NCBI RefSeq assembly: GCF_026239675.1
Contig: NZ_JAPIVQ010000007.1
Location: 1-64,000, forward strand
Direction of reading: 5' to 3'
DNA length: 64,000 bases
Source: Pedobacter sp. PLR
Lineage (GTDB): Bacteria; Bacteroidota; Bacteroidia; Sphingobacteriales; Sphingobacteriaceae
The notes beneath the pieces were generated by a model. That model saw only the letters and a program-made list of their open reading frames with translations, was not told the origin of the DNA and did not search any database. Of this stretch, positions 1-64,000 are shown in pieces; position 1 is the first letter of the stretch, and each line of letters starts with the position of its first letter. Made by a program: the position numbers and the translations under genes.

Positions 1-424
1 TTCACAGTCTGTAAATCGTAAAAACAAATCATGCAGGATCTACCAACAACTCAATCCTATCTGTATTCTATGATAAAGCGATCTATAAACAAGCTATCCG
101 GCAGGAAAATCTGAAGAAACCATACTATTTCACTAGTAGCATACCTCATAGAGCTAACATAAACTTACGATCAGCATACCTATACTATATCAGTATATCC
201 AAAAAATTGAATGGGCATGCTATTATGAAGAAGCTAATCAACCTTATATCCTGACAGACACTTTAGCACCAATTCAGAATACATGACCCTCGCAATGTAG
301 AACCCTTATTTACATACACAGTCAAAGACATACCATCCTTGTGTTCTGCTTCAAACGGCATACTCTTTATATATAAGATATCAAACCTGATTATATAATG
401 GTTCCTATAAGCAATAAACAGAAC
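1..424. other. Left-edge stretch with no confident gene
   Basis: I see no gene I can support here. On the plus strand one frame stays open from about 15 to the TGA at 252-254 (roughly 80 codons). It has no ATG until near its end, and its translation, rich in Lys, Tyr and Ile, matches nothing I recognise. It could be the eroded tail of a gene or chance. The rest (255-424) is AT-rich with stops in all frames and lies just beyond the 3' end of the minus-strand CoA-binding gene. Confidence 0.4.
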
Positions 425-784
425 TTAATACTGACCAGTAGAAAGCAAAACCAAAGTACAAGCTTCTACCGGCTCTATATTATTCTCTTTCAAAAGCGTT
501 TCTAGCTCTTCATTCTCTGTACCAGGATTAAAAATAACTCTTTTAGGTTTGGTCTGAAGAATATAATCGTAGTAAGTATGCTGTATATCTTCTCCTATAT
601 ACAAGGTAATCGTATCTATGTCCTCATGCAAAGTGCCCGGTTGTTCGATCGCTACTCCGGCAACCTCCCCTTTTTTTATTCCAATATTAATAATTGGATG
701 CCCTTTTGCCTTCAACATGTGAGCAGCTTTATAAGCATAACGCATAGGATTTGGGGAAGCCCCAATAATTAATGTATTTTTCAT
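425..784 (-). CDS. CoA-binding domain protein (CoA_binding_2 / YccU-like)
   Basis: Small 119-residue Rossmann-type protein of the CoA_binding_2 family. Its N-terminus reads MKNTLIIGASPNPMRYAY, with the family's GxS-x-N-P nucleotide-binding loop, and a conserved FNPGTEN segment lies near residue 90. Members bind CoA in vitro but have no settled physiological role. A longer frame opens at 850, but I chose the ATG at 784 because the Rossmann strand starts there and because a TAACTTTG promoter box (829-836) lies between the two candidates. Monocistronic by appearance. Family assignment is firm; function is open. Confidence 0.85.
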   Translation of the reverse strand: MKNTLIIGASPNPMRYAYKAAHMLKAKGHPIINIGIKKGEVAGVAIEQPGTLHEDIDTITLYIGEDIQHTYYDYILQTKPKRVIFNPGTENEELETLLKENNIEPVEACTLVLLSTGQY

Positions 785-828
785 TTTGCTAATATTTAGG
801 TCTACAATACGATTGCAGACCTTATTTT

Positions 829-836
829 CAAAGTTA
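829..836 (-). promoter_or_regulatory. Bacteroidota -7 box for the CoA-binding gene
   Basis: TAACTTTG on the minus strand matches TAnnTTTG and sits 44 bases before the ATG at 784. No clear -33 TTG is visible at the usual spacing. It argues against the upstream ATG at 850. Confidence 0.5.
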
Positions 837-988
837 AGTTGAATAAGCACGATATTTCAGATGTAACTTGCTCAGCAGAAAATCAAATATGATCAACACC
901 GAGCTAAACTTATCAAAACAAACCATCATACCCGATAGTAAGCAAGTATCCTGACCAGATAAACAACAAAACCAAAGCTCTGTTTTTA

Positions 989-2530
989 TTAAGACATTTT
1001 AAGAATTGCATTTGCACAATTCACCCCATCAATTGCGGCAGAAACAATACCTCCCGCATAACCGGCACCTTCCGCACAAGGAAATAAACCTGCCACTTGC
1101 GGATGTTGATAACTCTCTTTATCTCTTGGAATACGCACTGGTGATGAACTTCTACTTTCTACACCTACTAAAATGGCCTCATTTGTATAATAGCCCTTCA
1201 TTTTCTTTCCAAAAAACGGCAGGGCATTTCTTAAGCTTGAAGCTACAAAATCAGGCAATGTATCTTTTAGCATCACACTTTTCGTTCCTGGCAGATAAGA
1301 GTTTTTAGGCAAATCAATTGACACCCTGTTTTCCACAAAATCCACCATTCTTTGTCCTGGCGCTACAAGATTCCCCCCTCCCAACTGGAAAGCTGTCCGT
1401 TCAATCTCTGCTTGAAAATTCATCATTCTTAGTGGATCTGTTCCTTTTACATCATCCAAAGTGATCTGCACTACCGTTCCTGAATTAGCGAATGGGTTAT
1501 TTCTTTTAGAAGGAGACCATCCATTGACTACAATTTCATTTTCATGGGTAGCACAAGGTGCAATAATTCCGCCTGGACACATACAAAACGAGAAAACGCC
1601 CCTACTTCCAACTTGTTCTACTAAACTATAATAAGCTGGAGGCAGAAACTCACTGCGAATATCACAATGATACTGAGCAGCATCAATAATTGCCTGTGGA
1701 TGTTCAATTCTAACACCCAATGCAAAAGGCTTCGCTTCCACAAGGATACTCTTACTATTTAATAACTCATAAATATCTCTGGCCGAGTGTCCGGTAGCCA
1801 AAATAACAGCATTAGCTATCAATTTCTCTTCACCGTTAATAACTACACCTTTAACCTTTCCAAAATCAATCAGGATATCAGTCACTTTCTGATCAAAGCG
1901 CACCTCGCCGCCGGCATTAAGAATACGTTCTCTAATTGCGGTGATGATTTGTGGAAGCTTATTTGTCCCAATATGAGGACGGGCATCTACTAAAATATCC
2001 TCAGTTGCCCCATGTTCAACAAAAACCTGCAATACCTTATTGATATCCCCACGTTTATTGGAGCGGGTATAAAGTTTACCATCAGAATAAGTTCCTGCGC
2101 CGCCTTCGCCATAGCAATAATTGGATTCCGTATTCACGATACCATCCTTATTGATTGCAGCTAAATCTCTCCTACGCTGTTTCACATCCTTACCACGTTC
2201 CAAAACAATAGGTTTAAACCCATTTTCGATACATTGTAAAGCAGCAAACAAACCAGCTGGTCCGGCCCCGACAATAATTACCGGCTTTTTCTCACTTACA
2301 TCTGGATAATTCACCTCAAAAACCTCATTCAAAGGTTCTTCATCAATAAACACTCTAACCTGAAGGCGAAAAATCACTCTTCTTGAACGTGCATCAATAG
2401 ATCTCTTTAAAATCTTGTACCCTTTAATTCGTGTGGTTTTTATTTCTAAGGCCTCAGATAGGGCGCTTTTTAATATAACTTCCTGTTCAACATCTTCAGG
2501 AGCCAGGGTAATTTCTATTTCTTTTTGCAT
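989..2530 (-). CDS. FAD-dependent dehydrogenase (COG2509 type)
   Basis: A 513-residue flavoprotein of the uncharacterised FAD-dependent dehydrogenase group COG2509. The first 75 or so residues form the family's N-terminal domain. A dinucleotide-binding motif follows (VGAGPAGLFAAL, about residues 87-98), with a conserved NYCYGEGGAGTYSDGKL segment near 137-153, an ATGHSARD segment in the middle and a C-terminal GAGYAGGI motif that closes over FAD. Cytosolic, with no signal peptide. Physiological substrate and electron partner are unknown for the family. Transcribed alone, divergently from lemA, with a -7 box 32 bases upstream. Confidence 0.88.
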   Translation of the reverse strand: MQKEIEITLAPEDVEQEVILKSALSEALEIKTTRIKGYKILKRSIDARSRRVIFRLQVRVFIDEEPLNEVFEVNYPDVSEKKPVIIVGAGPAGLFAALQCIENGFKPIVLERGKDVKQRRRDLAAINKDGIVNTESNYCYGEGGAGTYSDGKLYTRSNKRGDINKVLQVFVEHGATEDILVDARPHIGTNKLPQIITAIRERILNAGGEVRFDQKVTDILIDFGKVKGVVINGEEKLIANAVILATGHSARDIYELLNSKSILVEAKPFALGVRIEHPQAIIDAAQYHCDIRSEFLPPAYYSLVEQVGSRGVFSFCMCPGGIIAPCATHENEIVVNGWSPSKRNNPFANSGTVVQITLDDVKGTDPLRMMNFQAEIERTAFQLGGGNLVAPGQRMVDFVENRVSIDLPKNSYLPGTKSVMLKDTLPDFVASSLRNALPFFGKKMKGYYTNEAILVGVESRSSSPVRIPRDKESYQHPQVAGLFPCAEGAGYAGGIVSAAIDGVNCANAILKMS

Positions 2531-2841
2531 AAATACGTCAGGTTTTTATCCTGAACCGCTACAAATATACGAAATCCTGAGGTGCTGTGAGGAGTGATGA
2601 TCTTGCGAAATAGCTGGACCGCGACTTTGACAAGCGGTTAATTTAACTGACAGAAATACCGTTTAATTAGGAATTACAGGCTGATTAGTCATTTTTATAA
2701 AAACCTGTCATGTTTTTATACAGATTAGTAACAAAGGTACGGAAATTGAGTTCTAATGTGTAAATTAACACTTAGAAAAACAAAACGCAAAACCTGAGCA
2801 TAACTAACAATTGGCAATCAGGACAATTAAAAACAGAAATT
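2531..2841. other. Divergent intergenic region between the flavoprotein and lemA
   Basis: About 310 bases without a gene. On the minus strand TATATTTG at 2562-2569 and TACCTTTG at 2732-2739 both fit the Bacteroidota -7 consensus. The first lies close enough to the ATG at 2530 to be the main promoter of the flavoprotein gene. No convincing plus-strand promoter for lemA was found by eye. Confidence 0.5.
2562..2569 (-). promoter_or_regulatory. -7 box of the COG2509 flavoprotein gene
   Basis: TATATTTG on the minus strand, 31 bases between its G and the start codon at 2530. It matches TAnnTTTG. The -33 element is not obvious. Confidence 0.5.
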
Positions 2842-3423
2842 ATGAAAAAAACAGTATTAGCAATAGTCGGTATTTTAGTTTTATTAGTAGTCGTAAGCGG
2901 ATGTGGCTACAATAACCTGGTTAAATTAGATGAAGACGTTAAGGCGAAATGGAACCAGGTAGAAACCCAATATCAAAGACGTTCAGATTTAATCCCTAAC
3001 CTTGTAAATACCGTAAAAGGTGCTGCTAAATTCGAGCAATCAACTTTAACTCAGGTTACTGAAGCTCGTGCTAAAGCTACTCAGGTAACTATTGACCCTG
3101 ATAAATTAACACCTGAGAATATAGAAAAATATCAGGCAGCACAAGGGCAAGTGAGTCAAGCCCTTGGACGCTTATTAATGGTAACAGAAAACTATCCTGA
3201 ATTAAAAGCAACCGAACAATTCAGAGACGTTTCTGCTGAACTTGCAGGAACAGAAAACAGAATTGCTGTAGCACGTAAAGATTTTAACGAAGCAATACAG
3301 ACCTACAACACTAAAGTAAGGTCTTTCCCTAACAACATTACTGCTGGTATATTTGGTTTTAGCCAAAAAGCAGGCTTTAAAGCGGAAGTTGGTGCAGAAA
3401 AAGCACCTAAAGTAGAATTCTAA
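2842..3423 (+). CDS. LemA family protein
   Basis: A 193-residue LemA-family protein. A hydrophobic N-terminus ends in a possible lipobox (VVVSGC, Cys21), followed by the typical LemA alpha-helical domain with conserved DEDVKAKWNQVE and RRSDLIPNLVNTVKG segments. It is probably anchored on the periplasmic face of the inner membrane by lipid or by an N-terminal helix. LemA genes are commonly followed by TPM-domain genes, as here. Function is unknown, though envelope-stress roles have been proposed for relatives. First gene of a run that ends at the Nudix gene. Confidence 0.93.
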   Translation: MKKTVLAIVGILVLLVVVSGCGYNNLVKLDEDVKAKWNQVETQYQRRSDLIPNLVNTVKGAAKFEQSTLTQVTEARAKATQVTIDPDKLTPENIEKYQAAQGQVSQALGRLLMVTENYPELKATEQFRDVSAELAGTENRIAVARKDFNEAIQTYNTKVRSFPNNITAGIFGFSQKAGFKAEVGAEKAPKVEF

Positions 3424-3440
3424 AATACCGTCACAACATT

Positions 3441-3483
3441 TAAGGGTAATCCGTGTTTTAGTTAAAAACATGTATTACCCTTA
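3441..3483 (+). terminator. Long hairpin between lemA and the first TPM gene
   Basis: Perfect 10-base arms TAAGGGTAAT (3441-3450) and ATTACCCTTA (3474-3483) enclose a second small stem (TGTTTT / AAAACA). The trailing sequence has few T residues, so this is more likely an attenuator or mRNA-stabilising hairpin after lemA than a full terminator. Confidence 0.5.
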
Positions 3484-3504
3484 TCTTTATCCAGTAATCC
3501 TATT

Positions 3505-3954
3505 ATGGGAATTTTCACAGAACAAGAACAAGAATTAATAGCCAATGCGATTTCAGAAGCTGAAAAAGCAACTTCCGGCGAAATCAGAATAGCGGTAGAT
3601 AAACATTGCGAAGGCGATCCTATGGAGAAAGCAACCGTTTATTTTTCAAAATTAGGAATGGAAAAAACCTCCAGGCACAATGGCGTGCTGATCTACCTGG
3701 CTTATATTGATCATAAATTTGCCATCATTGGCGATAGTGGAATCAACAAAGCAGTACCTAAAGATTTCTGGGAAACTACAAAAGTAGCCATGAAAGCCCA
3801 TTTCTCCGGCGGAAACCTGGTTCAGGGCATTATTGCCGGAATCGTCTTAGCAGGAGAAAAACTGGCCACCTTCTTTCCATTTGAGGGAGGCGACATCAAT
3901 GAATTACCTAATGAAATTATTTTTATGGACCAATATAAATCTGTAAAGCCATGA
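3505..3954 (+). CDS. TPM-domain protein without signal peptide
   Basis: A 149-residue TPM_phosphatase (TPM) domain protein. It opens directly with MGIFTEQEQELIANAI, then the conserved TSGEIRIAVD strand and a GVLIYLAYIDHKFAIIGDSGI core. It lacks a signal peptide and Gly-rich tail, so the domain may sit in the cytoplasm unless LemA tethers it. It overlaps the next TPM gene by four bases (ATGA), implying translational coupling. TPM stands for TLP18.3-Psb32-MOLO-1; acid phosphatase activity is reported for plant members, but the bacterial role is unknown. Confidence 0.88.
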   Translation: MGIFTEQEQELIANAISEAEKATSGEIRIAVDKHCEGDPMEKATVYFSKLGMEKTSRHNGVLIYLAYIDHKFAIIGDSGINKAVPKDFWETTKVAMKAHFSGGNLVQGIIAGIVLAGEKLATFFPFEGGDINELPNEIIFMDQYKSVKP

Positions 3955-4721
3955 AGCAACTGATCATAGCTTTCTTATTTACAATAATCTCCACATTGGG
4001 TTTCGCTCAGGACTTTCCAGCGAAGCCAAATAAACTGGTTAATGACTACACAGGAACACTAACTGCCAGTCAGCTACAGCAATTAGAGCAAAAACTCGTA
4101 GCCTTTGATGACTCCACTTCTACACAAATCGCTATTGCTATCGTAAAATCGGTGGGCGATTATGATATTGGGGAATATGCACTGGAACTAGGCCGAAAAT
4201 GGGGCGTAGGTGGTAAAGGCAAAGACAATGGCATCATGATCGTTGCGGCGTTGGGAGATAGAAAAATCTCTATCCAAACGGGTTATGGTGTAGAAGGAGC
4301 ACTTCCTGATTTATACGTTCGTAGAATAATAGACAACGATATTAAACCATATTTTAAAACCGGTGACTATTATGCCGGACTTCAGGCAGGCACAGATGCC
4401 ATCATCAGTTATACCAAAGGGGAATACAAGAATGACAAACCCAAAGTTGGTCAAAGTCAGGGAGGAGCAGCTGGTATCATCATTATAATCATCATCGTTA
4501 TTGTCGTAATCGTCATCCTTAAAAAGGGCGGTGGAAGCGGAGGTGGTGGCCAGGTGATCGGTAGTCGCGGTGTTGCAGATGCTCTTTTCTGGAGTATGTT
4601 GCTTAGCGGAGGTAGAGGATCTGGTGGAAGCGGTTTTGGTGGCGGCAGTAGCGGTGGCGGTGGATTTGGCGGCTTCGGCGGAGGTAGTTTTGGTGGCGGT
4701 GGTAGTAGTGGTAGCTGGTAA
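3951..4721 (+). CDS. TPM-domain protein with membrane anchor and Gly-rich tail (YgcG family)
   Basis: A 256-residue secreted and membrane-anchored TPM protein. It has a Sec signal peptide (residues 1-19, ending GFAQ), a TPM domain at about 25-150, a transmembrane stretch of almost pure Ile/Val near 175-190, and a long Gly/Ser tail to the C-terminus. This layout is typical of the YgcG-type partner of LemA. The tail is encoded by repeated ggtggc/ggcggt codons, so its length may vary between strains. Coupled to the upstream TPM gene by ATGA. Domain call certain, function unknown. Confidence 0.9.
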   Translation: MKQLIIAFLFTIISTLGFAQDFPAKPNKLVNDYTGTLTASQLQQLEQKLVAFDDSTSTQIAIAIVKSVGDYDIGEYALELGRKWGVGGKGKDNGIMIVAALGDRKISIQTGYGVEGALPDLYVRRIIDNDIKPYFKTGDYYAGLQAGTDAIISYTKGEYKNDKPKVGQSQGGAAGIIIIIIIVIVVIVILKKGGGSGGGGQVIGSRGVADALFWSMLLSGGRGSGGSGFGGGSSGGGGFGGFGGGSFGGGGSSGSW

Positions 4722-4726
4722 GCCTC

Positions 4727-5125
4727 ATGCTTAGAAGAGACTTAATTACCGCTGAGATGCAAAAGCTGGCTCAGGTACTGGCCCGGATTATGGGGCTGAA
4801 ATTGGAAGGTAGACTAGAAGAAGCCGACGATCTTTTCAAGGAATCCCTGTTAAAGGAATTTGAAATATCTGAGGAAGACCTTTTATCAGATTCCAACAAT
4901 GAATTCAACACCCTACTTCATAAAAAAGAGTATCCAGCGGAAAAGCTAGATACATTGAGTCAATTTCTTTATGCATATTTATCACCTTCCTTTGAACCGG
5001 AAAGAAATAAGTTGATTGCAGAAAAATTACTCTTGATTTATCAAATGCTGGAAGCGAAACATCATATCGTCAGCATGGTCAATTTGGATCGGCAAAAAAA
5101 GATCCAACGATACCTTAATCACTAA
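4727..5125 (+). CDS. Conserved helical protein of unknown function
   Basis: A 132-residue, charged, predicted all-alpha protein starting five bases after the TPM stop and ending one base before the Nudix start, so certainly in the same operon. The N-terminal half resembles the DUF6483-type small proteins, with a MQKLAQVLARIMGLK-like helix. No catalytic motif, membrane segment or signal peptide is visible. I cannot assign a function. Confidence 0.7.
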   Translation: MLRRDLITAEMQKLAQVLARIMGLKLEGRLEEADDLFKESLLKEFEISEEDLLSDSNNEFNTLLHKKEYPAEKLDTLSQFLYAYLSPSFEPERNKLIAEKLLLIYQMLEAKHHIVSMVNLDRQKKIQRYLNH

Positions 5126-5126
5126 C

Positions 5127-5678
5127 ATGGAAATATTAAAATGGCAAAAGATTTCATCAAGATACCTGGTGAAAGAACAATGGGCAACTTTACGAGTAGA
5201 CACTTGTGAGCTCCAGAATGGAAGTACCAAAGATGATTACTTTGTACTTGAATACCCAAACTGGGTGAACGCAGTTGCATTGACAGAAGACAACGAAGTA
5301 ATTATGGTACGTCAATACCGTCATGGTGCAGATATCATTTCACTGGAAATTCCAGGCGGAGTGATCGATGGCGATGAAAAACCAGAAGATGCTGTAAGGA
5401 GAGAATTGCTGGAAGAAACCGGATATTCCTTTAAAACAATCAGTCATTTGGCAACACTTTACCCCAATCCTGCGACAGCCAACAATGTCACCTTTAGCTA
5501 CCTCCTTACCGGAGGCGTTAAAACACATGAACAACATTTAGATGAGCATGAAATCCTAACTGTTGAGAAATACAGCATTCCAGCCGTTAAACAATTACTA
5601 ATGGACAATCAAATTGCTCAATCTTTACATGCTTCTGCATTATTTTATGGCCTGATGAAGCTGGAAGCGATTAAATAA
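5127..5678 (+). CDS. Nudix hydrolase, ADP-ribose pyrophosphatase type
   Basis: A 183-residue cytosolic Nudix enzyme. The Nudix box is complete at about residues 77-100: G-x5-E-x7-R-E-L-x-E-E-x-G, seen as GGVIDGDE, then RRELLEETGY. A VMVRQYRHGAD-like strand precedes it, as in ADP-ribose/NDP-sugar pyrophosphatases (NudF type). Likely substrates are ADP-ribose or related nucleoside-diphosphate sugars; the exact one cannot be read from sequence. Last gene of the lemA run, facing dnaA across a shared terminator. Confidence 0.88.
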   Translation: MEILKWQKISSRYLVKEQWATLRVDTCELQNGSTKDDYFVLEYPNWVNAVALTEDNEVIMVRQYRHGADIISLEIPGGVIDGDEKPEDAVRRELLEETGYSFKTISHLATLYPNPATANNVTFSYLLTGGVKTHEQHLDEHEILTVEKYSIPAVKQLLMDNQIAQSLHASALFYGLMKLEAIK

Positions 5679-5692
5679 TTTTTACAAGCTTC

Positions 5693-5738
5693 AAAAAAAA
5701 GCTCCCAAAAAGTTTGATACTTTATGGGAGCTTTTTTA
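5693..5738. terminator. Bidirectional terminator between the Nudix gene and dnaA
   Basis: Arms AAAAAAAAGCTCCC and GGGAGCTTTTTT (core GCTCCC 5701-5706, GGGAGC 5726-5731) with A-tract before and T-tract after, so it can act on both convergent genes. Confidence 0.85.
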
Positions 5739-5752
5739 TTAACAACCATTGG

Positions 5753-7183
5753 TTAGGTCATTTTCAATTTCTTTTGAATATCGTGTACATAACCTTTAAA
5801 ATTCTTGTCTGTATCAATAAGATCCTCCACAGTCTGACAAGCGTAAATCACAGTTGAATGATCTCTACCGCCAAAAAACGCACCTATAGTTTTTAAAGAG
5901 GACTTGGTATGGCTTTTAGAAAGATACATGGAAATCTGCCTTGCCTGCACGATTTCACGTTTTCTGGTAGGAGATTTTACCATATCAACAGGAACTTCAA
6001 AATATTCACAAACTAATTTCTGAATATATTCCATTGAGATCTCCTTTGAAGTGTTTTTAATAAAGTTCTTCAACATCTGCTTCGCAAGATTCAGGTCAAT
6101 ATCTTTTTTATTTAAAGTAGAGTGGGCCAACAGAGAGACCATTGCGCCTTCCAATTCACGTACATTATTATCAATATTATGGGCTACATATTCTACTACT
6201 TCATTAGGAAGTTCGATTCCATCAGCATACATCTTCTTTCTCAGGATCGCGATTCTGGTTTCCAAATCAGGAATTTGCAGATCGGCAGACAATCCCCATT
6301 TAAAACGGCTTAACAACCGCTCTTCTAATCCGGCTAAATCTTTCGGGGCCTTATCAGAGGACAGAATCACTTGTTTTCCTGACTGGTGCAAATGGTTGAA
6401 AATATGGAAGAATATATCCTGAGTTTTTTCTTTCCCGGCAAAATTGTGAACATCATCCATGATAATCACATCCATTGCCTGGTAAAAATTCACAAAATCA
6501 TTAATGGTGTTGTTTTTTAACGAATCCACAAACTGTTGACAGAATTTTTCGCAAGAAACATAGATCACCAGTTTATCAGGCATGTTTCGTTTAATCTCAT
6601 TGCCGATTGCTTGCGCCAAATGCGTCTTACCCAGCCCTACTCCACCATAAATCATTAAAGGATTAAAGGAAGTACCACCAGGTTTAGCCGCAACTGCATA
6701 TCCTGCCGAACGTGCTAAACGATTACAATCCCCCTCAATATAATTGTCAAAGGTATAATTAGCATTCAACTGAGGATCTACCGTCAGCTTTTTTAAACCC
6801 GGTATAATAAATGGATTTCTAATGTCTTTATTTATAGAAACCGGAATGGGCATTGATTGAAACTTGGCTTCCGCGCCATTACCGTTACTTGGCATATTGG
6901 TTGTATAGGGTGAACCACTTTTCGAAGATTTGTCCACCACAATATTATACTCCAGTCTTCCCTCTTCACCTAACTGTTTTTTGACCGTCTTTCGGAGCAG
7001 TCCAACATAGTGTTCTTCCAGCCATTCATAAAAGAATAAACTCGGTACTTGTATTGTTAAAACATTGCCTTCCAACTTGAGAGCGGATATCGGCTCGAAC
7101 CAGGTTTTGAAACTCTGGCCGGGTATGTTATCCTTTATGATTTGGAGACAGCTTTTCCATACTTCGGTACAAGTTTTTTCCAT
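5753..7183 (-). CDS. dnaA: Chromosomal replication initiator protein DnaA
   Basis: A 476-residue DnaA of normal length. Domain I spans about residues 1-85 and a short linker follows. The AAA+ domain has Walker A GGVGLGKT (180-187) and Walker B VIIMDDV (239-245). The C-terminal DNA-binding domain carries the DnaA signature GRDHSTVIYACQTV. It binds DnaA boxes as ATP-DnaA and opens oriC. A perfect and a near-perfect DnaA box lie in the intergenic region upstream, consistent with autoregulation or a nearby origin. Transcribed alone. Confidence 0.98.
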   Translation of the reverse strand: MEKTCTEVWKSCLQIIKDNIPGQSFKTWFEPISALKLEGNVLTIQVPSLFFYEWLEEHYVGLLRKTVKKQLGEEGRLEYNIVVDKSSKSGSPYTTNMPSNGNGAEAKFQSMPIPVSINKDIRNPFIIPGLKKLTVDPQLNANYTFDNYIEGDCNRLARSAGYAVAAKPGGTSFNPLMIYGGVGLGKTHLAQAIGNEIKRNMPDKLVIYVSCEKFCQQFVDSLKNNTINDFVNFYQAMDVIIMDDVHNFAGKEKTQDIFFHIFNHLHQSGKQVILSSDKAPKDLAGLEERLLSRFKWGLSADLQIPDLETRIAILRKKMYADGIELPNEVVEYVAHNIDNNVRELEGAMVSLLAHSTLNKKDIDLNLAKQMLKNFIKNTSKEISMEYIQKLVCEYFEVPVDMVKSPTRKREIVQARQISMYLSKSHTKSSLKTIGAFFGGRDHSTVIYACQTVEDLIDTDKNFKGYVHDIQKKLKMT

Positions 7184-7265
7184 TTTTATGATACAATTAG
7201 TTAGTTAACAGGGACGATACAGGCACATTGACTATGCCCTTTCTAGATACCGAATATTCAAAAAA

Positions 7266-7274
7266 TTATCAACA
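7266..7274 (+). promoter_or_regulatory. Near-consensus DnaA box upstream of dnaA
   Basis: TTATCAACA differs by one base from the strong DnaA box TTATCCACA. It lies 83 bases before the dnaA start in an AT-rich stretch. Confidence 0.5.
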
Positions 7275-7349
7275 AAAAAAACTAAATTTTAATATATTCA
7301 GTAAGAAGCTAAATAGCAGAGGATTAGCATAGTTAACCTGAATTTATTA

Positions 7350-7358
7350 TGTGGATAA
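7350..7358 (-). promoter_or_regulatory. Perfect DnaA box
   Basis: TGTGGATAA, i.e. TTATCCACA on the minus strand, between dnaA and the mutase gene. With the box at 7266-7274 and the AT-rich DNA between them it is a candidate site for dnaA autoregulation or part of oriC. Confidence 0.65.
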
Positions 7359-7377
7359 CTATTTTCTAACTTACCTG

Positions 7378-8925
7378 CTAATATTCCCCAAAAACACTAC
7401 GCAATACATCTGAAACCTCACCAAGTGTTGCATAAACTTCTACAGCGACCAGGATAAAAGGCATCAGATTCGCTGTACCCTTAGCAGCAACTAACAAATC
7501 GTTCAATGCTTTATCCACAGCCACCTGATCCCGTTCAGATTTCAGCTTGTTTAACTTATTTGTCTGAATGGTTCTTATGGATTCATCAATAGTAAATACA
7601 TCATTGATCCCCTCCTTTTCCTGAGTGAACTTATTCACGCCAACAATGACCCTGCTGCCATCTTCGATTTCTAATTGATACTGGTATGCAGCATTACCAA
7701 TTTCATTCTGGATGTAGCCGTTTTCTATGGCATTCACTGATCCGCCCATGGCATCGATTTTATCGATATAAATCTGTGCGGCAGTTTCAATTTCATCCGT
7801 TAGGTTTTCCACAAAGAAAGAACCGGCCAATGGATCAACCGTATCGGTGATTCCACTTTCAAAGGCTATCACCTGTTGGGTACGCAGAGCGATTTTGGCT
7901 GCTGCTTCTGTTGGAAGAGATAAAGCCTCATCATAACCGTTTGTATGTAAGGATTGTGTCCCCCCAAGCACTGCGGCCATGGCCTGACTGGTTACCCTGA
8001 TCACATTATTCAAGGGCTGTTGTGCGGTTAGCGTAGAGCCCCCCGTCTGGGTATGAAAACGTAACATCTGTGCTTTTTCATCAGTAGCGCCTAAATCTTT
8101 GGTAATTTTGGCCCACATTCGTCTTGCTGCGCGAAACTTCGCGATCTCTTCAAAGAAATTATTGTGACAATTGAAGAAAAATGAAAGTCGTTTTGCGAAG
8201 ACGTTGATATCCAATCCTTTTTCTAAAGCTGCATTTAAATAAGCTTTCCCATTTGCGAGGGTAAAAGCAAGCTCCTGCACAGCTGTAGAGCCTGCTTCCC
8301 GAATATGATAACCTGAAATAGAGATCGTATTCCATTTAGGCACCTCCTTACTACAAAATTCAAAAATATCTGTAATGATCCTCATAGAGGATTTTGGCGG
8401 ATAAATATAAGTACCTCTTGCCGCATACTCCTTCAAAATATCATTCTGTATTGTTCCGGAAATCTGTCTGATATCGGCACCTTGCTTCTTTGCCAGGGCG
8501 ATGTACATCGCCAACAAAACAGAAGCAGTAGCATTGATGGTCATAGAGGTGGTAATCTTTTGAAGTTCGATTCCTTCGAATAAAATTTCAATATCTTTCA
8601 AAGAATCAATTGCGACACCTACCTTTCCCACTTCTCCTTCAGCCATTTCATGATCGGAATCATATCCAATCTGAGTAGGCAAATCAAAAGCAACAGATAA
8701 ACCCATTGTACCTTGTTTCAACAAGTAATGGTAACGTTTATTCGACTCTTCTGCAGTTGAAAATCCGGCATACTGGCGCATGGTCCATAAACGCCCTCTA
8801 TACATATCCTTTTGAATCCCTCTGGTATAAGGAAACTCGCCGGGTAATTCAGTCATAGGTTTTGCGCTTGTATATAATTCTTTAATTTCTATACCTGAGG
8901 TCGTCGTAATCTTCTTCTCTTCCAT
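7378..8925 (-). CDS. Methylmalonyl-CoA mutase-type catalytic subunit (no B12 domain)
   Basis: A 515-residue acyl-CoA mutase large subunit: the TIM-barrel catalytic domain without the C-terminal cobalamin-binding domain found in fused mutases. By motif alignment from memory, Tyr52 (RQYAGF), Arg170 (ending ILKEYAAR) and His207 (SGYHIREAG) correspond to Tyr89, Arg207 and His244 of the Propionibacterium methylmalonyl-CoA mutase. The first two contact the substrate carboxylate and are replaced in isobutyryl-CoA mutase, so succinyl/methylmalonyl-CoA is the likely substrate pair. The B12-binding partner must be encoded elsewhere. It starts two bases after the stop of the upstream gene, so the two form an operon. 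Confidence 0.9.
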
Positions 8926-8927
8926 AA

Positions 8928-9455
8928 TTAAAACAATTGATGAATATCCTTTTTAATCAGATCCAGCGTCAAATCGTAAGGATTATCAGCAATTTCCGTC
9001 ATATGTTGCAGTACTTTTTTACTTAAATCCATGCCTGTAGCATGCGCTGGTAGTCCCTGCGCACCATGATTTACCATCGCTAAGGTATCATCTTTAAGTT
9101 TACGGATCACATTCCATACCCTTTCAGAAACATACAATTGCTGAGTTACATTATGTTGATATTCAGATCGGATTTCATTTGACACCAAAGCCTGCAAATC
9201 CTTTACTGAAATGCCTGACGTATATAGGCGAAGAAATAAATTAGCGGGATTTATCCTTTCCACAAAAACAATAAGGCGTTCGTGTGCCTGAAGGCGTAAG
9301 GAAAAAATTTGCGTTTGTTCTTCTTTTTTTCCGGCAAACCTCAATCTAAAATATTTATCAATATCATTTTTGATCAGGTAATAACCAACCGAAACGGTGA
9401 CTACGCCGGCGACTGTTATTGGTACTACTTCTATTAATAAAGACTCTATGCTCAT
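8928..9455 (-). CDS. Membrane-anchored protein of unknown function
   Basis: A 175-residue protein with one N-terminal transmembrane helix (about residues 8-27) and a mostly helical, probably cytosolic remainder; it may be of the DUF7935 type. No catalytic motif is visible. It is translated immediately before the mutase subunit (two-base gap), a conserved-looking coupling. A structural or regulatory tie to the mutase is possible but only inferred from position. Confidence 0.75.
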
Positions 9456-9514
9456 TCCTTTGTTTAAATACCGTAATAATTAGCGATTAACCCGACAAAA
9501 ATGTACATTTTATT

Positions 9515-9522
9515 TATATTTG
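9515..9522 (+). promoter_or_regulatory. -7 box of the IscA-type gene
   Basis: TATATTTG, an exact TAnnTTTG match, 21 bases before the ATG at 9544. It lies across a possible upstream ATG at 9520, which would therefore not be transcribed properly. Confidence 0.65.
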
Positions 9523-9543
9523 TTCTTCCTAATTTTAAATAAC

Positions 9544-9897
9544 ATGAGTAATACAGTTGATACCGCATTTGCACCGGTTACTTTTACAGAAACTGCTGTG
9601 AAAGAACTTTTTAAGTTAAAAGACCAACAAGAAATCGCTGAAGACTTCGGCTTACGTGTAGGAGTAGAAGGTGGTGGTTGCTCAGGAATGAGTTATGTTT
9701 TAGGTTTCGATCAAAAGAAAGAAGGAGATCAGGAATATATCATTGATGGCATTAAAGTTTTCATGCATAAAGCACACCAAATGTATTTGATGGGCATGCA
9801 GGTAGATTGGCAAGATGGATTAAATTCAAGAGGGTTTACCTTCAACAATCCAAATGCAGCAAGCACATGTGGTTGTGGCACTAGCTTTTCAGCATAA
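9544..9897 (+). CDS. HesB/IscA-family iron-sulfur cluster assembly protein
   Basis: A 117-residue A-type Fe-S carrier. The three conserved cysteines are present: Cys46 in GGGCSGMSY and Cys109/Cys111 in the C-terminal TCGCG motif. A-type proteins receive or store clusters and pass them to apo-enzymes. I started at MSNTVDTAF (9544), not the frame's earlier ATG at 9520, because the -7 box overlaps the latter. Stands alone, with its own promoter and a strong terminator, and no sufB/iscU neighbours. Confidence 0.93.
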   Translation: MSNTVDTAFAPVTFTETAVKELFKLKDQQEIAEDFGLRVGVEGGGCSGMSYVLGFDQKKEGDQEYIIDGIKVFMHKAHQMYLMGMQVDWQDGLNSRGFTFNNPNAASTCGCGTSFSA

Positions 9898-9950
9898 ATA
9901 GATTTTTATACAGGGAGTTTATTTAGGTTTCCTTTGTAACATTATAACAG

Positions 9951-9979
9951 GTCTCGTTGTCTTAACAACGGGACTTTTT
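9951..9979 (+). terminator. Rho-independent terminator after the IscA-type gene
   Basis: Ten-base arms GTCTCGTTGT (9951-9960) and ACAACGGGAC (9965-9974) with one G-T pair, loop CTTA, then TTTTT and further T-rich sequence. Confidence 0.9.
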
Positions 9980-10013
9980 ATTTTTATCCCTTTAAGAATC
10001 TTATTTCTAAAGA

Positions 10014-11246
10014 ATGACCTATACAGAAAACGTAAGAATTGCCCTACAATCTATAAAAAGTAATCGGTTACGCACCATGCTAACTGCATTGATCATTGCG
10101 ATTGGCCTATCTGCTTTAGTAGGAATTCTCACCACCCTGGACGCGGTAAAAACCAGCATGACCGAAGCTTTTTCCAGTATGGGTGCCAACTCCTTTACCA
10201 TAAGAAACCGCGGTGTAGGCATTCGGATCGGAGGAGGAGGTAAAAGGCCTAAGCCATTCAAGAGCATCCGCTACGAAGATGCCATAGCCTTTAAAAACCA
10301 GCTAAATACCCCGGCAACAGTTGCCATCAACGTGATGGTTACTTTCGGCGCCACCATCAAATATGGGACGGAGAAAACCAATCCAAATATTAATATTCAG
10401 GGAATTGATGAGAACGGATTGAACTCCATGGGACTTCAACTCACCTCAGGCAGGAACTTCAGTAAAACGGAAGTTGAAAATGGCAACAACGTTTGTATCA
10501 TCGGAAGTGAGGTTAGTGAAAAGCTATTCAAGAAAGAATCTCCAATAGATAAAATTATCAATGTCGGCGGTAACCGGTTAAAAGTTATCGGGCTGCTCGC
10601 TTCAAAAGGGTCCAGTATGGGATTCAGTGGAGACAGGGCCGTATATGTTCCTTTATTAAAAGCCAAGAAAATCAATTCCAATGGGAATCCTTCTTACAAT
10701 ATTGTCGTGATGGTTCCAAACAATGACATGCAGGAAGACATTATTGGCGAGGCCACAGCCGAATTTAGAAACATCAGAAAAGTTAAAGTTGCGGAACCGA
10801 ATAACTTCGAGATCATTAAAAGCGATGCCATTGCACAAACCCTTTTCGAGAACCTAAAATACGTAGTATGGGGTGGAATTGCGATTGGGGCGATTACCCT
10901 GATTGGTGCCTCTATTGGCCTAATGAACATCATGTTGGTTTCTGTTACGGAACGAACCAGGGAAATCGGAATCAGGAAAGCAATAGGTGCAAATCCCTCC
11001 GTCATCCGCAAACAGTTTTTAATTGAAGCCGTAATAATCTGTCTGATGGGAGGTGCTTTTGGAATCTTCCTCGGCATTGCCATAGGAAATATCATATCGC
11101 TGGCGATGGGTGGATCCTTTATCATTCCATGGTTATGGATCTTTGGAGGATTTGTACTTTGTGTACTCGTAGGTATTATGTCAGGATATTATCCTGCTAA
11201 AAAAGCATCCAAATTAGATCCTGTAGAAGCATTAAGATATGAATAA
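10014..11246 (+). CDS. MacB/FtsX-type ABC transporter permease
   Basis: A 410-residue permease of the MacB family: one transmembrane helix near residues 20-42, a large periplasmic MacB_PCD domain, then an FtsX domain with three helices (about 280-400) and the typical NIMLVSVTERTREIGIRKA segment before the second. Such proteins work with a separate ATPase (MacB/LolD type) in mechanotransmission-type export or lipoprotein release. No ATPase gene is adjacent, so the partner is encoded elsewhere or shared. Substrate unknown. Confidence 0.9.
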   Translation: MTYTENVRIALQSIKSNRLRTMLTALIIAIGLSALVGILTTLDAVKTSMTEAFSSMGANSFTIRNRGVGIRIGGGGKRPKPFKSIRYEDAIAFKNQLNTPATVAINVMVTFGATIKYGTEKTNPNINIQGIDENGLNSMGLQLTSGRNFSKTEVENGNNVCIIGSEVSEKLFKKESPIDKIINVGGNRLKVIGLLASKGSSMGFSGDRAVYVPLLKAKKINSNGNPSYNIVVMVPNNDMQEDIIGEATAEFRNIRKVKVAEPNNFEIIKSDAIAQTLFENLKYVVWGGIAIGAITLIGASIGLMNIMLVSVTERTREIGIRKAIGANPSVIRKQFLIEAVIICLMGGAFGIFLGIAIGNIISLAMGGSFIIPWLWIFGGFVLCVLVGIMSGYYPAKKASKLDPVEALRYE

Positions 11247-11256
11247 TTAAAAACCG

Positions 11257-11308
11257 AATATAAACAAGAAGGGCCATCTTTTTAAAGATGGCCCTTCTTG
11301 TTTATATT
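11257..11308. terminator. Bidirectional terminator, 25-base perfect inverted repeat
   Basis: Arms 11257-11281 and 11284-11308 are exactly complementary over 25 bases, with core AAGGGCCATC / GATGGCCCTT, separated by two bases. It separates the convergent permease and rfbB genes and can terminate both. Confidence 0.9.
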
Positions 11309-11316
11309 ACTAAGGA

Positions 11317-12372
11317 TTATCGGCCTTGGTATTGTGTTTCATAATATGCCTTGTAGTTTCCAGAAGTCACATTTGAAAGCCATTCTTCATTTTCAAGGTA
11401 CCATTCTACTGTTTTCTCCAGTCCTTCTTCAAACTGAAGACTAGGCACCCAGTTTAGTTTGTTTTGCAATTTAGTAGAATCAATCGCATAACGTAGGTCG
11501 TGCCCTGCTCTATCTGTTACAAAAGAAATCAATTTGGCCGAATCACCAGGAGTTCTGTTCAGCTTGCGGTCCATGATGTCACATAGCAAATGAATAAGAT
11601 CGATGTTTTTCCATTCGTTATGTCCACCGATGTTATACGTTTCACCAGTTGCTGCTTCATGAAAGATCACATCAATTGCACGCGCATGATCTTCTACCCA
11701 AAGCCAGTCTCTCACATTCTCCCCTTTTCCATAAACAGGAACAGGCAAATTGTTTTTGATATTGTTGATCGCTAATGGGATCAACTTCTCAGGAAAATGG
11801 TGAGAACCATAGTTATTTGAGCAATTAGAAATTACTACATCCAAACCATAAGTATCATGGTAAGCTCTCACAAAATGGTCAGAAGAAGCTTTCGATGCAG
11901 AGTAAGGACTATGCGGATCATAAGCCGTTGTTTCTGTAAACATTCCGGTTTCGCCTAAAGCGCCATATACTTCATCAGTAGACACATGATAGAAACGTTT
12001 CTTGTCATAATCACCTTTCCAATGCGCTCTTGCTGCATTTAATAGATTTACGGTACCGATTACATTTGTCATCACAAATGCAGTTGGATCCACAATAGAT
12101 CTGTCCACATGAGATTCTGCGGCCAAATGGATGACCGCATCAAAATTCTCTTGCTCAAATAAATCGTTCATAGCGATAGCATCAGTAATATCAGCCTTCA
12201 CAAAACGATAATTCGGCAAATCTTCTACATCAGTTAAGTTTGCCAGATTTCCGGCATACGTTAATACGTCAAGATTCAGGATTTCATAATCCGGATAATT
12301 GCTCACAAAGCGGCGTACCACATGTGAACCAATAAATCCAGCTCCACCCGTTATCAATATTTTCTTTTTCAT
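11317..12372 (-). CDS. rfbB: dTDP-glucose 4,6-dehydratase
   Basis: A 351-residue extended SDR. It has the NAD motif GGAGFIGSH (9-17), the family-specific TDE triad (132-134) and a catalytic Tyr157-x3-Lys161 pair (PYSASK). It converts dTDP-glucose to dTDP-4-keto-6-deoxyglucose, the precursor of dTDP-rhamnose and other deoxysugars for LPS or capsule. I prefer MKKKILITGG at 12372; an in-frame ATG at 12387 adds five residues. rfbA, rfbC and rfbD are not in the window. Last gene of the nucleotide-sugar cluster. Confidence 0.95.
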   Translation of the reverse strand: MKKKILITGGAGFIGSHVVRRFVSNYPDYEILNLDVLTYAGNLANLTDVEDLPNYRFVKADITDAIAMNDLFEQENFDAVIHLAAESHVDRSIVDPTAFVMTNVIGTVNLLNAARAHWKGDYDKKRFYHVSTDEVYGALGETGMFTETTAYDPHSPYSASKASSDHFVRAYHDTYGLDVVISNCSNNYGSHHFPEKLIPLAINNIKNNLPVPVYGKGENVRDWLWVEDHARAIDVIFHEAATGETYNIGGHNEWKNIDLIHLLCDIMDRKLNRTPGDSAKLISFVTDRAGHDLRYAIDSTKLQNKLNWVPSLQFEEGLEKTVEWYLENEEWLSNVTSGNYKAYYETQYQGR

Positions 12373-12408
12373 TTCGATAGATTTCATTTTAAAAACTTCA
12401 GATTTCCC

Positions 12409-12975
12409 TTAAATCTCTTTAGGCAAACCCAATTCTTCAGCAACAGGAGCCGTTTTGTGTTGATACAATTTCGCCAGAACCTCATTAAAACCTTGTTTAA
12501 GATCAAATTGAGTTTCCTCGTGCATTTTAAGATACTTGTTGTATACTGAAAATACAGATTTAGCAAAGTAGATCATTAACTTTTCATTGAACTTATGCAA
12601 AGTAGAAAATACACCTTCATTGAAATCAATGGGAATCCCTTTGAAAAGATGAATTCGTAATTCGATTTCGCTGTTCAAGTCTTTAGTCACCTTAAAATGG
12701 TGGGTAATGCTGCCGTTTAACTTCCTCATTTTAAGTAAAGCCTCTTTAGCATTCCTCCTTTTATTGAACATCAGCTCATCGATTTCCTCATCAATCTTTG
12801 CGGTAAGCTGCTCCTGTCTTTCCACCAAATCCTGCTCCCCTTCCATTAATAAAAAGTGCAAGTGTTCCGTCAGGATTTTATCTTTCGCGATCAACCGGAG
12901 CAACAGCTTATCCTTTTCCTTTTCAGGAAGAGATTTAATTTCCAGCTTGAGGTCTTTATGTTCGCTTAGTAACAT
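12409..12975 (-). CDS. Unknown helical protein inside the nucleotide-sugar operon
   Basis: A 188-residue protein I do not recognise. It is highly charged and predicted almost entirely alpha-helical, with a likely coiled coil over about residues 1-90 and no signal peptide or membrane segment. Its start codon abuts the galE stop (one-base step), so it is co-translated with galE. Position suggests a link to surface polysaccharide synthesis, perhaps as a scaffold or chain-length factor, but nothing in the sequence proves that. Confidence 0.75.
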   Translation of the reverse strand: MLLSEHKDLKLEIKSLPEKEKDKLLLRLIAKDKILTEHLHFLLMEGEQDLVERQEQLTAKIDEEIDELMFNKRRNAKEALLKMRKLNGSITHHFKVTKDLNSEIELRIHLFKGIPIDFNEGVFSTLHKFNEKLMIYFAKSVFSVYNKYLKMHEETQFDLKQGFNEVLAKLYQHKTAPVAEELGLPKEI

Positions 12976-13998
12976 CTAAAAAGGATTGTCTTTTAAGTAT
13001 TTCTCCCAATTCCATGCAGAAGACATCATTACATTGATATCACGTTCAGCTTTCCATCCTAAATCTCTTGCTGATTTAGTCACATCACCCCAAACTTTTT
13101 CAATATCACCTTCTCTTCTTGCTCCGATAGTATAGCTTAATTTTTCACCGGTTGCTTTTTCAAAAGCTTCAATAACCTGTAATACCGTAGTACCTGTACC
13201 AGTTCCTAAATTGAAAACTTCATAATTTGATTCCGCTTTATTGCTTTCCAGACGTTGAATTGCTGCCACATGCGCTTTAGCTAAATCTACAACATGGATA
13301 TAATCTCTGATTGCACTACCATCCGGGGTATCATAATCATTTCCATAAACCGTAATCGGACCACGTTTTCCTATGGCCGACTGGGTAATAAAAGGAACCA
13401 GATTTTGTGGAACACCAATTGGCAATTCACCAATTAATGCAGAGTCATGAGCACCTACCGGGTTAAAATAACGTAAAGCAATCACATTCATTTCTGGAGT
13501 TACGGCACAACTTTCCTGCAAAATCTCTTCTGCAATCTGTTTCGTATTACCATAAGGTGATTCTGCTTTTTTAACCGGAGCAGCTTCGGTAACCGGTAAT
13601 ACGTCAGGTTGACCATAAACTGTACAAGAAGAAGAAAACACAAGATTTACCTTGCTGTTAAAGCCATTGATGACATTAATCAAGGAATAAAAATTGTTTC
13701 TATAGTATTTTAGAGGCTGTTGAACAGATTCACCCACAGCTTTGAATGCAGCAAAATGAATTACACCTGAGATATCAGTATTTGCTTCAACAAAAGCTTT
13801 AACTTTTCCTTCATCACATAAATCTAATTCAACGAATTCAGGTACTCTTCCAGTAATCGCTTCGATCTGTTTAAGGATTTTAGGATTAGAGTTAGAAAAA
13901 TCATCAACGATCACTACATCATATCCTGCATTGTAAAGCTCTACCACGGTATGTGATCCAATAAAACCGGTACCACCAGTTACTAGTATTTTCGACAT
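12976..13998 (-). CDS. galE: UDP-glucose 4-epimerase
   Basis: A 340-residue GalE of normal length. It has the NAD motif GGTGFIGSH (8-16), catalytic Ser124 in SSSCTVYG, and Tyr149-x3-Lys153 (PYGNTK). It interconverts UDP-glucose and UDP-galactose; activity on N-acetyl forms cannot be excluded. Second enzyme branch of the cluster that uses UDP-glucose, alongside ugd. Nine bases separate it from the UDP-glucuronate decarboxylase gene upstream. Confidence 0.95.
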   Translation of the reverse strand: MSKILVTGGTGFIGSHTVVELYNAGYDVVIVDDFSNSNPKILKQIEAITGRVPEFVELDLCDEGKVKAFVEANTDISGVIHFAAFKAVGESVQQPLKYYRNNFYSLINVINGFNSKVNLVFSSSCTVYGQPDVLPVTEAAPVKKAESPYGNTKQIAEEILQESCAVTPEMNVIALRYFNPVGAHDSALIGELPIGVPQNLVPFITQSAIGKRGPITVYGNDYDTPDGSAIRDYIHVVDLAKAHVAAIQRLESNKAESNYEVFNLGTGTGTTVLQVIEAFEKATGEKLSYTIGARREGDIEKVWGDVTKSARDLGWKAERDINVMMSSAWNWEKYLKDNPF

Positions 13999-14007
13999 TA
14001 TTATATA

Positions 14008-14996
<989 letters not shown>

Positions 14997-14997
<1 letters not shown>

Positions 14998-16307
14998 TAC
15001 CCTATTAATTTACGACCAATACTATTATAATAATAACCCAGCTCGATCATTTTTTCCAGATCGTACAAATTACGTCCGTCAAAAATCACCTTATTACCCA
15101 GGTTTTCTTCCATTCTTTCAAAATCAGGATTTCTAAAAACAGACCATTCTGTAGCGATCAATAGTGCATCTGCATCGTGCAATGCCTCATACTGATTGGT
15201 AACAAAGCTGATTTTATCCCCTAAAAGACGTTTTACATTATCCATTCCTTCCGGATCAAAAGCGGCAACCGTTGCACCATGTTTCAGCAACTCATCGATA
15301 ATGTATAAAGCTGGCGCCTCACGGATATCGTCAGTTTCCGGTTTGAAGGCCAATCCCCATAGCGCAAAATGCTTGCCTTTCAGGTCGCCTTTATAATATT
15401 TAAGCAGTTTGTCTACCAAAACTGTCTTTTGTTTCTCATTCACATCCATCACCGCTTTCAGGATCTGGAAATCATATTGATGCTCATCGGCAGATTTAGC
15501 CAAAGCCTGAACATCTTTGGGGAAGCAACTTCCTCCGTATCCGATACCAGGAAAAAGGAAACGTTTACCGATTCTTGCATCAGAACCAATTCCTTTACGC
15601 ACTGCATCAACATCCGCACCCACAATTTCGCAAAGATTTGCAACCTCGTTCATGAATGTGATTTTTGTAGCAAGGAAAGAGTTTGCTGCATATTTTGTCA
15701 GCTCAGAAGAACGCTCGTCCATAAACAGGATTGGATTACCTTGTCTAACATACGGGCCATATAATTCTGCCATTAATTTCTGTGCTTTTTCACTTTTAGT
15801 ACCGATCACTACGCGATCAGGTTTCATGAAATCTTCTACAGCTACCCCTTCACGAAGAAATTCAGGATTAGAAACCACATCAATTTCAATGTTTGTGTTT
15901 GCCTCAAAAACCGCACGGACTTTATCTGCTGTTCCAACCGGTACTGTAGATTTGTTGACGATCACCTTGTATTCCGTAACCAATTTAGAAATATCTTTTG
16001 CAGCACCCAGGATATAGGAAAGATCGGCAGCACCATCACCACCCGGAGGCGTAGGTAAAGCCATAAATATAATCTGTGCATCCTGAATACCATGTGCCAG
16101 ATCAGTCGTAAAAGTTAACCTGCCCTGAGCAATATTTCTATGAAATAATACATCAAGTCCTGGTTCATAGATAGGTACCTGACCATCCTGCATCTTCTTT
16201 ACCTTTGCTGCATCTATATCCACACAAATTACTGTGTTTCCTGTCTCTGCAAGGCAGGTACCAGTAACTAAACCCACATATCCTGTTCCAATAACAGCTA
16301 TTTTCAT
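14997..16307 (-). CDS. ugd: UDP-glucose 6-dehydrogenase
   Basis: A 436-residue UDP-glucose dehydrogenase. The N-terminal Rossmann domain has GTGYVGL (7-13), NKSTVPVGT is at 118-126, and the catalytic cysteine is Cys261 in [10 protein letters not shown]-terminal UDP-binding domain follows. It makes UDP-glucuronate with two NAD+. First gene of the five-gene minus-strand operon, providing the substrate of the next enzyme. No TAnnTTTG box was obvious in the 63 bases shared with waaA. Confidence 0.96.
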
Positions 16308-16370
16308 ATATTAATTACGTTTTAATTTTAATGAAGTATCTTCGGCTAAGATAATAAATAAACACACAAA

Positions 16371-17588
16371 ATGCTTTGGCTTTATAATATTGGAATCTCT
16401 TTTTATGGATTAGTGGTGGGCGTATTTTCCTTATTTAATGTAAAGGCAAAACTGTTTATCAAAGGAAGATCAGGACTTTTCAAGCAAATAGAAAACACGC
16501 TTGACCAGTCTAAAACAAACATATGGTTTCATTTCGCCTCTCTTGGTGAATTTGAACAGGGAAGACCCGTTCTGGAAAAAATTAAAAAACAATATCCAGA
16601 TAAAAATATAGTCATCACATTTTTCTCTCCTTCCGGATATGAAATCAGGAAAAACTATACCCTTGCAGCTGGTGTATTTTACCTGCCATTAGATACTGCG
16701 GCAAATGCCCGAAAATTCATTGCGGCAATCAAACCTGAAATCGCCATCTTCACTAAATACGAATTCTGGTACCACTATTTCAAGGTGTTAAATCAGCAAA
16801 ACATACCATTATATATTATCTCCGGGATTTTCCGTCCGGATCAGATATTTTTCAAATGGTACGGTTCCTTTCAACGAAAAATACTGAGTTTTGTGACACA
16901 TTTCTTCGTACAAAACCAACAGAGTGTTAACTTATTAAAAACCATCCAACTGGAAAATGTGAGTCTTAGCGGCGATACCCGTTTTGACCGTGTAGCAGAA
17001 AATGCACAATTGCCAAAAACAATTAAAGAGGTCGCAGATTTCTGCGGAACTAACCCTGTATTTATTGCCGGAAGTAGCTGGCCGGCCGACGAGCGTCTGA
17101 TCGCTGGTCTGATCCATCAACATCCGGACTGGAAATTCATCATCGCACCACATGAAACGGATGCTGCCCATATTGAAGAAATAAAAAAACTCATTCCCGC
17201 AGCGATTACCCATTCCTCCTTATTAAAAGACAGCAATACCAATGCTCAAACCTTAATTATAGACAATATAGGGATGCTTTCTTCCTTATACCAATATGGT
17301 TCCATCGCTTATATCGGTGGCGGATTTGGGGTAGGAATCCACAACACCCTGGAAGCAGCTGCATTTGGAATACCTGTTATTTTTGGCCCAAAATATGATA
17401 AATTCCAGGAGGCAAAAGATCTGATTGAAATTGGTGCGGCAATTAGTATCGAAACAGAAAGCGATCTTTCTACCGCTTTTCTGCAATTCAAAAAGAATGC
17501 AGCCGCGGGAAAGATCGCTCAGAAATATGTACAGGATAAAACCGGTTCTACCCGTCAGATCCTTGATTATATAGCAGGTAATTTTTAG
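16371..17588 (+). CDS. waaA: 3-deoxy-D-manno-octulosonic acid (Kdo) transferase
   Basis: A 405-residue WaaA/KdtA. An N-terminal membrane anchor (about residues 5-22) is followed by the GT30 glycosyltransferase domain, with the conserved FASLGEFEQGRP segment near residue 57 and a GGGFGVGIHNTLEAAAFG segment near the C-terminal donor site. It adds Kdo to the lipid A precursor at the inner membrane. Divergent from ugd, linking core LPS assembly with the nucleotide-sugar operon. TATCTTCG just upstream is one base off the -7 consensus. Confidence 0.95.
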   Translation: MLWLYNIGISFYGLVVGVFSLFNVKAKLFIKGRSGLFKQIENTLDQSKTNIWFHFASLGEFEQGRPVLEKIKKQYPDKNIVITFFSPSGYEIRKNYTLAAGVFYLPLDTAANARKFIAAIKPEIAIFTKYEFWYHYFKVLNQQNIPLYIISGIFRPDQIFFKWYGSFQRKILSFVTHFFVQNQQSVNLLKTIQLENVSLSGDTRFDRVAENAQLPKTIKEVADFCGTNPVFIAGSSWPADERLIAGLIHQHPDWKFIIAPHETDAAHIEEIKKLIPAAITHSSLLKDSNTNAQTLIIDNIGMLSSLYQYGSIAYIGGGFGVGIHNTLEAAAFGIPVIFGPKYDKFQEAKDLIEIGAAISIETESDLSTAFLQFKKNAAAGKIAQKYVQDKTGSTRQILDYIAGNF

Positions 17589-17659
17589 TGTTTCACCAGA
17601 AACTATGATTTTTTTATCGGTTATGAAGCTACCATAACATAGTTATTAAGTTCGTAAGT

Positions 17660-18676
17660 TTATGATGGTTTCACCATTGCAACAAGAGCATCGATAAATT
17701 TAGGGTCATCATTTAAGCTGGCCACCAACTGAACTTCCTCACCGCCAAGGGCTCTGAACTCTTCGTGGTACTCCACACTAACCTCATAAAGAGTCTCCAG
17801 ACAATCGGCCACAAAAGCAGGACAAAATACCAGAAGTCTCTTTTTACCTTTTTCCGCAAGCTCTTTTAAAACATCGCTGGTATAAGGTTGTACCCATGGC
17901 TCTTTACCCAATCTCGATTGGAAACATACTGAATATTTTTCGGCAGGAATATTTAATTTTTTGGCGATCAATCTGGCGGTATCATGGCATTGTGCAGAAT
18001 AGCAAAACTTGTTGACATCCGTTAAAGTGCTGCAGCAATCGTCTTTTTTCAAACAATGTTGTCCGGTATGGTCACATTTCTTTAATTGTCTTTCCGGCAA
18101 GCCGTGGAAACTAAATAAAATCTGATCATAGCTTTCCGGCTGATACTTTTTTGCATTTTCAGCGAAAGTATCAATCATCAATTCGTTATCATGGAAAGAG
18201 TTAACGAAACTAATTGGTGGCACAGTTTGCCATTTACTCACCAGTTCCATCACTTTTTGAATCACGGAACCTGTGCTTGCAGAGGCGTATTGCGGGAATA
18301 GAGGAATCACCTGAATACTTTCTACCAGACCTGCTTTTAGTCTGTCCAGACCAGCATCTATAGAAGGATTTTGGTAACGCATGGCCAATTCAACCTGGTA
18401 TTCATCACCCAGTTTCTCCTGAACCATCGCTGCCTGAATTTTACTGAAATACAATAGAGGCGATCCATTTTCGTCCCAGATCTCTTTATATAATTTAGAA
18501 GTTTTAGGGCTACGGAAGGGAACGATAATTCCTTTCACCAATAATGTTCTTTGAAAAGCGTTGATGTCAATCACGCGCTCATCCATCAAAAACTCATCAA
18601 GATATCTCCGTACATCACTTACTTCCGGACTATCCGGAGTTCCTAAATTTACCAGCAGTATGCCCTTTTTTCCCAT
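17660..18676 (-). CDS. hemH: Ferrochelatase with Cys-rich insertion
   Basis: A 338-residue ferrochelatase that inserts iron into protoporphyrin IX, the last haem step. NLGTPDSPE opens the protein and the catalytic His191 lies in FSFHGLP. An insertion just after it carries six cysteines (201, 208, 214, 215, 225, 230). Some bacterial ferrochelatases hold a [2Fe-2S] cluster on internal cysteines at this region, so a cluster is plausible here. Monocistronic; a TATTTTTG box lies eight bases before the ATG, suggesting a very short leader. Confidence 0.96.
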   Translation of the reverse strand: MGKKGILLVNLGTPDSPEVSDVRRYLDEFLMDERVIDINAFQRTLLVKGIIVPFRSPKTSKLYKEIWDENGSPLLYFSKIQAAMVQEKLGDEYQVELAMRYQNPSIDAGLDRLKAGLVESIQVIPLFPQYASASTGSVIQKVMELVSKWQTVPPISFVNSFHDNELMIDTFAENAKKYQPESYDQILFSFHGLPERQLKKCDHTGQHCLKKDDCCSTLTDVNKFCYSAQCHDTARLIAKKLNIPAEKYSVCFQSRLGKEPWVQPYTSDVLKELAEKGKKRLLVFCPAFVADCLETLYEVSVEYHEEFRALGGEEVQLVASLNDDPKFIDALVAMVKPS

Positions 18677-18684
18677 AATTTTAG

Positions 18685-18692
18685 CAAAAATA
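18685..18692 (-). promoter_or_regulatory. -7 box very close to the hemH start
   Basis: TATTTTTG on the minus strand (fits TAnnTTTG), its G eight bases before the ATG. The predicted transcript leader is only a few bases. Confidence 0.45.
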
Positions 18693-18766
18693 ATTAATCA
18701 ATTGATTATAACCCCGTATCTATAAGGGGAAAATCAATAATTACTTTTTAATGATGTAATAATGTA

Positions 18767-19615
18767 TTAATAAGATTCTAAAGTTGACTTTACCTCTTCC
18801 ATTAGCCACATCGGCGTTGAGGTAGCCCCGCAGATTCCCACCTTATCATTTGCAGAAAACCAGGACTGGTCAATTTCTTCCACATTTGAAACAAAGTAAG
18901 CATTGGGATTGAATTTTTTGCACACATCGTATAGTACCTTCCCGTTGGAAGATTTCTTACCTGATACAAAGATGATCTTATCAAAATCCACGACAAACTT
19001 TTCCAAATCACCATAGCGGTTAGAAACCTGGCGACAAATGGTATCATTTGCTTTCACTTCATAGCCCCTGCTCAGCAATTCATCTTTGATGTGGTAAAAC
19101 TTATCTGTGCTTTTAGTCGTCTGACTATACAGCGTGAATTTTGAAGGTAAATCTACATTATCCAATTCTGCAAGATCCTGAAATACGATTGCTTTCCCAT
19201 CTGTTTGTCCCTGTAAACCGATTACTTCCGCATGGCCATGTTTTCCGAAGATCAAAATCTGCTCATCGTCATCATGTGAATTTTTAATCCTGTTTTGCAG
19301 TTTTAAAACCACCGGACAAGAGGCATCGATTAAGGTCAGTTGATTTTCCATCGCCAGCTTATAGGTCGCCGGAGCCTCACCATGCGCTCTGATTAATACC
19401 TTTTCATTTTTTAAAGTCAGTAACTGTTCATGGTCGATGATACGAAGTCCTTTAGCGGTTAATCGCTTCACTTCTTCATCATTATGTACAATATCCCCAA
19501 GGCAATACAAGTAATCCTCATGGTCCAGAATATCCTCGGCCATGTCTATCGCATATACTACTCCGAAACAAAAACCTGATGCTTTATCTATCGTGACGGC
19601 TAAATCGTATTTCAT
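18767..19615 (-). CDS. ispH: 4-hydroxy-3-methylbut-2-enyl diphosphate reductase
   Basis: A 282-residue IspH/LytB, the last enzyme of the MEP isoprenoid pathway, making IPP and DMAPP. The three cluster-ligating cysteines are Cys16 (GFCFGV), Cys100 (DASCPVV) and Cys194 (TICRQVSNR), and the RAHGE and QTT motifs that bind substrate are present. Uses a [4Fe-4S] cluster in the cytosol. It has its own -7 box and stands between hemH and the glycosyltransferase gene. Confidence 0.97.
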   Translation of the reverse strand: MKYDLAVTIDKASGFCFGVVYAIDMAEDILDHEDYLYCLGDIVHNDEEVKRLTAKGLRIIDHEQLLTLKNEKVLIRAHGEAPATYKLAMENQLTLIDASCPVVLKLQNRIKNSHDDDEQILIFGKHGHAEVIGLQGQTDGKAIVFQDLAELDNVDLPSKFTLYSQTTKSTDKFYHIKDELLSRGYEVKANDTICRQVSNRYGDLEKFVVDFDKIIFVSGKKSSNGKVLYDVCKKFNPNAYFVSNVEEIDQSWFSANDKVGICGATSTPMWLMEEVKSTLESY

Positions 19616-19645
19616 AAATTAATTATATGGAACCTATTGAAGTTA

Positions 19646-19653
19646 CAAAATTA
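19646..19653 (-). promoter_or_regulatory. -7 box of ispH
   Basis: TAATTTTG on the minus strand, 30 bases before the ATG at 19615; exact TAnnTTTG match. -33 element not clear. Confidence 0.5.
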
Positions 19654-19673
19654 CATAAAAAGAGTTTGATATG

Positions 19674-20633
19674 CTATTTCTTAGGCTTAAGAACTGCAAG
19701 GAAGCGGTTCCAGCTGTTGTTAAGCAGCAACCAGGTTAAGCTGAGCATTTGTAATGGGTGATACAAAATGTTTGGAAAAGGCTTTTGGGCGGACAAGTAA
19801 GCGATCATCATTCTTGATAAAAAGATCAAGCCGTAAGGTAGCAACAAAAATACCGGAGCTAAAGTTAGTGCCATCACCACTGGTCCGGCAATCACCAATA
19901 CCAGATAGCCTAAGGCTACGATAGGCTGGTTACTAAAATTGAGCATCAAACGTTTAGAGAAAAGCGTAAGATCAAGCTCCCGTTCCTCCTGGTAAATCAG
20001 TTTATTTCCCAGCAACAGATCCGCTTTTAACTTTTCCTGTTTTATGGTTTTCACCATCTCCAGAGCCTCCTGACTAGAATCTTTGACCCTGTCATTCCAT
20101 TCGTATCGCTGATAAACCGCTGCATCAAAGAATAAACAAGCACCGTTAGCCATTGCAAAAGCCGGATGATTGATTAGCCTGACTAACCTTAGCGGAAACA
20201 AGTTCAACAATACAAAATCACTCAGGGGATAAATGCAATTGGCCAGAAAGCCGGAGATTTTAGGTGTAGGAATCACGCTCAGCAGCGCAAGTTTAAATAC
20301 CGTAGTCCGATAAACCAGGCTATTGATCAATCCTTTTTCAATTTGGGTATTCGCATCAAGGAACAGGAAATAAGCGCCCTTAGCACTGGCTGCTACATCC
20401 GGGCCATCAGCTGACTGAATCAGTATCTCGTAATTTTGGTAATCCTGTGCTGCAACACTAGCCATTAGTTTTTCCGCTTCCTGTGCTGTTTGCCTTATTT
20501 TAATGATGATCACGACCTTATCCGTAAAAGACCGGCGATAGTTCCCAATTTTAGGATTGGAAACAAAATTAAACAGGGTTACTGAAAAACGCAGGACTAA
20601 AAATACGAGTACTATGTAGAGGAAAAAAATCAT
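19674..20633 (-). CDS. Membrane glycosyltransferase, family 2-like
   Basis: A 319-residue protein: N-terminal membrane helix (about residues 2-20), a GT2-like domain (about 38-210) with a DxN in FLFLDANTQ where GT2 enzymes have the DxD, and two or three C-terminal helices near 235-300. It overlaps the acyltransferase gene by four bases, so the two products probably act together. The layout recalls the CrtQ glycosyltransferase and CrtO acyltransferase of staphyloxanthin synthesis, but it could equally serve a glycolipid. Acceptor unknown. The GT call is moderate because the sequence is divergent. Confidence 0.7.
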   Translation of the reverse strand: MIFFLYIVLVFLVLRFSVTLFNFVSNPKIGNYRRSFTDKVVIIIKIRQTAQEAEKLMASVAAQDYQNYEILIQSADGPDVAASAKGAYFLFLDANTQIEKGLINSLVYRTTVFKLALLSVIPTPKISGFLANCIYPLSDFVLLNLFPLRLVRLINHPAFAMANGACLFFDAAVYQRYEWNDRVKDSSQEALEMVKTIKQEKLKADLLLGNKLIYQEERELDLTLFSKRLMLNFSNQPIVALGYLVLVIAGPVVMALTLAPVFLLLPYGLIFLSRMMIAYLSAQKPFPNILYHPLQMLSLTWLLLNNSWNRFLAVLKPKK

Positions 20634-21253
20634 GCAGATTTTTTACTTTGTTTATGAATGGCTTCGTTATAATGTTTGTTATACTCTCTTTTCAGCAACT
20701 GTAAACTGATATACTCTTCTGCTTCCCAGGTGCAAAGATAACTTTTGGCTACCGGTTTTCTTTTGTCAAAATAGTCAGTAAACGTAGCAGAAAACACGAT
20801 TTGAAACTTCTTTTTAGAAGCATTGATCAATTGCATCACGCCCCTTTCAAAAGAAACATTATTGACATAACTGGTGTACAGTCTGCCTTGAGGAAATAAA
20901 AGCACTAGATTCTGAGGGTTGTCCAATAATTGTCCGGCATAAGTCAGGGTTTCTACCATATCTTTACCTTTGGGTTTCGAAGCAAAAGCACCCAGATATT
21001 TCAGGTACCACTGCCGCTGGTAATCTTCTTCCGTCACCAGCACATGAAATTCCTTCTTAAAAACAACCTTATTCAATTGAAACATTAAGAAGCCATCCCA
21101 CCAGCTAAAATGATTCGCAAGGAGTAATATCGCCTCATCCTCCTTAATCTGAAGCCGGTCGTAAGTATAGCTTGAAAAGTCCTTCTTTATGATATAAGCT
21201 GTATACCAGGAAAAGAATTGAAAGATTACAGTGCTTTTGCGGGACGGGTACAT
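20630..21253 (-). CDS. Lysophospholipid-type acyltransferase
   Basis: A 207-residue PlsC-family acyltransferase. The catalytic H-x4-D motif is His48/Asp53 in NHFSWWD, and the glycerolipid-binding motif FPQGR lies near 119-123. It transfers an acyl group to a lipid or sugar acceptor at the inner membrane. Shorter than typical 1-acyl-glycerol-3-phosphate acyltransferases of about 240 residues. Coupled to the glycosyltransferase gene by a four-base overlap, which suggests acylation of the same glycolipid or carotenoid glycoside; this is inference. Confidence 0.82.
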   Translation of the reverse strand: MYPSRKSTVIFQFFSWYTAYIIKKDFSSYTYDRLQIKEDEAILLLANHFSWWDGFLMFQLNKVVFKKEFHVLVTEEDYQRQWYLKYLGAFASKPKGKDMVETLTYAGQLLDNPQNLVLLFPQGRLYTSYVNNVSFERGVMQLINASKKKFQIVFSATFTDYFDKRKPVAKSYLCTWEAEEYISLQLLKREYNKHYNEAIHKQSKKSA

Positions 21254-21290
21254 CTCTCTAAAATGAGAAAAATAACCCTTAAATGCAAGA

Positions 21291-21800
21291 CTAACTTAAA
21301 TAAACCCGGTCCTCTTCTCCTTCTACATCAATCACTACGTCTACATGTTCCTTTAAAACGGTAGCCATCTGCAGGCCAACAAAATCCGTTGCAATAGGGA
21401 ATATTTTATGACTTCTATCTACCAATACTACGGTTCTAATCTTTTTATGTGGGGTATTTAGAAAAACACCCAATCCATAGGCCAAAGTTTTCCCGCTGTT
21501 CAAGACATCATCTACTAAAATGATCACCTTGTTTTTCCAGTGACTTTCATCAAGATCTGTATTGGCAACCAGCTTACTATTTAGGCGGTCCAGCTCAATC
21601 TTCAACATGGTGATCTTGAGGTCTGATATCTTAGCCAATACTTTCTTTAGTCGCAGGGCCACTTTATAGCCACGATCCCATATCCCAGCCAATACAATTT
21701 CCTTCTCATTAAGGTTATCTTCCAATATCTGGTAAGCAATCCTGTTAATCTTTTGTTGTATCTGCTTCTTATCAAGAATAAGCAATTGAGATTCTGCCAT
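21291..21800 (-). CDS. Phosphoribosyltransferase family protein
   Basis: A 169-residue type I phosphoribosyltransferase. The PRPP-binding loop VIILVDDVLNSGKT lies near residues 89-102. The overall pattern resembles PyrR/hypoxanthine phosphoribosyltransferase paralogues, but base-recognition residues cannot be assigned by eye. No pyrimidine operon is next to it, so a PyrR role has no contextual support. It may be co-transcribed with the acyltransferase and glycosyltransferase downstream (37-base gap). Confidence 0.85.
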   Translation of the reverse strand: MAESQLLILDKKQIQQKINRIAYQILEDNLNEKEIVLAGIWDRGYKVALRLKKVLAKISDLKITMLKIELDRLNSKLVANTDLDESHWKNKVIILVDDVLNSGKTLAYGLGVFLNTPHKKIRTVVLVDRSHKIFPIATDFVGLQMATVLKEHVDVVIDVEGEEDRVYLS

Positions 21801-21936
21801 TTGTTATTTCATTGTTTATACTACAAAAAGAACGATTTTAAGGGGCATATTCAAATATTTAAAAAATAAAATCCAAATCCTGCAACGTTTAGGTATAGAT
21901 GGCGTCTAATCATTATAACCTTAACCATAAATTCTC

Positions 21937-22653
21937 ATGAAAAACACCTTTATATTTAAGACTGCCTTACCGGTACTTCTTGCATTTTCCTTAAATACGA
22001 TACCTGCAAAAGCACAGCAAAATAAAAACATAGCCTTAACAAACTTCAATGAGGTAACTGTTGCCAGCGGAATAGACCTTTACCTTACCCAGAGCAATTC
22101 GGAGAACATTAAAGTTAGCGCCAGTAAAGAACTGTTAGAGAATGTTGTGATAGAGAAGAATGGCACCTCGCTAAACATCAAATACAAGAACAACCAGGGT
22201 TGGGGCAGAACATTCAAAGGACAAAGTATCAAAGTTTACGTCAACTATAAAAATCTGAGCGCCATTACTGCCAGTGGTGGAAGTGATGTTTTCGGTCAGA
22301 ATACCTTGAAAACACCAAAATTAAATCTTCGCGCTTCCGGTGGCTCTGATGTTGAATTAGACATCTTAGCTGATGATTTAGAAGTTACGGTAAGTGGCGG
22401 ATCGGATGCCAAACTTAAAGGAAAAGTGAAAAACATGATCGTACAGACCAGTGGTGGCAGCGATGTTGATGCCTATGATTTGATCAGCGACTATGCAAAA
22501 GTAACTGCCAGTGGTGGTTCAGATGCAAATGTACATGTAAACAAAGGGTTGGAGGCGAGTGCGAGTGGCGGTAGCGATGTCAACTACAAAGGAAATGCAG
22601 CCTTGAATAAAACATCATCCTCAAAAAGCGGAGATGTAACTCATATCAAATAA
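21937..22653 (+). CDS. Secreted GIN-domain protein (DUF2807)
   Basis: A 238-residue secreted protein: signal peptide (1-26, ending AKAQ), then a GIN domain (putative autotransporter adhesin, head GIN) of the DUF2807 type. The second half has six repeats of the form ASGGSDV, spaced about 19-22 residues, which would form the turns of a right-handed beta-helix. Common in Bacteroidota and often cell-surface or periplasmic; function unknown. Own transcript, ended by a clear terminator. Confidence 0.88.
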   Translation: MKNTFIFKTALPVLLAFSLNTIPAKAQQNKNIALTNFNEVTVASGIDLYLTQSNSENIKVSASKELLENVVIEKNGTSLNIKYKNNQGWGRTFKGQSIKVYVNYKNLSAITASGGSDVFGQNTLKTPKLNLRASGGSDVELDILADDLEVTVSGGSDAKLKGKVKNMIVQTSGGSDVDAYDLISDYAKVTASGGSDANVHVNKGLEASASGGSDVNYKGNAALNKTSSSKSGDVTHIK

Positions 22654-22675
22654 TTTAGACCATTAGTTTTTAGTT

Positions 22676-22711
22676 ATCCCTACACAGGAGAAGTCCTGGT
22701 AGGGATTTTTT
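22676..22711 (+). terminator. Terminator after the GIN-domain gene
   Basis: ATCCCTAC-A-CAGG pairs with CCTG-GTAGGGAT, one bulged A, followed by TTTTT. It lies between convergent genes. Confidence 0.85.
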
Positions 22712-22719
22712 ATGATCTT

Positions 22720-23121
22720 TTATTTTTTATACGGGTAGTAAATGAAATTTGCGCCTTCCGGAACAATTACAAATACACACATAAATTCTTGTGGTTTTTT
22801 ATAGCTTTTCAAGAATAGTGCTTTCTTTTCAGGATTAACAATCCCTTTTTGCACAAACTCATCAAGCGTAGAAGCCTGAATGGTCCAATCGGTATTTAGT
22901 TCCGTTCTGTCCAGGATCATCTCCCCTATCGATACCGTATGTTGATGTGCAACAAAGATCGGATGCGTTGAAATCCCTTCATTGAGAATCGCAATGGAAA
23001 CCTCTTTGATAGAATCTGAATACAATTCCAGATCTTTTTCTAAACTCACCAGCGGACTTAGTTTCTTTGGCTCCTCTTTTTTGCCTTCCGGGTCCTGAGG
23101 TAATAATTCTTCAATATCCAT
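22720..23121 (-). CDS. Conserved hypothetical protein downstream of rlmD
   Basis: A 133-residue cytosolic protein I do not recognise. The first 30 residues are acidic and Pro/Lys-rich and likely disordered; the rest looks like a small alpha/beta domain. It starts eight bases after the rlmD stop, so they are co-transcribed. No motif points to a function. Confidence 0.7.
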   Translation of the reverse strand: MDIEELLPQDPEGKKEEPKKLSPLVSLEKDLELYSDSIKEVSIAILNEGISTHPIFVAHQHTVSIGEMILDRTELNTDWTIQASTLDEFVQKGIVNPEKKALFLKSYKKPQEFMCVFVIVPEGANFIYYPYKK

Positions 23122-23129
23122 TTTTATCT

Positions 23130-24626
23130 CTAATTTTCTTCTACTACTTCTTCAGTAGTCAGACCGGTAAACTTTAACAATACTACGTTTTCAACATGTT
23201 GTGTATGTGGGAACATATCAACAGGTTTGATGCGCACTACTTCATATTTCTCTTTTAACAGGGCTAAATCTCTGGCTTGCGTAGCTGCATTACAACTTAC
23301 ATACACAATTTTCTCTGCTTCCATTTCTAACAATCGTGCGACAACATCAGCATGCATTCCTGCTCTTGGTGGATCAGTAATCACCACATCAGGTTTACCA
23401 TGTGCTGCAATAAAATCGGTTGTTAAAATATCTTTCATATCACCTGCAAAAAAGGTGGTATTGTTGATTCCGTTTAAATCCGAGTTGAATTTAGCATCCT
23501 CAATTGCAGTAGGCACATATTCTACGCCGATTACCTGCTTTACGCTACCTGCCACAAAGTTGGCAATGGTACCGGCACCTGTATACAAATCGTAAACCAA
23601 TTCGTCTCCGCTGAAGCCAGCAAATTCTTTGGTGATCTTATACAATTCCAGGGCTTGCATAGAGTTCGTCTGATAGAATGACTTGGCACCGATTTTGAAT
23701 TTCAGGCCATTCATTTCTTCAAAGATATGATCTCTACCCGCGTAGGTAATCACATCCTGATCGAAAATAGTATCATTTTTCTTCTGGTTGATGATGTATA
23801 AAAGAGAAGTCACTTCAGGGAAGTTAACTTTCAGGTATTCCATCATACCGTCTACCTGTGTTTGTTCCACATAAGCAAAAACCACCACTACCATCACCTC
23901 ACCAGTTGATGAAGTACGGATGATCAGGTTTCTTAAGCTACCTTCATGGTTACGCAGATCATAGAAGCTGATGCCATTTTCCAAAGCATAACTTCTCACT
24001 TTATTTCTCAAAGTGTTGGAAGGTTCTGCCTGTAAATAACAATGCTCGATGTCTAATATTTTATCAAAACGCAGGGGAACGTGAAAACCTAACGCATTCA
24101 TTTCCATTTCTGCCTTTTCAGGAGAGGCTACATTTTCGTCTGCTTCAGTTTCAGCTTCCGCATCAACAACCGGCATATCTGCCTTATTTAACCAGCGTTT
24201 ATTCGAGAATGTATACTCTAATTTATTTCTATAGTATTTGTTTTCTGCTGATCCTAAGATCGGCTCCATTGATGAAGTATCAATTTTAGCCAGTCTTTGC
24301 AATGCAGCTTCTACATTTTTATGTTTAAATGTCAACTGCGCACTATACTCCATGTGTTGCCATTTACAACCACCACAAGTACCAAAATGCTGACAGAACG
24401 GATCTGTTCTTAATTCAGATTTTTCATGTATTGTTTCGATTACAGCCTCAGCGAAATTCTTTTTCTTTTTTACGATACGAACATCAACGACATCGCCGGG
24501 TACAGCTTTATCCACAAATACCACCAATTCATCTGCTTTACCTACTCCCTTGCCTTCTTCAGCAATATCAATAATACTTAAATTGGGGATAATGGTTACC
24601 GTTCCGGATTTTCTATTTCTACTCAT
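23130..24626 (-). CDS. rlmD: 23S rRNA (uracil-5-)-methyltransferase, RlmD/TrmA family
   Basis: A 498-residue SAM-dependent RNA m5U methyltransferase. It has an N-terminal TRAM domain (about 12-70) and [4Fe-4S] cysteines 78, 84 and 87 (CQHFGTCGGC) with a later HCYLQ cysteine. A Rossmann MTase domain carries DLYTGAGTIA and TDPPRAGM, and the catalytic Cys is in VYVSCN. Likely methylates U1939 of 23S rRNA, though U747 or tRNA U54 activity cannot be excluded. A Glu/Ala-rich acidic insertion near 155-170 is unusual. Confidence 0.93.
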   Translation of the reverse strand: MSRNRKSGTVTIIPNLSIIDIAEEGKGVGKADELVVFVDKAVPGDVVDVRIVKKKKNFAEAVIETIHEKSELRTDPFCQHFGTCGGCKWQHMEYSAQLTFKHKNVEAALQRLAKIDTSSMEPILGSAENKYYRNKLEYTFSNKRWLNKADMPVVDAEAETEADENVASPEKAEMEMNALGFHVPLRFDKILDIEHCYLQAEPSNTLRNKVRSYALENGISFYDLRNHEGSLRNLIIRTSSTGEVMVVVVFAYVEQTQVDGMMEYLKVNFPEVTSLLYIINQKKNDTIFDQDVITYAGRDHIFEEMNGLKFKIGAKSFYQTNSMQALELYKITKEFAGFSGDELVYDLYTGAGTIANFVAGSVKQVIGVEYVPTAIEDAKFNSDLNGINNTTFFAGDMKDILTTDFIAAHGKPDVVITDPPRAGMHADVVARLLEMEAEKIVYVSCNAATQARDLALLKEKYEVVRIKPVDMFPHTQHVENVVLLKFTGLTTEEVVEEN

Positions 24627-24633
24627 TATGCCG

Positions 24634-24641
24634 CAAATTTA
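24634..24641 (-). promoter_or_regulatory. -7 box very close to the rlmD start
   Basis: TAAATTTG on the minus strand, G seven bases before the ATG at 24626. It predicts a leaderless or nearly leaderless transcript. Confidence 0.5.
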
Positions 24642-25419
24642 AGTTTTTTTTCATTGCGTTGTAAATGTTTTTCAAAGGCGGGCAAGCGGATGAGCAAAAA
24701 TTGTTTTCAGGACACTATAAGGAAGGAAAAATGGAATTTTAAGACATAGGAATTTCCATTAGGCTTTTACAGCCTATACAACAAGAAATCTAATTGTTAT
24801 CTTTTACTTATCAAAAACACGCAGGATAAAACCAAAAACGCCTTCAACCAGGTTAAAGCTCATATCAAACTTCTCATCAACCAAAACAGAAATTTCTAAA
24901 ACCTCTTTACTCATTGTCTTATATGTTGATAACAAGACCAATTTAACAATTTTCATACCAAATACCAAAACGGTATATGTTATCAATTGAAGAAGTTTAA
25001 GTAAAAATAAAGGTCAATAGCGTTTTAAACAGCTATCTTCATCATATCATTCCTGAAACAGGAATTTTCAGCCCTGGGCATCTGGTTAGTTTTGACAAAT
25101 AAAAGACGTATAGCTACTGGTTTTAAGAATCACAAAACCTTTCGCTACAAAATGCAAGGGAGTATTGCCATTTTTTTTTCGATTAAAATCAGGGTAAGAT
25201 ACTGCAATATTGGCCAGCAAATACTCCTCCTGATCTGATTACATTTCCCGAAGCCTTATCAGAGCCTTAACCCGCCGTTGACAGGGCCTTTCCAGGGCCG
25301 GAAGCCTTTCAACCATGGCACAAGGATCAGTCAACCAGGCTACAAATTAGCGCGAAATATCACCAGTACCAGACCGCAGCAGGAGAACCTTTCGGAATTC
25401 ATAAAACGTTGGTAAAAAG
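24642..25419. other. Gene-poor island with remnant sequence
   Basis: About 780 bases with no intact gene I can support. It holds a small hairpin (ATTCCTG/CAGGAAT at 25049-25065), the ankyrin-like remnant at 25086-25316, and a stretch of higher GC than its surroundings (about 25251-25330) with several AAGCCTT/GGGCCTT-like words. It looks like the scar of a lost gene or a dispersed repeat. Confidence 0.5.
25086..25316 (-). pseudogene. Ankyrin-like gene remnant
   Basis: On the minus strand one frame runs from an ATG at 25316 to a TAA at 25086-25088, broken by one in-frame TAA at 25239-25241. The 50-codon part after the break contains KKNGNTPLHFVAKG, which fits the ankyrin-repeat signature G-x-TPLH-x-A. 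The part before it is Arg-rich and not recognisable. A nine-base A-tract in the coding strand may be a slippage site. Either an eroded ankyrin gene or a repeat that resembles one; too short to be sure. Confidence 0.4.
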
Positions 25420-25452
25420 AAAGCCCTCAGGAATGATTCCGGAGGGCTTTAT
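25420..25452 (-). terminator. Terminator of the Rieske-like/TetR operon
   Basis: Inverted repeat AAAGCCCTC(a)GG / CC(g)GAGGGCTTT with one mismatch; on the minus strand it is followed by CTTTTT. It sits 48 bases past the TetR stop. Confidence 0.8.
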
Positions 25453-25500
25453 ACTTATAGAAATGATATCAGGTTTCCTTATACCAGTAAATATTAATAT

Positions 25501-26079
25501 TTACAACGCTGCTTTAACCAAAAACGGTAACAGCTCTTTTTGGAAGCTAACAAAGTTCTTTCTTACATCAGAATCACTCACCGAAGTAAATGCAAATGAG
25601 AACACGATGCTTTTGCTTGCTTTCAGTAAGAAGGCAAGTCCTTCTTTGCGGGAAGGGTTATTTTTGAAATGATCAAGTTCCAGGTAAGCAGAAAGTAACA
25701 GCGATTCCAGCTGATCCGAAAGGTGTTTTAAGAATTCCTGAGAGTTTGCATTTTCACGTACAAAATCCCAGCCTATAAATTCATTACAAACGGTATAAGT
25801 TAGCCTGCAAGTCTTCATGACCAATGCGGTCAGGTGTTCTTCCTCATTAGAAAACTGCGCCTTATTCTTTAGAATCTCGTGGAGGTTTGTATCCAGATAA
25901 TCCATTAATATGGCATCCAGAACCTGCTCTTTACTCTCAAAATACTTATATATGGTAGCTTTGGCTATTCTGGCTTTCTTCGCAATTTCGTTTACACTTG
26001 TTTTGTGATACCCGTATTTTCTGAATAACTCCTTTGCAGCCCTGATTATACTTTCTTTAATTTTCTCTGGTTCCATCAA
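25501..26079 (-). CDS. TetR/AcrR family transcriptional regulator
   Basis: A 192-residue TetR-type repressor. The N-terminal HTH (about residues 8-52) shows the classic pattern: RAAKELFRKYGYHKTSVNEIA, then KATIYKYFESKEQVL. The C-terminal all-helical domain is variable and would bind an unknown ligand. It overlaps the upstream lipoprotein gene by four bases (ATGA), so they are co-expressed and it may regulate its own operon. Confidence 0.93.
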   Translation of the reverse strand: MMEPEKIKESIIRAAKELFRKYGYHKTSVNEIAKKARIAKATIYKYFESKEQVLDAILMDYLDTNLHEILKNKAQFSNEEEHLTALVMKTCRLTYTVCNEFIGWDFVRENANSQEFLKHLSDQLESLLLSAYLELDHFKNNPSRKEGLAFLLKASKSIVFSFAFTSVSDSDVRKNFVSFQKELLPFLVKAAL

Positions 26080-26489
26080 TTAGATACATTTATCAACCCA
26101 TCGCTTCCAATAGAGGTGCGATATACCTTTAAATAACGTACAGCCGGCGCTTTCTGCGGACTACCGTCAAGCAGTAAAAACTTTGCACCGCTGCAAGGAT
26201 CAGTAGCCGTAATCAAATTATCATCCGGTACTACTTTACAGCGTTGATCAGGATTTACTGAACTACATTGATCAAAAGCAACATAATTCCCGGGCGCAAC
26301 CTTAATGATCATCAAGCCTGCCACCCCAAAATTTGGCACCAATAGAATACCACTCTTTGCCTTTATGCTAAACTCTGCTTCAGATATCCGGTAATTGACA
26401 AGGATATTAGGAATATATACTCCATCATCCTTACCACAACCTACAAACAGTAGTAAAACTACAAATGCAGCGGTTATCTTTTTGATCAT
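26076..26489 (-). CDS. Rieske-like lipoprotein lacking histidine ligands
   Basis: A 137-residue lipoprotein (lipobox LFVGC, Cys18). The rest resembles the Rieske fold of small Bacteroidota Rieske-like lipoproteins: a Y/F-A-F-D-x-C strand, a CxV turn, a DPCSG turn and a PAVRYLKVYR end. In a true Rieske centre the ligands are C-x-H and C-x2-H. Here Cys75 and Cys99 remain, but the histidine places hold Ser77 and Ala102, so a normal [2Fe-2S] cluster is unlikely. Cys84 is extra. Coupled to tetR. Fold assignment is inference from pattern. Confidence 0.65.
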   Translation of the reverse strand: MIKKITAAFVVLLLFVGCGKDDGVYIPNILVNYRISEAEFSIKAKSGILLVPNFGVAGLMIIKVAPGNYVAFDQCSSVNPDQRCKVVPDDNLITATDPCSGAKFLLLDGSPQKAPAVRYLKVYRTSIGSDGLINVSN

Positions 26490-26494
26490 TCAGG

Positions 26495-27532
26495 TTATAT
26501 CAACGATGTTTTATATTGTTTCAAAAAGCGGGCATCATTCTCTGAGAATAACCTCAGGTCTTTAATTTCGAACTTTAGGTTAGCTACACGTTCGATTCCC
26601 ATTCCGAAAGCGAAGCCGCTATATTTCTTCGAGTCAATACCACAGTTTTCTAATACATTAGGATCTACCATACCGCAACCCAGAATCTCTACCCAGCCAC
26701 TTTGCTTACACAGCTGACATCCTGCACCTTTACAAATGGTACAAGAAATGTCCATCTCTGCCGAAGGCTCAGTAAAAGGGAAATAAGAAGGACGGAAACG
26801 AACTTTTGTTCCTTCTCCATATAATTCCTGCACGAAATAGAACAGTGTTTGCTTTAAGTCGGCGAAAGATACATTCTCATCTACATACAAACCTTCTACC
26901 TGGTGGAAGAAACAGTGTGCTCTTGCAGAGATTGCTTCGTTACGATACACACGACCTGGCATGATGGCTCTGAATGGTGGTTTTCCTTCTTCCATCATTC
27001 TCACCTGAACAGAAGAAGTATGGGTACGCAAAGCGATATCACCCTTTTCTCCACCTTTCTTAATAAAGAAAGTGTCCTGCATATCACGTGCGGGATGCTC
27101 TTCAGGAAAATTTAATGCAGAGAAGTTATGCCAATCGTCCTCAATCTCCGGACCTTCAGCAACAATAAAACCTAGTTTATTAAAGATTTCTACGATTTCT
27201 CTTCTCACCAATGCCAGTGGATGACGGGCACCGATTTCAAAACCTTCCCCGGGTAAAGTCAGGTCTAAACCCAGATCCTTTTTGGTTTCAGTTACTTCAG
27301 TCTGATCTTTAAGCGTTTGATATTTAGCTTCCGCTAATTGCTTAAACTCATTTAAAACTTTCCCCAGGACTCTTTTTTCCTCAGGTGAAACAGCTTTAAA
27401 CTCATCAAAAATATCTTTGATGATTCCTTTTGTACCCAGGAATCTGATGCGGAATTGCTCTAACTCATCAGCGTTATCCGTGGAAAACGCATTTATTTCA
27501 GCAGTATATTGTGTTATCTTCTCTTGTAACAT
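26495..27532 (-). CDS. pheS: Phenylalanyl-tRNA synthetase alpha subunit
   Basis: A 345-residue PheS of normal length: an N-terminal coiled-coil (1-85), then the class II catalytic core with motif 2 around MPGRVYRNE, the FRPSYFPFTEPS substrate segment and motif 3 GFAFGMGIER. It charges tRNA-Phe as an alpha2beta2 complex; pheT is not in the window. Five bases upstream of the ATG lies a TATATTTG box, so the mRNA may be leaderless. Confidence 0.97.
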   Translation of the reverse strand: MLQEKITQYTAEINAFSTDNADELEQFRIRFLGTKGIIKDIFDEFKAVSPEEKRVLGKVLNEFKQLAEAKYQTLKDQTEVTETKKDLGLDLTLPGEGFEIGARHPLALVRREIVEIFNKLGFIVAEGPEIEDDWHNFSALNFPEEHPARDMQDTFFIKKGGEKGDIALRTHTSSVQVRMMEEGKPPFRAIMPGRVYRNEAISARAHCFFHQVEGLYVDENVSFADLKQTLFYFVQELYGEGTKVRFRPSYFPFTEPSAEMDISCTICKGAGCQLCKQSGWVEILGCGMVDPNVLENCGIDSKKYSGFAFGMGIERVANLKFEIKDLRLFSENDARFLKQYKTSLI

Positions 27533-27537
27533 GAGGC

Positions 27538-27545
27538 CAAATATA
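27538..27545 (-). promoter_or_regulatory. -7 box touching the pheS start
   Basis: TATATTTG on the minus strand (exact TAnnTTTG), with five bases between its G and the ATG. The predicted +1 is two bases before the start codon. Confidence 0.5.
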
Positions 27546-27573
27546 CAGCTATTTATATAATATTTTTATAATC

Positions 27574-27627
27574 GCTGAGTCCAAAAATCAACTTGAACAG
27601 GATGTCCGGGTAGAAATTGGACTCAGC
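27574..27627 (-). terminator. Hairpin after kbl
   Basis: Exact 11-base arms GCTGAGTCCAA (27574-27584) and TTGGACTCAGC (27617-27627) around a 32-base loop, between the kbl stop and pheS. No long T-run follows on the minus strand, so terminator strength is uncertain. Confidence 0.55.
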
Positions 27628-27636
27628 TATTATGTT

Positions 27637-28824
27637 TTAGATCACACCAAGTGCTTTACCTACTTTGGTAAATGCAGCAATAGCTTTATCTAAATGGTGT
27701 TGCTCATGAGCAGCAGAAAGCTGTACGCGGATTCTTGCTTTGCCTTGTGCAACTACAGGGTAGTAGAAACCAACAACATAAATACCTTCTTCCAGCATTT
27801 TAGCAGCAAACTCCTGTGCTAGTTTAGCATCATAAAGCATTACCGGAACAATCGGGTGAACACCTTCTTTGATATCGAAACCAGCTTCGGTCATTTTTTT
27901 GCGGAAATAAACCGTGTTGCTTTCTAATTTATCTCTTAAATCAGTAGTCTCGCTTAACATATCTAATACTGCCACTGAAGCACCTGCAATTGCCGGAGCC
28001 AAAGTGTTAGAGAATAGGTATGGACGTGAACGCTGACGTAACATGTCAATAATTTCTTTTTTACCAGCAGTAAAACCACCTGATGCACCACCAAGAGCTT
28101 TACCTAAAGTACCTGTGATGATGTCAACTCTGTCCATTACGTTAAAATGCTCGTGTGTTCCACGACCAGTTTTACCGATAAAACCAGTACAGTGTGATTC
28201 ATCAATCATTACTAATGCTTCATATTTATCTGCTAAATCACAGATTTTATCTAATGGAGCGATTACACCGTCCATAGAAAAAGCACCATCAGTAACGATG
28301 ATACGGTGTCTTGCATCTTTAGCAGCAATTAATTGTTGCTCCAGATCAGCCATATCCGCATTTTTATACCTGAAACGTTTTGCTTTACACAAACGCACAC
28401 CATCAATGATGGAAGCGTGATTCAATTCATCAGAGATGATTGCATCCTGGTCATTTAAAAGCGGTTCAAAAACACCACCATTTGCATCAAAAGCCGCAGC
28501 GTATAAAATGGTATCTTCAGTACCTAAGAATTTAGATAATTTCTCTTCTAACTCTTTATGTACATCCTGGGTGCCACAGATAAAACGAACTGAGGACATT
28601 CCATAACCATATTTATCGATTGCTTGTTTAGCCGCTTCCGTTACACGTGGATCAGAAGATAAACCTAAATAGTTGTTTGCACAGAAGTTGATTACTTCCT
28701 GTCCAGTACTAATTTTGATATCCGCACCCTGTGGGGTTACAATCACACGTTCACGTTTAAATAAACCGTCTTTTTCTATTTGCTCCAATTCTTGTTGAAG
28801 AACAGGTTGTAATGTTTTATACAT
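27637..28824 (-). CDS. kbl: Glycine C-acetyltransferase (2-amino-3-ketobutyrate CoA ligase)
   Basis: A 395-residue PLP enzyme of the alpha-oxoamine synthase family. It splits 2-amino-3-oxobutyrate with CoA into glycine and acetyl-CoA. Visible are [12 protein letters not shown], the DESHC-containing PLP site and the Schiff-base lysine in [11 protein letters not shown] chose MYKTLQPVL at 28824: the longer frame's ATG at 28845 would fall upstream of the transcription start implied by the -7 box at 28847-28854. It acts after threonine dehydrogenase, encoded at 52 kb. Confidence 0.95.
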
Positions 28825-28846
28825 ACTATTATTTGCTTGTTGCAAC

Positions 28847-28854
28847 CAAAGTTA
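28847..28854 (-). promoter_or_regulatory. -7 box of kbl
   Basis: TAACTTTG on the minus strand, 22 bases before the ATG at 28824, with a TTG 22 bases upstream of the box. It decides the start codon. Confidence 0.6.
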
Positions 28855-28965
28855 TGAAAATATCGTCTTACCCGAACAACCTTGTTAAATACCCATTAAC
28901 AAACTTTAACAAAAGTTTGCTGTTTACTAAGAATACTTACCCGATATTTAGGCTTTAATCCATCT

Positions 28966-31416
28966 ATGAAGAGAATCCAACTCACGCTTTTACTGATACT
29001 TGTCGCAACCAGCGCACTATTTGCTCAGGAATTCAAATTAAAAGGAAATATTAAAGATACAAACGGAGAAGTAGTTCCTTTTGCGTCTGTTTATGTTAAA
29101 AACACCACGAAAGGTACTTCGGCCAATGTGGATGGTGTTTATGCGCTTGCTTTAAATCAAGGTACTTTTGTGATTGTTTATAAAGCGATTGGTTATAAAG
29201 CCGTCGAAAAGAACATCACCATTGCGGAAGAAACTGTAGAAAATGCCGTATTAACACCTGAATCCTATACCTTAACCGGCGTAACTATTGACGGAAATGC
29301 AGAAGATCCTGCATATGAAATCATCCGTCAGGCAATCAAAAAAAGAAAACAACACCTGACAGAAGTCCCGGCCTATACCGCAGACGTCTATATTAAAGGA
29401 GTACAAAAATTGGTTGGTGCGCCTAAAAAGTTCTTCGGAAGAGACATTCAGAAAACATTAAATCTCGACACCAACAGAAAGGGCATCCTTTATTTATCGG
29501 AATCCACTTCTATATTTTCGTTCGAACTTCCGGATAAAATACACGAAGAGATGATTTCCTCTAAGGTAGCGGGTAGGAATAATGCCTTCAGTTTTAACAA
29601 AGCTTCAGATCTGATCATTAACTTTTACCAGAACATTCTTTTAGAAAACACGCTGAGTGCACGCGGATTTGTATCACCAATTGCTGATAATGCCTTATCT
29701 TTTTATAAATATAAGCTTCTTGGTCTGGTTACTGAAAACGGTCATACCGTCAATAAGATCGAAGTGGTTCCCAAAAGAAGCCATGATCCGGTTTTTAGCG
29801 GTATTATTTATATCATAGACGATACCTGGCATTTGGTAAATGCAAATGTATACCTTACTAAGAGCTCAGGCATCAATTTGATTGATACCCTGAAAATCTC
29901 CCAGCAATTTCTGAAAGCAGAAAACACCTATATGCCTTCAAATATCAACTTCCAGTTTAACGGAGATGTGTTGGGCTTTAAATTCGAAGGTTATTACGCG
30001 GGTGTTTATAGCAATTATGACATTCACCCTAAGTTTCCAAAGAACTATTTTAACGGGGAGATTTTAAAGGTTACGAAAGCGGTTAATAAGAAAGACTCTC
30101 TCTTCTGGTTAAACAACAGACCGATACCACTTACCGCTGAGGAAAGTCGCGATTACATTCGGAAAGATAGCATTGCAGCGCTAAAACTATCCAAACGTTA
30201 CCTTGATTCTGTAGAAAGAGCGAACAACAAGCCTGGTCCCTTCAAACTACTAATTAGTGGTTATACCTTAAACAACCGCTATGATAAAAAGAGTTTAAGG
30301 TTTGACCCGATCTTGCCGGCTTTATTTTACAATACGGTAGAAGGCTTTGGAATAAGGTATGGCATCACCTATACGAAACGTCTGGAATACGGTGAGTTTT
30401 ACCAGATCAGACCAGAAGTACGCTATGGTTTATCCAACAAGGAATTGACAGCTTCATTAAGTGGAACTTATTATTATGATGCCGTTAAACGTGGCAGCAT
30501 TACTGCCAGCGCAGGATCCGGCATCTTCGACCTGAACAATCTGGGTACGATGAGTTTATTAGGAAACTCGGTTAACTCCCTACTCTTTGAGACCAACTTC
30601 TCGAAATTTTATAAAAAGGAATTTGCGAACATAGGAACCAGCCGGGAATTGGCGAATGGCTTAATGGGTACCATAAAAGTGAATTACTCCAAAAACCACA
30701 ATCTGGTAAACACCACTGATTATAAAATTAAGGATCTAAAAGGAGAGACATTCACTTCCAATAATCCATTTACTCCGGACACGGAAACGCCACTATTCCC
30801 TACTTATGAATCGTTCAGTGTAGATGCTTCCCTGAAATATACTTTCGGGCAAAACTACATGACCATGCCGGATCAGAAAATTTACCTGCCCTCGAAATAC
30901 CCAAGCATCAGTTTATCCTATAAAAAAGGAATCAAGGGTGTGATGAGCAGTGATGTTGATTACGACCTGATCTCTGCCGAGCTTTATCAGGATAGGATTA
31001 GCGCCGGATTATGGGGTTATACTTCCATTGTGATTGGTGCCGGAAAATTCTTAAATAATAGTCAGATTTATTATCCGGAATTCAAGCATTTCAGAGGTAA
31101 TAACTCTTTGTTTGGCCTACCGAATATGAGAAAGTTCCTGTTCCTTGATTTCTACCTGTTCAGTACTGACCGCGAATACTTCGAAGCACATTTTGAACAC
31201 AACTTCTCGGGTAGATTTAGCAGTAAAATACCAATTCTTCGCAAGTTAAAACTGGAAGAACTAGTTGGGGTGAGTTACCTGAGCCAACCATTAAAACGAA
31301 ACTATACAGAGTTTTATTTCGGAGTTCAACGCCTGATCTTTAGAGCCACCTATGGTTTTGCTTATGACGGGAATAAAAGAATCAATCATGGATTCAGATT
31401 CTCCTATGGATTTTAA
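28966..31416 (+). CDS. DUF5686 outer-membrane protein with carboxypeptidase-regulatory-like domain
   Basis: An 816-residue outer-membrane protein: Sec signal peptide (1-20, ending LFAQ), a CarboxypepD_reg-like beta-sandwich (about 21-100) of the type that starts SusC proteins, then the DUF5686 region that ends in beta-strands and an aromatic C-terminal residue, as expected for a barrel. Common in Bacteroidota; some relatives are TonB-box-free barrels of unknown cargo. Monocistronic, with a terminator shared with the convergent gene. Confidence 0.88.
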   Translation: MKRIQLTLLLILVATSALFAQEFKLKGNIKDTNGEVVPFASVYVKNTTKGTSANVDGVYALALNQGTFVIVYKAIGYKAVEKNITIAEETVENAVLTPESYTLTGVTIDGNAEDPAYEIIRQAIKKRKQHLTEVPAYTADVYIKGVQKLVGAPKKFFGRDIQKTLNLDTNRKGILYLSESTSIFSFELPDKIHEEMISSKVAGRNNAFSFNKASDLIINFYQNILLENTLSARGFVSPIADNALSFYKYKLLGLVTENGHTVNKIEVVPKRSHDPVFSGIIYIIDDTWHLVNANVYLTKSSGINLIDTLKISQQFLKAENTYMPSNINFQFNGDVLGFKFEGYYAGVYSNYDIHPKFPKNYFNGEILKVTKAVNKKDSLFWLNNRPIPLTAEESRDYIRKDSIAALKLSKRYLDSVERANNKPGPFKLLISGYTLNNRYDKKSLRFDPILPALFYNTVEGFGIRYGITYTKRLEYGEFYQIRPEVRYGLSNKELTASLSGTYYYDAVKRGSITASAGSGIFDLNNLGTMSLLGNSVNSLLFETNFSKFYKKEFANIGTSRELANGLMGTIKVNYSKNHNLVNTTDYKIKDLKGETFTSNNPFTPDTETPLFPTYESFSVDASLKYTFGQNYMTMPDQKIYLPSKYPSISLSYKKGIKGVMSSDVDYDLISAELYQDRISAGLWGYTSIVIGAGKFLNNSQIYYPEFKHFRGNNSLFGLPNMRKFLFLDFYLFSTDREYFEAHFEHNFSGRFSSKIPILRKLKLEELVGVSYLSQPLKRNYTEFYFGVQRLIFRATYGFAYDGNKRINHGFRFSYGF

Positions 31417-31429
31417 AACATCCTTATAA

Positions 31430-31476
31430 ACAAGCCTGCCTGTGCTAAGCAAAATCTTTAGTCCTGGCAGGCTTGT
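31430..31476. terminator. Inverted repeat between convergent genes
   Basis: Exact 11-base arms ACAAGCCTGCC (31430-31440) and GGCAGGCTTGT (31466-31476) with a 25-base loop, between DUF5686 and the unknown minus-strand gene. Few T residues follow on either side. Confidence 0.65.
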
Positions 31477-31484
31477 TCTATCTG

Positions 31485-32219
31485 TCAAACCGGTATCAAC
31501 TCATGCTGATGAACGATGCTCATAATCAGTTCAGGTGGAAAGTACCGGTAATCCTTATTCTTAAAAGTAACATCTACAGGAAGTACTTTCCAGCCTTCAT
31601 CCCCTACTATCCGGAGTTCATGAATCACATGAACACATTCCAGCAGTTTCTCCAGGTGCTCATGCATTGGAAAAGACACGTGGCCATTTTCACATTCATC
31701 AGCCATTGGCGTACTACTAAGGCTATAAAACAAAACCATATCCAGTTCATCCTGCCATGCCGCCAGGGATTGATATCCGAATAGCCGTTCAAATACCAAC
31801 CTGACATTATTGACCTCCTCATCGGCTAATACCCGGCAGTATTTCATTTTATCGTTTTTCATTCTTTTATCGACTTCAATAAAGCCTCCCCTTCTCCACA
31901 TGCCGTCTGTTTGAAAAAGTGGATCTCCTGCTTTAATCAGCAAATCAATATTATCATTTTTCAGGATCAGCCAGGCCATTTCAAGGAACCTCGTTAATTG
32001 CTGATGGACCCCAATTTGCCTGGCCGTTTCATGTGTTTTATCATTTTTATAGGTCTCATTATTAAAGGCAAGGGCAAAAAACATCCGGAGCTCTTGCCGG
32101 AACAATTCCAGATCTATGGCATCAAAGAACTCTTCCGCAACCAGAAGCGGGTTTTCTAACTCATCATCCTGCAAATACCTGAATCCGGGTATCCCCATCA
32201 TATCATATCTTCTCCTCAT
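31485..32219 (-). CDS. Unknown protein divergent from an S24 repressor
   Basis: A 244-residue protein I do not recognise. It is soluble by appearance, rich in acidic residues and predicted mainly alpha-helical, with no signal peptide, membrane segment or catalytic signature I can name. It is divergently transcribed from the HTH/S24 regulator over a 124-base AT-rich region, a layout often seen when the regulator controls the partner gene. Its own start (MRRRYDMMGIPG) could also be a later Met at residue 7 or 8. Confidence 0.7.
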   Translation of the reverse strand: MRRRYDMMGIPGFRYLQDDELENPLLVAEEFFDAIDLELFRQELRMFFALAFNNETYKNDKTHETARQIGVHQQLTRFLEMAWLILKNDNIDLLIKAGDPLFQTDGMWRRGGFIEVDKRMKNDKMKYCRVLADEEVNNVRLVFERLFGYQSLAAWQDELDMVLFYSLSSTPMADECENGHVSFPMHEHLEKLLECVHVIHELRIVGDEGWKVLPVDVTFKNKDYRYFPPELIMSIVHQHELIPV

Positions 32220-32227
32220 AATACATT

Positions 32228-32339
32228 TAAATTAATTTATAGTGCAACTGATAAACTTTAAAATATTATATTAGCTAAATAATTAACACAATTCTACGTA
32301 TAATTAATCAAAAGACAAACTAATTTGCATAATAATTAA
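32228..32339. promoter_or_regulatory. AT-rich intergenic region with phased ATAATTAA copies
   Basis: Three exact ATAATTAA copies start at 32279, 32300 and 32332, i.e. 21 and 32 bases apart, about two and three helical turns. A 12-base palindrome TAAATTAATTTA lies at 32228-32239 near the other gene. These could be operator sites for the S24 repressor. In such AT-rich DNA, chance is a real alternative. Confidence 0.35.
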
Positions 32340-32343
32340 AGCT

Positions 32344-33030
32344 ATGAGGAAAAACATTTACACAGAGAGCGACCAAACCGGCGCCAGGCTCAGGGAAATA
32401 CGTTTAGCGAAACAAATGACCTTGTTGGAATTCTATCTCCCGATTACGAAACACATTGGAAATTGCTCTTCTATAGAAAGCGGAAGAAGAAAAATCGGAA
32501 AGAGGCTGTCGAAAGACATCATTGATTTCCACAAAATCAACCCAAGGTTCCTGAATACCGGTATGGGTGAAATGTTTATCAAGGGATCAGATTCCGATGA
32601 GCATTTACCACAATTGGAAGAAGGTGTACCTTATTTCAATGTAAACCTTACCGAGCTCACCGTAGGAGAATTGAATGTATTTCAGGAGCCACCGGAATAC
32701 TATGTTAATTACCGTCCTTTTAATGATTGTGATGCTTATCTCCCTGTTTATGGAGATAGTATGTACCCCAAATTTACAAATGGGGAAATCATTATTATCA
32801 AAGAGATAAAAAACAGGGAGATCATCCAATGGGGCGAAGCATATCTGGTGATCACCGATGATGTTTCCAACAACATCACCACAGTAAAGACACTTTTTCA
32901 ACATGCGGATCCGGAACGAATCCTTTTACGTTCGTTAAATCCGGACTATATCGGAGATACTGTTTTGGAAAGGAAATCCATTAAGCGGATATTTTTGGTC
33001 AAGGGCAAGGTGACCAGAAATCATTTATAG
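32344..33030 (+). CDS. HTH / S24 peptidase-type transcriptional regulator
   Basis: A 228-residue repressor of the LexA/CI-like S24 class. An HTH domain spans about residues 8-60. The C-terminal S24 domain has the nucleophile Ser139 in GDSMYP and the general-base Lys182 in TVKTL. No classic Ala-Gly or Cys-Gly cleavage site is obvious in the linker (about 80-105), so self-cleavage is uncertain. It may be a stand-alone SOS-like switch or a relic of a mobile element, since S24/CI proteins are frequent in phages. Its 3' end overlaps the next convergent gene by six bases. Confidence 0.88.
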   Translation: MRKNIYTESDQTGARLREIRLAKQMTLLEFYLPITKHIGNCSSIESGRRKIGKRLSKDIIDFHKINPRFLNTGMGEMFIKGSDSDEHLPQLEEGVPYFNVNLTELTVGELNVFQEPPEYYVNYRPFNDCDAYLPVYGDSMYPKFTNGEIIIIKEIKNREIIQWGEAYLVITDDVSNNITTVKTLFQHADPERILLRSLNPDYIGDTVLERKSIKRIFLVKGKVTRNHL

Positions 33031-34014
33031 GCTTCTGGATTCACCGATGTATACTTCCGGATTTACCGGAAATGGAATCTCTTCTCCCTTCAGACCTGCG
33101 ATCACATTTCTCGCTGCCAGCACAGACATGGCCGCGCGGGTTTCCTGAGTAGCAGATCCGATATGTGGAAGCACAGCAACATTAGGCATCTGTAAGAGCG
33201 GATGGTCTGGTCTCATAGGTTCAGGGTTGGTTACGTCCAATCCTGCGCCCCAGATCGTTCCTTCTTCTAGTGCCTTTAACAAATCATCTTCCTGATGAAT
33301 GGCACCTCTAGCGGTATTGATAAAAATTGCGGAAGGCTTCATCAGGTTAAATGCAGTCTGATCAAACTTTCCTTCCGTTTCGGGAGTCAAGGCGGTGTGC
33401 ACAGTTACCACGTCGCTTTGTTGCAGTAATTCTTCAAAAGGCAGCCATTTGGCATCTAACTCTTGTTCCGCAGCTTCACTTCTGGTTCTATTGTGGTAAA
33501 TTACTTTCATACCGAATGCTGCTTTACAACATCTGGCCATTTCCAATCCTATTTTCCCCAATCCAAAAACACCGAGGGTCTTTCCTCTGAGCTCAATTCC
33601 TAAATTAGCGGTGGGGTCAAAAAATCCCCATTCTCCTTTTTCAATACTTTTATGTAGGTAAAAGGCCTTTCTGGAAGTGGCCAGCATCAGTAAGAAAGCG
33701 GTATCTGCTGTTGCATTGCTTAATACACCCGGCGTATTTCCAATAGGAATATTTAGGGCAGTAGCTGCTTCTATATCGACATGATCGAAGCCTACAGAGT
33801 GTAAAGCAATTACTTTTAAATGCGAGGAAGCCTTCAGGAACCCGGCATCCAATCTGGTACCTACACTTAAAAGGGCGTCACTTTGGGAACAATTAAAAAT
33901 CAGCTCTTCCTGCGTCAGCGCCCTTTTTTCTTTCCACTCCTGGATTTCAATCCCTGCTTCCTCTAATAATCTCCTACCTTCTTCCGGGATTACCCGTGTT
34001 ATAAATACCTTCAT
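33025..34014 (-). CDS. D-isomer 2-hydroxyacid dehydrogenase (glyoxylate/hydroxypyruvate reductase type)
   Basis: A 329-residue NAD(P)-dependent D-2-hydroxyacid dehydrogenase. It has the nucleotide motif GLGKIGLEMA and catalytic Arg (NTARG), Glu (DVTNPEP) and His (LPHIGSAT), as in D-glycerate dehydrogenase/GhrB-like enzymes. It likely reduces glyoxylate or hydroxypyruvate. Start taken at MKVFITRVIP (34014); an ATG at 34023 adds three residues. It may link with the hydroxypyruvate-isomerase-like genes at 62 kb, but this is speculative. Confidence 0.9.
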   Translation of the reverse strand: MKVFITRVIPEEGRRLLEEAGIEIQEWKEKRALTQEELIFNCSQSDALLSVGTRLDAGFLKASSHLKVIALHSVGFDHVDIEAATALNIPIGNTPGVLSNATADTAFLLMLATSRKAFYLHKSIEKGEWGFFDPTANLGIELRGKTLGVFGLGKIGLEMARCCKAAFGMKVIYHNRTRSEAAEQELDAKWLPFEELLQQSDVVTVHTALTPETEGKFDQTAFNLMKPSAIFINTARGAIHQEDDLLKALEEGTIWGAGLDVTNPEPMRPDHPLLQMPNVAVLPHIGSATQETRAAMSVLAARNVIAGLKGEEIPFPVNPEVYIGESRSL

Positions 34015-34091
34015 AAATATCATTTTCTATATAAAATCAACAACCATTTCCCGCCAAATGTTCTGGAAATAAAGGGCAAATGCTCTGGAAA

Positions 34092-34124
34092 TAAAAAAGG
34101 CGGTCCAAAACTGGAACCGCCTTT
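34092..34124 (-). terminator. Terminator of the C1 peptidase gene
   Basis: AAAGGCGGTTCC / GG(-)ACCGCCTTT with one bulge, followed on the minus strand by TTTT. It lies just past the stop at 34144. Confidence 0.85.
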
Positions 34125-34143
34125 CTGATCTGTCTTTATCTGA

Positions 34144-35340
34144 TTAAAGACTAAGTTTCTTACGAATATCCGAAGGAAGACCTTTTTTGTTTAACAGAAA
34201 AGCTGTGGTTTTGAATTTCACAAAGTTCTTGCTTACGTATAAGTAACCTTTGTAGTCGTTAGTTACACCCCATGAGTTTTTCACGATGTAATATTCTTTA
34301 CCGTTTTGATCTTTCGCGATACCAGTAATCTGCATACCGTGATCATCAGTAGTTTTGTAGTTATCAAAAGCTTCCTGACGCATCTCTACAGTGATTTCTT
34401 TTTCTGGTTTAGGACCATTGAACATGGTAGTCTGCTCTTCTTTGGTCATGTTTTCGAAATCTTTTTCCGGAACAAAGGCAACACCATTTTTCCAGCTAAA
34501 GCCTTTTTCACTAACGTCTGTAGCCCAGGCCACAGTATAACCTTTTTTCAATGCATTGTCGATCACCTTAGTGATGTCGTCCATTTGTACATTGTAAACC
34601 TGATCGTAAGACCAGTTATCTGGTACCATTAATACTGCTTTAGTATAGTAAGGTGCTGAAGTGAAAGAAGAAAGTTCCACATAGTCAGCAGGATTGATTC
34701 CTACTACTTCTTTAGCGAAAGTTTTTGGCGTGTATTCTTTTCCTTCGAAGGTGAATTTCTCAGGAACTGCACCTAAACATGAATCGATAGTAGCGATATA
34801 TTTGCTTTTCCATGAAGCATCAAACTTTCCTGATGGTGCATTTACTGCATTTTCAAGAATAGTTTTAGTCAGCTTGTTCATGTCGTCAGATTTATTCTCC
34901 GGAGTTCCGTAGTTTCTTCCGTTATAGACTTCTTGTGGCAACGCGCCATATAAAGCGAACATATTGATTACATCATGACATGCACCACCATCACCTAAAG
35001 TTAAGGCACCGTGCATACGTACATAGTTGATTCCTTTTTCAATATAAGCATTACGGGCAGTAAAGATATCAGCAAGATCTACTGGTTTTTTACCTGCGCG
35101 AATCATTTCCGATTCTAAGAATGAGTTGGTACTATAGCTCCAGCAAGTTCCTGAAGACTTTTGATTTTTTACATCAGTTGTTTCTGCATTGATTACCTCA
35201 GTAAAAGTGAAGCTATTTTTACTGTCTTTACTGTGGTTGCTGTTAAGTGCATTTACCAGGTTGTCCTGAGCAAATCCACTACCTGCGCTAATTAAAAGGC
35301 CCGCCGCCAATAGCACTGGTTTCATAGAAATTTTGGTCAT
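34144..35340 (-). CDS. Secreted C1-family peptidase (bleomycin hydrolase/PepC type)
   Basis: A 398-residue cysteine peptidase of family C1, aminopeptidase C type. A signal peptide (1-25, ending GFAQ) makes it periplasmic or secreted, unlike cytosolic PepC. Catalytic Cys66 in QKSSGTCWSYS, His334 in DDHGMQ and Asn355 in VKNSWG are all present. It would trim peptides in the periplasm. Own promoter with both -33 and -7 elements, and its own terminator. Confidence 0.93.
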   Translation of the reverse strand: MTKISMKPVLLAAGLLISAGSGFAQDNLVNALNSNHSKDSKNSFTFTEVINAETTDVKNQKSSGTCWSYSTNSFLESEMIRAGKKPVDLADIFTARNAYIEKGINYVRMHGALTLGDGGACHDVINMFALYGALPQEVYNGRNYGTPENKSDDMNKLTKTILENAVNAPSGKFDASWKSKYIATIDSCLGAVPEKFTFEGKEYTPKTFAKEVVGINPADYVELSSFTSAPYYTKAVLMVPDNWSYDQVYNVQMDDITKVIDNALKKGYTVAWATDVSEKGFSWKNGVAFVPEKDFENMTKEEQTTMFNGPKPEKEITVEMRQEAFDNYKTTDDHGMQITGIAKDQNGKEYYIVKNSWGVTNDYKGYLYVSKNFVKFKTTAFLLNKKGLPSDIRKKLSL

Positions 35341-35399
35341 TTTTTGTGTTTAAATTTAATCCGTCTCACAAATCACCCGCTGATTTATAATGACGAAGG

Positions 35400-35430
35400 C
35401 AAACTTAACAATATTCCAATAACCCAACAA
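35400..35430 (-). promoter_or_regulatory. Promoter of the C1 peptidase gene with -33 and -7 elements
   Basis: On the minus strand a TTG (35428-35430) is followed after 20 bases by TAAGTTTG (35400-35407). This is the best complete match to the Bacteroidota promoter in the window; the ATG is 59 bases downstream. Confidence 0.7.
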
Positions 35431-35488
35431 CAGCATAAAAACATTGTTACCTCATAATTTTTATATAAGTTTAGCTATAAAACATCAC

Positions 35489-36274
35489 ATGGACATTTCA
35501 TTAAAAGGAAAACACGCGTTAATCTGTGGCAGTACCCAGGGTATTGGATTAGCTACAGCAAAAGTTTTAGCTGGGTTAGGTGCCAATTGCATCTTAATGG
35601 GTAGAAATGAGGAGGGGCTTAAAGCGGCATTGGAACAACTGGCACAAGACGGAAATCAGGAGCATAGCTATGCTGTTGCTGATTTTTCAGAAAAGCAACA
35701 ACTGTCTGATGCCATCCATAAAATAACAAGTCAACACCTGGTTGCCATTCTGGTCAACAATACTGGCGGGCCAAAAGCAGGTCCGATCACGAAAGCGAGC
35801 CCTGAGGACTTTGAATCGGCATTTCAACAACACCTTGTTGCGAATCACCTTCTGGCAACTGCAGTCCTGCCGGGAATGAAGAAACTAGGCTATGGCAGGA
35901 TCATTAATATCACTTCCACCTCCATAAAAACACCATTACCAAATCTTGGCGTTTCCAATACCATTAGGGCGGCAGTAGCTTCCTGGGCAAAAACCTTATC
36001 CAATGAGGTAGGCATCTATCAAATCACCGTCAACAACATCCTACCTGGATTAACTGATACTGCCAGATTGGGGAGTTTAATTGAAAGCACCGCAGCAAAC
36101 CAGCAGACAGATATTGCGACGATAGAGAAAAGCATGATTTCGAGTATTCCGATGGCTAGATTTGGACGTGCCGAAGAAGTCGCTAATGTGGTTGCTTTCC
36201 TCGCTTCTCCTGCAGCTTCCTATGTCACCGGAACAAGTATTAGAGTAGATGGAGGCAGAACCCCTGCGATTTAG
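35489..36274 (+). CDS. SDR family oxidoreductase
   Basis: A 261-residue classical short-chain dehydrogenase. It has cofactor motif GSTQGIG near residue 14. The NNTGGP segment stands where NNAG is usual. The catalytic Ser lies in ITSTSIK, but the usual Tyr-x3-Lys motif reads as NTIRAAVA, with no Tyr or Lys. The sequence resembles 3-oxoacyl-ACP reductases. The missing Tyr/Lys argues against ordinary SDR catalysis. Started at MDISLKGKHAL; the longer frame (35444) adds an unlikely leader. Confidence 0.85.
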   Translation: MDISLKGKHALICGSTQGIGLATAKVLAGLGANCILMGRNEEGLKAALEQLAQDGNQEHSYAVADFSEKQQLSDAIHKITSQHLVAILVNNTGGPKAGPITKASPEDFESAFQQHLVANHLLATAVLPGMKKLGYGRIINITSTSIKTPLPNLGVSNTIRAAVASWAKTLSNEVGIYQITVNNILPGLTDTARLGSLIESTAANQQTDIATIEKSMISSIPMARFGRAEEVANVVAFLASPAASYVTGTSIRVDGGRTPAI

Positions 36275-36299
36275 CTTTTCCAATCTCATTTATCTTTAC

Positions 36300-36307
36300 T
36301 AACTTTG
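36300..36307 (+). promoter_or_regulatory. -7 box of trhO
   Basis: TAACTTTG, exact TAnnTTTG match, 40 bases before the ATG at 36348. The downstream sensor-regulator gene is probably read from the same promoter. Confidence 0.55.
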
Positions 36308-36347
36308 TCCCACATTAAACGCTGTATGCAACAGTATCAATGATGAT

Positions 36348-37286
36348 ATGAAAAAATTCCAGACCATACTTTATTATTGCTATAGTCCAATAGCAAACGC
36401 AGAACAATTTGCTGCCACACACCTTATTTTTTGTAAATCTTTAAACCTTGTTGGCCGTATTATCGTGGCTGATGAAGGCTTGAACGGCACTGTTTCAGGA
36501 GCCACAGCGGATGTTGAAGCCTATATGGCGGCCATTCATGCGGATGAACGTTTTGCCAAAACAGAATTTAAGATTGACGAAGTCGATGAGCCTTCCTTCC
36601 TAAAGATGCACTGTCGTTATAAAGACGAGATTGTTCATTCCGGATTAAAAGACCCGAACATCATCAATCCTAATCAGCGTACAGGTAAACACCTGGAGCC
36701 GGTAGAATTTCAGAAGATGATTAAGGAAGAGGATGTGATCATTCTTGATGTACGTTCTAACTACGAGCATAACTTAGGCAGATTTAAAAATGCCATTACC
36801 TTAGACATTGAAAATTTCAGGGATTTCCCGGAACAGATCAATGAACTGGCGAAATACAAAGACAAGAAAGTGCTGACCTACTGCACAGGAGGTATCAAAT
36901 GCGAAAAAGCATCTGCCCTTCTGTTACACCATGGTTTCAACGACGTATATCAGCTTCATGGCGGAATCATCAAATATGGTAAAGAAGCCGGAGGAGAAGA
37001 TTTTGACGGTAAATGTTATGTTTTTGACAACAGGATTGCTGTAGATGTGAATTCGGTAAACCCGAGTATTGTTTCTACTTGTTACTCTTGTGGCATTGTG
37101 ACTCCAAAGATGATCAACTGTGCAAATCCGGAATGTAATGAGCACATCACACAATGTGATGCCTGTGGAGAAGAACTTCAGGGCTGTTGTTCTGTTCCTT
37201 GTACTACACATCCAAGAAAACGTCCTTACGATGGAACAGGATATTACGTTAAAGTACCTCAGCCAGTAAATACTGCTTCTAAATAG
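36348..37286 (+). CDS. trhO: tRNA uridine(34) hydroxylase, rhodanese-fold (TrhO/YceA)
   Basis: A 312-residue TrhO-family protein that hydroxylates U34 of tRNA to ho5U using O2. An acylphosphatase-like N-terminal domain spans 1-100. The rhodanese domain (about 120-215) has catalytic Cys179 in TYCTGGIKCE. A C-terminal zinc-ribbon-like tail has at least eight cysteines (CYSCG, CANPEC, CDACG, CCSVPC). Cytosolic. The PUL regulator follows after 17 bases, probably co-transcribed. Confidence 0.92.
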   Translation: MKKFQTILYYCYSPIANAEQFAATHLIFCKSLNLVGRIIVADEGLNGTVSGATADVEAYMAAIHADERFAKTEFKIDEVDEPSFLKMHCRYKDEIVHSGLKDPNIINPNQRTGKHLEPVEFQKMIKEEDVIILDVRSNYEHNLGRFKNAITLDIENFRDFPEQINELAKYKDKKVLTYCTGGIKCEKASALLLHHGFNDVYQLHGGIIKYGKEAGGEDFDGKCYVFDNRIAVDVNSVNPSIVSTCYSCGIVTPKMINCANPECNEHITQCDACGEELQGCCSVPCTTHPRKRPYDGTGYYVKVPQPVNTASK

Positions 37287-37302
37287 CTATTATCAGGCAT
37301 TC

Positions 37303-40203
37303 ATGAAGAGCAGCCAAGGGAGATACCTCATATTATATTTTTTATTTGCGTTTATTTCCCTTGCTGTTAAAGCAGACGATATTAAAAGTATCGGGGTCCC
37401 ATATGTCCAAAATTACCCAAAGTCACTTTACTTGTCAGGCAATCAAAACTGGTCAGTCAGTAAAGGTAAAAACGGCATTATGTATTTTGGAAATGCACAG
37501 GGTTTGCTTACTTATGACGGTAAATACTGGCAACAATACAAGTTACCAAACCGGCAGATTGTAAGGTCTGTGCTCGCTGCTCCCTCCGGAATCATCTATA
37601 CCGGCGGTTTTGGAGAACTTGGCTACTGGTCTTATAAAAACGACAAATTAACCTATACCTCCTTAACGAAATTAGTTCCAAAGACTAACCTGGTAAAGGA
37701 CGAAATCTGGAAAATCTGTTCCGACGGGAAAAAGGTGATTTTTCAGTCTTTTTCTACCATTTACATCTACGAGAATCATAAGATTACAGCTATTAACAGC
37801 AGCAAACCCTTTCTCTTCCTCCACCAGGTGGGAAAACGGTTCTTTGTGGAAGTATTGAGCAGTGGGCTGTTTGAATTGCAGGGCGAACAACTGATCCCAT
37901 TAAAAGGCAGTAACCCGACCAATTCAACCGATGTATTGTCTATTTTGCCTTATCGGGACAACAAACTGCTCATTGGCACCAGTAAGGATGGCTTATTCCT
38001 ATACGATGGTCAAACCTTCATCCCCTTTAATACAGCTGCCAATAACTTTCTAAAAACCTTTCAGCTCAACAATGGGGTAAAGGTTTTAAATAAGTATTAT
38101 GCATATGGCACTATCTTAAACGGCTTAATCATCATTGATGAGCAGGGAAATATAGTGCAGCAGATCAACAAATCGAGCGGCCTGCAAAACAACACCGTAC
38201 TTAGTCTTTATGCCGATCAGGACCAAAACCTCTGGGCCGGGCTCGACAATGGGATAGACCGCATAGAATTAAACTCTCCGCTATACTTTTATTTCGATAA
38301 AACCGGTCAGTTTGGAACTGTTTATTCCAGTCTGATCTACAACAATACCATTTATTTAGGAACCAATCAGGGGCTATTCTATAGTCCATGGGTATCCGGA
38401 AAAAACACCTTCAATTCTTTTGATTTCAAACTGATTCCCCATTCACAGGGACAGGTATGGGAACTTACAGTAATTGACGGGCAATTGATCTGTGGACATA
38501 ACAATGGGACCTTTAATGTCAGGGGGAATAAACTGGAAAAAATATCCAGTGCCAACGGCGGCTGGACTATAAAAAAGCTCGATGACGGACAAGAATGTCT
38601 GATTCAAGGCACCTATAATGGCCTCGTCATTTATAAGAAGGATGCCCGGGGGATATGGCGCTACCACAACAAGGTGGCTAACTTTGATGCGCCTTCAAGA
38701 TATGTGGAAAGAGATGCAAAAGGAGATATTTGGGTAAGCCATGCCTATAAAGGACTGTATAAACTCACACTGAGTCCAGACCTGAGCAGGGTGATCTCCA
38801 CCAGAATCTACAATGAGAAAAACGGCTTACCAGACGATTACAACATCAACATCTTCAAAATAGAAAACAACCTGGTCTTTTCTTCAGATAAAGGCTTTTA
38901 TGTTTATGATGACATCAGCAATCGTTTTAAAAACTATGCTGAACTCAATAAAGCACTAAAAGGCTTTTCTACGGCTAACAAAATCATTAGTGCCGGTAAA
39001 TCAAAATACTGGTTTATTAACCGTGGTAAAATGGCCCTGGCACACCTGCAGGAAACGGGACAGCTTAGTATTGATTCCAACAGGTTCAACATTCTGGATG
39101 GAAGAATGGTGCAGTACTATGAAAACATCAGCAAAATCAGTGATAATATTTACCTGATCAGCGTTGATGATGGCTTTGTAATCTATAATGGCAATAACCG
39201 TCCTGAAAACCTTAAGAAACAAGATCTACCGCTGGTACTCATTAGAAAAATAGAAGACATCACTGATACCTATCAGGTGTTGAGTGAAATTGGGAACAGG
39301 GATACAAAAATGCAAATCCCTTATTCCAGAAATAACATTCGCATTTCCTATGCCCTACCCTATTACAGACAGGCTAAAATCAAGTTTCAATACTTTTTAG
39401 AGGGATATTCTAAACAATGGTCGGAATGGAGTACTGCTTCACAGAAAGATTTCACGAACCTTAGTAAAGGAAATTATACTTTCAGGGTGAGGGCTAAAAT
39501 CAATGACCAGGTGCTTCCTCAGGAAACCTCCTTTGAATTTCAGGTACTTCCACCATTTTATGCCAGCAACTGGGCTATCGCTTTTTATGTACTCTGTGGT
39601 ATTGCCTTATTTATTGCGGCGAAACGTCTTTATGAGCTCAAACTGAAAAGAGATCAGGAAGCCATTGCGAAGAAAATGCAGGCAGAAAAAGAGGTCTTCT
39701 TAAAGAAGGAAACAGAAGCGAATGAGCGCCAGATTATCAAGCTGCAAACCGAAAAGCTACAGGTAGAACTGGCTGGAAAAAACAGGGAACTGGCAAACTC
39801 GGCGATGAGTCTGGTTTATAAAAATGAGCTGCTGCAGAAGCTGAGTCAGGAGATTGCCAAACTAAAAGATGGCAATGGGAAACCACTTTCGGAAGACCAG
39901 TTGAGGAAGATTCAGAAGGTCATTGATGAGGGGATGAATGACGAACGCGACTGGCATTTGTTCGAGAGCAGTTTCAATGAAGCCCATGAAAGCTTCTTTA
40001 AAAAATTAAAGGCAAATCATCCGGACCTTGTTCCGAATGACTTGAAATTATGTGCCTATTTACACATGAATATGAGTAGTAAAGAAATGGCATCCTTACT
40101 TAACATTTCTCTGAGGGGAGTAGAAATCAGGAGATACAGACTCCGTAAAAAGCTGGTAATCCCTCATGACAAGAACCTTGTAGAGTTCTTAATGGAGTTA
40201 TAA
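37303..40203 (+). CDS. Membrane-spanning propeller sensor with C-terminal HTH
   Basis: A 966-residue one-component regulator. It has a signal peptide (1-24), beta-propeller repeats of the two-component-propeller type (about 40-640), a Y_Y_Y (triple tyrosine) domain (about 690-760), one transmembrane helix near 765-785, a cytosolic coiled coil (about 790-870) and a LuxR-like HTH at the C-terminus (ending with EMASLLNISLRGVEIRRYRL). No histidine kinase domain. It probably binds a periplasmic glycan fragment and switches the SusC/D operon directly downstream, as similar sensors do in other PULs. Confidence 0.88.
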   Translation: MKSSQGRYLILYFLFAFISLAVKADDIKSIGVPYVQNYPKSLYLSGNQNWSVSKGKNGIMYFGNAQGLLTYDGKYWQQYKLPNRQIVRSVLAAPSGIIYTGGFGELGYWSYKNDKLTYTSLTKLVPKTNLVKDEIWKICSDGKKVIFQSFSTIYIYENHKITAINSSKPFLFLHQVGKRFFVEVLSSGLFELQGEQLIPLKGSNPTNSTDVLSILPYRDNKLLIGTSKDGLFLYDGQTFIPFNTAANNFLKTFQLNNGVKVLNKYYAYGTILNGLIIIDEQGNIVQQINKSSGLQNNTVLSLYADQDQNLWAGLDNGIDRIELNSPLYFYFDKTGQFGTVYSSLIYNNTIYLGTNQGLFYSPWVSGKNTFNSFDFKLIPHSQGQVWELTVIDGQLICGHNNGTFNVRGNKLEKISSANGGWTIKKLDDGQECLIQGTYNGLVIYKKDARGIWRYHNKVANFDAPSRYVERDAKGDIWVSHAYKGLYKLTLSPDLSRVISTRIYNEKNGLPDDYNINIFKIENNLVFSSDKGFYVYDDISNRFKNYAELNKALKGFSTANKIISAGKSKYWFINRGKMALAHLQETGQLSIDSNRFNILDGRMVQYYENISKISDNIYLISVDDGFVIYNGNNRPENLKKQDLPLVLIRKIEDITDTYQVLSEIGNRDTKMQIPYSRNNIRISYALPYYRQAKIKFQYFLEGYSKQWSEWSTASQKDFTNLSKGNYTFRVRAKINDQVLPQETSFEFQVLPPFYASNWAIAFYVLCGIALFIAAKRLYELKLKRDQEAIAKKMQAEKEVFLKKETEANERQIIKLQTEKLQVELAGKNRELANSAMSLVYKNELLQKLSQEIAKLKDGNGKPLSEDQLRKIQKVIDEGMNDERDWHLFESSFNEAHESFFKKLKANHPDLVPNDLKLCAYLHMNMSSKEMASLLNISLRGVEIRRYRLRKKLVIPHDKNLVEFLMEL

Positions 40204-40453
40204 CACTACATCATTACTACACACACCCTGTCTTTTTGCCCCACAATCCTGCATTTACTGATCAGGTAACCTGGAGACCTATAAATCCTATTCCCATATC
40301 ACAAAGCCTATTTTTAGACTAAAAACCGCTATGGAAAACAGCCTAAAAACACTACACATCAATACTGACGTATTCATGTAGAGGTCAATTTCTTGCATTA
40401 ACCACGACAGTCACAGAGATTTAGCCTATCAAATAAACATAACCTAAACGAGC
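40204..40453. promoter_or_regulatory. PUL promoter region with CTAAAAA palindrome
   Basis: These 250 bases hold no gene. TTTTTAG-A-CTAAAAA at 40311-40325 is a 15-base palindrome, and CTAAAAAC recurs at 40343-40350, 24 bases after the copy in the right arm. This is a candidate operator for the HTH of the adjacent regulator. No exact -7 box was found. Confidence 0.4.
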
Positions 40454-43400
40454 ATGAAAAGAATCTTTACAAAATTTTCTGTTTTAGCATTCCTCTGTTT
40501 TCTTTTTAATTATTCTGCCTTTGCACAGCAGATTATTATAAAAGGAAAGGTGACAGACGGCGGTGATAAAACCACTATTCCAGCTGTAAGTATACAGGTA
40601 AAAGGAGCAGCAACAGGAACACAAACAGACGCCAATGGAAACTATTCCATCAGCGCTCCGGCGACTGCCACATTGGTATTCACTTATATCGGTTATACCA
40701 CACAAGAGGTACCGGTAAACAATAGAACTACAATTAATGTACCCATGACTTCCTCCTCACAGGAACTAGAACAGGTGGTGGTAGTTGGTTACGGTACACA
40801 ACGAAAAATCGATGTGACGGGTTCCGTCGCCACTATCAAAGGAGAAGAAATTTCCAAGCAAGCTTCTGTAAATCCGGTAAGTGCATTACAGGGAAAAGTT
40901 GCCGGAGTTTCGATCACCAATAATGGTGCTCCGGGTGCTGCACCACTTATCACAATCCGTGGTACTGGTACAGTATATGGTAACACCGGTGTACTATACG
41001 TAGTAGACGGTGTTTGGTACGATGATATCAACTTTCTGAATCCATCAGATATTTTCAATATGAGTATCCTGAAAGATGCCTCAAGTTTAGCTATCTACGG
41101 GATCAGAGCCGCCAACGGTGTGGTTTTAGTAACCACCAACAGGGGTAAAAAAGGCGATGCTATCGTGAGTTACAATGGAACATTTGGTTTGCAGAGTGTA
41201 ACCAACCCTGTGAAAATGGCAGATGCTACTCAATATGCTACGATTATTAATGAAATCTATGCTTCTAAAAATGAAGACCCACTATTCAAAGATCCTACTG
41301 CTTTTGGAAAAGGAACAGACTGGTATGGGCAAATACTTAGAAATGCACAGGTAAATAACCACCAGCTATCCATCAGTGGTGGTGGCGAAAAAAACATTTA
41401 CAACTTATCACTGGGCTATCTCGATCAGGATGGCGTAGTAAAGAGCAACAACTATAAACGCTACACTGCCAGATTAACCAGTGAATTTCAGGTATTGAAA
41501 CCCTTAAAAGTGGGTTATAATGTTTCTGCAACCGCAAGTAACTCCAAAGACATTGACAACGTTATATTTCGTCAGATGTATACTTCAGGACCTGTAGTCC
41601 CTGTTTATTATGCAGATCGTACTTATGGAGATCCTAATGATTTTGGTCTGGGTAGTGGCGCAGGTGCCAATCCTCAAGCTACTATTGATTTCTTCAATAG
41701 AAGGTCTAAAAACTATAAATTCACCGGAAATCTTTATGCGGAACTCGAAATCCTAAAAAGTTTAACTTTCAGAACCAGCTTTGGTGGTGATTTCTCCCAA
41801 GCTGAAGTAAGAAGTTATAGCCCGGTTTATAAAGCAACAAATGCACAGCGTAATGAGACCAGTCTGTTGGGAATCGACAGAACAGAAGATAGAAACTGGA
41901 TCGTTGAAAACACCCTGACTTATAAAAACACCTTTGGTGACCATAATTTAACGGTACTGGCAGGACAGACTGCACAACGTAACAAACAATATTTCATCAA
42001 TAGTAAGGCCTTAAATGTCCCATTCTCCAGTGAAGGAGACCTTTATCTGGCTTTAGGAAATGCAGCCGGACGTTCACTAACGGATGGTGGTAATTTACAA
42101 ACCGCAGCCTCTTACTTCGGTCGTGTAAACTATTCCTATAAAGATCGCTATCTGCTAAATGCTTCGATGCGTGCGGATGGTGCCTCACAATTTTATGCGA
42201 ATGGAAATCCATGGGGTTACTTCCCTTCTATCGGTGCAGGTTGGGTGATCAGTAACGAGCCCTTCATGCAGGATCAGCAGATTTTCAGTAATTTAAAAAT
42301 TCGCGGAAGCTGGGGTAAAGTCGGAAATGCAGGTGTTCCTGTAAATCCAACTACGCTTACCATCTCTCAAAAAGGTGGTTATGTCGCTTATTTCAATGGT
42401 GTCGCTTATACCGGTAAAAGTATCGACCAGATTACTCCTGCCTTTATCAATTGGGAACGCAGTTCAGGTACTGACATTGGCTTAGAAGCAGGGTTTTTAG
42501 CCAATAGATTGAGTATTGAAGCTGATTATTATAACAAAGAGACACAACAAGCCATCTTTGGAATTCCGGTATCAGCAGATATGGGATTAGGAGAAGCGAA
42601 AGAAATTGGCAATCAGGCCAACTTCAGAAACCGTGGATTTGAATTCACCGCCAACTGGAGAGATAAAACTGAAGGCGGATTTACCTATTCCATCAGTGGA
42701 AACTTCGGTTACAATCAAAACAAAGTAACTTCAGTAGTAACGGGTGAAAATCCGATCTATTCTGGTGGTGAAGGATTAGCCAATGGCTCCCTTGCAACAC
42801 GCACCGTTCTTGGAAGACCAATTGGCGAATTCTTCGGTTATAAAGTGGATGGTATCTTCCAAAATGCAGGAGAAGTTTCAGCCTCTGCTCAAAAAGATGC
42901 CATAGCCGGTGATTTCAGATATGTAGATCAAAATGGCGATGGTATCATAGACGGAAAAGACCGCATCACACTTGGAAATGCAAACCCTAAATTCAACTAT
43001 GCATTAAACACTAGTTTTGCTTATAAAAACTTCGACCTTTCTCTGGACATCCAGGGAGTTGCAGGAATCAGTATCTATAATGCAAACCTTGGTGTAAGGT
43101 ATGGTAATGAGAATTTCACTGAAGACTTCTTTAAAAACAGATGGCATGGTGAAGGGACTTCAAACACCTATCCTTCCGCAAATATAGGAACCACTAAAAA
43201 TTCAGCGCCAAACTCCTTCTTTGTCGAAAAAGGAGATTATATCAGATTAAGAAATGTACAAATCGGCTACACTTTACCTGGTACGTTGCTGAGCAAGTGG
43301 AAAATGCAAAAAGTAAGGGTATTTGCTAATGCTCAAAATCCGGTAAATCTATTTGGATACAGAGGATTTAGCCCGGAAATCGGGAAACCAACCGTGGGTA

Positions 43401-43486
43401 ATTATTCACCACTAGGTGCAGGTATAGATGCCAATGTATACCCACTCTATGCTACTTATAATTTAGGTCTAAACGTTACTTTTTAA
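40454..43486 (+). CDS. SusC/RagA-family TonB-dependent outer-membrane transporter
   Basis: A 1010-residue SusC-like importer: signal peptide (1-24, ending AFAQ), a CarboxypepD_reg-like domain (about 28-105), a linker with VVVVGYGTQ, a TonB-dependent plug (about 110-230) with the SusC-typical TIRGTG segment, then the 22-strand barrel ending in an aromatic residue (VTF). Forms the lidded pedal-bin pair with the SusD protein to import oligosaccharides. First gene of the PUL; 11 bases from susD. Confidence 0.96.
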   Translation: MKRIFTKFSVLAFLCFLFNYSAFAQQIIIKGKVTDGGDKTTIPAVSIQVKGAATGTQTDANGNYSISAPATATLVFTYIGYTTQEVPVNNRTTINVPMTSSSQELEQVVVVGYGTQRKIDVTGSVATIKGEEISKQASVNPVSALQGKVAGVSITNNGAPGAAPLITIRGTGTVYGNTGVLYVVDGVWYDDINFLNPSDIFNMSILKDASSLAIYGIRAANGVVLVTTNRGKKGDAIVSYNGTFGLQSVTNPVKMADATQYATIINEIYASKNEDPLFKDPTAFGKGTDWYGQILRNAQVNNHQLSISGGGEKNIYNLSLGYLDQDGVVKSNNYKRYTARLTSEFQVLKPLKVGYNVSATASNSKDIDNVIFRQMYTSGPVVPVYYADRTYGDPNDFGLGSGAGANPQATIDFFNRRSKNYKFTGNLYAELEILKSLTFRTSFGGDFSQAEVRSYSPVYKATNAQRNETSLLGIDRTEDRNWIVENTLTYKNTFGDHNLTVLAGQTAQRNKQYFINSKALNVPFSSEGDLYLALGNAAGRSLTDGGNLQTAASYFGRVNYSYKDRYLLNASMRADGASQFYANGNPWGYFPSIGAGWVISNEPFMQDQQIFSNLKIRGSWGKVGNAGVPVNPTTLTISQKGGYVAYFNGVAYTGKSIDQITPAFINWERSSGTDIGLEAGFLANRLSIEADYYNKETQQAIFGIPVSADMGLGEAKEIGNQANFRNRGFEFTANWRDKTEGGFTYSISGNFGYNQNKVTSVVTGENPIYSGGEGLANGSLATRTVLGRPIGEFFGYKVDGIFQNAGEVSASAQKDAIAGDFRYVDQNGDGIIDGKDRITLGNANPKFNYALNTSFAYKNFDLSLDIQGVAGISIYNANLGVRYGNENFTEDFFKNRWHGEGTSNTYPSANIGTTKNSAPNSFFVEKGDYIRLRNVQIGYTLPGTLLSKWKMQKVRVFANAQNPVNLFGYRGFSPEIGKPTVGNYSPLGAGIDANVYPLYATYNLGLNVTF

Positions 43487-43497
43487 TTGATCCGGAA

Positions 43498-44985
43498 ATG
43501 AAAATATATAACCATATCGCGCTGCGAAAAGCATGCGCAATAGTCATCACAGGTACGATCTTACTCAGCACTTCATGTACAAAAAGCTTCCTTGATGTTG
43601 ATCCTCAAGCCAAACAACCTGCAGTAACATTTTGGAAAACTCAGGATGATGCACAAGCCGGCGTGTATGCCATTTATGGAAATTTACGCAGCTGGGCAAA
43701 TGTAGCCTTTCCTTCACTTGCCGTAGAAAGCATTGCTTCTGATGAGGCCGATAAAGGAAGTTCGACAAATGACGCCAGTTATCTGAACGACTTTGAAAAC
43801 TTCACGGTCACCTCTACAGATGGACAGGTACTTGGATTTTGGGAAGGCCAATACCAGAATATCAATCTTTGTAATCAGGTATTGGATAATATCCCGGGCA
43901 TAGAAATGGATCCTAACTTAAAGAGCCGCCTCCTTGCGGAAGCTAAATTTGTAAGGGCTTATTCTTATTTCAGACTAGTGAGGGCTTTTGGTGGTGTAAG
44001 GTTACACCTGACCATTCCTAAAACCCCGGCACAGTTTAACATGCCAAGAAGTTCGAGAGAAGAAGTTTATGCCGCTATAGAAAAAGACCTTGATGAAGCC
44101 GCAGCGGTACTGCCGGTAAGCTATCCAGCTGCTGATCGTGGTCGTGCAACTCAAGGCGCTGCATTAGCCCTGCATGCCAAAGTAGCCATGTATCAAAAGA
44201 AATGGGCGCAGGTACTCAGCTTAACCAATACCGTAATGACGCAAGGTTATAGCCTGCTGCCAGATTATGAATCTGTGTTCCGTTTAAATCATGAAAACAG
44301 TTCAGAATCGATATTTGAGATTCAATGCGAATATAATCCTGGTACAAAAGACGCGAGTAACAGTCAGTATGCACAGGTACAGGGCGTAAGATCCCAAGCC
44401 GGTTATTGGGGGTTTAATACACCATCACTAGACCTCGCAAACGCTTTTGAAACCGGAGATCCGCGTAGAGAAGGTACTATTCTGTTCGTAGGCACTTCCA
44501 CTCCACAAGGCGATTTAATCACTTCTGCTCCCGGAGATCCGGTAAGATACAACCATAAACCGTATGTTCCTTTTGCTACGGCTTATGACAATGATAACCC
44601 AAGAGGGGGGCAGCAAAATGTACGGGTGATACGTTACTCAGATGTATTGCTGATGAATGCTGAGGCTGCAAATGAATTGAATAATTCTGGTCAGGCCATT
44701 GCCTCTTTGGAACAGGTGAGACTAAGAGCAAGACAGGGAAATCCAGCAATTCTTCCTAAAGTAACCACTACAGACCAGACTGCACTACGCGCAGCCATTT
44801 ATCATGAAAGACGTGTTGAACTGGCCATGGAGTCAGATCGTTATTTCGATGTGATTCGTCAGGGACGCGCCGCAGCAGTATTTGGACCTAAAGGCTGGAA
44901 AGCAAATAAAAATGAAGTATGGCCAATTCCAAATACTCAGATTGAGCTAAGCGTAGGTGTCCTTACACAAAACCCAGGTTATTAA
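43498..44985 (+). CDS. SusD/RagB-family glycan-binding lipoprotein
   Basis: A 495-residue SusD-like protein. The lipobox LLSTSC (Cys about 27) anchors it on the cell surface. SusD-like N- and C-terminal parts show TPR-type helices and the family's C-terminal RQGRAA and NEVWPIPNTQIELS segments. It closes over the SusC barrel and selects the glycan. Ligand cannot be read from sequence. Confidence 0.96.
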   Translation: MKIYNHIALRKACAIVITGTILLSTSCTKSFLDVDPQAKQPAVTFWKTQDDAQAGVYAIYGNLRSWANVAFPSLAVESIASDEADKGSSTNDASYLNDFENFTVTSTDGQVLGFWEGQYQNINLCNQVLDNIPGIEMDPNLKSRLLAEAKFVRAYSYFRLVRAFGGVRLHLTIPKTPAQFNMPRSSREEVYAAIEKDLDEAAAVLPVSYPAADRGRATQGAALALHAKVAMYQKKWAQVLSLTNTVMTQGYSLLPDYESVFRLNHENSSESIFEIQCEYNPGTKDASNSQYAQVQGVRSQAGYWGFNTPSLDLANAFETGDPRREGTILFVGTSTPQGDLITSAPGDPVRYNHKPYVPFATAYDNDNPRGGQQNVRVIRYSDVLLMNAEAANELNNSGQAIASLEQVRLRARQGNPAILPKVTTTDQTALRAAIYHERRVELAMESDRYFDVIRQGRAAAVFGPKGWKANKNEVWPIPNTQIELSVGVLTQNPGY

Positions 44986-45004
44986 TCTCATTTAACGAAA
45001 AGAA

Positions 45005-45832
45005 ATGAAAACAAGATTATTCTATATACTAACAGCGGCAACCCTATCTCTTGCGGTTAGCTCCTGTACAAAGAAATTCGATCCTTCGAGCTATGCGCCG
45101 GCACTAAACATTGGTGGCTATAGCAGCACCAAAGAAGTGGCCTCAGCTAACCTGGTTGCACACTGGGCTTTCGATAACAGCTTAATTGACAGCGTTTCAA
45201 AAGTTAATGGTGTAGCCACCAACACCTCTTTTTCGGCAGGAACCAAAGGTAACGCCTTACAAGGATCTCCTACCGGATATGTGATCTCCGACACGCCGGC
45301 AGAAGTGCAGAAACTAAAAAGTTTCACGACGACCTTATGGTTCAACTCGGACTTGAATACCGGTGCAACAGGCCTGATTGACATTGCAAATTCCGCAGCC
45401 GGATGGGGTAATTTAACCATATTTCTGGAAAACAATGGTGATGCCGACAATGGTATTATTCAATTCCGTGTGAACAACAATGGCGTGCTTACCGCATCAG
45501 AAAACTATAAGGTTCCCGGCATCTGGAAAAAATGGACGCACCTGGCTTTGAGTTATGATCAGGTAAGTTCCACTTTCAACATTTACATCAATGGAGGGAA
45601 ATTAAAGGCCCTGACTGTCCCTAACAATGGGCCATTAACTTTCCAGAATGCGACAAAAATGGTTTTTGGAACCTTGCAGTTTCAAACTACTCCAAGTTTA
45701 ACCAGTGCAGGTGGCAAAGAATCATGGGCAGCTAATCTGAATGGTAAGCTGGATGAAGTCAGAATCTATAATAAAGCATTGACCACTGATGAAATCGGTG
45801 CGATATCTAAACTGGAAAGTAAAGGAAAATAA
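45005..45832 (+). CDS. LamG/concanavalin-like surface lipoprotein
   Basis: A 275-residue lipoprotein (lipobox SSC, Cys21). From about residue 52 it is a LamG-type jelly roll with the AHWAFDNSLIDS start, KGNALQG and a DEVRIYNKALT end. In PULs such proteins act as additional surface glycan-binding proteins (SusE/F-like position). No catalytic residues are visible. The next step is a strong hairpin at 45853-45882 before the GH144 gene. Confidence 0.88.
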   Translation: MKTRLFYILTAATLSLAVSSCTKKFDPSSYAPALNIGGYSSTKEVASANLVAHWAFDNSLIDSVSKVNGVATNTSFSAGTKGNALQGSPTGYVISDTPAEVQKLKSFTTTLWFNSDLNTGATGLIDIANSAAGWGNLTIFLENNGDADNGIIQFRVNNNGVLTASENYKVPGIWKKWTHLALSYDQVSSTFNIYINGGKLKALTVPNNGPLTFQNATKMVFGTLQFQTTPSLTSAGGKESWAANLNGKLDEVRIYNKALTTDEIGAISKLESKGK

Positions 45833-45852
45833 TCCAATAGCTGATCGTTATG

Positions 45853-45882
45853 AAGCGTTGCAGGTTTAATTCTGCAACGCTT
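45853..45882 (+). terminator. Hairpin inside the PUL operon
   Basis: Exact 11-base arms AAGCGTTGCAG and CTGCAACGCTT with an eight-base loop, after the LamG gene. The T content downstream is low, so partial termination or processing that lowers enzyme-gene expression relative to SusC/D is likely. Confidence 0.65.
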
Positions 45883-45944
45883 ATTGCTATCCCTATTTAG
45901 CCGATCCCCAATTATTGTGCTTCAACAGCCTCCAACTTATCACT

Positions 45945-47294
45945 ATGAAAAGAAACTTACGAAATACCTTTTTAATATTAAGTCTGATCTGCTCGGTTTA
46001 TCAGCTGAAAGCACAACAGAAAATCACCGAAAGCATCAAACCAGATCTCAAAATAAGGAAGAACTTAACAGATGATCAATTACTGGACCTGGTTCAAAAA
46101 CAAACCTTTCGTTATTTCTGGGATTTTGCACATCCTGTAAGCGGGATGGCCCGGGAGCGTAGTAATATCGCTTTTGAATATGGCAATGAGGTAGTCACCA
46201 CAGGTGGCACCGGATTTGGAATTATGGCCACCATTGTAGCTGCCGAAAGACATTTTATCAGTCGCGAACAAGCAGCGGCAAGAACAAAAAAGATTGTAGA
46301 CTTCTTATGGAAAGCAGATATGTTTCATGGGGCTTTCCCCCATTGGTTAAATGGAGAAACAGGGAAGGTGATCCGGTTTAGCCCAAAAGATGATGGGGCT
46401 GACCTCGTAGAAACTTCTTTACTTTTCCAGGGACTTTTGACTGCTGCACAATACTACACTGCCGATAATGCGACAGAAAGAGACCTTAGAAACAAGATAC
46501 AATGGATGTGGGAAGGTATCGAATGGAACTGGTTTACCCAAAACCAGAAAGTACTTTACTGGCATTGGAGCCCCAATAATGGCTGGAGTATGGACCATCA
46601 AATCAGAGGTTACAATGAATGTCTGATCACCTACGTGCTGGCGGCATCCTCTCCAAAACATTCGATAGATCCGAAAGTTTACCATGAAGGCTGGGCGATG
46701 AGCAATACTTTTTTCAATGGCAAAAAATTTAATGACATCACTTTACCACTGGGTTTTGACGGTGGTGGACCATTATTCTTCTCTCAGTACTCTTATTTAG
46801 GATTAGATCCCAGAGGATTGAAAGACAGTTATGCAGATTATTGGGAACAAAACAGAAATCACACACTGATCAACAGAGCATATTGCTTAGAAAACCCAAA
46901 ACAGTACAAAGGTTATGGCACAAACAGCTGGGGCTTAACGGCAAGCGATAGCTGGCAAGGTTATGCGGCACATTCGCCAACAGAAGACCTGGGAGTTATC
47001 AGCCCTACCGCAGCCTTATCCGCATTCCCATACACTCCGGAGTATTCCATGCAGGCTTTAAGACATTTTTACGAGGACAAGGGTGATCAGCTATGGACAC
47101 AATATGGTTTTGTGGATGCCTTTAGTGAACAGCACAACTGGGTGGCAAAATCACACCTGGCTATAGATCAGGGACCGATCATCATCATGATAGAAAACTA
47201 CCGCAGCGGTTTATTGTGGAAGCTGTTTATGAGTAATCCAGCTGTACAAAAAGGGCTGACAAAATTGGGATTCAGTACGCCTGCCATCAAATAG
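45945..47294 (+). CDS. GH144-type beta-1,2-glucanase (glucoamylase-family fold)
   Basis: A 449-residue secreted glycoside hydrolase with the PF10091 (glucoamylase-like) domain used by family GH144. Signal peptide (about 1-24, ending KAQQ), then an alpha/alpha-barrel with FRYFWDFAHP, WWHWSPN-like and MDHQIRGYNECL segments. The founding GH144 enzyme is the endo-beta-1,2-glucanase of Chitinophaga pinensis; others release sophorose. I start at MKRNLRNTFL (45945) because the longer frame lacks a signal peptide. Exact mode (endo or exo) cannot be told. Confidence 0.87.
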   Translation: MKRNLRNTFLILSLICSVYQLKAQQKITESIKPDLKIRKNLTDDQLLDLVQKQTFRYFWDFAHPVSGMARERSNIAFEYGNEVVTTGGTGFGIMATIVAAERHFISREQAAARTKKIVDFLWKADMFHGAFPHWLNGETGKVIRFSPKDDGADLVETSLLFQGLLTAAQYYTADNATERDLRNKIQWMWEGIEWNWFTQNQKVLYWHWSPNNGWSMDHQIRGYNECLITYVLAASSPKHSIDPKVYHEGWAMSNTFFNGKKFNDITLPLGFDGGGPLFFSQYSYLGLDPRGLKDSYADYWEQNRNHTLINRAYCLENPKQYKGYGTNSWGLTASDSWQGYAAHSPTEDLGVISPTAALSAFPYTPEYSMQALRHFYEDKGDQLWTQYGFVDAFSEQHNWVAKSHLAIDQGPIIIMIENYRSGLLWKLFMSNPAVQKGLTKLGFSTPAIK

Positions 47295-47396
47295 TCTGAA
47301 CTCTGATGGCTGATGTATCCTAATTTTTACCAGTCCCGCGTGTTAAAGGACAAAGAAACCTTTATACTCGCGAAAACACAGTTAATTAAACAAAAA

Positions 47397-48056
47397 ATGA
47401 AAAGATTTTACCACTTCTTCCTTGTATTAGCCCTGAGCTCCGGATTCGTTAAAGCACAACAAAAACCAGCATTTTGGAAAGAAATCCAGGACTTCAAACA
47501 TAAAGACAGCATTGCTATGCCTTCTAAAAATGGCATCTTATTCGTTGGCAGCTCCTCTTTTGAGAAATGGGCAGCGCTGGAAACTGTATTCAAAGATTAT
47601 CAGGCGATCAACAGAGGATTTGGCGGCTCTACGCTTGCACAAGCAAATTACTATATCGCCGATCTGGTTTATCCTTACCAACCTCGTCAGGTGGTGATCT
47701 ACAGTGGGGAAAATGACATCGCTACTGACGGCGTAACTGCGATTGAAACATTAAACCGCTTTGCTACTTTTTTCAATAACATCAGACTTAAATATCCGGA
47801 GGTTCCTGTCCTGTATATTTCCATCAAAGACAGTCCTTCGAGAACCAGATATGCCGCTACAAATGCACATACCAATCTCCTGATCAAAGACTATCTGCAA
47901 CATTACCCAAACACAAAATTTGTAGACGTTAACCGTAAAATGTTGCACAATAATGCCCTTCGTCCGGAGCTTTTTCTGGAAGATATGCTGCACATGAAAC
48001 CGGAAGGCTATGCCATCTGGATCAAAGAAATCAAACCATTCCTGGTTAAACCCTAA
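47397..48056 (+). CDS. SGNH/GDSL-family esterase
   Basis: A 219-residue secreted SGNH hydrolase: signal peptide (1-20, ending VKAQ), block I GSSSF with the nucleophile at about Ser53, block II Gly in NRGFGG, block III GEND (the Asn/Gly oxyanion pair) and block V DMLHM with catalytic Asp and His. It removes acyl groups. In this PUL it may strip substituents such as succinyl groups from beta-1,2-glucans, but the target is inferred. Started at MKRFYHFF; the earlier ATG at 47313 lies in non-signal sequence. Confidence 0.88.
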   Translation: MKRFYHFFLVLALSSGFVKAQQKPAFWKEIQDFKHKDSIAMPSKNGILFVGSSSFEKWAALETVFKDYQAINRGFGGSTLAQANYYIADLVYPYQPRQVVIYSGENDIATDGVTAIETLNRFATFFNNIRLKYPEVPVLYISIKDSPSRTRYAATNAHTNLLIKDYLQHYPNTKFVDVNRKMLHNNALRPELFLEDMLHMKPEGYAIWIKEIKPFLVKP

Positions 48057-48080
48057 ATAGACAACTATAATAAAACAATA

Positions 48081-50378
48081 ATGAGAAAAGCGAAGTACTT
48101 ATTTTTCCTGGCCGCGATTTTTAGCTTTAGCAGTAGTTCTGCGCAACAGAAAAAAGCGAATTCCGATCAGCAGATGAACATTTTCATAAAAGACCTGCTT
48201 TCCAAAATGACTTTGGAAGAGAAAATCGGCCAGTTAAACCTGTTAACAGGAGGTGAGGCCACTACAGGCTCTGTGGTCAGCACTGATGTGGAAAGCAAAA
48301 TCAAAAAAGGTCAGGTAGGCGGAATGTTTAGTTTAACTACGCCTGCCAGAATCCGCAAAGCACAGGAAATTGCAGTTACCCAAACGCGCTTGAAAATTCC
48401 CATCATTTTTGGCCAGGATGTGATCCATGGTTATAAAACTACTTTTCCGATTCCATTGGCTTTATCCTGCACCTGGGATTTAGCCCTGATTGAGAAAACA
48501 GCAAGAATTGCCGCTGTTGAGGCCACTGCAGACGGATTAAACTGGACCTTCTCCCCTATGGTGGATATTTCCAGAGACCCACGATGGGGTAGAATTTCTG
48601 AAGGTTCCGGAGAAGATACCTACCTCGGTTCGGAAATCGGCAAAGCCATGGTTAAAGGATACCAGGGCGACGATCTGTCTAAATATAATACCATGATGGC
48701 TTGTGTAAAACACTTCGCCTTATATGGTGCTGCCGAATCTGGCAGGGATTACAATACCACAGACATGAGCCTGAACAGAATGTACAATGAGTATCTTCCT
48801 CCATACAAAGCCGCATTAGATGCAGGTGCTGGTAGTATCATGACTTCCTTCAATGACATTAATGGTGTTCCCGCTACGGCCAACAAATGGTTGATGACCG
48901 ATTTATTACGCAAGCAATGGGGCTTTAATGGCCTTGTAGTAACGGATTATACCGCCGTAAATGAGTTAATTGACCATGGATTGGGAGACCTGCAAACCGT
49001 TTCTGCCCTTGCCCTAAATGCAGGAGTAGACATGGATATGGTAGGAGAAGGATTTCTAAGTACTTTAAAAAAATCAGTTCAGGAAGGAAAAGTAACAGAA
49101 CAACAGGTCACTAATTCTTGTCGCCTGGTATTGGAAGCGAAATATAAGCTGGGTCTATTCGAAGATCCTTTCCGTTACTGCAATGAAGAACGTGCAAAAA
49201 AAGAAATCCTTAAACCGGAACACCTGAAAATAGCCAGAGAAACCGCTGCACAAAGTTTTGTACTGCTAAAAAACCAGGGACAAGTACTTCCCTTAAAGAA
49301 AACAGGTACGGTTGCTTTAATCGGCCCATTGGCAAATACAGGAACAAATATGCCTGGAACCTGGAGTGTAAACAGTGACTTGGAGAAGACCATTTCCCTT
49401 TTACAAGGATTAAAAGACAATGCCGGTCCCGGCCTTAAAATATTGCATAGTGCAGGATCTAACCTTTTAACCGACCCTGAATACCAAAAAAGAGCAACCA
49501 TGTTCGGTCGTGATCTTCCAAGAGATTCCCGTACAGCAGAAGAAATGATTGCTGAAGCAGTTGCTACCGCTAAAAATGCAGATGTAGTGATCGCTGCCCT
49601 TGGTGAAAGTTCGGAAATGACTGGTGAAAGTTCCAGCCGTACCAACCTGGACATTCCAGAGAATCAACAACTTTTATTAAAGGCCTTACTGAAAACAGGA
49701 AAACCAGTGGTGCTGGTCTTATTTACCGGCAGACCCCTGACCCTGAAATGGGAAGATGAAAATGTTCCGGCCATTTTAAATGTATGGTTTGGCGGTACAG
49801 AAGCTGCAAATGCCATTTCCGATGTGTTATTTGGAAAAGTAAATCCATCAGGAAAACTGACCGCTACTTTCCCACAAAACGTAGGACAGATTCCATTGTA
49901 CTACAGCCATAAAAATACCGGCAGACCACTGGAAGAAGGAAAATGGTTCAGCAAATTCAGGTCGAATTACCTCGATGTAAGCAACGAACCCTTATACCCT
50001 TTTGGGTACGGATTAAGTTATACCACTTTTAACTACTCCAATCTAAGGCTAAGCAAAAACAGCTTTAAACCTGGTGAGCTCATTTCGGCGACCGTTACCC
50101 TGAAAAATACCGGAGCTTATACCGGTAAAGAAACGGTGCAGTTGTACATCCGTGATTTAGTCGGCAGCATGACCCGTCCGGTTAAAGAGTTAAAAGGATT
50201 TGAAAAAATCGAGCTTAAAGCCGGAGAAAGTAAAGAAGTTACTTTTAAAATTTCAGAAGAAGACCTGAAGTTCTTTAATGAAGAACTAAAGTTTGTGGCA
50301 GAACCCGGCGACTTCAAATTATTTATAGGCAGCAATTCAAGGGATAATTTAGAAATACCGTTTAAATTGACCCATTAA
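48081..50378 (+). CDS. bglX: Glycoside hydrolase family 3 beta-glucosidase
   Basis: A 765-residue GH3 enzyme. It has a signal peptide (1-22), an (alpha/beta)8 domain with the nucleophile Asp289 in VVTDYTAV, a second alpha/beta domain holding the acid/base in the SSEMTGESS region, and a C-terminal fibronectin III-like domain. Architecture matches BglX. With the GH144 gene it would split sophorose and longer beta-1,2-glucooligosaccharides to glucose in the periplasm. Last gene before the terminator. Confidence 0.95.
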   Translation: MRKAKYLFFLAAIFSFSSSSAQQKKANSDQQMNIFIKDLLSKMTLEEKIGQLNLLTGGEATTGSVVSTDVESKIKKGQVGGMFSLTTPARIRKAQEIAVTQTRLKIPIIFGQDVIHGYKTTFPIPLALSCTWDLALIEKTARIAAVEATADGLNWTFSPMVDISRDPRWGRISEGSGEDTYLGSEIGKAMVKGYQGDDLSKYNTMMACVKHFALYGAAESGRDYNTTDMSLNRMYNEYLPPYKAALDAGAGSIMTSFNDINGVPATANKWLMTDLLRKQWGFNGLVVTDYTAVNELIDHGLGDLQTVSALALNAGVDMDMVGEGFLSTLKKSVQEGKVTEQQVTNSCRLVLEAKYKLGLFEDPFRYCNEERAKKEILKPEHLKIARETAAQSFVLLKNQGQVLPLKKTGTVALIGPLANTGTNMPGTWSVNSDLEKTISLLQGLKDNAGPGLKILHSAGSNLLTDPEYQKRATMFGRDLPRDSRTAEEMIAEAVATAKNADVVIAALGESSEMTGESSSRTNLDIPENQQLLLKALLKTGKPVVLVLFTGRPLTLKWEDENVPAILNVWFGGTEAANAISDVLFGKVNPSGKLTATFPQNVGQIPLYYSHKNTGRPLEEGKWFSKFRSNYLDVSNEPLYPFGYGLSYTTFNYSNLRLSKNSFKPGELISATVTLKNTGAYTGKETVQLYIRDLVGSMTRPVKELKGFEKIELKAGESKEVTFKISEEDLKFFNEELKFVAEPGDFKLFIGSNSRDNLEIPFKLTH

Positions 50379-50396
50379 TACCGACTAATCTCTTCC

Positions 50397-50430
50397 ACCC
50401 CGTTGGTGAAAAACCAACAGGGTTTCTTTA
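50397..50430 (+). terminator. Terminator after the GH3 gene
   Basis: ACCCCGTTGGT (50397-50407) and ACCAACAGGGT (50413-50423) with one mismatch, then TTCTTTACTTTT. It ends the PUL transcript. Confidence 0.85.
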
Positions 50431-50454
50431 CTTTTAAATGATTGGCAAATTGTT

Positions 50455-50462
50455 TAAGTTTG
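50455..50462 (+). promoter_or_regulatory. -7 box touching the esterase start
   Basis: TAAGTTTG, exact TAnnTTTG match, four bases before the ATG at 50467. It gives the esterase its own, nearly leaderless transcript after the PUL terminator. Confidence 0.55.
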
Positions 50463-50466
50463 AATT

Positions 50467-51258
50467 ATGAGCCGCATCAAAACAACACTCTCCATCCTAC
50501 TCCTGGTCTGTAGCCTGAGTTCAAAAGCGCAGGATCTTAAAAAGTATGATAAAGGAAGCTTTATCAAGGGCAAGGATAGTATTTCCTACCGCATTCTCTT
50601 TCCGGAGAATTTCAGTGCGGATAAAAAATACCCTATCCTGTTTTTTTTACATGGAAGTGGAGAGCGCGGCAATGACAATGAGAAACAATTGACACATGGT
50701 GGTAAGCTATTCCTTAAACCGGAGATCCGCAAGCAATTCCCGGCCATCATCGTCTTCCCGCAATGTACAGAAGACAGCTTCTGGTCAAATGTCAGGTTTG
50801 ATACCACTGCTCATGGAAACCGGTCGTTCAACTTTCAAAAGAGAGGAAAGCCGACAAAATCGATGAAAGCTTTACTGGGTATGATTGATAACTTTTTAGA
50901 AAAGCCTTATGTGAACCATGATCAGGTTTATGTTGGCGGTCTTTCTATGGGTGGTATGGGTACTTATGAATTACTGAGACGTAAGCCTAAGCTTTTCGCA
51001 GCGGCGATTGCCATTTGTGGTGGCGACAATGTAGCCAACGTTCAGAAATATAAAAATGTTCCCTTATGGATCTTTCACGGGGAGAAAGATGAGGTAGTTC
51101 CCGTGGTCTTTTCTACCATGATTTCGGATCAGCTCAAAGTGTTGGGAAAAGAACCTAAGCTTACTTTGTATCCGGATGCCCATCACAACAGTTGGGACGC
51201 TGCATTTGCAGATCCCAAACTCTTGCCATGGTTATTTTCTAATCAAAAGAAACAATAG
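50467..51258 (+). CDS. Secreted alpha/beta-hydrolase, PHB-depolymerase/feruloyl-esterase-like
   Basis: A 263-residue alpha/beta hydrolase: signal peptide (1-22, ending SKAQ), oxyanion segment LHGSGERG, nucleophile Ser160 in GLSMGG, acid Asp in GEKDEVVP and His in DAHHNSW. Similar to secreted esterases often found near PULs (COG4099). Has its own promoter directly after the PUL terminator, so its link to the PUL is by position only. Substrate unknown; not a glycosidase. Confidence 0.87.
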   Translation: MSRIKTTLSILLLVCSLSSKAQDLKKYDKGSFIKGKDSISYRILFPENFSADKKYPILFFLHGSGERGNDNEKQLTHGGKLFLKPEIRKQFPAIIVFPQCTEDSFWSNVRFDTTAHGNRSFNFQKRGKPTKSMKALLGMIDNFLEKPYVNHDQVYVGGLSMGGMGTYELLRRKPKLFAAAIAICGGDNVANVQKYKNVPLWIFHGEKDEVVPVVFSTMISDQLKVLGKEPKLTLYPDAHHNSWDAAFADPKLLPWLFSNQKKQ

Positions 51259-51264
51259 CGGTTA

Positions 51265-51990
51265 TTATTCCGCCATATTGTGATAAACAGCTTGAACGTC
51301 ATCGTCCTCTTCCAATTTATCAATTAACTTGAATACATCTGCTGCCTGCTCTTCTGTAACCGGAATAGTAGATAAAGAGATGCGTTCTAATTTTGCACTT
51401 TTCATTTCTACACCGATATCTTCCAGTGCTTTTTGCATTTTACCGAAGTCTTCAAAAGCCGTTTGTACTACTGCAATTTCATTTCCTTCTTCGTCAGCTT
51501 CCAGATATAGTTCTTCCAGACCTGCGTCAATCAATTCAAACTCTAATTCTTCCAGGTCTTTATCACCGGGAACAAAGCGAAAAACCGACTTGCGGCTAAA
51601 AATGAAATCCAGAGAACCTGTTTTACCTAAAGTCCCACCGGTTTTATTGAAATAACTACGAATATTAGCTACCGTTCTATTGGTATTATCGGTTGCTGTT
51701 TCAATCAGGATGGCCACACCATGTTGTGCGTATCCTTCATAAACAAACTCTTCATAACCATTCTCATCTTTGTTGGATGCTCTTTTAATTGCTGCTTCCA
51801 CCGTATGTTTAGGCATATTCACTGCCTTTGCATTCTGGATCGCTGTACGCAAACGGGAGTTGGTATCCGGCGAAGGGCCATTATCTTTAACAGCCATTAC
51901 AATCTCTTTACCTATCCTCGTAAATTGCACGGCCATTTTAGCCCAACGTTTAAATTTCCTTTCTTTTCTGAACTCAAATGCTCTACCCAT
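51265..51990 (-). CDS. yebC: YebC/PmpR-family DNA-binding regulator or translation factor
   Basis: A 241-residue YebC-family protein with the three-domain layout (N-terminal helical part with AMAELSRWAK-like start, central domain, C-terminal domain). Named as a transcriptional regulator in some bacteria and recently as a factor acting on ribosomes stalled at proline-rich stretches in others. Follows the threonine dehydrogenase gene on the minus strand (28-base gap), probably the same transcript. Confidence 0.93.
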   Translation of the reverse strand: MGRAFEFRKERKFKRWAKMAVQFTRIGKEIVMAVKDNGPSPDTNSRLRTAIQNAKAVNMPKHTVEAAIKRASNKDENGYEEFVYEGYAQHGVAILIETATDNTNRTVANIRSYFNKTGGTLGKTGSLDFIFSRKSVFRFVPGDKDLEELEFELIDAGLEELYLEADEEGNEIAVVQTAFEDFGKMQKALEDIGVEMKSAKLERISLSTIPVTEEQAADVFKLIDKLEEDDDVQAVYHNMAE

Positions 51991-52018
51991 TGTATCTTTT
52001 ATTTAAGGAATTTCCTTA

Positions 52019-52969
52019 TTAATGATTATTCTGTAAGTTCGTTAACATATCTGTTGTCATCTTCGACAAATCAAACTCCGGCTTCCATCCCCAATCTTTC
52101 TGAGCGAAGCTGTCGTCGATAGAACGAGGCCAGCTGTTGGCAATTGCCTGGCGTGGATCATTCTCCGTGTAAGTTAATTTAAAATCCGGAATATGTTTTC
52201 TGATTTCTGAAGCTAATACCTCTGGGGTGAAATGTACACCACCGAAGTTATAACTAGAACGGATAGAGATTTTGCTTGCTTCCGCGTCCATCAGTTCGAT
52301 GGTACCACGAATTGCATCATCCATATACATCATTGGCAATTCTGTTTCTGCGTTTAAGAAAGAAGCATAGCTACCTTTTGTTAAAGCATCATGGAAAATA
52401 TGGATGGCATAGTCTGTCGTTCCACCACCTGGAGCAGCTTTCCAGCTGATCAATCCCGGGTAACGGATACTACGTACATCTAAACCAAATTTCTGGTGGT
52501 AATACTCGCACCAACGTTCACCTGCCAGTTTACTGATACCATAAACCGTATTCGGGTCCATTACACAGTATTGCGAGGTTAAGTCTTTTGGAGAATTCGG
52601 TCCGAATACCGCGATAGAACTTGGCCAGTAAACTTTTGCTGTTTTATAAACGATCGCAAGGTCTAAGATATTCAATAAACCATTCATGTTCAGGTCCCAT
52701 GCTAATTTAGGATTCTGCTCACCTGTAGCGGATAATAAAGCGGCTAATAAATAAACCTGAGTAGGCTTATATTTTTGAAATATGCTATTCAGAATATCTT
52801 TCTCAAGTACGTTTACGAACTCAAATGGTCCTGAATTTTTGATGTCATAATCAGGTCTGCGGATATCACAAGCTACTACATTACTTTCACCGTAAGTCTT
52901 ACGTAAGGCGGTTACTAATTCAGTGCCGATCTGACCGTTAGAACCTAATACTAATATTTTCTCAATCAT
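52019..52969 (-). CDS. L-threonine 3-dehydrogenase (SDR/epimerase type)
   Basis: A 316-residue extended SDR of the threonine dehydrogenase type found in Flavobacteria and Cytophaga relatives. NAD motif GSNGQIG (near residues 9-15), conserved LAALLSATGE and TVYGISKLAGE (catalytic Tyr-x3-Lys). Oxidises threonine to 2-amino-3-oxobutyrate, the substrate of Kbl (27.6 kb). Start set at MIEKILVLG (52969); the ATG at 52993 lies inside the -7 box at 52991-52998 and cannot be used. Confidence 0.9.
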   Translation of the reverse strand: MIEKILVLGSNGQIGTELVTALRKTYGESNVVACDIRRPDYDIKNSGPFEFVNVLEKDILNSIFQKYKPTQVYLLAALLSATGEQNPKLAWDLNMNGLLNILDLAIVYKTAKVYWPSSIAVFGPNSPKDLTSQYCVMDPNTVYGISKLAGERWCEYYHQKFGLDVRSIRYPGLISWKAAPGGGTTDYAIHIFHDALTKGSYASFLNAETELPMMYMDDAIRGTIELMDAEASKISIRSSYNFGGVHFTPEVLASEIRKHIPDFKLTYTENDPRQAIANSWPRSIDDSFAQKDWGWKPEFDLSKMTTDMLTNLQNNH

Positions 52970-52990
52970 GAATTTTTGTATGGATTTTGA

Positions 52991-52998
52991 CAAAGTTA
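52991..52998 (-). promoter_or_regulatory. -7 box of threonine dehydrogenase gene
   Basis: TAACTTTG on the minus strand, 21 bases before the ATG at 52969. It overlaps the frame's first ATG and so decides the start. Confidence 0.6.
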
Positions 52999-53374
52999 AA
53001 AAAACGAAACAAACCTCTATAAAATGTTTATGATTTATATGTTTTTGTATTTTTCATGCACGTTTTTCATCGCCATTTATGGGTAAAAAAGGGCTAAAGT
53101 ACCTCAAAAAACAGCTCAGGATACTCCTGAAAAACAAGATTAAACTAATTAGGATGAAATAACGTTTTAGGAGTACAATGAACTGTGAAAAACCACGTTA
53201 AACGTCCTTTAATTTCTGCACATTTTCAGCTCCTGACAAGGAAAAAGTTGATTAAGTAACAAAAACATGATATATTAGAATTATTGTGTATTTCGCACAC
53301 TAACCATTATTTTTTGCTTATTATTACAAAACAAAACACACTTTAACCATATAAAAACACCTAAACAGCCTAGT
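52999..53374. other. Intergenic region with alternative hairpins before the 3-keto-glycoside locus
   Basis: About 375 bases with no gene. TCAGGA-TAC-TCCTGA (53116-53130) forms a small hairpin. The same TACTCCT (53122-53128) can instead pair with AGGAGTA (53169-53175), extended by AAAAC/GTTTT. The two folds exclude each other, as in attenuators. Nothing proves a function. No exact TAnnTTTG box found for the plus-strand gene. Confidence 0.35.
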
Positions 53375-54034
53375 ATGAACAGAAGAGAAGCAGTGAAAAG
53401 TGTTGCCTTTTTAATGGGAGGCGCATTGTCTGCAACTACTATTGGAGTATTTTTAGATAGTTGTACTTCACCATCTAATAAAACATCCGGGAACTTATTT
53501 TCTGCCGATCAGGAAAAGATTATCACGGAAGTTGCAGATATCATTATCCCTACGACGAGTACGCCAGGGGCTAAAGCAGCTGGAGTTGGTCCATTCATCG
53601 CGATGATGATGAAGGATTGCTACCCGGAAGATGCTCAAAAAGCATTTGTTAAAGGTCTGGAAGATCTGGAAAAACAGTCTCAGGACACTTTCAAAAAATC
53701 ATTCCTTGAAATTTCTGTACCTCAGCGTCAGGAACTCTTAAACAAAGTTAGAGAGGCTACGATTGCAGCAAATAAAACTGAAAAAGACGAATTAGAGAAA
53801 CAACAAGAAAACATCACTCAGAAAAAATCTGAAAAGGAAGCTCCGGGCAACGCAATGACGCCAAAGGACAAACCTAAAACCACACCTCAATTCTTCGCCA
53901 TCATCAGGGACTTAACCTTACTGGGTTATTTTACTTCCGAAATTGGTGCTACCAAGGCTATGGCCTATGTAGAAATCCCTGGCCGTTACGACGGCGATGT
54001 GCCTTTAAAACCAGGTCAAAAAGTTTGGTCATAA
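53375..54034 (+). CDS. Gluconate 2-dehydrogenase subunit 3 family protein (Tat signal)
   Basis: A 219-residue small subunit of the kind that partners GMC-type sugar dehydrogenases. The N-terminus has a Tat-like leader (NRREAVKS, then a hydrophobic stretch) ending FLDSC, so it may also be lipid-anchored. The GMC gene, which has no leader of its own, follows after 20 bases; in related FAD-glucose dehydrogenases the small subunit carries the catalytic one through the Tat system as hitchhiker. A Lys/Glu-rich insertion near 130-165 is unusual. Confidence 0.9.
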   Translation: MNRREAVKSVAFLMGGALSATTIGVFLDSCTSPSNKTSGNLFSADQEKIITEVADIIIPTTSTPGAKAAGVGPFIAMMMKDCYPEDAQKAFVKGLEDLEKQSQDTFKKSFLEISVPQRQELLNKVREATIAANKTEKDELEKQQENITQKKSEKEAPGNAMTPKDKPKTTPQFFAIIRDLTLLGYFTSEIGATKAMAYVEIPGRYDGDVPLKPGQKVWS

Positions 54035-54053
54035 ACCTTTTAGAAATTAAACA

Positions 54054-55757
54054 ATGAGCAATTTAAATACGAAAGCAACTGCGCAAAACACTTATGATGC
54101 GATTGTTGTAGGATCAGGAATCAGTGGTGGCTGGGCTGCAAAAGAGTTAACAGAGAAAGGTTTAAAAGTTCTGATGCTGGAAAGAGGCAGGAACGTTGAA
54201 CACATCAAGGACTATACTACGGCTATGAAAAAGCCATGGGAATTTGAGCACCGTGGAAGATTAACGGAAGCACAAAAAGAGTCTCACCCTGTACAAAAAA
54301 GAGATTATCCTTATCAGGAATTTAATGAGAGCTTCTGGGTGAATGACCTGGAATGCCCATATACAGAAGTAAAACGTTTTGACTGGTACCGTGGTTTCCA
54401 CGTAGGTGGTAAATCATTAATGTGGGGCCGTCAGAGTTACCGCTTAAGTGACCTGAACTTTGAAGAAAATGCAAAAGATGGTCATGGTGTAGATTGGCCA
54501 ATCAGATATAAAGACATTTCGCCATGGTATGATTATGTAGAGAAATTTGCAGGAATCAGCGGCCAGGCAGAAAACTATCCTCACTTCCCTGACGGGCAGT
54601 TCCTTCCACCGATGGACATGAACGTTGTGGAGAAAGATGTAAAGAAAAGAATTGAAAGTAAATGGAATAAATCCAGAATCCTGACTATTGGTCGTACAGC
54701 TAACTTAACTGTGGAGCATGGTGGAAGGGGTAAATGTCAATACCGTAACCTTTGTAGCAGAGGATGTCCGTTTGGCGCTTATTTCAGTACACAATCTTCT
54801 ACCCTACCGGCGGCTGTGGCGACGGGTAACTTAACGCTTCGTCCTTACTCATTGGTGAATACCATCATCTATGATAAAGAAACACAGAAAGCGAAAGGTG
54901 TAGTTGTGATTGATTCAGAAACTAATGAGCACATCGAATACTTTGCAAAAATTGTATTCGTTAATGGTTCTACTTTAGGTTCTACGTTCTTATTGTTGAA
55001 CTCTACCTCACCAGAACATCCAAATGGATTAGGTAATGGTAGTGGTGAACTTGGACACAACCTGATGGATCACCATTTCCGTTGCGGTGCTTCGGGAAGA
55101 GCGGAAGGCTTTGATGACAAATACACTTTCGGCAGAAGAGCCAATGGTATTTACATTCCCCGATATAGAAATATTGGTAATGACAAACGCGATTACGTAA
55201 GGGGCTTCGGTTACCAGGGTGGCGCGAGTCGCGGAAACTGGCATGCTGATGTCGCTGAAATGGCATTTGGTGGTGATTTCAAAGACCAGATGACAGTACC
55301 AGGTGCATGGAATATGGGCTTAGGTGGTTTCGGAGAGTCTCTTCCTTACCATGAGAACCGTGTTTATATCGATCCTGGTAAAAAAGATAAATGGGGACAG
55401 TCTGTTTTGGCAATTGATTGTGAATTCAAGGAAAACGAGCAGAAAATGCGCGGAGATATGATGAACGATGCTGCTGAAATGCTGGAAGCCGCAGGTATGA
55501 AAGATGTGAAAACATACGACAATGGTTCTACTCCAGGTATGGCTATCCATGAAATGGGTACTGCGCGTATGGGTCTTGATCCTAAAACCTCTGTGTTAAA
55601 CAAATGGAACCAGATGCACGAAGTGAAAAACGTATTCGTAACTGATGGTTCTTGTATGCCTTCTGCTGCTTGTCAGAATCCTTCATTAACATATATGGCA
55701 TTGACCGCAAGAGCTTGTGATTTTGCAGTTAGTGAACTTAAAAAAGGTAACCTTTAA
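54054..55757 (+). CDS. GMC-family FAD sugar dehydrogenase with Fe-S motif
   Basis: A 567-residue GMC flavoprotein. FAD-binding GSGISGG lies at about residues 20-26. Cys228-x5-Cys234-x3-Cys238 (CQYRNLCSRGC) has the spacing of the 3Fe-4S site of FAD-dependent glucose dehydrogenases, and the C-terminal active-site region has HEMGTARMG and CQNPSLT. It likely oxidises the C3 hydroxyl of a glycoside or sugar and passes electrons through the cluster to the cytochrome c encoded downstream. It lacks a signal peptide and probably follows the Tat small subunit out. Confidence 0.9.
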   Translation: MSNLNTKATAQNTYDAIVVGSGISGGWAAKELTEKGLKVLMLERGRNVEHIKDYTTAMKKPWEFEHRGRLTEAQKESHPVQKRDYPYQEFNESFWVNDLECPYTEVKRFDWYRGFHVGGKSLMWGRQSYRLSDLNFEENAKDGHGVDWPIRYKDISPWYDYVEKFAGISGQAENYPHFPDGQFLPPMDMNVVEKDVKKRIESKWNKSRILTIGRTANLTVEHGGRGKCQYRNLCSRGCPFGAYFSTQSSTLPAAVATGNLTLRPYSLVNTIIYDKETQKAKGVVVIDSETNEHIEYFAKIVFVNGSTLGSTFLLLNSTSPEHPNGLGNGSGELGHNLMDHHFRCGASGRAEGFDDKYTFGRRANGIYIPRYRNIGNDKRDYVRGFGYQGGASRGNWHADVAEMAFGGDFKDQMTVPGAWNMGLGGFGESLPYHENRVYIDPGKKDKWGQSVLAIDCEFKENEQKMRGDMMNDAAEMLEAAGMKDVKTYDNGSTPGMAIHEMGTARMGLDPKTSVLNKWNQMHEVKNVFVTDGSCMPSAACQNPSLTYMALTARACDFAVSELKKGNL

Positions 55758-55760
55758 TAT

Positions 55761-55800
55761 AAACCTGCATATTGGTAAAATCCAGTATGCAGGTTTTATG
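55761..55800 (+). terminator. Terminator-like hairpin after the GMC gene
   Basis: Exact 11-base arms AAACCTGCATA (55761-55771) and TATGCAGGTTT (55786-55796), followed by TATGTTT. It splits the locus into a dehydrogenase pair and the following eight genes, or tunes read-through. Confidence 0.75.
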
Positions 55801-55859
55801 TTTAAACCCTGCTAAGTCGGTTTAGACACTTTAAAATCAACAAAAAACAAAATATTCTG

Positions 55860-57020
55860 ATGAACAACAGAAAGATGAGAATGGGGATGATCGGTGGTGG
55901 CAAAGATGCCTTCATCGGAGCCGTTCACCGTATTGCGGCAAACATGGATGGTCAGGTTGAATTTTGCTGTGGCGCGCTAAGCGTCAACCCTGAAGTTGGT
56001 AAACAATCCGGACAGGAACTTTTCCTGGATGATGACCGCATTTATGCGAATTATCAGGAAATGATTGAAAAAGAAAGTCAGCTACCAGCAGATAAACGCA
56101 TAGATTTCGTGACGATTGTTACGCCTAACTTTGCCCACTTTGCTCCGGCAATGATGGCATTGGATCATGGCTTTAATGTCGTGATTGAGAAACCAATTGC
56201 CTTATCTCTTGAGGAAGCCAGACAATTACAGGAAAAAGTAAAAGAAACAGGACTGGTATTGTGCCTGACTCATACTTATTCCGGTTACCCGATGGTGAAA
56301 CAAGCCAGAGCAATGGTAAAAGAAGGAAAACTGGGTGCCATTAGAAAAATAATGGTAGAATATCCTCAGGGATGGTTGAGTACTTTAACAGAACGCGAAG
56401 GCAATGCCGGCGCTGCATGGCGTACCGACCCTGCTAAAAGCGGTAAAAGCGGTTGCATGGGCGATATCGGAACTCATGCTGCTCAATTGGCAGAATATAT
56501 CTCTGGTTTAAAGATCAGCAAACTTTGTGCAGATTTAAATATTGTAGTACCAGGACGTGGATTAGACGATGACGGAAACGTTTTGTTAAAATTCGACAAT
56601 GGTGCTAATGGTGTTTTAATTGCTTCTCAAATTGCGGCAGGTGAAGAAAATGCTTTGAAAATTAAAATATATGGTGAAAAAGGAGGCTTAGAATGGCACC
56701 AGATGGAACCAAATACCCTGATCGTAAAATGGTTGAACGAACCGGCACAAATCTATCGCGCCGGACAAGCGTACCTTTCAGACAGCGCGAAACACAATAC
56801 ACGTGTTCCTGGTGGTCACCCGGAAGGATACCTGGAAGCTTTCGCTAATATTTACAGAAACTTCGCATTAACCATTGGCGCAATCAGTCAGGGACAAGAA
56901 CCTACAGAAGCAATGCTTGATTTCCCTAAAGTGGAAGATGGCGTAAGAGGCATGGCCTTTATTGAAAATGTAGTCGCTTCTTCTGCATCTGATCAAAAGT
57001 GGTTTGATTTTAAAATATAA
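55860..57020 (+). CDS. Gfo/Idh/MocA oxidoreductase, cytosolic
   Basis: A 386-residue NAD(P)-dependent oxidoreductase of the Gfo/Idh/MocA family. Rossmann motif GGGKDAFIG near residue 12 and the VIEKPIAL signature with catalytic-loop Lys (EKP). No leader, so it works in the cytosol. Relatives catalyse sugar oxidation/reduction at C3, e.g. in trehalose or glycoside 3-keto pathways. Five bases before the isomerase gene, clear operon. Substrate unproven. Confidence 0.9.
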   Translation: MNNRKMRMGMIGGGKDAFIGAVHRIAANMDGQVEFCCGALSVNPEVGKQSGQELFLDDDRIYANYQEMIEKESQLPADKRIDFVTIVTPNFAHFAPAMMALDHGFNVVIEKPIALSLEEARQLQEKVKETGLVLCLTHTYSGYPMVKQARAMVKEGKLGAIRKIMVEYPQGWLSTLTEREGNAGAAWRTDPAKSGKSGCMGDIGTHAAQLAEYISGLKISKLCADLNIVVPGRGLDDDGNVLLKFDNGANGVLIASQIAAGEENALKIKIYGEKGGLEWHQMEPNTLIVKWLNEPAQIYRAGQAYLSDSAKHNTRVPGGHPEGYLEAFANIYRNFALTIGAISQGQEPTEAMLDFPKVEDGVRGMAFIENVVASSASDQKWFDFKI

Positions 57021-57025
57021 ACATC

Positions 57026-58078
57026 ATGACAACAATTAAAGGCCCCGGAGTTTTTCTGGCTCAGTTTATCGGTGATGAAGCCCCATTCAATTCTTTGGAT
57101 GCCATTTGTGAATGGGCAGCAGGATTAGGATTTAAAGGTATTCAAATGCCAACGCTTGATTCCCGATTCATCGATTTGCAAAAAGCAGCAGAAAGCAAGA
57201 CTTATGCCGATGAATTAAAAGGAAAAGTAGCATCTTACGGATTGGAGATTACAGAACTATCTACACACCTGCAAGGGCAACTGGTAGCTGTAAACCCTGC
57301 TTACGACCTTGCTTTTGATGCATTTGCCCCGGATCAATATAAAAACAACCCTGCTGAAAGGACCAAATGGGCCGTTCAGCAATTGAAATATGCAGCGAAA
57401 GCTTCACAAAACCTGGGCTTAAATGCACATGCTACATTTAGCGGTTCCTTGTTATGGCATATGTTCCACCCCTGGCCACAACGTCCGGAAGGATTGGTAG
57501 ATGCCGCTTTTACCGAACTGGCTAAAAGATGGTTGCCAATTCTGAATGAGTTTGACAACTGTGGTGTAGATGTATGTTATGAGATTCACCCTGGTGAAGA
57601 TCTGTTTGACGGCATCACTTATGAGATGTTCCTTGAAAAAGTAAACAACCATCCCCGCGCCTGTCTGCTATACGACCCATCGCATTTTGTGTTACAACAA
57701 CTGGATTACATCCAATACATCGATTTCTATCACGAGCGCATCAAGGCTTTCCATGTAAAAGACTCTGAGTTTAATCCTACGGGAAAACAAGGAACTTTTG
57801 GTGGTTACCAAAGCTGGGCAAACCGTGCCGGACGATACCGTTCTCCAGGTGATGGACAGGTAGATTTCAAAACCATTTTCAGCAAGCTTGCGCAGTACGA
57901 TTACAGTGGCTGGGCAGTAATGGAATGGGAATGTGTCATTAAAGATGCACAGGTTGGTGCCAGAGAAGGTGCCGAGCTGATCAGCAAACTGATCATTCCG
58001 GTAACGGACAGGGCATTCGACGACTTCGCTGCTTCCGGTGGAAATGACGAATTCAACAATAAAATTTTAGGACTATAA
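57026..58078 (+). CDS. TIM-barrel sugar isomerase/epimerase, cytosolic
   Basis: A 350-residue protein of the AP endonuclease-2/xylose isomerase-like TIM-barrel superfamily. EIHPGE, DPSHF and HVKDSEF supply the Glu/Asp/His metal-site residues typical of the family. No leader. It pairs with the cytosolic Gfo/Idh/MocA enzyme upstream and likely acts on the keto-sugar product by isomerisation, or as a lyase/hydratase. Exact chemistry cannot be told. Confidence 0.88.
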   Translation: MTTIKGPGVFLAQFIGDEAPFNSLDAICEWAAGLGFKGIQMPTLDSRFIDLQKAAESKTYADELKGKVASYGLEITELSTHLQGQLVAVNPAYDLAFDAFAPDQYKNNPAERTKWAVQQLKYAAKASQNLGLNAHATFSGSLLWHMFHPWPQRPEGLVDAAFTELAKRWLPILNEFDNCGVDVCYEIHPGEDLFDGITYEMFLEKVNNHPRACLLYDPSHFVLQQLDYIQYIDFYHERIKAFHVKDSEFNPTGKQGTFGGYQSWANRAGRYRSPGDGQVDFKTIFSKLAQYDYSGWAVMEWECVIKDAQVGAREGAELISKLIIPVTDRAFDDFAASGGNDEFNNKILGL

Positions 58079-58097
58079 TAATTAATACACCAATAAG

Positions 58098-58484
58098 ATG
58101 AAAAACACACTATTTATCCTTGCCTGCTTTATTTTGGCTTTAGCTTCATGCTCAAGTCCGGAATCAAATTCTACCAGTACCACAGCAACCACTGAGAGTG
58201 CACCAGCAGCGAGTTCATCAACTGAAAAACACCCTGGAGAAACGTTAATTGCAAAATCTGACTGTATCGGTTGCCACAATAAAGTAACGAAAGTAATCGG
58301 CCCGACTTACGAAGAGATTGCTGCAAAATACACCCTTGATGATGCAACAGTTGAGCTACTGTCGAAAAAAATCATTGATGGTGGTAAAGGTGTTTGGGGT
58401 GAAATTCCAATGACTCCTCATGCCAACCTATCACAAGACGATGCCAAAGAAATGGTACGTTACATTCTATCCCTGAAAAAATAA
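58098..58484 (+). CDS. Monohaem cytochrome c lipoprotein
   Basis: A 128-residue c-type cytochrome. Lipobox LASC (Cys18) and a Ser/Thr-rich linker lead to the haem motif CIGCH near residues 54-58 and an axial Met in IPMTPH. Similar to cytochrome c551/c552. Placed in the operon it is the probable electron acceptor of the GMC dehydrogenase in the periplasm. Confidence 0.93.
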   Translation: MKNTLFILACFILALASCSSPESNSTSTTATTESAPAASSSTEKHPGETLIAKSDCIGCHNKVTKVIGPTYEEIAAKYTLDDATVELLSKKIIDGGKGVWGEIPMTPHANLSQDDAKEMVRYILSLKK

Positions 58485-58511
58485 CCTGAACCACAGAACC
58501 AAATATAAACC

Positions 58512-59957
58512 ATGGAAGAAACCAATAAAAACCAGGAAACTTCGTCAAGACGGAGTTTCCTTAAAACCACCGCAATTGCAGCTTCGGCATTTATGATTGT
58601 TCCCCGTCATGTTTTAGGCGGACCAGGATTTATAGCGCCTAGTGACCGCCTGATTATCGCCGGAATCGGTGCAGGAGGAAAAGGACAATCAGACATTGCG
58701 AATTTCTACAAAAGTGGGAAAGCTGACATCGGCTTTCTTTGTGATGTCCACGATTCAAGGGCTGCGGCCAGCGTCAAGGCATTCCCGAAAGCAAAATACT
58801 ACAGGGATTACCGTGAATTGTTCGACAAAGAGCACAAAAACTTCGATGCGGTGTCGGTTTCGACCCCCGATCATAGTCATGCGATTATTGCGTTAGGTGC
58901 GATGCAACTGGGTAAACACGTGTATGTTCAGAAACCTTTGGCACATGATATTCACGAAGCCCGTGCGTTAACCGCAGCAGCGCAAAAATACAAAGTGGTC
59001 ACCCAAATGGGAAACCAGGGCGCTTCAAATGATGGCCCGCGACAAATGAAAGAATGGTATGATGCTGGTTTAATCGGTGATGTGCATACGGTTTATGCCT
59101 GGACAGATCGTCCGGTATGGCCACAAGGTATTCCATGGTCTGCTAATAAAGCAGAAGTGCCTAAAGACCTGGATTGGGATTTATGGTTAGGTACTGCTCC
59201 TTACAAAGATTACGTTAACAAACTGGTTCCGTTTAACTGGAGAGGCTGGTGGGATTATGGAACAGGTGCATTGGGCGATATGGGTTGTCACCTGTTGGAA
59301 GCTCCATTTAGCATGCTAAACCTGAAATATGCTACAGAAGTTCAAGCTAGTGTAGGCTCTGTCTATGTGGATGAATTTAAACGTGGTTATTTCCCTGATA
59401 GTTGTCCTCCTTCCAGTCACGTGACTTTAAAATTCCCTAAAACCAATAAAACTAAAGGTGATGTAGTAGTTCACTGGATGGACGGCGGTATTCAGCCGGA
59501 AAGACCAGAAGAACTGGAAGCAAATGAAGTTTTCGGTGATGGTGGAAACGGTACTTTATTTATCGGTACCAAAGGAAAAATGATGGCCAGCACTTACAGT
59601 GCAGATCCACGTTTATTACCATTGAGTAAAAATAAAGACATTAAGGTTCCTGCAAAGTTTGCACGCGTTCCTGGTGGTGCAGAAGGCCATTATGCCCAGT
59701 GGGTAGAAGGTTGTATTGCCGGTTATGGCAAGAAAGAATTAAGTTCTCCTTTTGACATTGCAGGCCCGCTGACGGAAGCTTTACTTATGGCGAATTTAGC
59801 CATCAGAGGAACGGATGTTCAGGTGAAAAATGATAAAGGAAGAGCTACTTACCCTGGAAGAGACATCAAATTACTTTGGGACAACAACAATATGAAAGTC
59901 ACCAATTTTGATGCGGTAAACCAGTTCGTAAAACGCGACTACCGTAAAGGATGGTAA
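58512..59957 (+). CDS. Gfo/Idh/MocA oxidoreductase with Tat signal
   Basis: A 481-residue Gfo/Idh/MocA enzyme with a perfect Tat motif SRRSFLK at residues 12-18 and hydrophobic h-region, so exported folded with its cofactor. The Rossmann domain follows (GIGAGGKG) and the family Lys lies in VQKPLAHD, with QKP where EKP is usual. The longer C-terminal region is typical of the exported subgroup common in Bacteroidota and Planctomycetes. A bound NAD acting as a redox prosthetic group is known in glucose-fructose oxidoreductase, and the same could hold here. Confidence 0.92.
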   Translation: MEETNKNQETSSRRSFLKTTAIAASAFMIVPRHVLGGPGFIAPSDRLIIAGIGAGGKGQSDIANFYKSGKADIGFLCDVHDSRAAASVKAFPKAKYYRDYRELFDKEHKNFDAVSVSTPDHSHAIIALGAMQLGKHVYVQKPLAHDIHEARALTAAAQKYKVVTQMGNQGASNDGPRQMKEWYDAGLIGDVHTVYAWTDRPVWPQGIPWSANKAEVPKDLDWDLWLGTAPYKDYVNKLVPFNWRGWWDYGTGALGDMGCHLLEAPFSMLNLKYATEVQASVGSVYVDEFKRGYFPDSCPPSSHVTLKFPKTNKTKGDVVVHWMDGGIQPERPEELEANEVFGDGGNGTLFIGTKGKMMASTYSADPRLLPLSKNKDIKVPAKFARVPGGAEGHYAQWVEGCIAGYGKKELSSPFDIAGPLTEALLMANLAIRGTDVQVKNDKGRATYPGRDIKLLWDNNNMKVTNFDAVNQFVKRDYRKGW

Positions 59958-59991
59958 ACACCACCCTTTTTTTAACTTAAAAAGAAAAACT

Positions 59992-60687
59992 ATGAAACCA
60001 TATATTTTTTCAGCGATACTGCTTTCCGCAGTAATCGGTGCAGGCAATAGCAATGCGCAATCCGGCAGTAAAGGATTTACCAAACTGTTTGATGGCAAAA
60101 CGACTACCGGATGGCATACTTATGGTCAGGATACCGCTGGCGAGAAATGGAATGTCGTAGACGGTACCCTTCATTTTGACCCTAAGTCTGGCAGGACTGG
60201 TGGCGGCGATTTAGTCACCGATAAGGAATATGGTAATTTTCACCTGAAGATCGACTGGAAAGTAGCGCCTAAAGCAAATAGCGGCGTGATCTTTTATGTT
60301 CATGAAGACAAGGCAAAATACGGTGCTACCTATAGTACTGGTCTCGAAATGCAGGTATTGGACAATGATGGTCATCCAGATGGAAAAATCACCAAACACC
60401 GTTCAGGAGACCTTTATGACCTGGTTAAAAGCAGTTCAGAGCCGGTTAAACCTGTTGGAGAATGGAATACTTCTGAGATTATCAGCAAAAACGGTAAACT
60501 GGAGCTTAAATTAAATGGCGTAACAGTAGTGAAAACTACCCTTTGGGACGACCAGTTTAAAGCATTGGTTGCCGGTAGTAAATTTGCAAACTGGAAAGGT
60601 TTTGCTACATTCAAGACCGGAAAAATCGCTTTACAAGATCATGGTAATGAGGTTTGGTACCGTAACATCCTGATTAAAGAACTGTAA
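59992..60687 (+). CDS. DUF1080 protein (3-keto-disaccharide hydrolase family), secreted
   Basis: A 231-residue single-domain PF06439 protein: signal peptide (1-23, ending NAQ), then a concanavalin-like jelly roll opening with FTKLFDGKTTTGWH and showing the LKIDWKVAPKANSGVIF and EMQVLDNDGHPDG segments. Family members cleave or rearrange 3-keto-glycosides. With exported Gfo/Idh/MocA and GMC enzymes beside it, it is the central piece of evidence for a 3-keto route. Catalytic residues not assignable by eye. Confidence 0.92.
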   Translation: MKPYIFSAILLSAVIGAGNSNAQSGSKGFTKLFDGKTTTGWHTYGQDTAGEKWNVVDGTLHFDPKSGRTGGGDLVTDKEYGNFHLKIDWKVAPKANSGVIFYVHEDKAKYGATYSTGLEMQVLDNDGHPDGKITKHRSGDLYDLVKSSSEPVKPVGEWNTSEIISKNGKLELKLNGVTVVKTTLWDDQFKALVAGSKFANWKGFATFKTGKIALQDHGNEVWYRNILIKEL

Positions 60688-60696
60688 CCGGATTGT

Positions 60697-60716
60697 CGCG
60701 GCCCGGCGCGGCGCGG
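60697..60716 (+). other. Twenty-base pure G/C tract in an AT-rich gap
   Basis: From 60697 to 60716 every base is G or C, built from CGCGG/CGGCGCGG words, between the DUF1080 stop and an A-rich leader of the MFS gene. It can fold on itself and may terminate or slow transcription within the operon. No T-run follows, so a classical terminator is not supported. Confidence 0.5.
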
Positions 60717-60760
60717 TTAACATTAAAAAATAAACCAAAATATAAAACAAGAAATAAACA

Positions 60761-61999
60761 ATGAACCTTAACAACCGCATCAAATTGTCATTCATGATGT
60801 TCCTGGAGTTTTTCATCTGGGGCGCATGGTTTGTGACACTGGGTACCTTCCTGGGGTATAACCTCAGCGCAACAGGCAGCCAGTCGGGATCCGTATTTTC
60901 TACCCAATCCTGGGGAGCCATCATTGCTCCTTTCATCATTGGCTTGATTGCTGACCGCTATTTTAACGCAGAAAAGATCCTTGGTGTGCTGCACCTGATT
61001 GGCGCTGTACTCATGTATCAAATGTATAATGCCACAGACATCAATGTATTCTACCCGTATGTCCTGGCTTACATGATTCTGTTCATGCCTACCCTGGCCT
61101 TAGTTAACTCAGTTTCCTTCAATCAAATGAAAGATCCGGAAAAAGAATTCTCTACCATCAGGGTATTTGGAACGATCGGATGGATTGTTGCTGGTTTATT
61201 AATCAGTTTCTATTTCCACTGGGATTCGGCCGAAGGCGCTAAAGAAGGATTGCTTAAAAACACCTTCCTAATGGCAGGTATCGCCTCAGTAATCTTAGGA
61301 TTATTTAGTTTCGCTTTACCAAAAACACCTCCTAAAGCGGTTGCCGGCGATAAAGTTAAGGTATCAGAAATCTTAGGATTAGATGCTTTAAAACTATTAA
61401 AGGATAAAAACTTCGCGATTTTCTTTGTCTCTTCTATCCTGATCTGTATCCCTCTGGCCTTCTATTACCAGAATGCGCACCCTTTCCTATCTCATGTAGG
61501 TATGGATGATCCTACAGGAAAGATGACGATTGGACAGATTTCTGAGGTATTGTTCCTGTTGTTACTTCCTGTATTCTTTACCAAATTTGGCTTTAAGAAA
61601 ACGATCCTTGTGGGTATGTTGGCATGGGGTGTCCGTTATGCGCTGTTCGCTTATGGAAACGCTGGTGATTTAGGTTTTATGCTGATCATTGGTATCGCCC
61701 TTCATGGTATTTGCTATGACTTCTTCTTTGTATCCGGTCAAATTTACACCAACTCTATTGCTGGTGATAAATACAAAAGTTCTGCTCAGGGACTGATCAC
61801 GTTAGCAACTTACGGTGTAGGTATGTTAATTGGATTCGCTGTTGCAGGATACATCACCGATACTTATAAACTTGCGGATGGTACAGTTAACTGGAAAATG
61901 GTCTGGATCATTCCTTCCGTAATTTCATTCGTAGTCTTCTTACTCTTCGCTGTTTTCTTTACGGACAAGAAAAAAGAGGAAGCTCAATTGAATGCCTAA
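60761..61999 (+). CDS. MFS transporter of the nucleoside:H+ symporter type
   Basis: A 412-residue permease with about twelve transmembrane helices of the NupG/Nuc_H_symport family (opens MNLNNRIKLSFMMFLEFFIWGAW-like with FEFFIWG signature and DRYFNAEK after helix 2). In Bacteroidota these transporters are frequent in sugar loci, so here it probably carries the keto-sugar or released monosaccharide inward, not nucleosides. It overlaps the next start by one base (TAATG). Confidence 0.9.
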   Translation: MNLNNRIKLSFMMFLEFFIWGAWFVTLGTFLGYNLSATGSQSGSVFSTQSWGAIIAPFIIGLIADRYFNAEKILGVLHLIGAVLMYQMYNATDINVFYPYVLAYMILFMPTLALVNSVSFNQMKDPEKEFSTIRVFGTIGWIVAGLLISFYFHWDSAEGAKEGLLKNTFLMAGIASVILGLFSFALPKTPPKAVAGDKVKVSEILGLDALKLLKDKNFAIFFVSSILICIPLAFYYQNAHPFLSHVGMDDPTGKMTIGQISEVLFLLLLPVFFTKFGFKKTILVGMLAWGVRYALFAYGNAGDLGFMLIIGIALHGICYDFFFVSGQIYTNSIAGDKYKSSAQGLITLATYGVGMLIGFAVAGYITDTYKLADGTVNWKMVWIIPSVISFVVFLLFAVFFTDKKKEEAQLNA

Positions 62000-62880
62000 T
62001 GGCTGAGGAATTAAGCAGGAGAACTGCATTAAAAAACATCGTTGCCGGAACCGCCGCTTTAGGCGTTTCGGCAACATTGCCAACCTTTGCTATGGAGCCT
62101 TATAAATCTACGGCACTGAAAGGAAATGTAAACCATTCGGTGTGTGCCTGGTGTTTCGGCGATATGGAATTAGATGCACTTTGTGTTGAAGCCAAAAAGA
62201 TCGGAATTAAAGCAATAGACCTTGTGGGTCCGGCAGGATGGCCTACCTTAAAGAAGCACGGTTTAGACTCTTCCATGTGTAATGGTGCAGAAATCAACCT
62301 TGTGGACGGATGGAATGACCCTAAATTTCATGCTACGCTGATCAAAAACTATACGGAAATGATTCCTAAAGTTGCCGCAGCGGGTTATAAACAATTGATT
62401 TGTTTTAGCGGAAACCGCCGTGGAAAAGACGACGAAACCGGGATCAACAATTGTGTGGAAGGCTTGAAACAAGTGATCGGCCTTGCCGAAAAACACAATG
62501 TTGTATTGGTGATGGAATTGTTAAACAGCAAAGTTGACCATACTGATTATCAGTGCGACACCACCAAATGGGGTGCGGAACTGGCCAGAAGACTAGGCTC
62601 AGAAAACTTCAAATTGCTGTATGATATCTATCATATGCAGATCGATGAAGGCAATGTGATCAGCAACATTAAAAAGTACCATCAGTACATCTCACACTAC
62701 CATACTGCCGGCGTTCCCGGTAGAAATGAAATAGACGATACTCAGGAACTATTTTATCCCGCGATTATAAAAGCTATATTAGCAACGGGATTTAAAGGTT
62801 ATCTGGCTCAGGAATTCATTCCTAAGTATAAAGATAAAATCAAATCCCTGAGAGACGCCGTAAATATTTGTGACGTATAA
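61999..62880 (+). CDS. Hydroxypyruvate isomerase-like TIM-barrel protein with Tat signal
   Basis: A 293-residue xylose isomerase-like TIM barrel. The first 31 residues carry a Tat motif SRRTALKN followed by a hydrophobic stretch, so it is exported. The remainder resembles Hyi (CAWCFGDMELD, VVLVMELLN, LLYDIYHMQ, QEFIPK). In the periplasm a glycolytic hydroxypyruvate role is unlikely; action on a keto-sugar is more plausible. Translation is coupled to the transporter (TAATG). Confidence 0.88.
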   Translation: MAEELSRRTALKNIVAGTAALGVSATLPTFAMEPYKSTALKGNVNHSVCAWCFGDMELDALCVEAKKIGIKAIDLVGPAGWPTLKKHGLDSSMCNGAEINLVDGWNDPKFHATLIKNYTEMIPKVAAAGYKQLICFSGNRRGKDDETGINNCVEGLKQVIGLAEKHNVVLVMELLNSKVDHTDYQCDTTKWGAELARRLGSENFKLLYDIYHMQIDEGNVISNIKKYHQYISHYHTAGVPGRNEIDDTQELFYPAIIKAILATGFKGYLAQEFIPKYKDKIKSLRDAVNICDV

Positions 62881-62890
62881 ATCAAAAGTT

Positions 62891-63763
62891 ATGAACTCTA
62901 GAAGAACATTTATAAAAAACGCAGGTATGGCTGCCGCAGGAGCCCTGTTGTTTCCATCATTTGCGCATGCCTTTGCTAAGGTAAAACCAGTAGGACTACA
63001 ACTGTACACTTTGAGAGAGGTGATCGGTAAAGACCCTAAAGGTGTAATTGAGAAAATAGCTAAAGCAGGCTATAAAGAAGTGGAAACTTACGGATACTCT
63101 GCAAAAGGTGGTTATTTCGGTATGGACGCTAAAGCTTTCAAAAGCCTGTTGGATAACAACGGACTGAAAGCACCAAGTGGACACTTTGGATTGGATTCTT
63201 TCTTAAAAGACGGAAATCAGGACGAGCTGAAAATCGCTATCGAAGGCGCAAGCGCACTAAAAATGGACTTCCTGACCATTCCATGGATGGGCGAAAGTTT
63301 AAGATCAAGCCTTGATGATTACAAAAAAGTTTCTGAGCGTCTGAATCAGGCAGCAGAAATCTGTAAGAAATCCGGATTGAAACTGGCTTACCATAACCAT
63401 GATTTTGAATTCAAAAAATATGATGGCAAAACCGGATATGAGGTCATGCTGGAAGAAACCGATAAAAACCTGGTGAAGTTTGAAATGGACTTATACTGGG
63501 TAGTAAGATCAGGTAATGATCCGATTGCTTTCTTCAATAAATACCCTGGACGTTTCCCAATGTGGCACGTAAAGGATATGGACAAAGCGAACCATTCCAT
63601 CAATACTGAGGTAGGTACGGGTACTATTGATTTCAAATCTTTCTTTAAACATGCCAAACAGGCAGGATTGAAGTATGCTATCGTGGAACAAGAGAATTTC
63701 TCTAAGGATCCCTTTATCAGCATCAAGCAAAGCTTTGATTACGTAAGTCGCGAATTGGTTTAA
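62891..63763 (+). CDS. TIM-barrel sugar isomerase/epimerase with Tat signal
   Basis: A 290-residue xylose isomerase-like protein. MNSRRTFIKNAG gives a perfect Tat motif SRRTFIK, followed by AAAGALLF. The barrel has the metal-site segments YHNHDFEF, EMDLYW, HVKDMD and VEQENF. I start at 62891, since the Met at 62870 lies within the previous gene and would displace the leader. Last gene of the locus; a strong terminator follows. Confidence 0.9.
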   Translation: MNSRRTFIKNAGMAAAGALLFPSFAHAFAKVKPVGLQLYTLREVIGKDPKGVIEKIAKAGYKEVETYGYSAKGGYFGMDAKAFKSLLDNNGLKAPSGHFGLDSFLKDGNQDELKIAIEGASALKMDFLTIPWMGESLRSSLDDYKKVSERLNQAAEICKKSGLKLAYHNHDFEFKKYDGKTGYEVMLEETDKNLVKFEMDLYWVVRSGNDPIAFFNKYPGRFPMWHVKDMDKANHSINTEVGTGTIDFKSFFKHAKQAGLKYAIVEQENFSKDPFISIKQSFDYVSRELV

Positions 63764-63783
63764 GAATAACAGCTTAAAATATC

Positions 63784-63819
63784 AAGGGAAGTGGTTTACG
63801 AAACTACTTCCCTTTTTTT
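63784..63819 (+). terminator. Terminator of the 3-keto-glycoside locus
   Basis: Fourteen-base arms AAGGGAAGTGGTTT (63784-63797) and AAACTACTTCCCTT (63801-63814) with one G-T pair, loop ACG, then TTTTT. Confidence 0.93.
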
Positions 63820-64000
63820 ATGCCCTTTCGGCTGTAACCTAATCCTTAAAGATCAATAGCTGCTATAATACCAGCCTCTGCTGATCTTTAAAGCGCATTA
63901 AAATGCAAGTTTTGAGTGCTTTAGCATCAAAAAGCACAAAAATTTCACCATATTTGAAAAATATGGGCGGAATAAGCCCATGAAGCCAGAGAACTTATTA
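63820..64000. other. Right-edge intergenic stretch with two inverted repeats
   Basis: No gene supported. TTAAAGATCA (63846-63855) and TGATCTTTAA (63882-63891) are exact inverted repeats with a 26-base loop, and ATGGGC/GCCCAT (63963-63968, 63976-63981) form a small second one. They may be a regulatory or terminator element of a gene beyond the window. Confidence 0.4.

Follow-up and report, generated by a model that had tools for sequence, protein, structure and literature searches.

The 64,000-nucleotide stretch of Pedobacter sp. PLR DNA analysed here (the window) contains a locus which, judging from its genes and from residue-level comparisons of two of its enzymes, is probably a polysaccharide utilisation locus (PUL) for beta-1,2-glucan, of a Pedobacter type whose enzymes would act in the periplasm. 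Periplasmic and cyclic beta-1,2-glucans are important for plant symbiosis and disease, and to our knowledge little is known about their recycling in soil.

Gene content and arrangement

We found eight genes on the + strand, seven at 37303-50378 and an eighth, encoding an alpha/beta-hydrolase esterase, at 50467-51258. A preliminary description of this DNA had listed genes for a sensor, SusC, SusD, a LamG lipoprotein, GH144, an SGNH hydrolase and GH3; all seven were present, in that order and on the + strand, with families assigned by Pfam/NCBIfam, but the eighth gene had been overlooked. The susC and susD genes are adjacent and glycan-degrading genes lie alongside, the arrangement by which a PUL is recognised. 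The same gene order is repeated in named Pedobacter genomes, indicating that the arrangement is not due to chance; the type strain P. steynii DSM 19110 (L004) carries a fuller version of the locus. At one related locus (L092) the order is rearranged, yet the genes for SGNH, alpha/beta-hydrolase, sensor, SusCD, GH144 and GH3 are still together.

The transport genes encode a SusC-type TonB-dependent importer (40454-43486, +; TIGR04056, 849 bits), a SusD-type surface lipoprotein (43498-44985, +; lipobox-like LLSTSC) and a LamG-fold lipoprotein (45005-45832, +; Laminin_G_3), the last being likely a surface glycan-binding protein. At the boundary between the transport and enzyme genes is a stem-loop of 12 pairs (45853-45882, +); no described counterpart of a stem-loop after susD was found in the passages covered from the main texts of openly licensed papers. 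A search of Rfam at gathering level gave no match in the window, a scan for sigma-70 promoters was uninformative, with 20 sites (37.1 expected from shuffles), and terminator-like sites numbered 27 (14.5 expected from shuffles).

In the pathway that we propose, SusD and the LamG lipoprotein would bind fragments of beta-1,2-glucan, or the small periplasmic glucans of other bacteria, at the cell surface, and SusC would import the bound material. Periplasmic GH144 would cut the backbone into oligosaccharides; the SGNH protein, perhaps together with the alpha/beta hydrolase, would strip off acyl groups, which would otherwise stop the exo-acting GH3; and GH3 would release glucose after deacylation. 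The sensor, with its periplasmic propeller, probably binds the oligosaccharides and would turn on susC via an inverted pair of 16-base sites.

Backbone-degrading enzymes and the likely substrate

The predicted GH144 endo-beta-1,2-glucanase (45945-47294, +; likely start ATG 45945) scored 278 bits, versus a cut-off of 27, on PF10091 ('Glycoamylase'), the Pfam family to which GH144 belongs. It is 58% identical over 418 columns to CpSGL of Chitinophaga pinensis, the founding GH144 endo-beta-1,2-glucanase, whose activity it is predicted to share, and seven CpSGL residues, D135, D139, E142, E211, F268, Y330 and D400, are all identical in it. According to the text of PMC12102758, the first four are needed for activity in CpSGL, and F268 and Y330 are clan residues. 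The nearest solved GH144 chain, 4gl3 (63% identical), is named only a putative glucoamylase.

For the predicted BglX-type GH3 exo-beta-glucosidase (48081-50378, +), D289 aligned to the nucleophile position, and Y290, R615 and F626 correspond to Y262, R587 and F598 of JMB19063, giving a +1 subsite of the Lin1840/JMB19063 type (aromatic, Arg, aromatic). The text of PMC4757417 describes Arg572 of Lin1840, the equivalent of JMB19063 R587, as important in sophorose binding, and JMB19063 as an enzyme formerly thought to act on cellulose. These residue tests on GH144 and GH3 support the proposal, made in the preliminary description, that beta-1,2-glucan would be the substrate of the locus.

Association with GH144 alone was rejected as proof of substrate, since a GH144 PUL of Bacteroides xylanisolvens, as presented in the text of PMC11739564, contains a beta-1,2-galactosidase that is inactive on beta-1,2-gluco-oligosaccharides. 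With such a PUL on record, with laminaribiose accepted by the Lin1840-type pocket and cleaved by this GH3 clade (text of PMC4757417), and with a GH43 added in 46 of the 80 related loci, the backbone could be another beta-1,2-linked or mixed glycan (a beta-1,2-galactoside or a beta-1,3/1,2-glucan) rather than plain beta-1,2-glucan. We consider this very unlikely, as Pfam identified neither GH43 nor GH35 among the eight locus genes and, in both GH144 and GH3, the nearest enzymes of characterised activity have substrates with beta-1,2-linked glucose. A single genome search for GH43, run without a positive control, was empty.

Site of cleavage

The signal peptide of GH144 has no lipobox, suggesting that the enzyme is probably periplasmic. 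Lipobox-like signals were present in 53 of 55 SusD proteins, 0 of 49 SusC, 4 of 80 window-type GH144, 0 of 33 SGNH and 2 of 62 GH3; the rule used for these counts replaced a first one, which caught 35 of the 55 SusD proteins and was dropped. The whole genome contains one PF10091 match, and this search did not find the second, lipoprotein-type GH144 of two-tier PULs, so that glucan cleavage looks periplasmic. The preliminary account of the gene content had overlooked the absence of this second GH144 and of the GH43, both common in relatives.

The gene run contains at least two GH144 genes in 55 of the 80 related loci, and 36 of 53 copies of the longer paralogue carry a lipobox-like signal; the one paralogue scanned, from L002, combines an Ig-like domain with GH144. 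When these signals are set against the single PF10091 gene of the window genome, and considering that L002, a close relative (GH144 92% identical), retains both GH144 genes, the locus could be a decaying or scavenging remnant that has lost its surface endo-glucanase, in which case the strain would use the fragments of others and could not start on the polymer. This is possible but on the whole unlikely, because every remaining gene of the locus is intact, because six other loci (L003, L006, L009, L010, L012 and L013) likewise have no second GH144, making this a common state of Pedobacter-type loci, and because natural periplasmic glucans can be small, with a DP of 5-12 in E. coli according to the text of PMC10514313.

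Esterases

The SGNH/GDSL hydrolase (47397-48056, +; Lipase_GDSL_2) is predicted to be a sugar O-acyl esterase, likely periplasmic; the listed open reading frame starts at 47313, and the likely start is at 47397, with a signal peptide beginning MKRFYHFF. The alpha/beta-hydrolase esterase, assigned by Pfam, is a second candidate deacylase, a relative of which belongs to the gene run in 22 of the 80 related loci. SGNH is present in 33 of the 80, and in 30 of these 33 its gene immediately precedes that of GH3. All of 34 homologues retain residues G51, S52, S53, S54, G76, G77, N106, D196 and H199, which we take to represent the Ser, Gly, Asn and Asp-x-x-His blocks of SGNH hydrolases. The conserved catalytic residues and the position next to GH3 bear out part of the earlier suggestion that the protein is a deacylase; its adjacency to GH3 also points to a gluco-oligosaccharide pathway as partner, and the SGNH-GH3 pair is a concrete candidate for stripping acyl decorations in a beta-1,2-glucan pathway.

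The predicted SGNH model (pLDDT 92.7) has an SGNH fold, and its nearest fold of known function is the sialate O-acetylesterase 7pzg (Z 25.5, rmsd 1.9 A, 188 residues); CE3 and acetyl xylan esterases follow at lower ranks. Since these nearest folds are O-acetyl esterases, acetyl would be at least as likely to be the group removed as succinyl, which the preliminary description had suggested. The Phocaeicola (Bacteroides) vulgatus sialate O-acetylesterase (7pzg, 6njc) shares the fold (Z about 25), but it is ~18% identical to the window protein, and the GH144/GH3 gene setting belongs to the latter. We give an even chance to a reading without any role for succinyl, in which SGNH would be an O-acetyl esterase or would act on another glycan. 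Besides the fold matches, SGNH paralogues in other gene settings favour this reading: four relatives at 46-50% identity adjoin another SusC and sensor paralogue, and others in that identity range are near GH5, GH31/branching-enzyme or LptD/CinA genes, suggesting that the family is not glucan-specific. The fold, however, does not tell the acyl group, and basic residues R130, K144 and R149, kept in 34 of 34 homologues, could bind a carboxylate. Furthermore, the GH144-linked SGNH copies cluster in the tree (4 label changes versus 8.4 in shuffles, with 0 of 500 as low); they do not form one single clade, since 3 or more changes are needed to account for the starred branches.

Specificity of SGNH for beta-1,2-glucan was rejected, as nine copies without GH144 in the ~13 kb fetched were in other settings (ten neighbour genes, from five copies, were scanned). 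Of 14 SGNH matches with at least 50% identity in the remaining genomes of the family sample, 8 had a listed GH144 no more than 9 kb away, and for the other 6 the place of GH144 was outside the matches listed, both counts being read by eye. Among the matches listed for the openly licensed literature, no paper was found that combined SGNH with sophorose, and none in that literature combined GH144 with GDSL; an esterase in a GH144 locus may already have been described in print.

Sensor and candidate operator

The membrane sensor-regulator (37303-40203, +) has a Reg_prop propeller and Y_Y_Y (Pfam), one membrane span and a coiled coil, both read by eye, and a C-terminal HTH-like end. Of the sensor/HTH protein described earlier, the sensor part was recovered, whereas the C-terminal HTH is a weak match (Sigma70_r4_2, E 0.0003; GerE, E 0.01; both below the curated cut-off). 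Hybrid two-component systems (HTCS) are defined by a histidine kinase and a receiver domain. The Pfam matches of the sensor at E up to 10 include no family of either kind, which places it outside the HTCS. It has the Reg_prop and Y_Y_Y sensing part in common with the HTCS of Bacteroides PULs, but not their kinase and receiver, and its domains suggest a one-component membrane regulator, the HTH match being weak.

The gap between the sensor gene and susC carries a 16-base motif as an inverted pair, which we predict to be candidate operators: copy 1, CTACATNAWTACNNCA, at 40206-40221 (+), and copy 2, inverted, at 40366-40381 (-). No other exact copy occurs in the 5.8 Mb genome. With at most 1 mismatch, the motif, whose definition drew partly on the window itself, was present in 17 of 19 held-out gaps between sensor and susC and in 0 of the 23 regions preceding SusC genes that have no sensor directly upstream, the latter loci being mostly more distant relatives. 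It was present in 0 of 4 fetched regions of a sensor paralogue (31-32% identical) and was absent from L031, L080 and L015, in which the sensors are more distant (37-55% identical). The paired motif thus tracks the sensor gene, in agreement with the earlier view that the locus would have its own sensor.

One motif copy ends ~70 bases ahead of the susC start and the motif-bearing loci are mostly Sphingobacteriaceae, so the pair might instead be a promoter or an RNA element preserved through shared ancestry rather than the binding site of the sensor. This seems quite unlikely, considering that the inverted copies, 149-162 bases apart, are conserved whereas the rest of the gap diverges, that no motif precedes sensor-less SusC genes 55-68% identical to that of the window (L005, L027, L052, L062, L075 and L077), and that L042, of the Chitinophagaceae and with a sensor present, has one motif copy with 1 mismatch. 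If the pair is the binding site of the sensor, the switch can be named as two 16-base candidate sites and one sensor gene, making induction directly testable.

Comparison with described loci

The kind of locus cannot be regarded as new, since the text of PMC6499787 already names GH144 PULs, targeting beta-1,2-glucan, among the abundant PULs of Bacteroidetes. These PULs have a SusCD pair and GH144, as does the Pedobacter locus. The same text reports sulfatases in marine GH144 PULs, refers in general terms to acetylation as common in plant polysaccharides on land, and, supplementary lists being outside this scope, names no esterase together with GH144; in contrast, the Pedobacter locus has SGNH and alpha/beta-hydrolase genes and, according to Pfam, no sulfatase among its eight genes. 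Two beta-1,2-glucan clusters, as described in the texts of PMC4757417 and PMC8861115, share individual enzymes with Pedobacter, that of Listeria innocua a sophorose-cleaving GH3 and that of Ignavibacterium album GH144 genes. Both are described as having ABC transport together with enzymes of GH94 type, and for I. album a TonB importer is put forward as a guess, whereas the Pedobacter locus has a SusCD pair and hydrolases, with no GH94 found by Pfam among the eight genes.

Additional genes in related loci

The GH144 gene runs of some relatives include phosphodiesterase-like genes (type I phosphodiesterase or EEP-type phosphatase), glucosylceramidase-like GH30 and 3-keto-pathway genes, suggesting substituted periplasmic glucans. 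It is conceivable, though speculative and unlikely, that in soil Bacteroidota the GH144 loci are dedicated to substituted proteobacterial periplasmic glucans and not to bare beta-1,2-glucan, with the window carrying a reduced version; the SGNH and alpha/beta-hydrolase deacylases would then be decoration removers. Genes for GMC oxidoreductase, Gfo/Idh and 3-keto-disaccharide hydrolase accompany the GH144 loci of Chitinophagaceae and kin, and, if the substituted-glucan reading were true, they would represent a second, oxidative 3-keto route to breakage of the glucosidic bond; in a Flavihumibacter strain the GMC gene is part of the operon. In the genus of the window, a GMC gene and GH144 were at most 20 kb apart in 30 of 34 sampled GH144 genomes, as read by eye; two of the others had no GMC gene within 20 kb and two had no listed GH144 place. 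Such linkage was not accepted as proof that the genes work together, since they are separated by yebC and an epimerase gene and common ancestry of the site accounts for the linkage. A further genome, G071, also from this genus, carries the GMC gene without GH144, and in the window itself a 3-keto-type cluster is located 2 kb further downstream.

Gene content and related loci

The preliminary description had placed seven genes in a row on the + strand (sensor, SusC, SusD, LamG lipoprotein, GH144, SGNH and GH3), and this order was borne out by an ORF listing and profile searches, which also added an eighth gene, encoding an alpha/beta-hydrolase (ABH) esterase (50467-51258, + strand). Residues S160, D208 and H240 of the ABH esterase, presumably its catalytic set, were invariant in an alignment of 24 rows, in which the window was set against 23 relatives; of the 24 relatives detected, the copy of related locus L016 was excluded. 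Judged by signal peptides and relatives, GH144 most likely starts at the ATG at 45945 and SGNH at 47397.

Bacterial genomes were scanned with the GH144 protein, and the best 80 of at least 590 confirmed loci were compared; these are the nearest relatives by GH144, not a random sample, and their genes were assigned either from the top BLAST match among the window's genes or from cluster membership. Among these best 80 of at least 590, the same-strand run around the GH144 match contained GH3 in 58 loci, SusD in 57, SusC in 52, LamG in 37, SGNH in 33, the sensor in 24, the alpha/beta esterase in 22 and a GMC oxidoreductase in 14, with two or more GH144 genes in 55; gene misses in the 13 loci with less than 6 kb downstream may represent contig ends, and SGNH was present in 31 of 67 when these were set aside. 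The closest named relatives in this set were Pedobacter polysacchareus (L002), Pedobacter sp. KBW06 (L003) and P. steynii (L004). A GH43 cluster lay within the run in 46 of the best 80 of at least 590 loci, including L003 (11894-13645), mostly between GH144 and SGNH/GH3, and the single member scanned also carried an F5/8 type C domain; GH43 was absent from the window, and a search of its genome with the L003 protein gave no match. The locus is of a known kind, its new parts being the candidate switch, the putative deacylase pair, the module boundary and the absence of a second GH144.

In fuller GH144 loci, a FG-GAP/UnbV_ASPIC protein of approximately 1100 residues (L036, the member scanned, 2159-5428, and 23 further loci; lipobox-like in 17/21) often directly followed LamG.

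GH144 and GH3 enzymes

The window GH144 shared 58% identity over 418 columns with CpSGL, the founding endo-beta-1,2-glucanase of the family from Chitinophaga pinensis, and 63% over 413 columns with 4gl3. CpSGL residues D135, D139, E142, E211, F268, Y330 and D400 were all identical in the alignment; according to an excerpt of PMC12102758, changes at E211, D135, D139 and E142 drastically reduce CpSGL activity, and enough activity remains after a change at D400.

The GH3 protein was of the BglX type (931 bits; cut-off, 666), and its best solved chains were JMB19063 (3u48, 3u4a), 9urf, 5tf0 and 5xxl. The last, listed under the name Periplasmic beta-glucosidase, is what we take to be the Bacteroides thetaiotaomicron beta-1,2-glucosidase. 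All three residues making up the +1 subsite of the reference enzymes JMB19063 and Lin1840 were kept in kind in the window GH3. Since Lin1840 acts on sophorose and laminaribiose but leaves cellobiose and gentiobiose uncut, and the cellulose activity formerly assumed for JMB19063 is doubted by the authors of PMC4757417, the source of both statements, this subsite comparison points to beta-1,2 or beta-1,3 linkages.

Predicted site of cleavage

A lipobox rule that was positive in 53/55 SusD and 0/49 SusC proteins scored 36/53 copies of the longer GH144 paralogue as lipobox-like, and 11 of the 17 misses resembled lipoproteins by eye; for the best 80 of at least 590 loci, the counts were 4/80 for the window-type GH144 and 0/33 for SGNH. 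Because of these counts, the presence of only one PF10091 gene in the window genome and the lack of a GH43 match there, cleavage in the window strain is predicted to be periplasmic. SusC has size limits on import. Import ahead of cleavage would fit glucans of DP 5-12, the range given for E. coli glucans in an excerpt of PMC10514313.

Stem-loop at the module boundary

A stem scan located a stem-loop at 45853-45882, after the last transport gene of the window, with a score reached in none of 300 mononucleotide shuffles of the same gap. With a strong stem defined, by a threshold set post hoc, as pairs plus GC pairs of at least 15 within 100 bases after the gene stop, strong stems were found at 39/56 transport-to-enzyme boundaries overall, including LamG-to-GH144 (13/20), SusD-to-GH144 (13/20) and LamG-to-FG-GAP-gene (13/16); their position was kept in relatives and their sequence varied. 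They were rare at SusC-to-SusD (2/55), SusD-to-LamG (5/36), GH144-to-GH144 (3/57) and SGNH-to-GH3 (2/30), so the stem-loop comes after whichever transport or binding gene is the last. Since the GH3-to-ABH boundary also had a strong stem in 6 of 14 cases, the stem-loop may be a general marker of module ends.

Sensor and candidate switch

The sensor carried a Reg_prop propeller and a Y_Y_Y domain, with only a weak HTH match; profile searches for a kinase family found none. Alignment of the sensor-susC gap of the window with those of five loci revealed a repeated inverted block, CTACATNAWTACNNCA, with exact copies in the window at 40206-40221 (+ strand) and 40366-40381 (- strand). These were the only exact matches in the genome; 18 more had one mismatch, giving a total of 20, close to the 17 of a reversed-pattern control. 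In held-out sensor-SusC gaps, the block occurred with at most one mismatch in 17/19 and exactly in 11/19, and 12/19 held at least two copies. It was found in 0/23 of the 300-base regions upstream of SusC genes (22 loci) without an adjacent upstream sensor, a comparison partly confounded with relatedness; these controls included L015, which lacks the motif and whose distant sensor lies further upstream than the rule allows, and the second SusC genes of two loci, L013 and L021, in which the sensor accompanies the first SusC. It was also found in 0/4 regions with a sensor paralogue of 31-32% identity.

In L092 (2380-15518), a rearranged locus from the genus of the window, SGNH and ABH lay upstream of the sensor, and every part except LamG stayed together, with both motif copies (one mismatch each).

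SGNH, a probable esterase

Catalytic positions of SGNH were kept in the window and in all 33 homologues from the best 80 of at least 590 loci. In 30 of these 33, SGNH was directly upstream of GH3 (23 after GH43 and 7 after GH144), two of the others being at a locus end and one elsewhere (L080). Its structure, modelled with the window sequence and 31 of the 33 homologues as input, was predicted with confidence (pLDDT 92.7); among structures of known function, this model matched sialate O-acetylesterases best, and PAF acetylhydrolases and acetyl xylan esterases ranked lower. A tree of 37 GH144-linked and nine unlinked copies, in which 12 rows were hand-picked, nine for seeming unlinked, and which is therefore not a random sample, required four label changes against 8.4 in shuffles (0/500 as low). 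At least three of the changes are imposed by branches with good support, so the GH144-linked copies do not form a single clade.

Putative decoration-removal genes and a possible oxidative route

The decoration-type genes and GMC/3-keto-type gene sets described below raise the possibility, which we hold to be rather doubtful, that GH144 loci of soil Bacteroidota serve substituted periplasmic glucans, with decoration removers and a 3-keto route; action on beta-1,2-glucan is putative. Among the best 80 of at least 590 loci, clusters of phosphodiesterase-like (PF01663), EEP-type phosphatase (PF03372) and GH30 genes occurred in four, five and 23 loci, lying inside the GH144 run in three, all five and 22 of them, respectively; one or two members of each cluster were scanned. 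The best PDB matches of GH30 were 2wnw and glucosylceramidases, followed by 5ngk, which we assume to be a beta-1,6-glucanase. Genes of the PF01663 or EEP-type clusters lay in GH144 runs at L063 11273-12508, L071 11264-12499 and L036 12749-13585. Phosphodiesterase-like or phosphatase genes would be expected in these runs if the pathway strips off phosphoglycerol or phosphoethanolamine groups; an excerpt of PMC10514313 lists phosphoglycerol, succinate and phosphoethanolamine as substituents of E. coli periplasmic glucans.

In the window, positions 53375-63763 (+ strand) encode a Gluconate_2-dh3 subunit, a GMC oxidoreductase, a Gfo/Idh protein, a sugar isomerase-like protein, a second Gfo/Idh, a 3-keto-disaccharide hydrolase, an MFS transporter and two more isomerase-like proteins. 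This set has the look of a pathway for 3-keto-glycosides next to the PUL and resembles the Agrobacterium glycoside-dehydrogenase operon, for which the accessible text of PMC10628242 describes an eliminase, a putative hydratase and a Gfo oxidoreductase, converting 3-keto-glucoside to glucose. Ten of the 14 GMC-bearing runs among the best 80 of at least 590 loci belonged to Flavihumibacter, Ferruginibacter or Chitinophagaceae, and the other four were assigned only to Bacteroidota or Bacteroidetes. In 12 of these 14 genomes, chosen for carrying a GMC gene in the GH144 run, the best-matching GMC copy was the one at the GH144 locus (positions compared by eye); copies at GH144 loci were 73-78% identical to the query from L037, or the query itself, and other copies were at most 65% identical.
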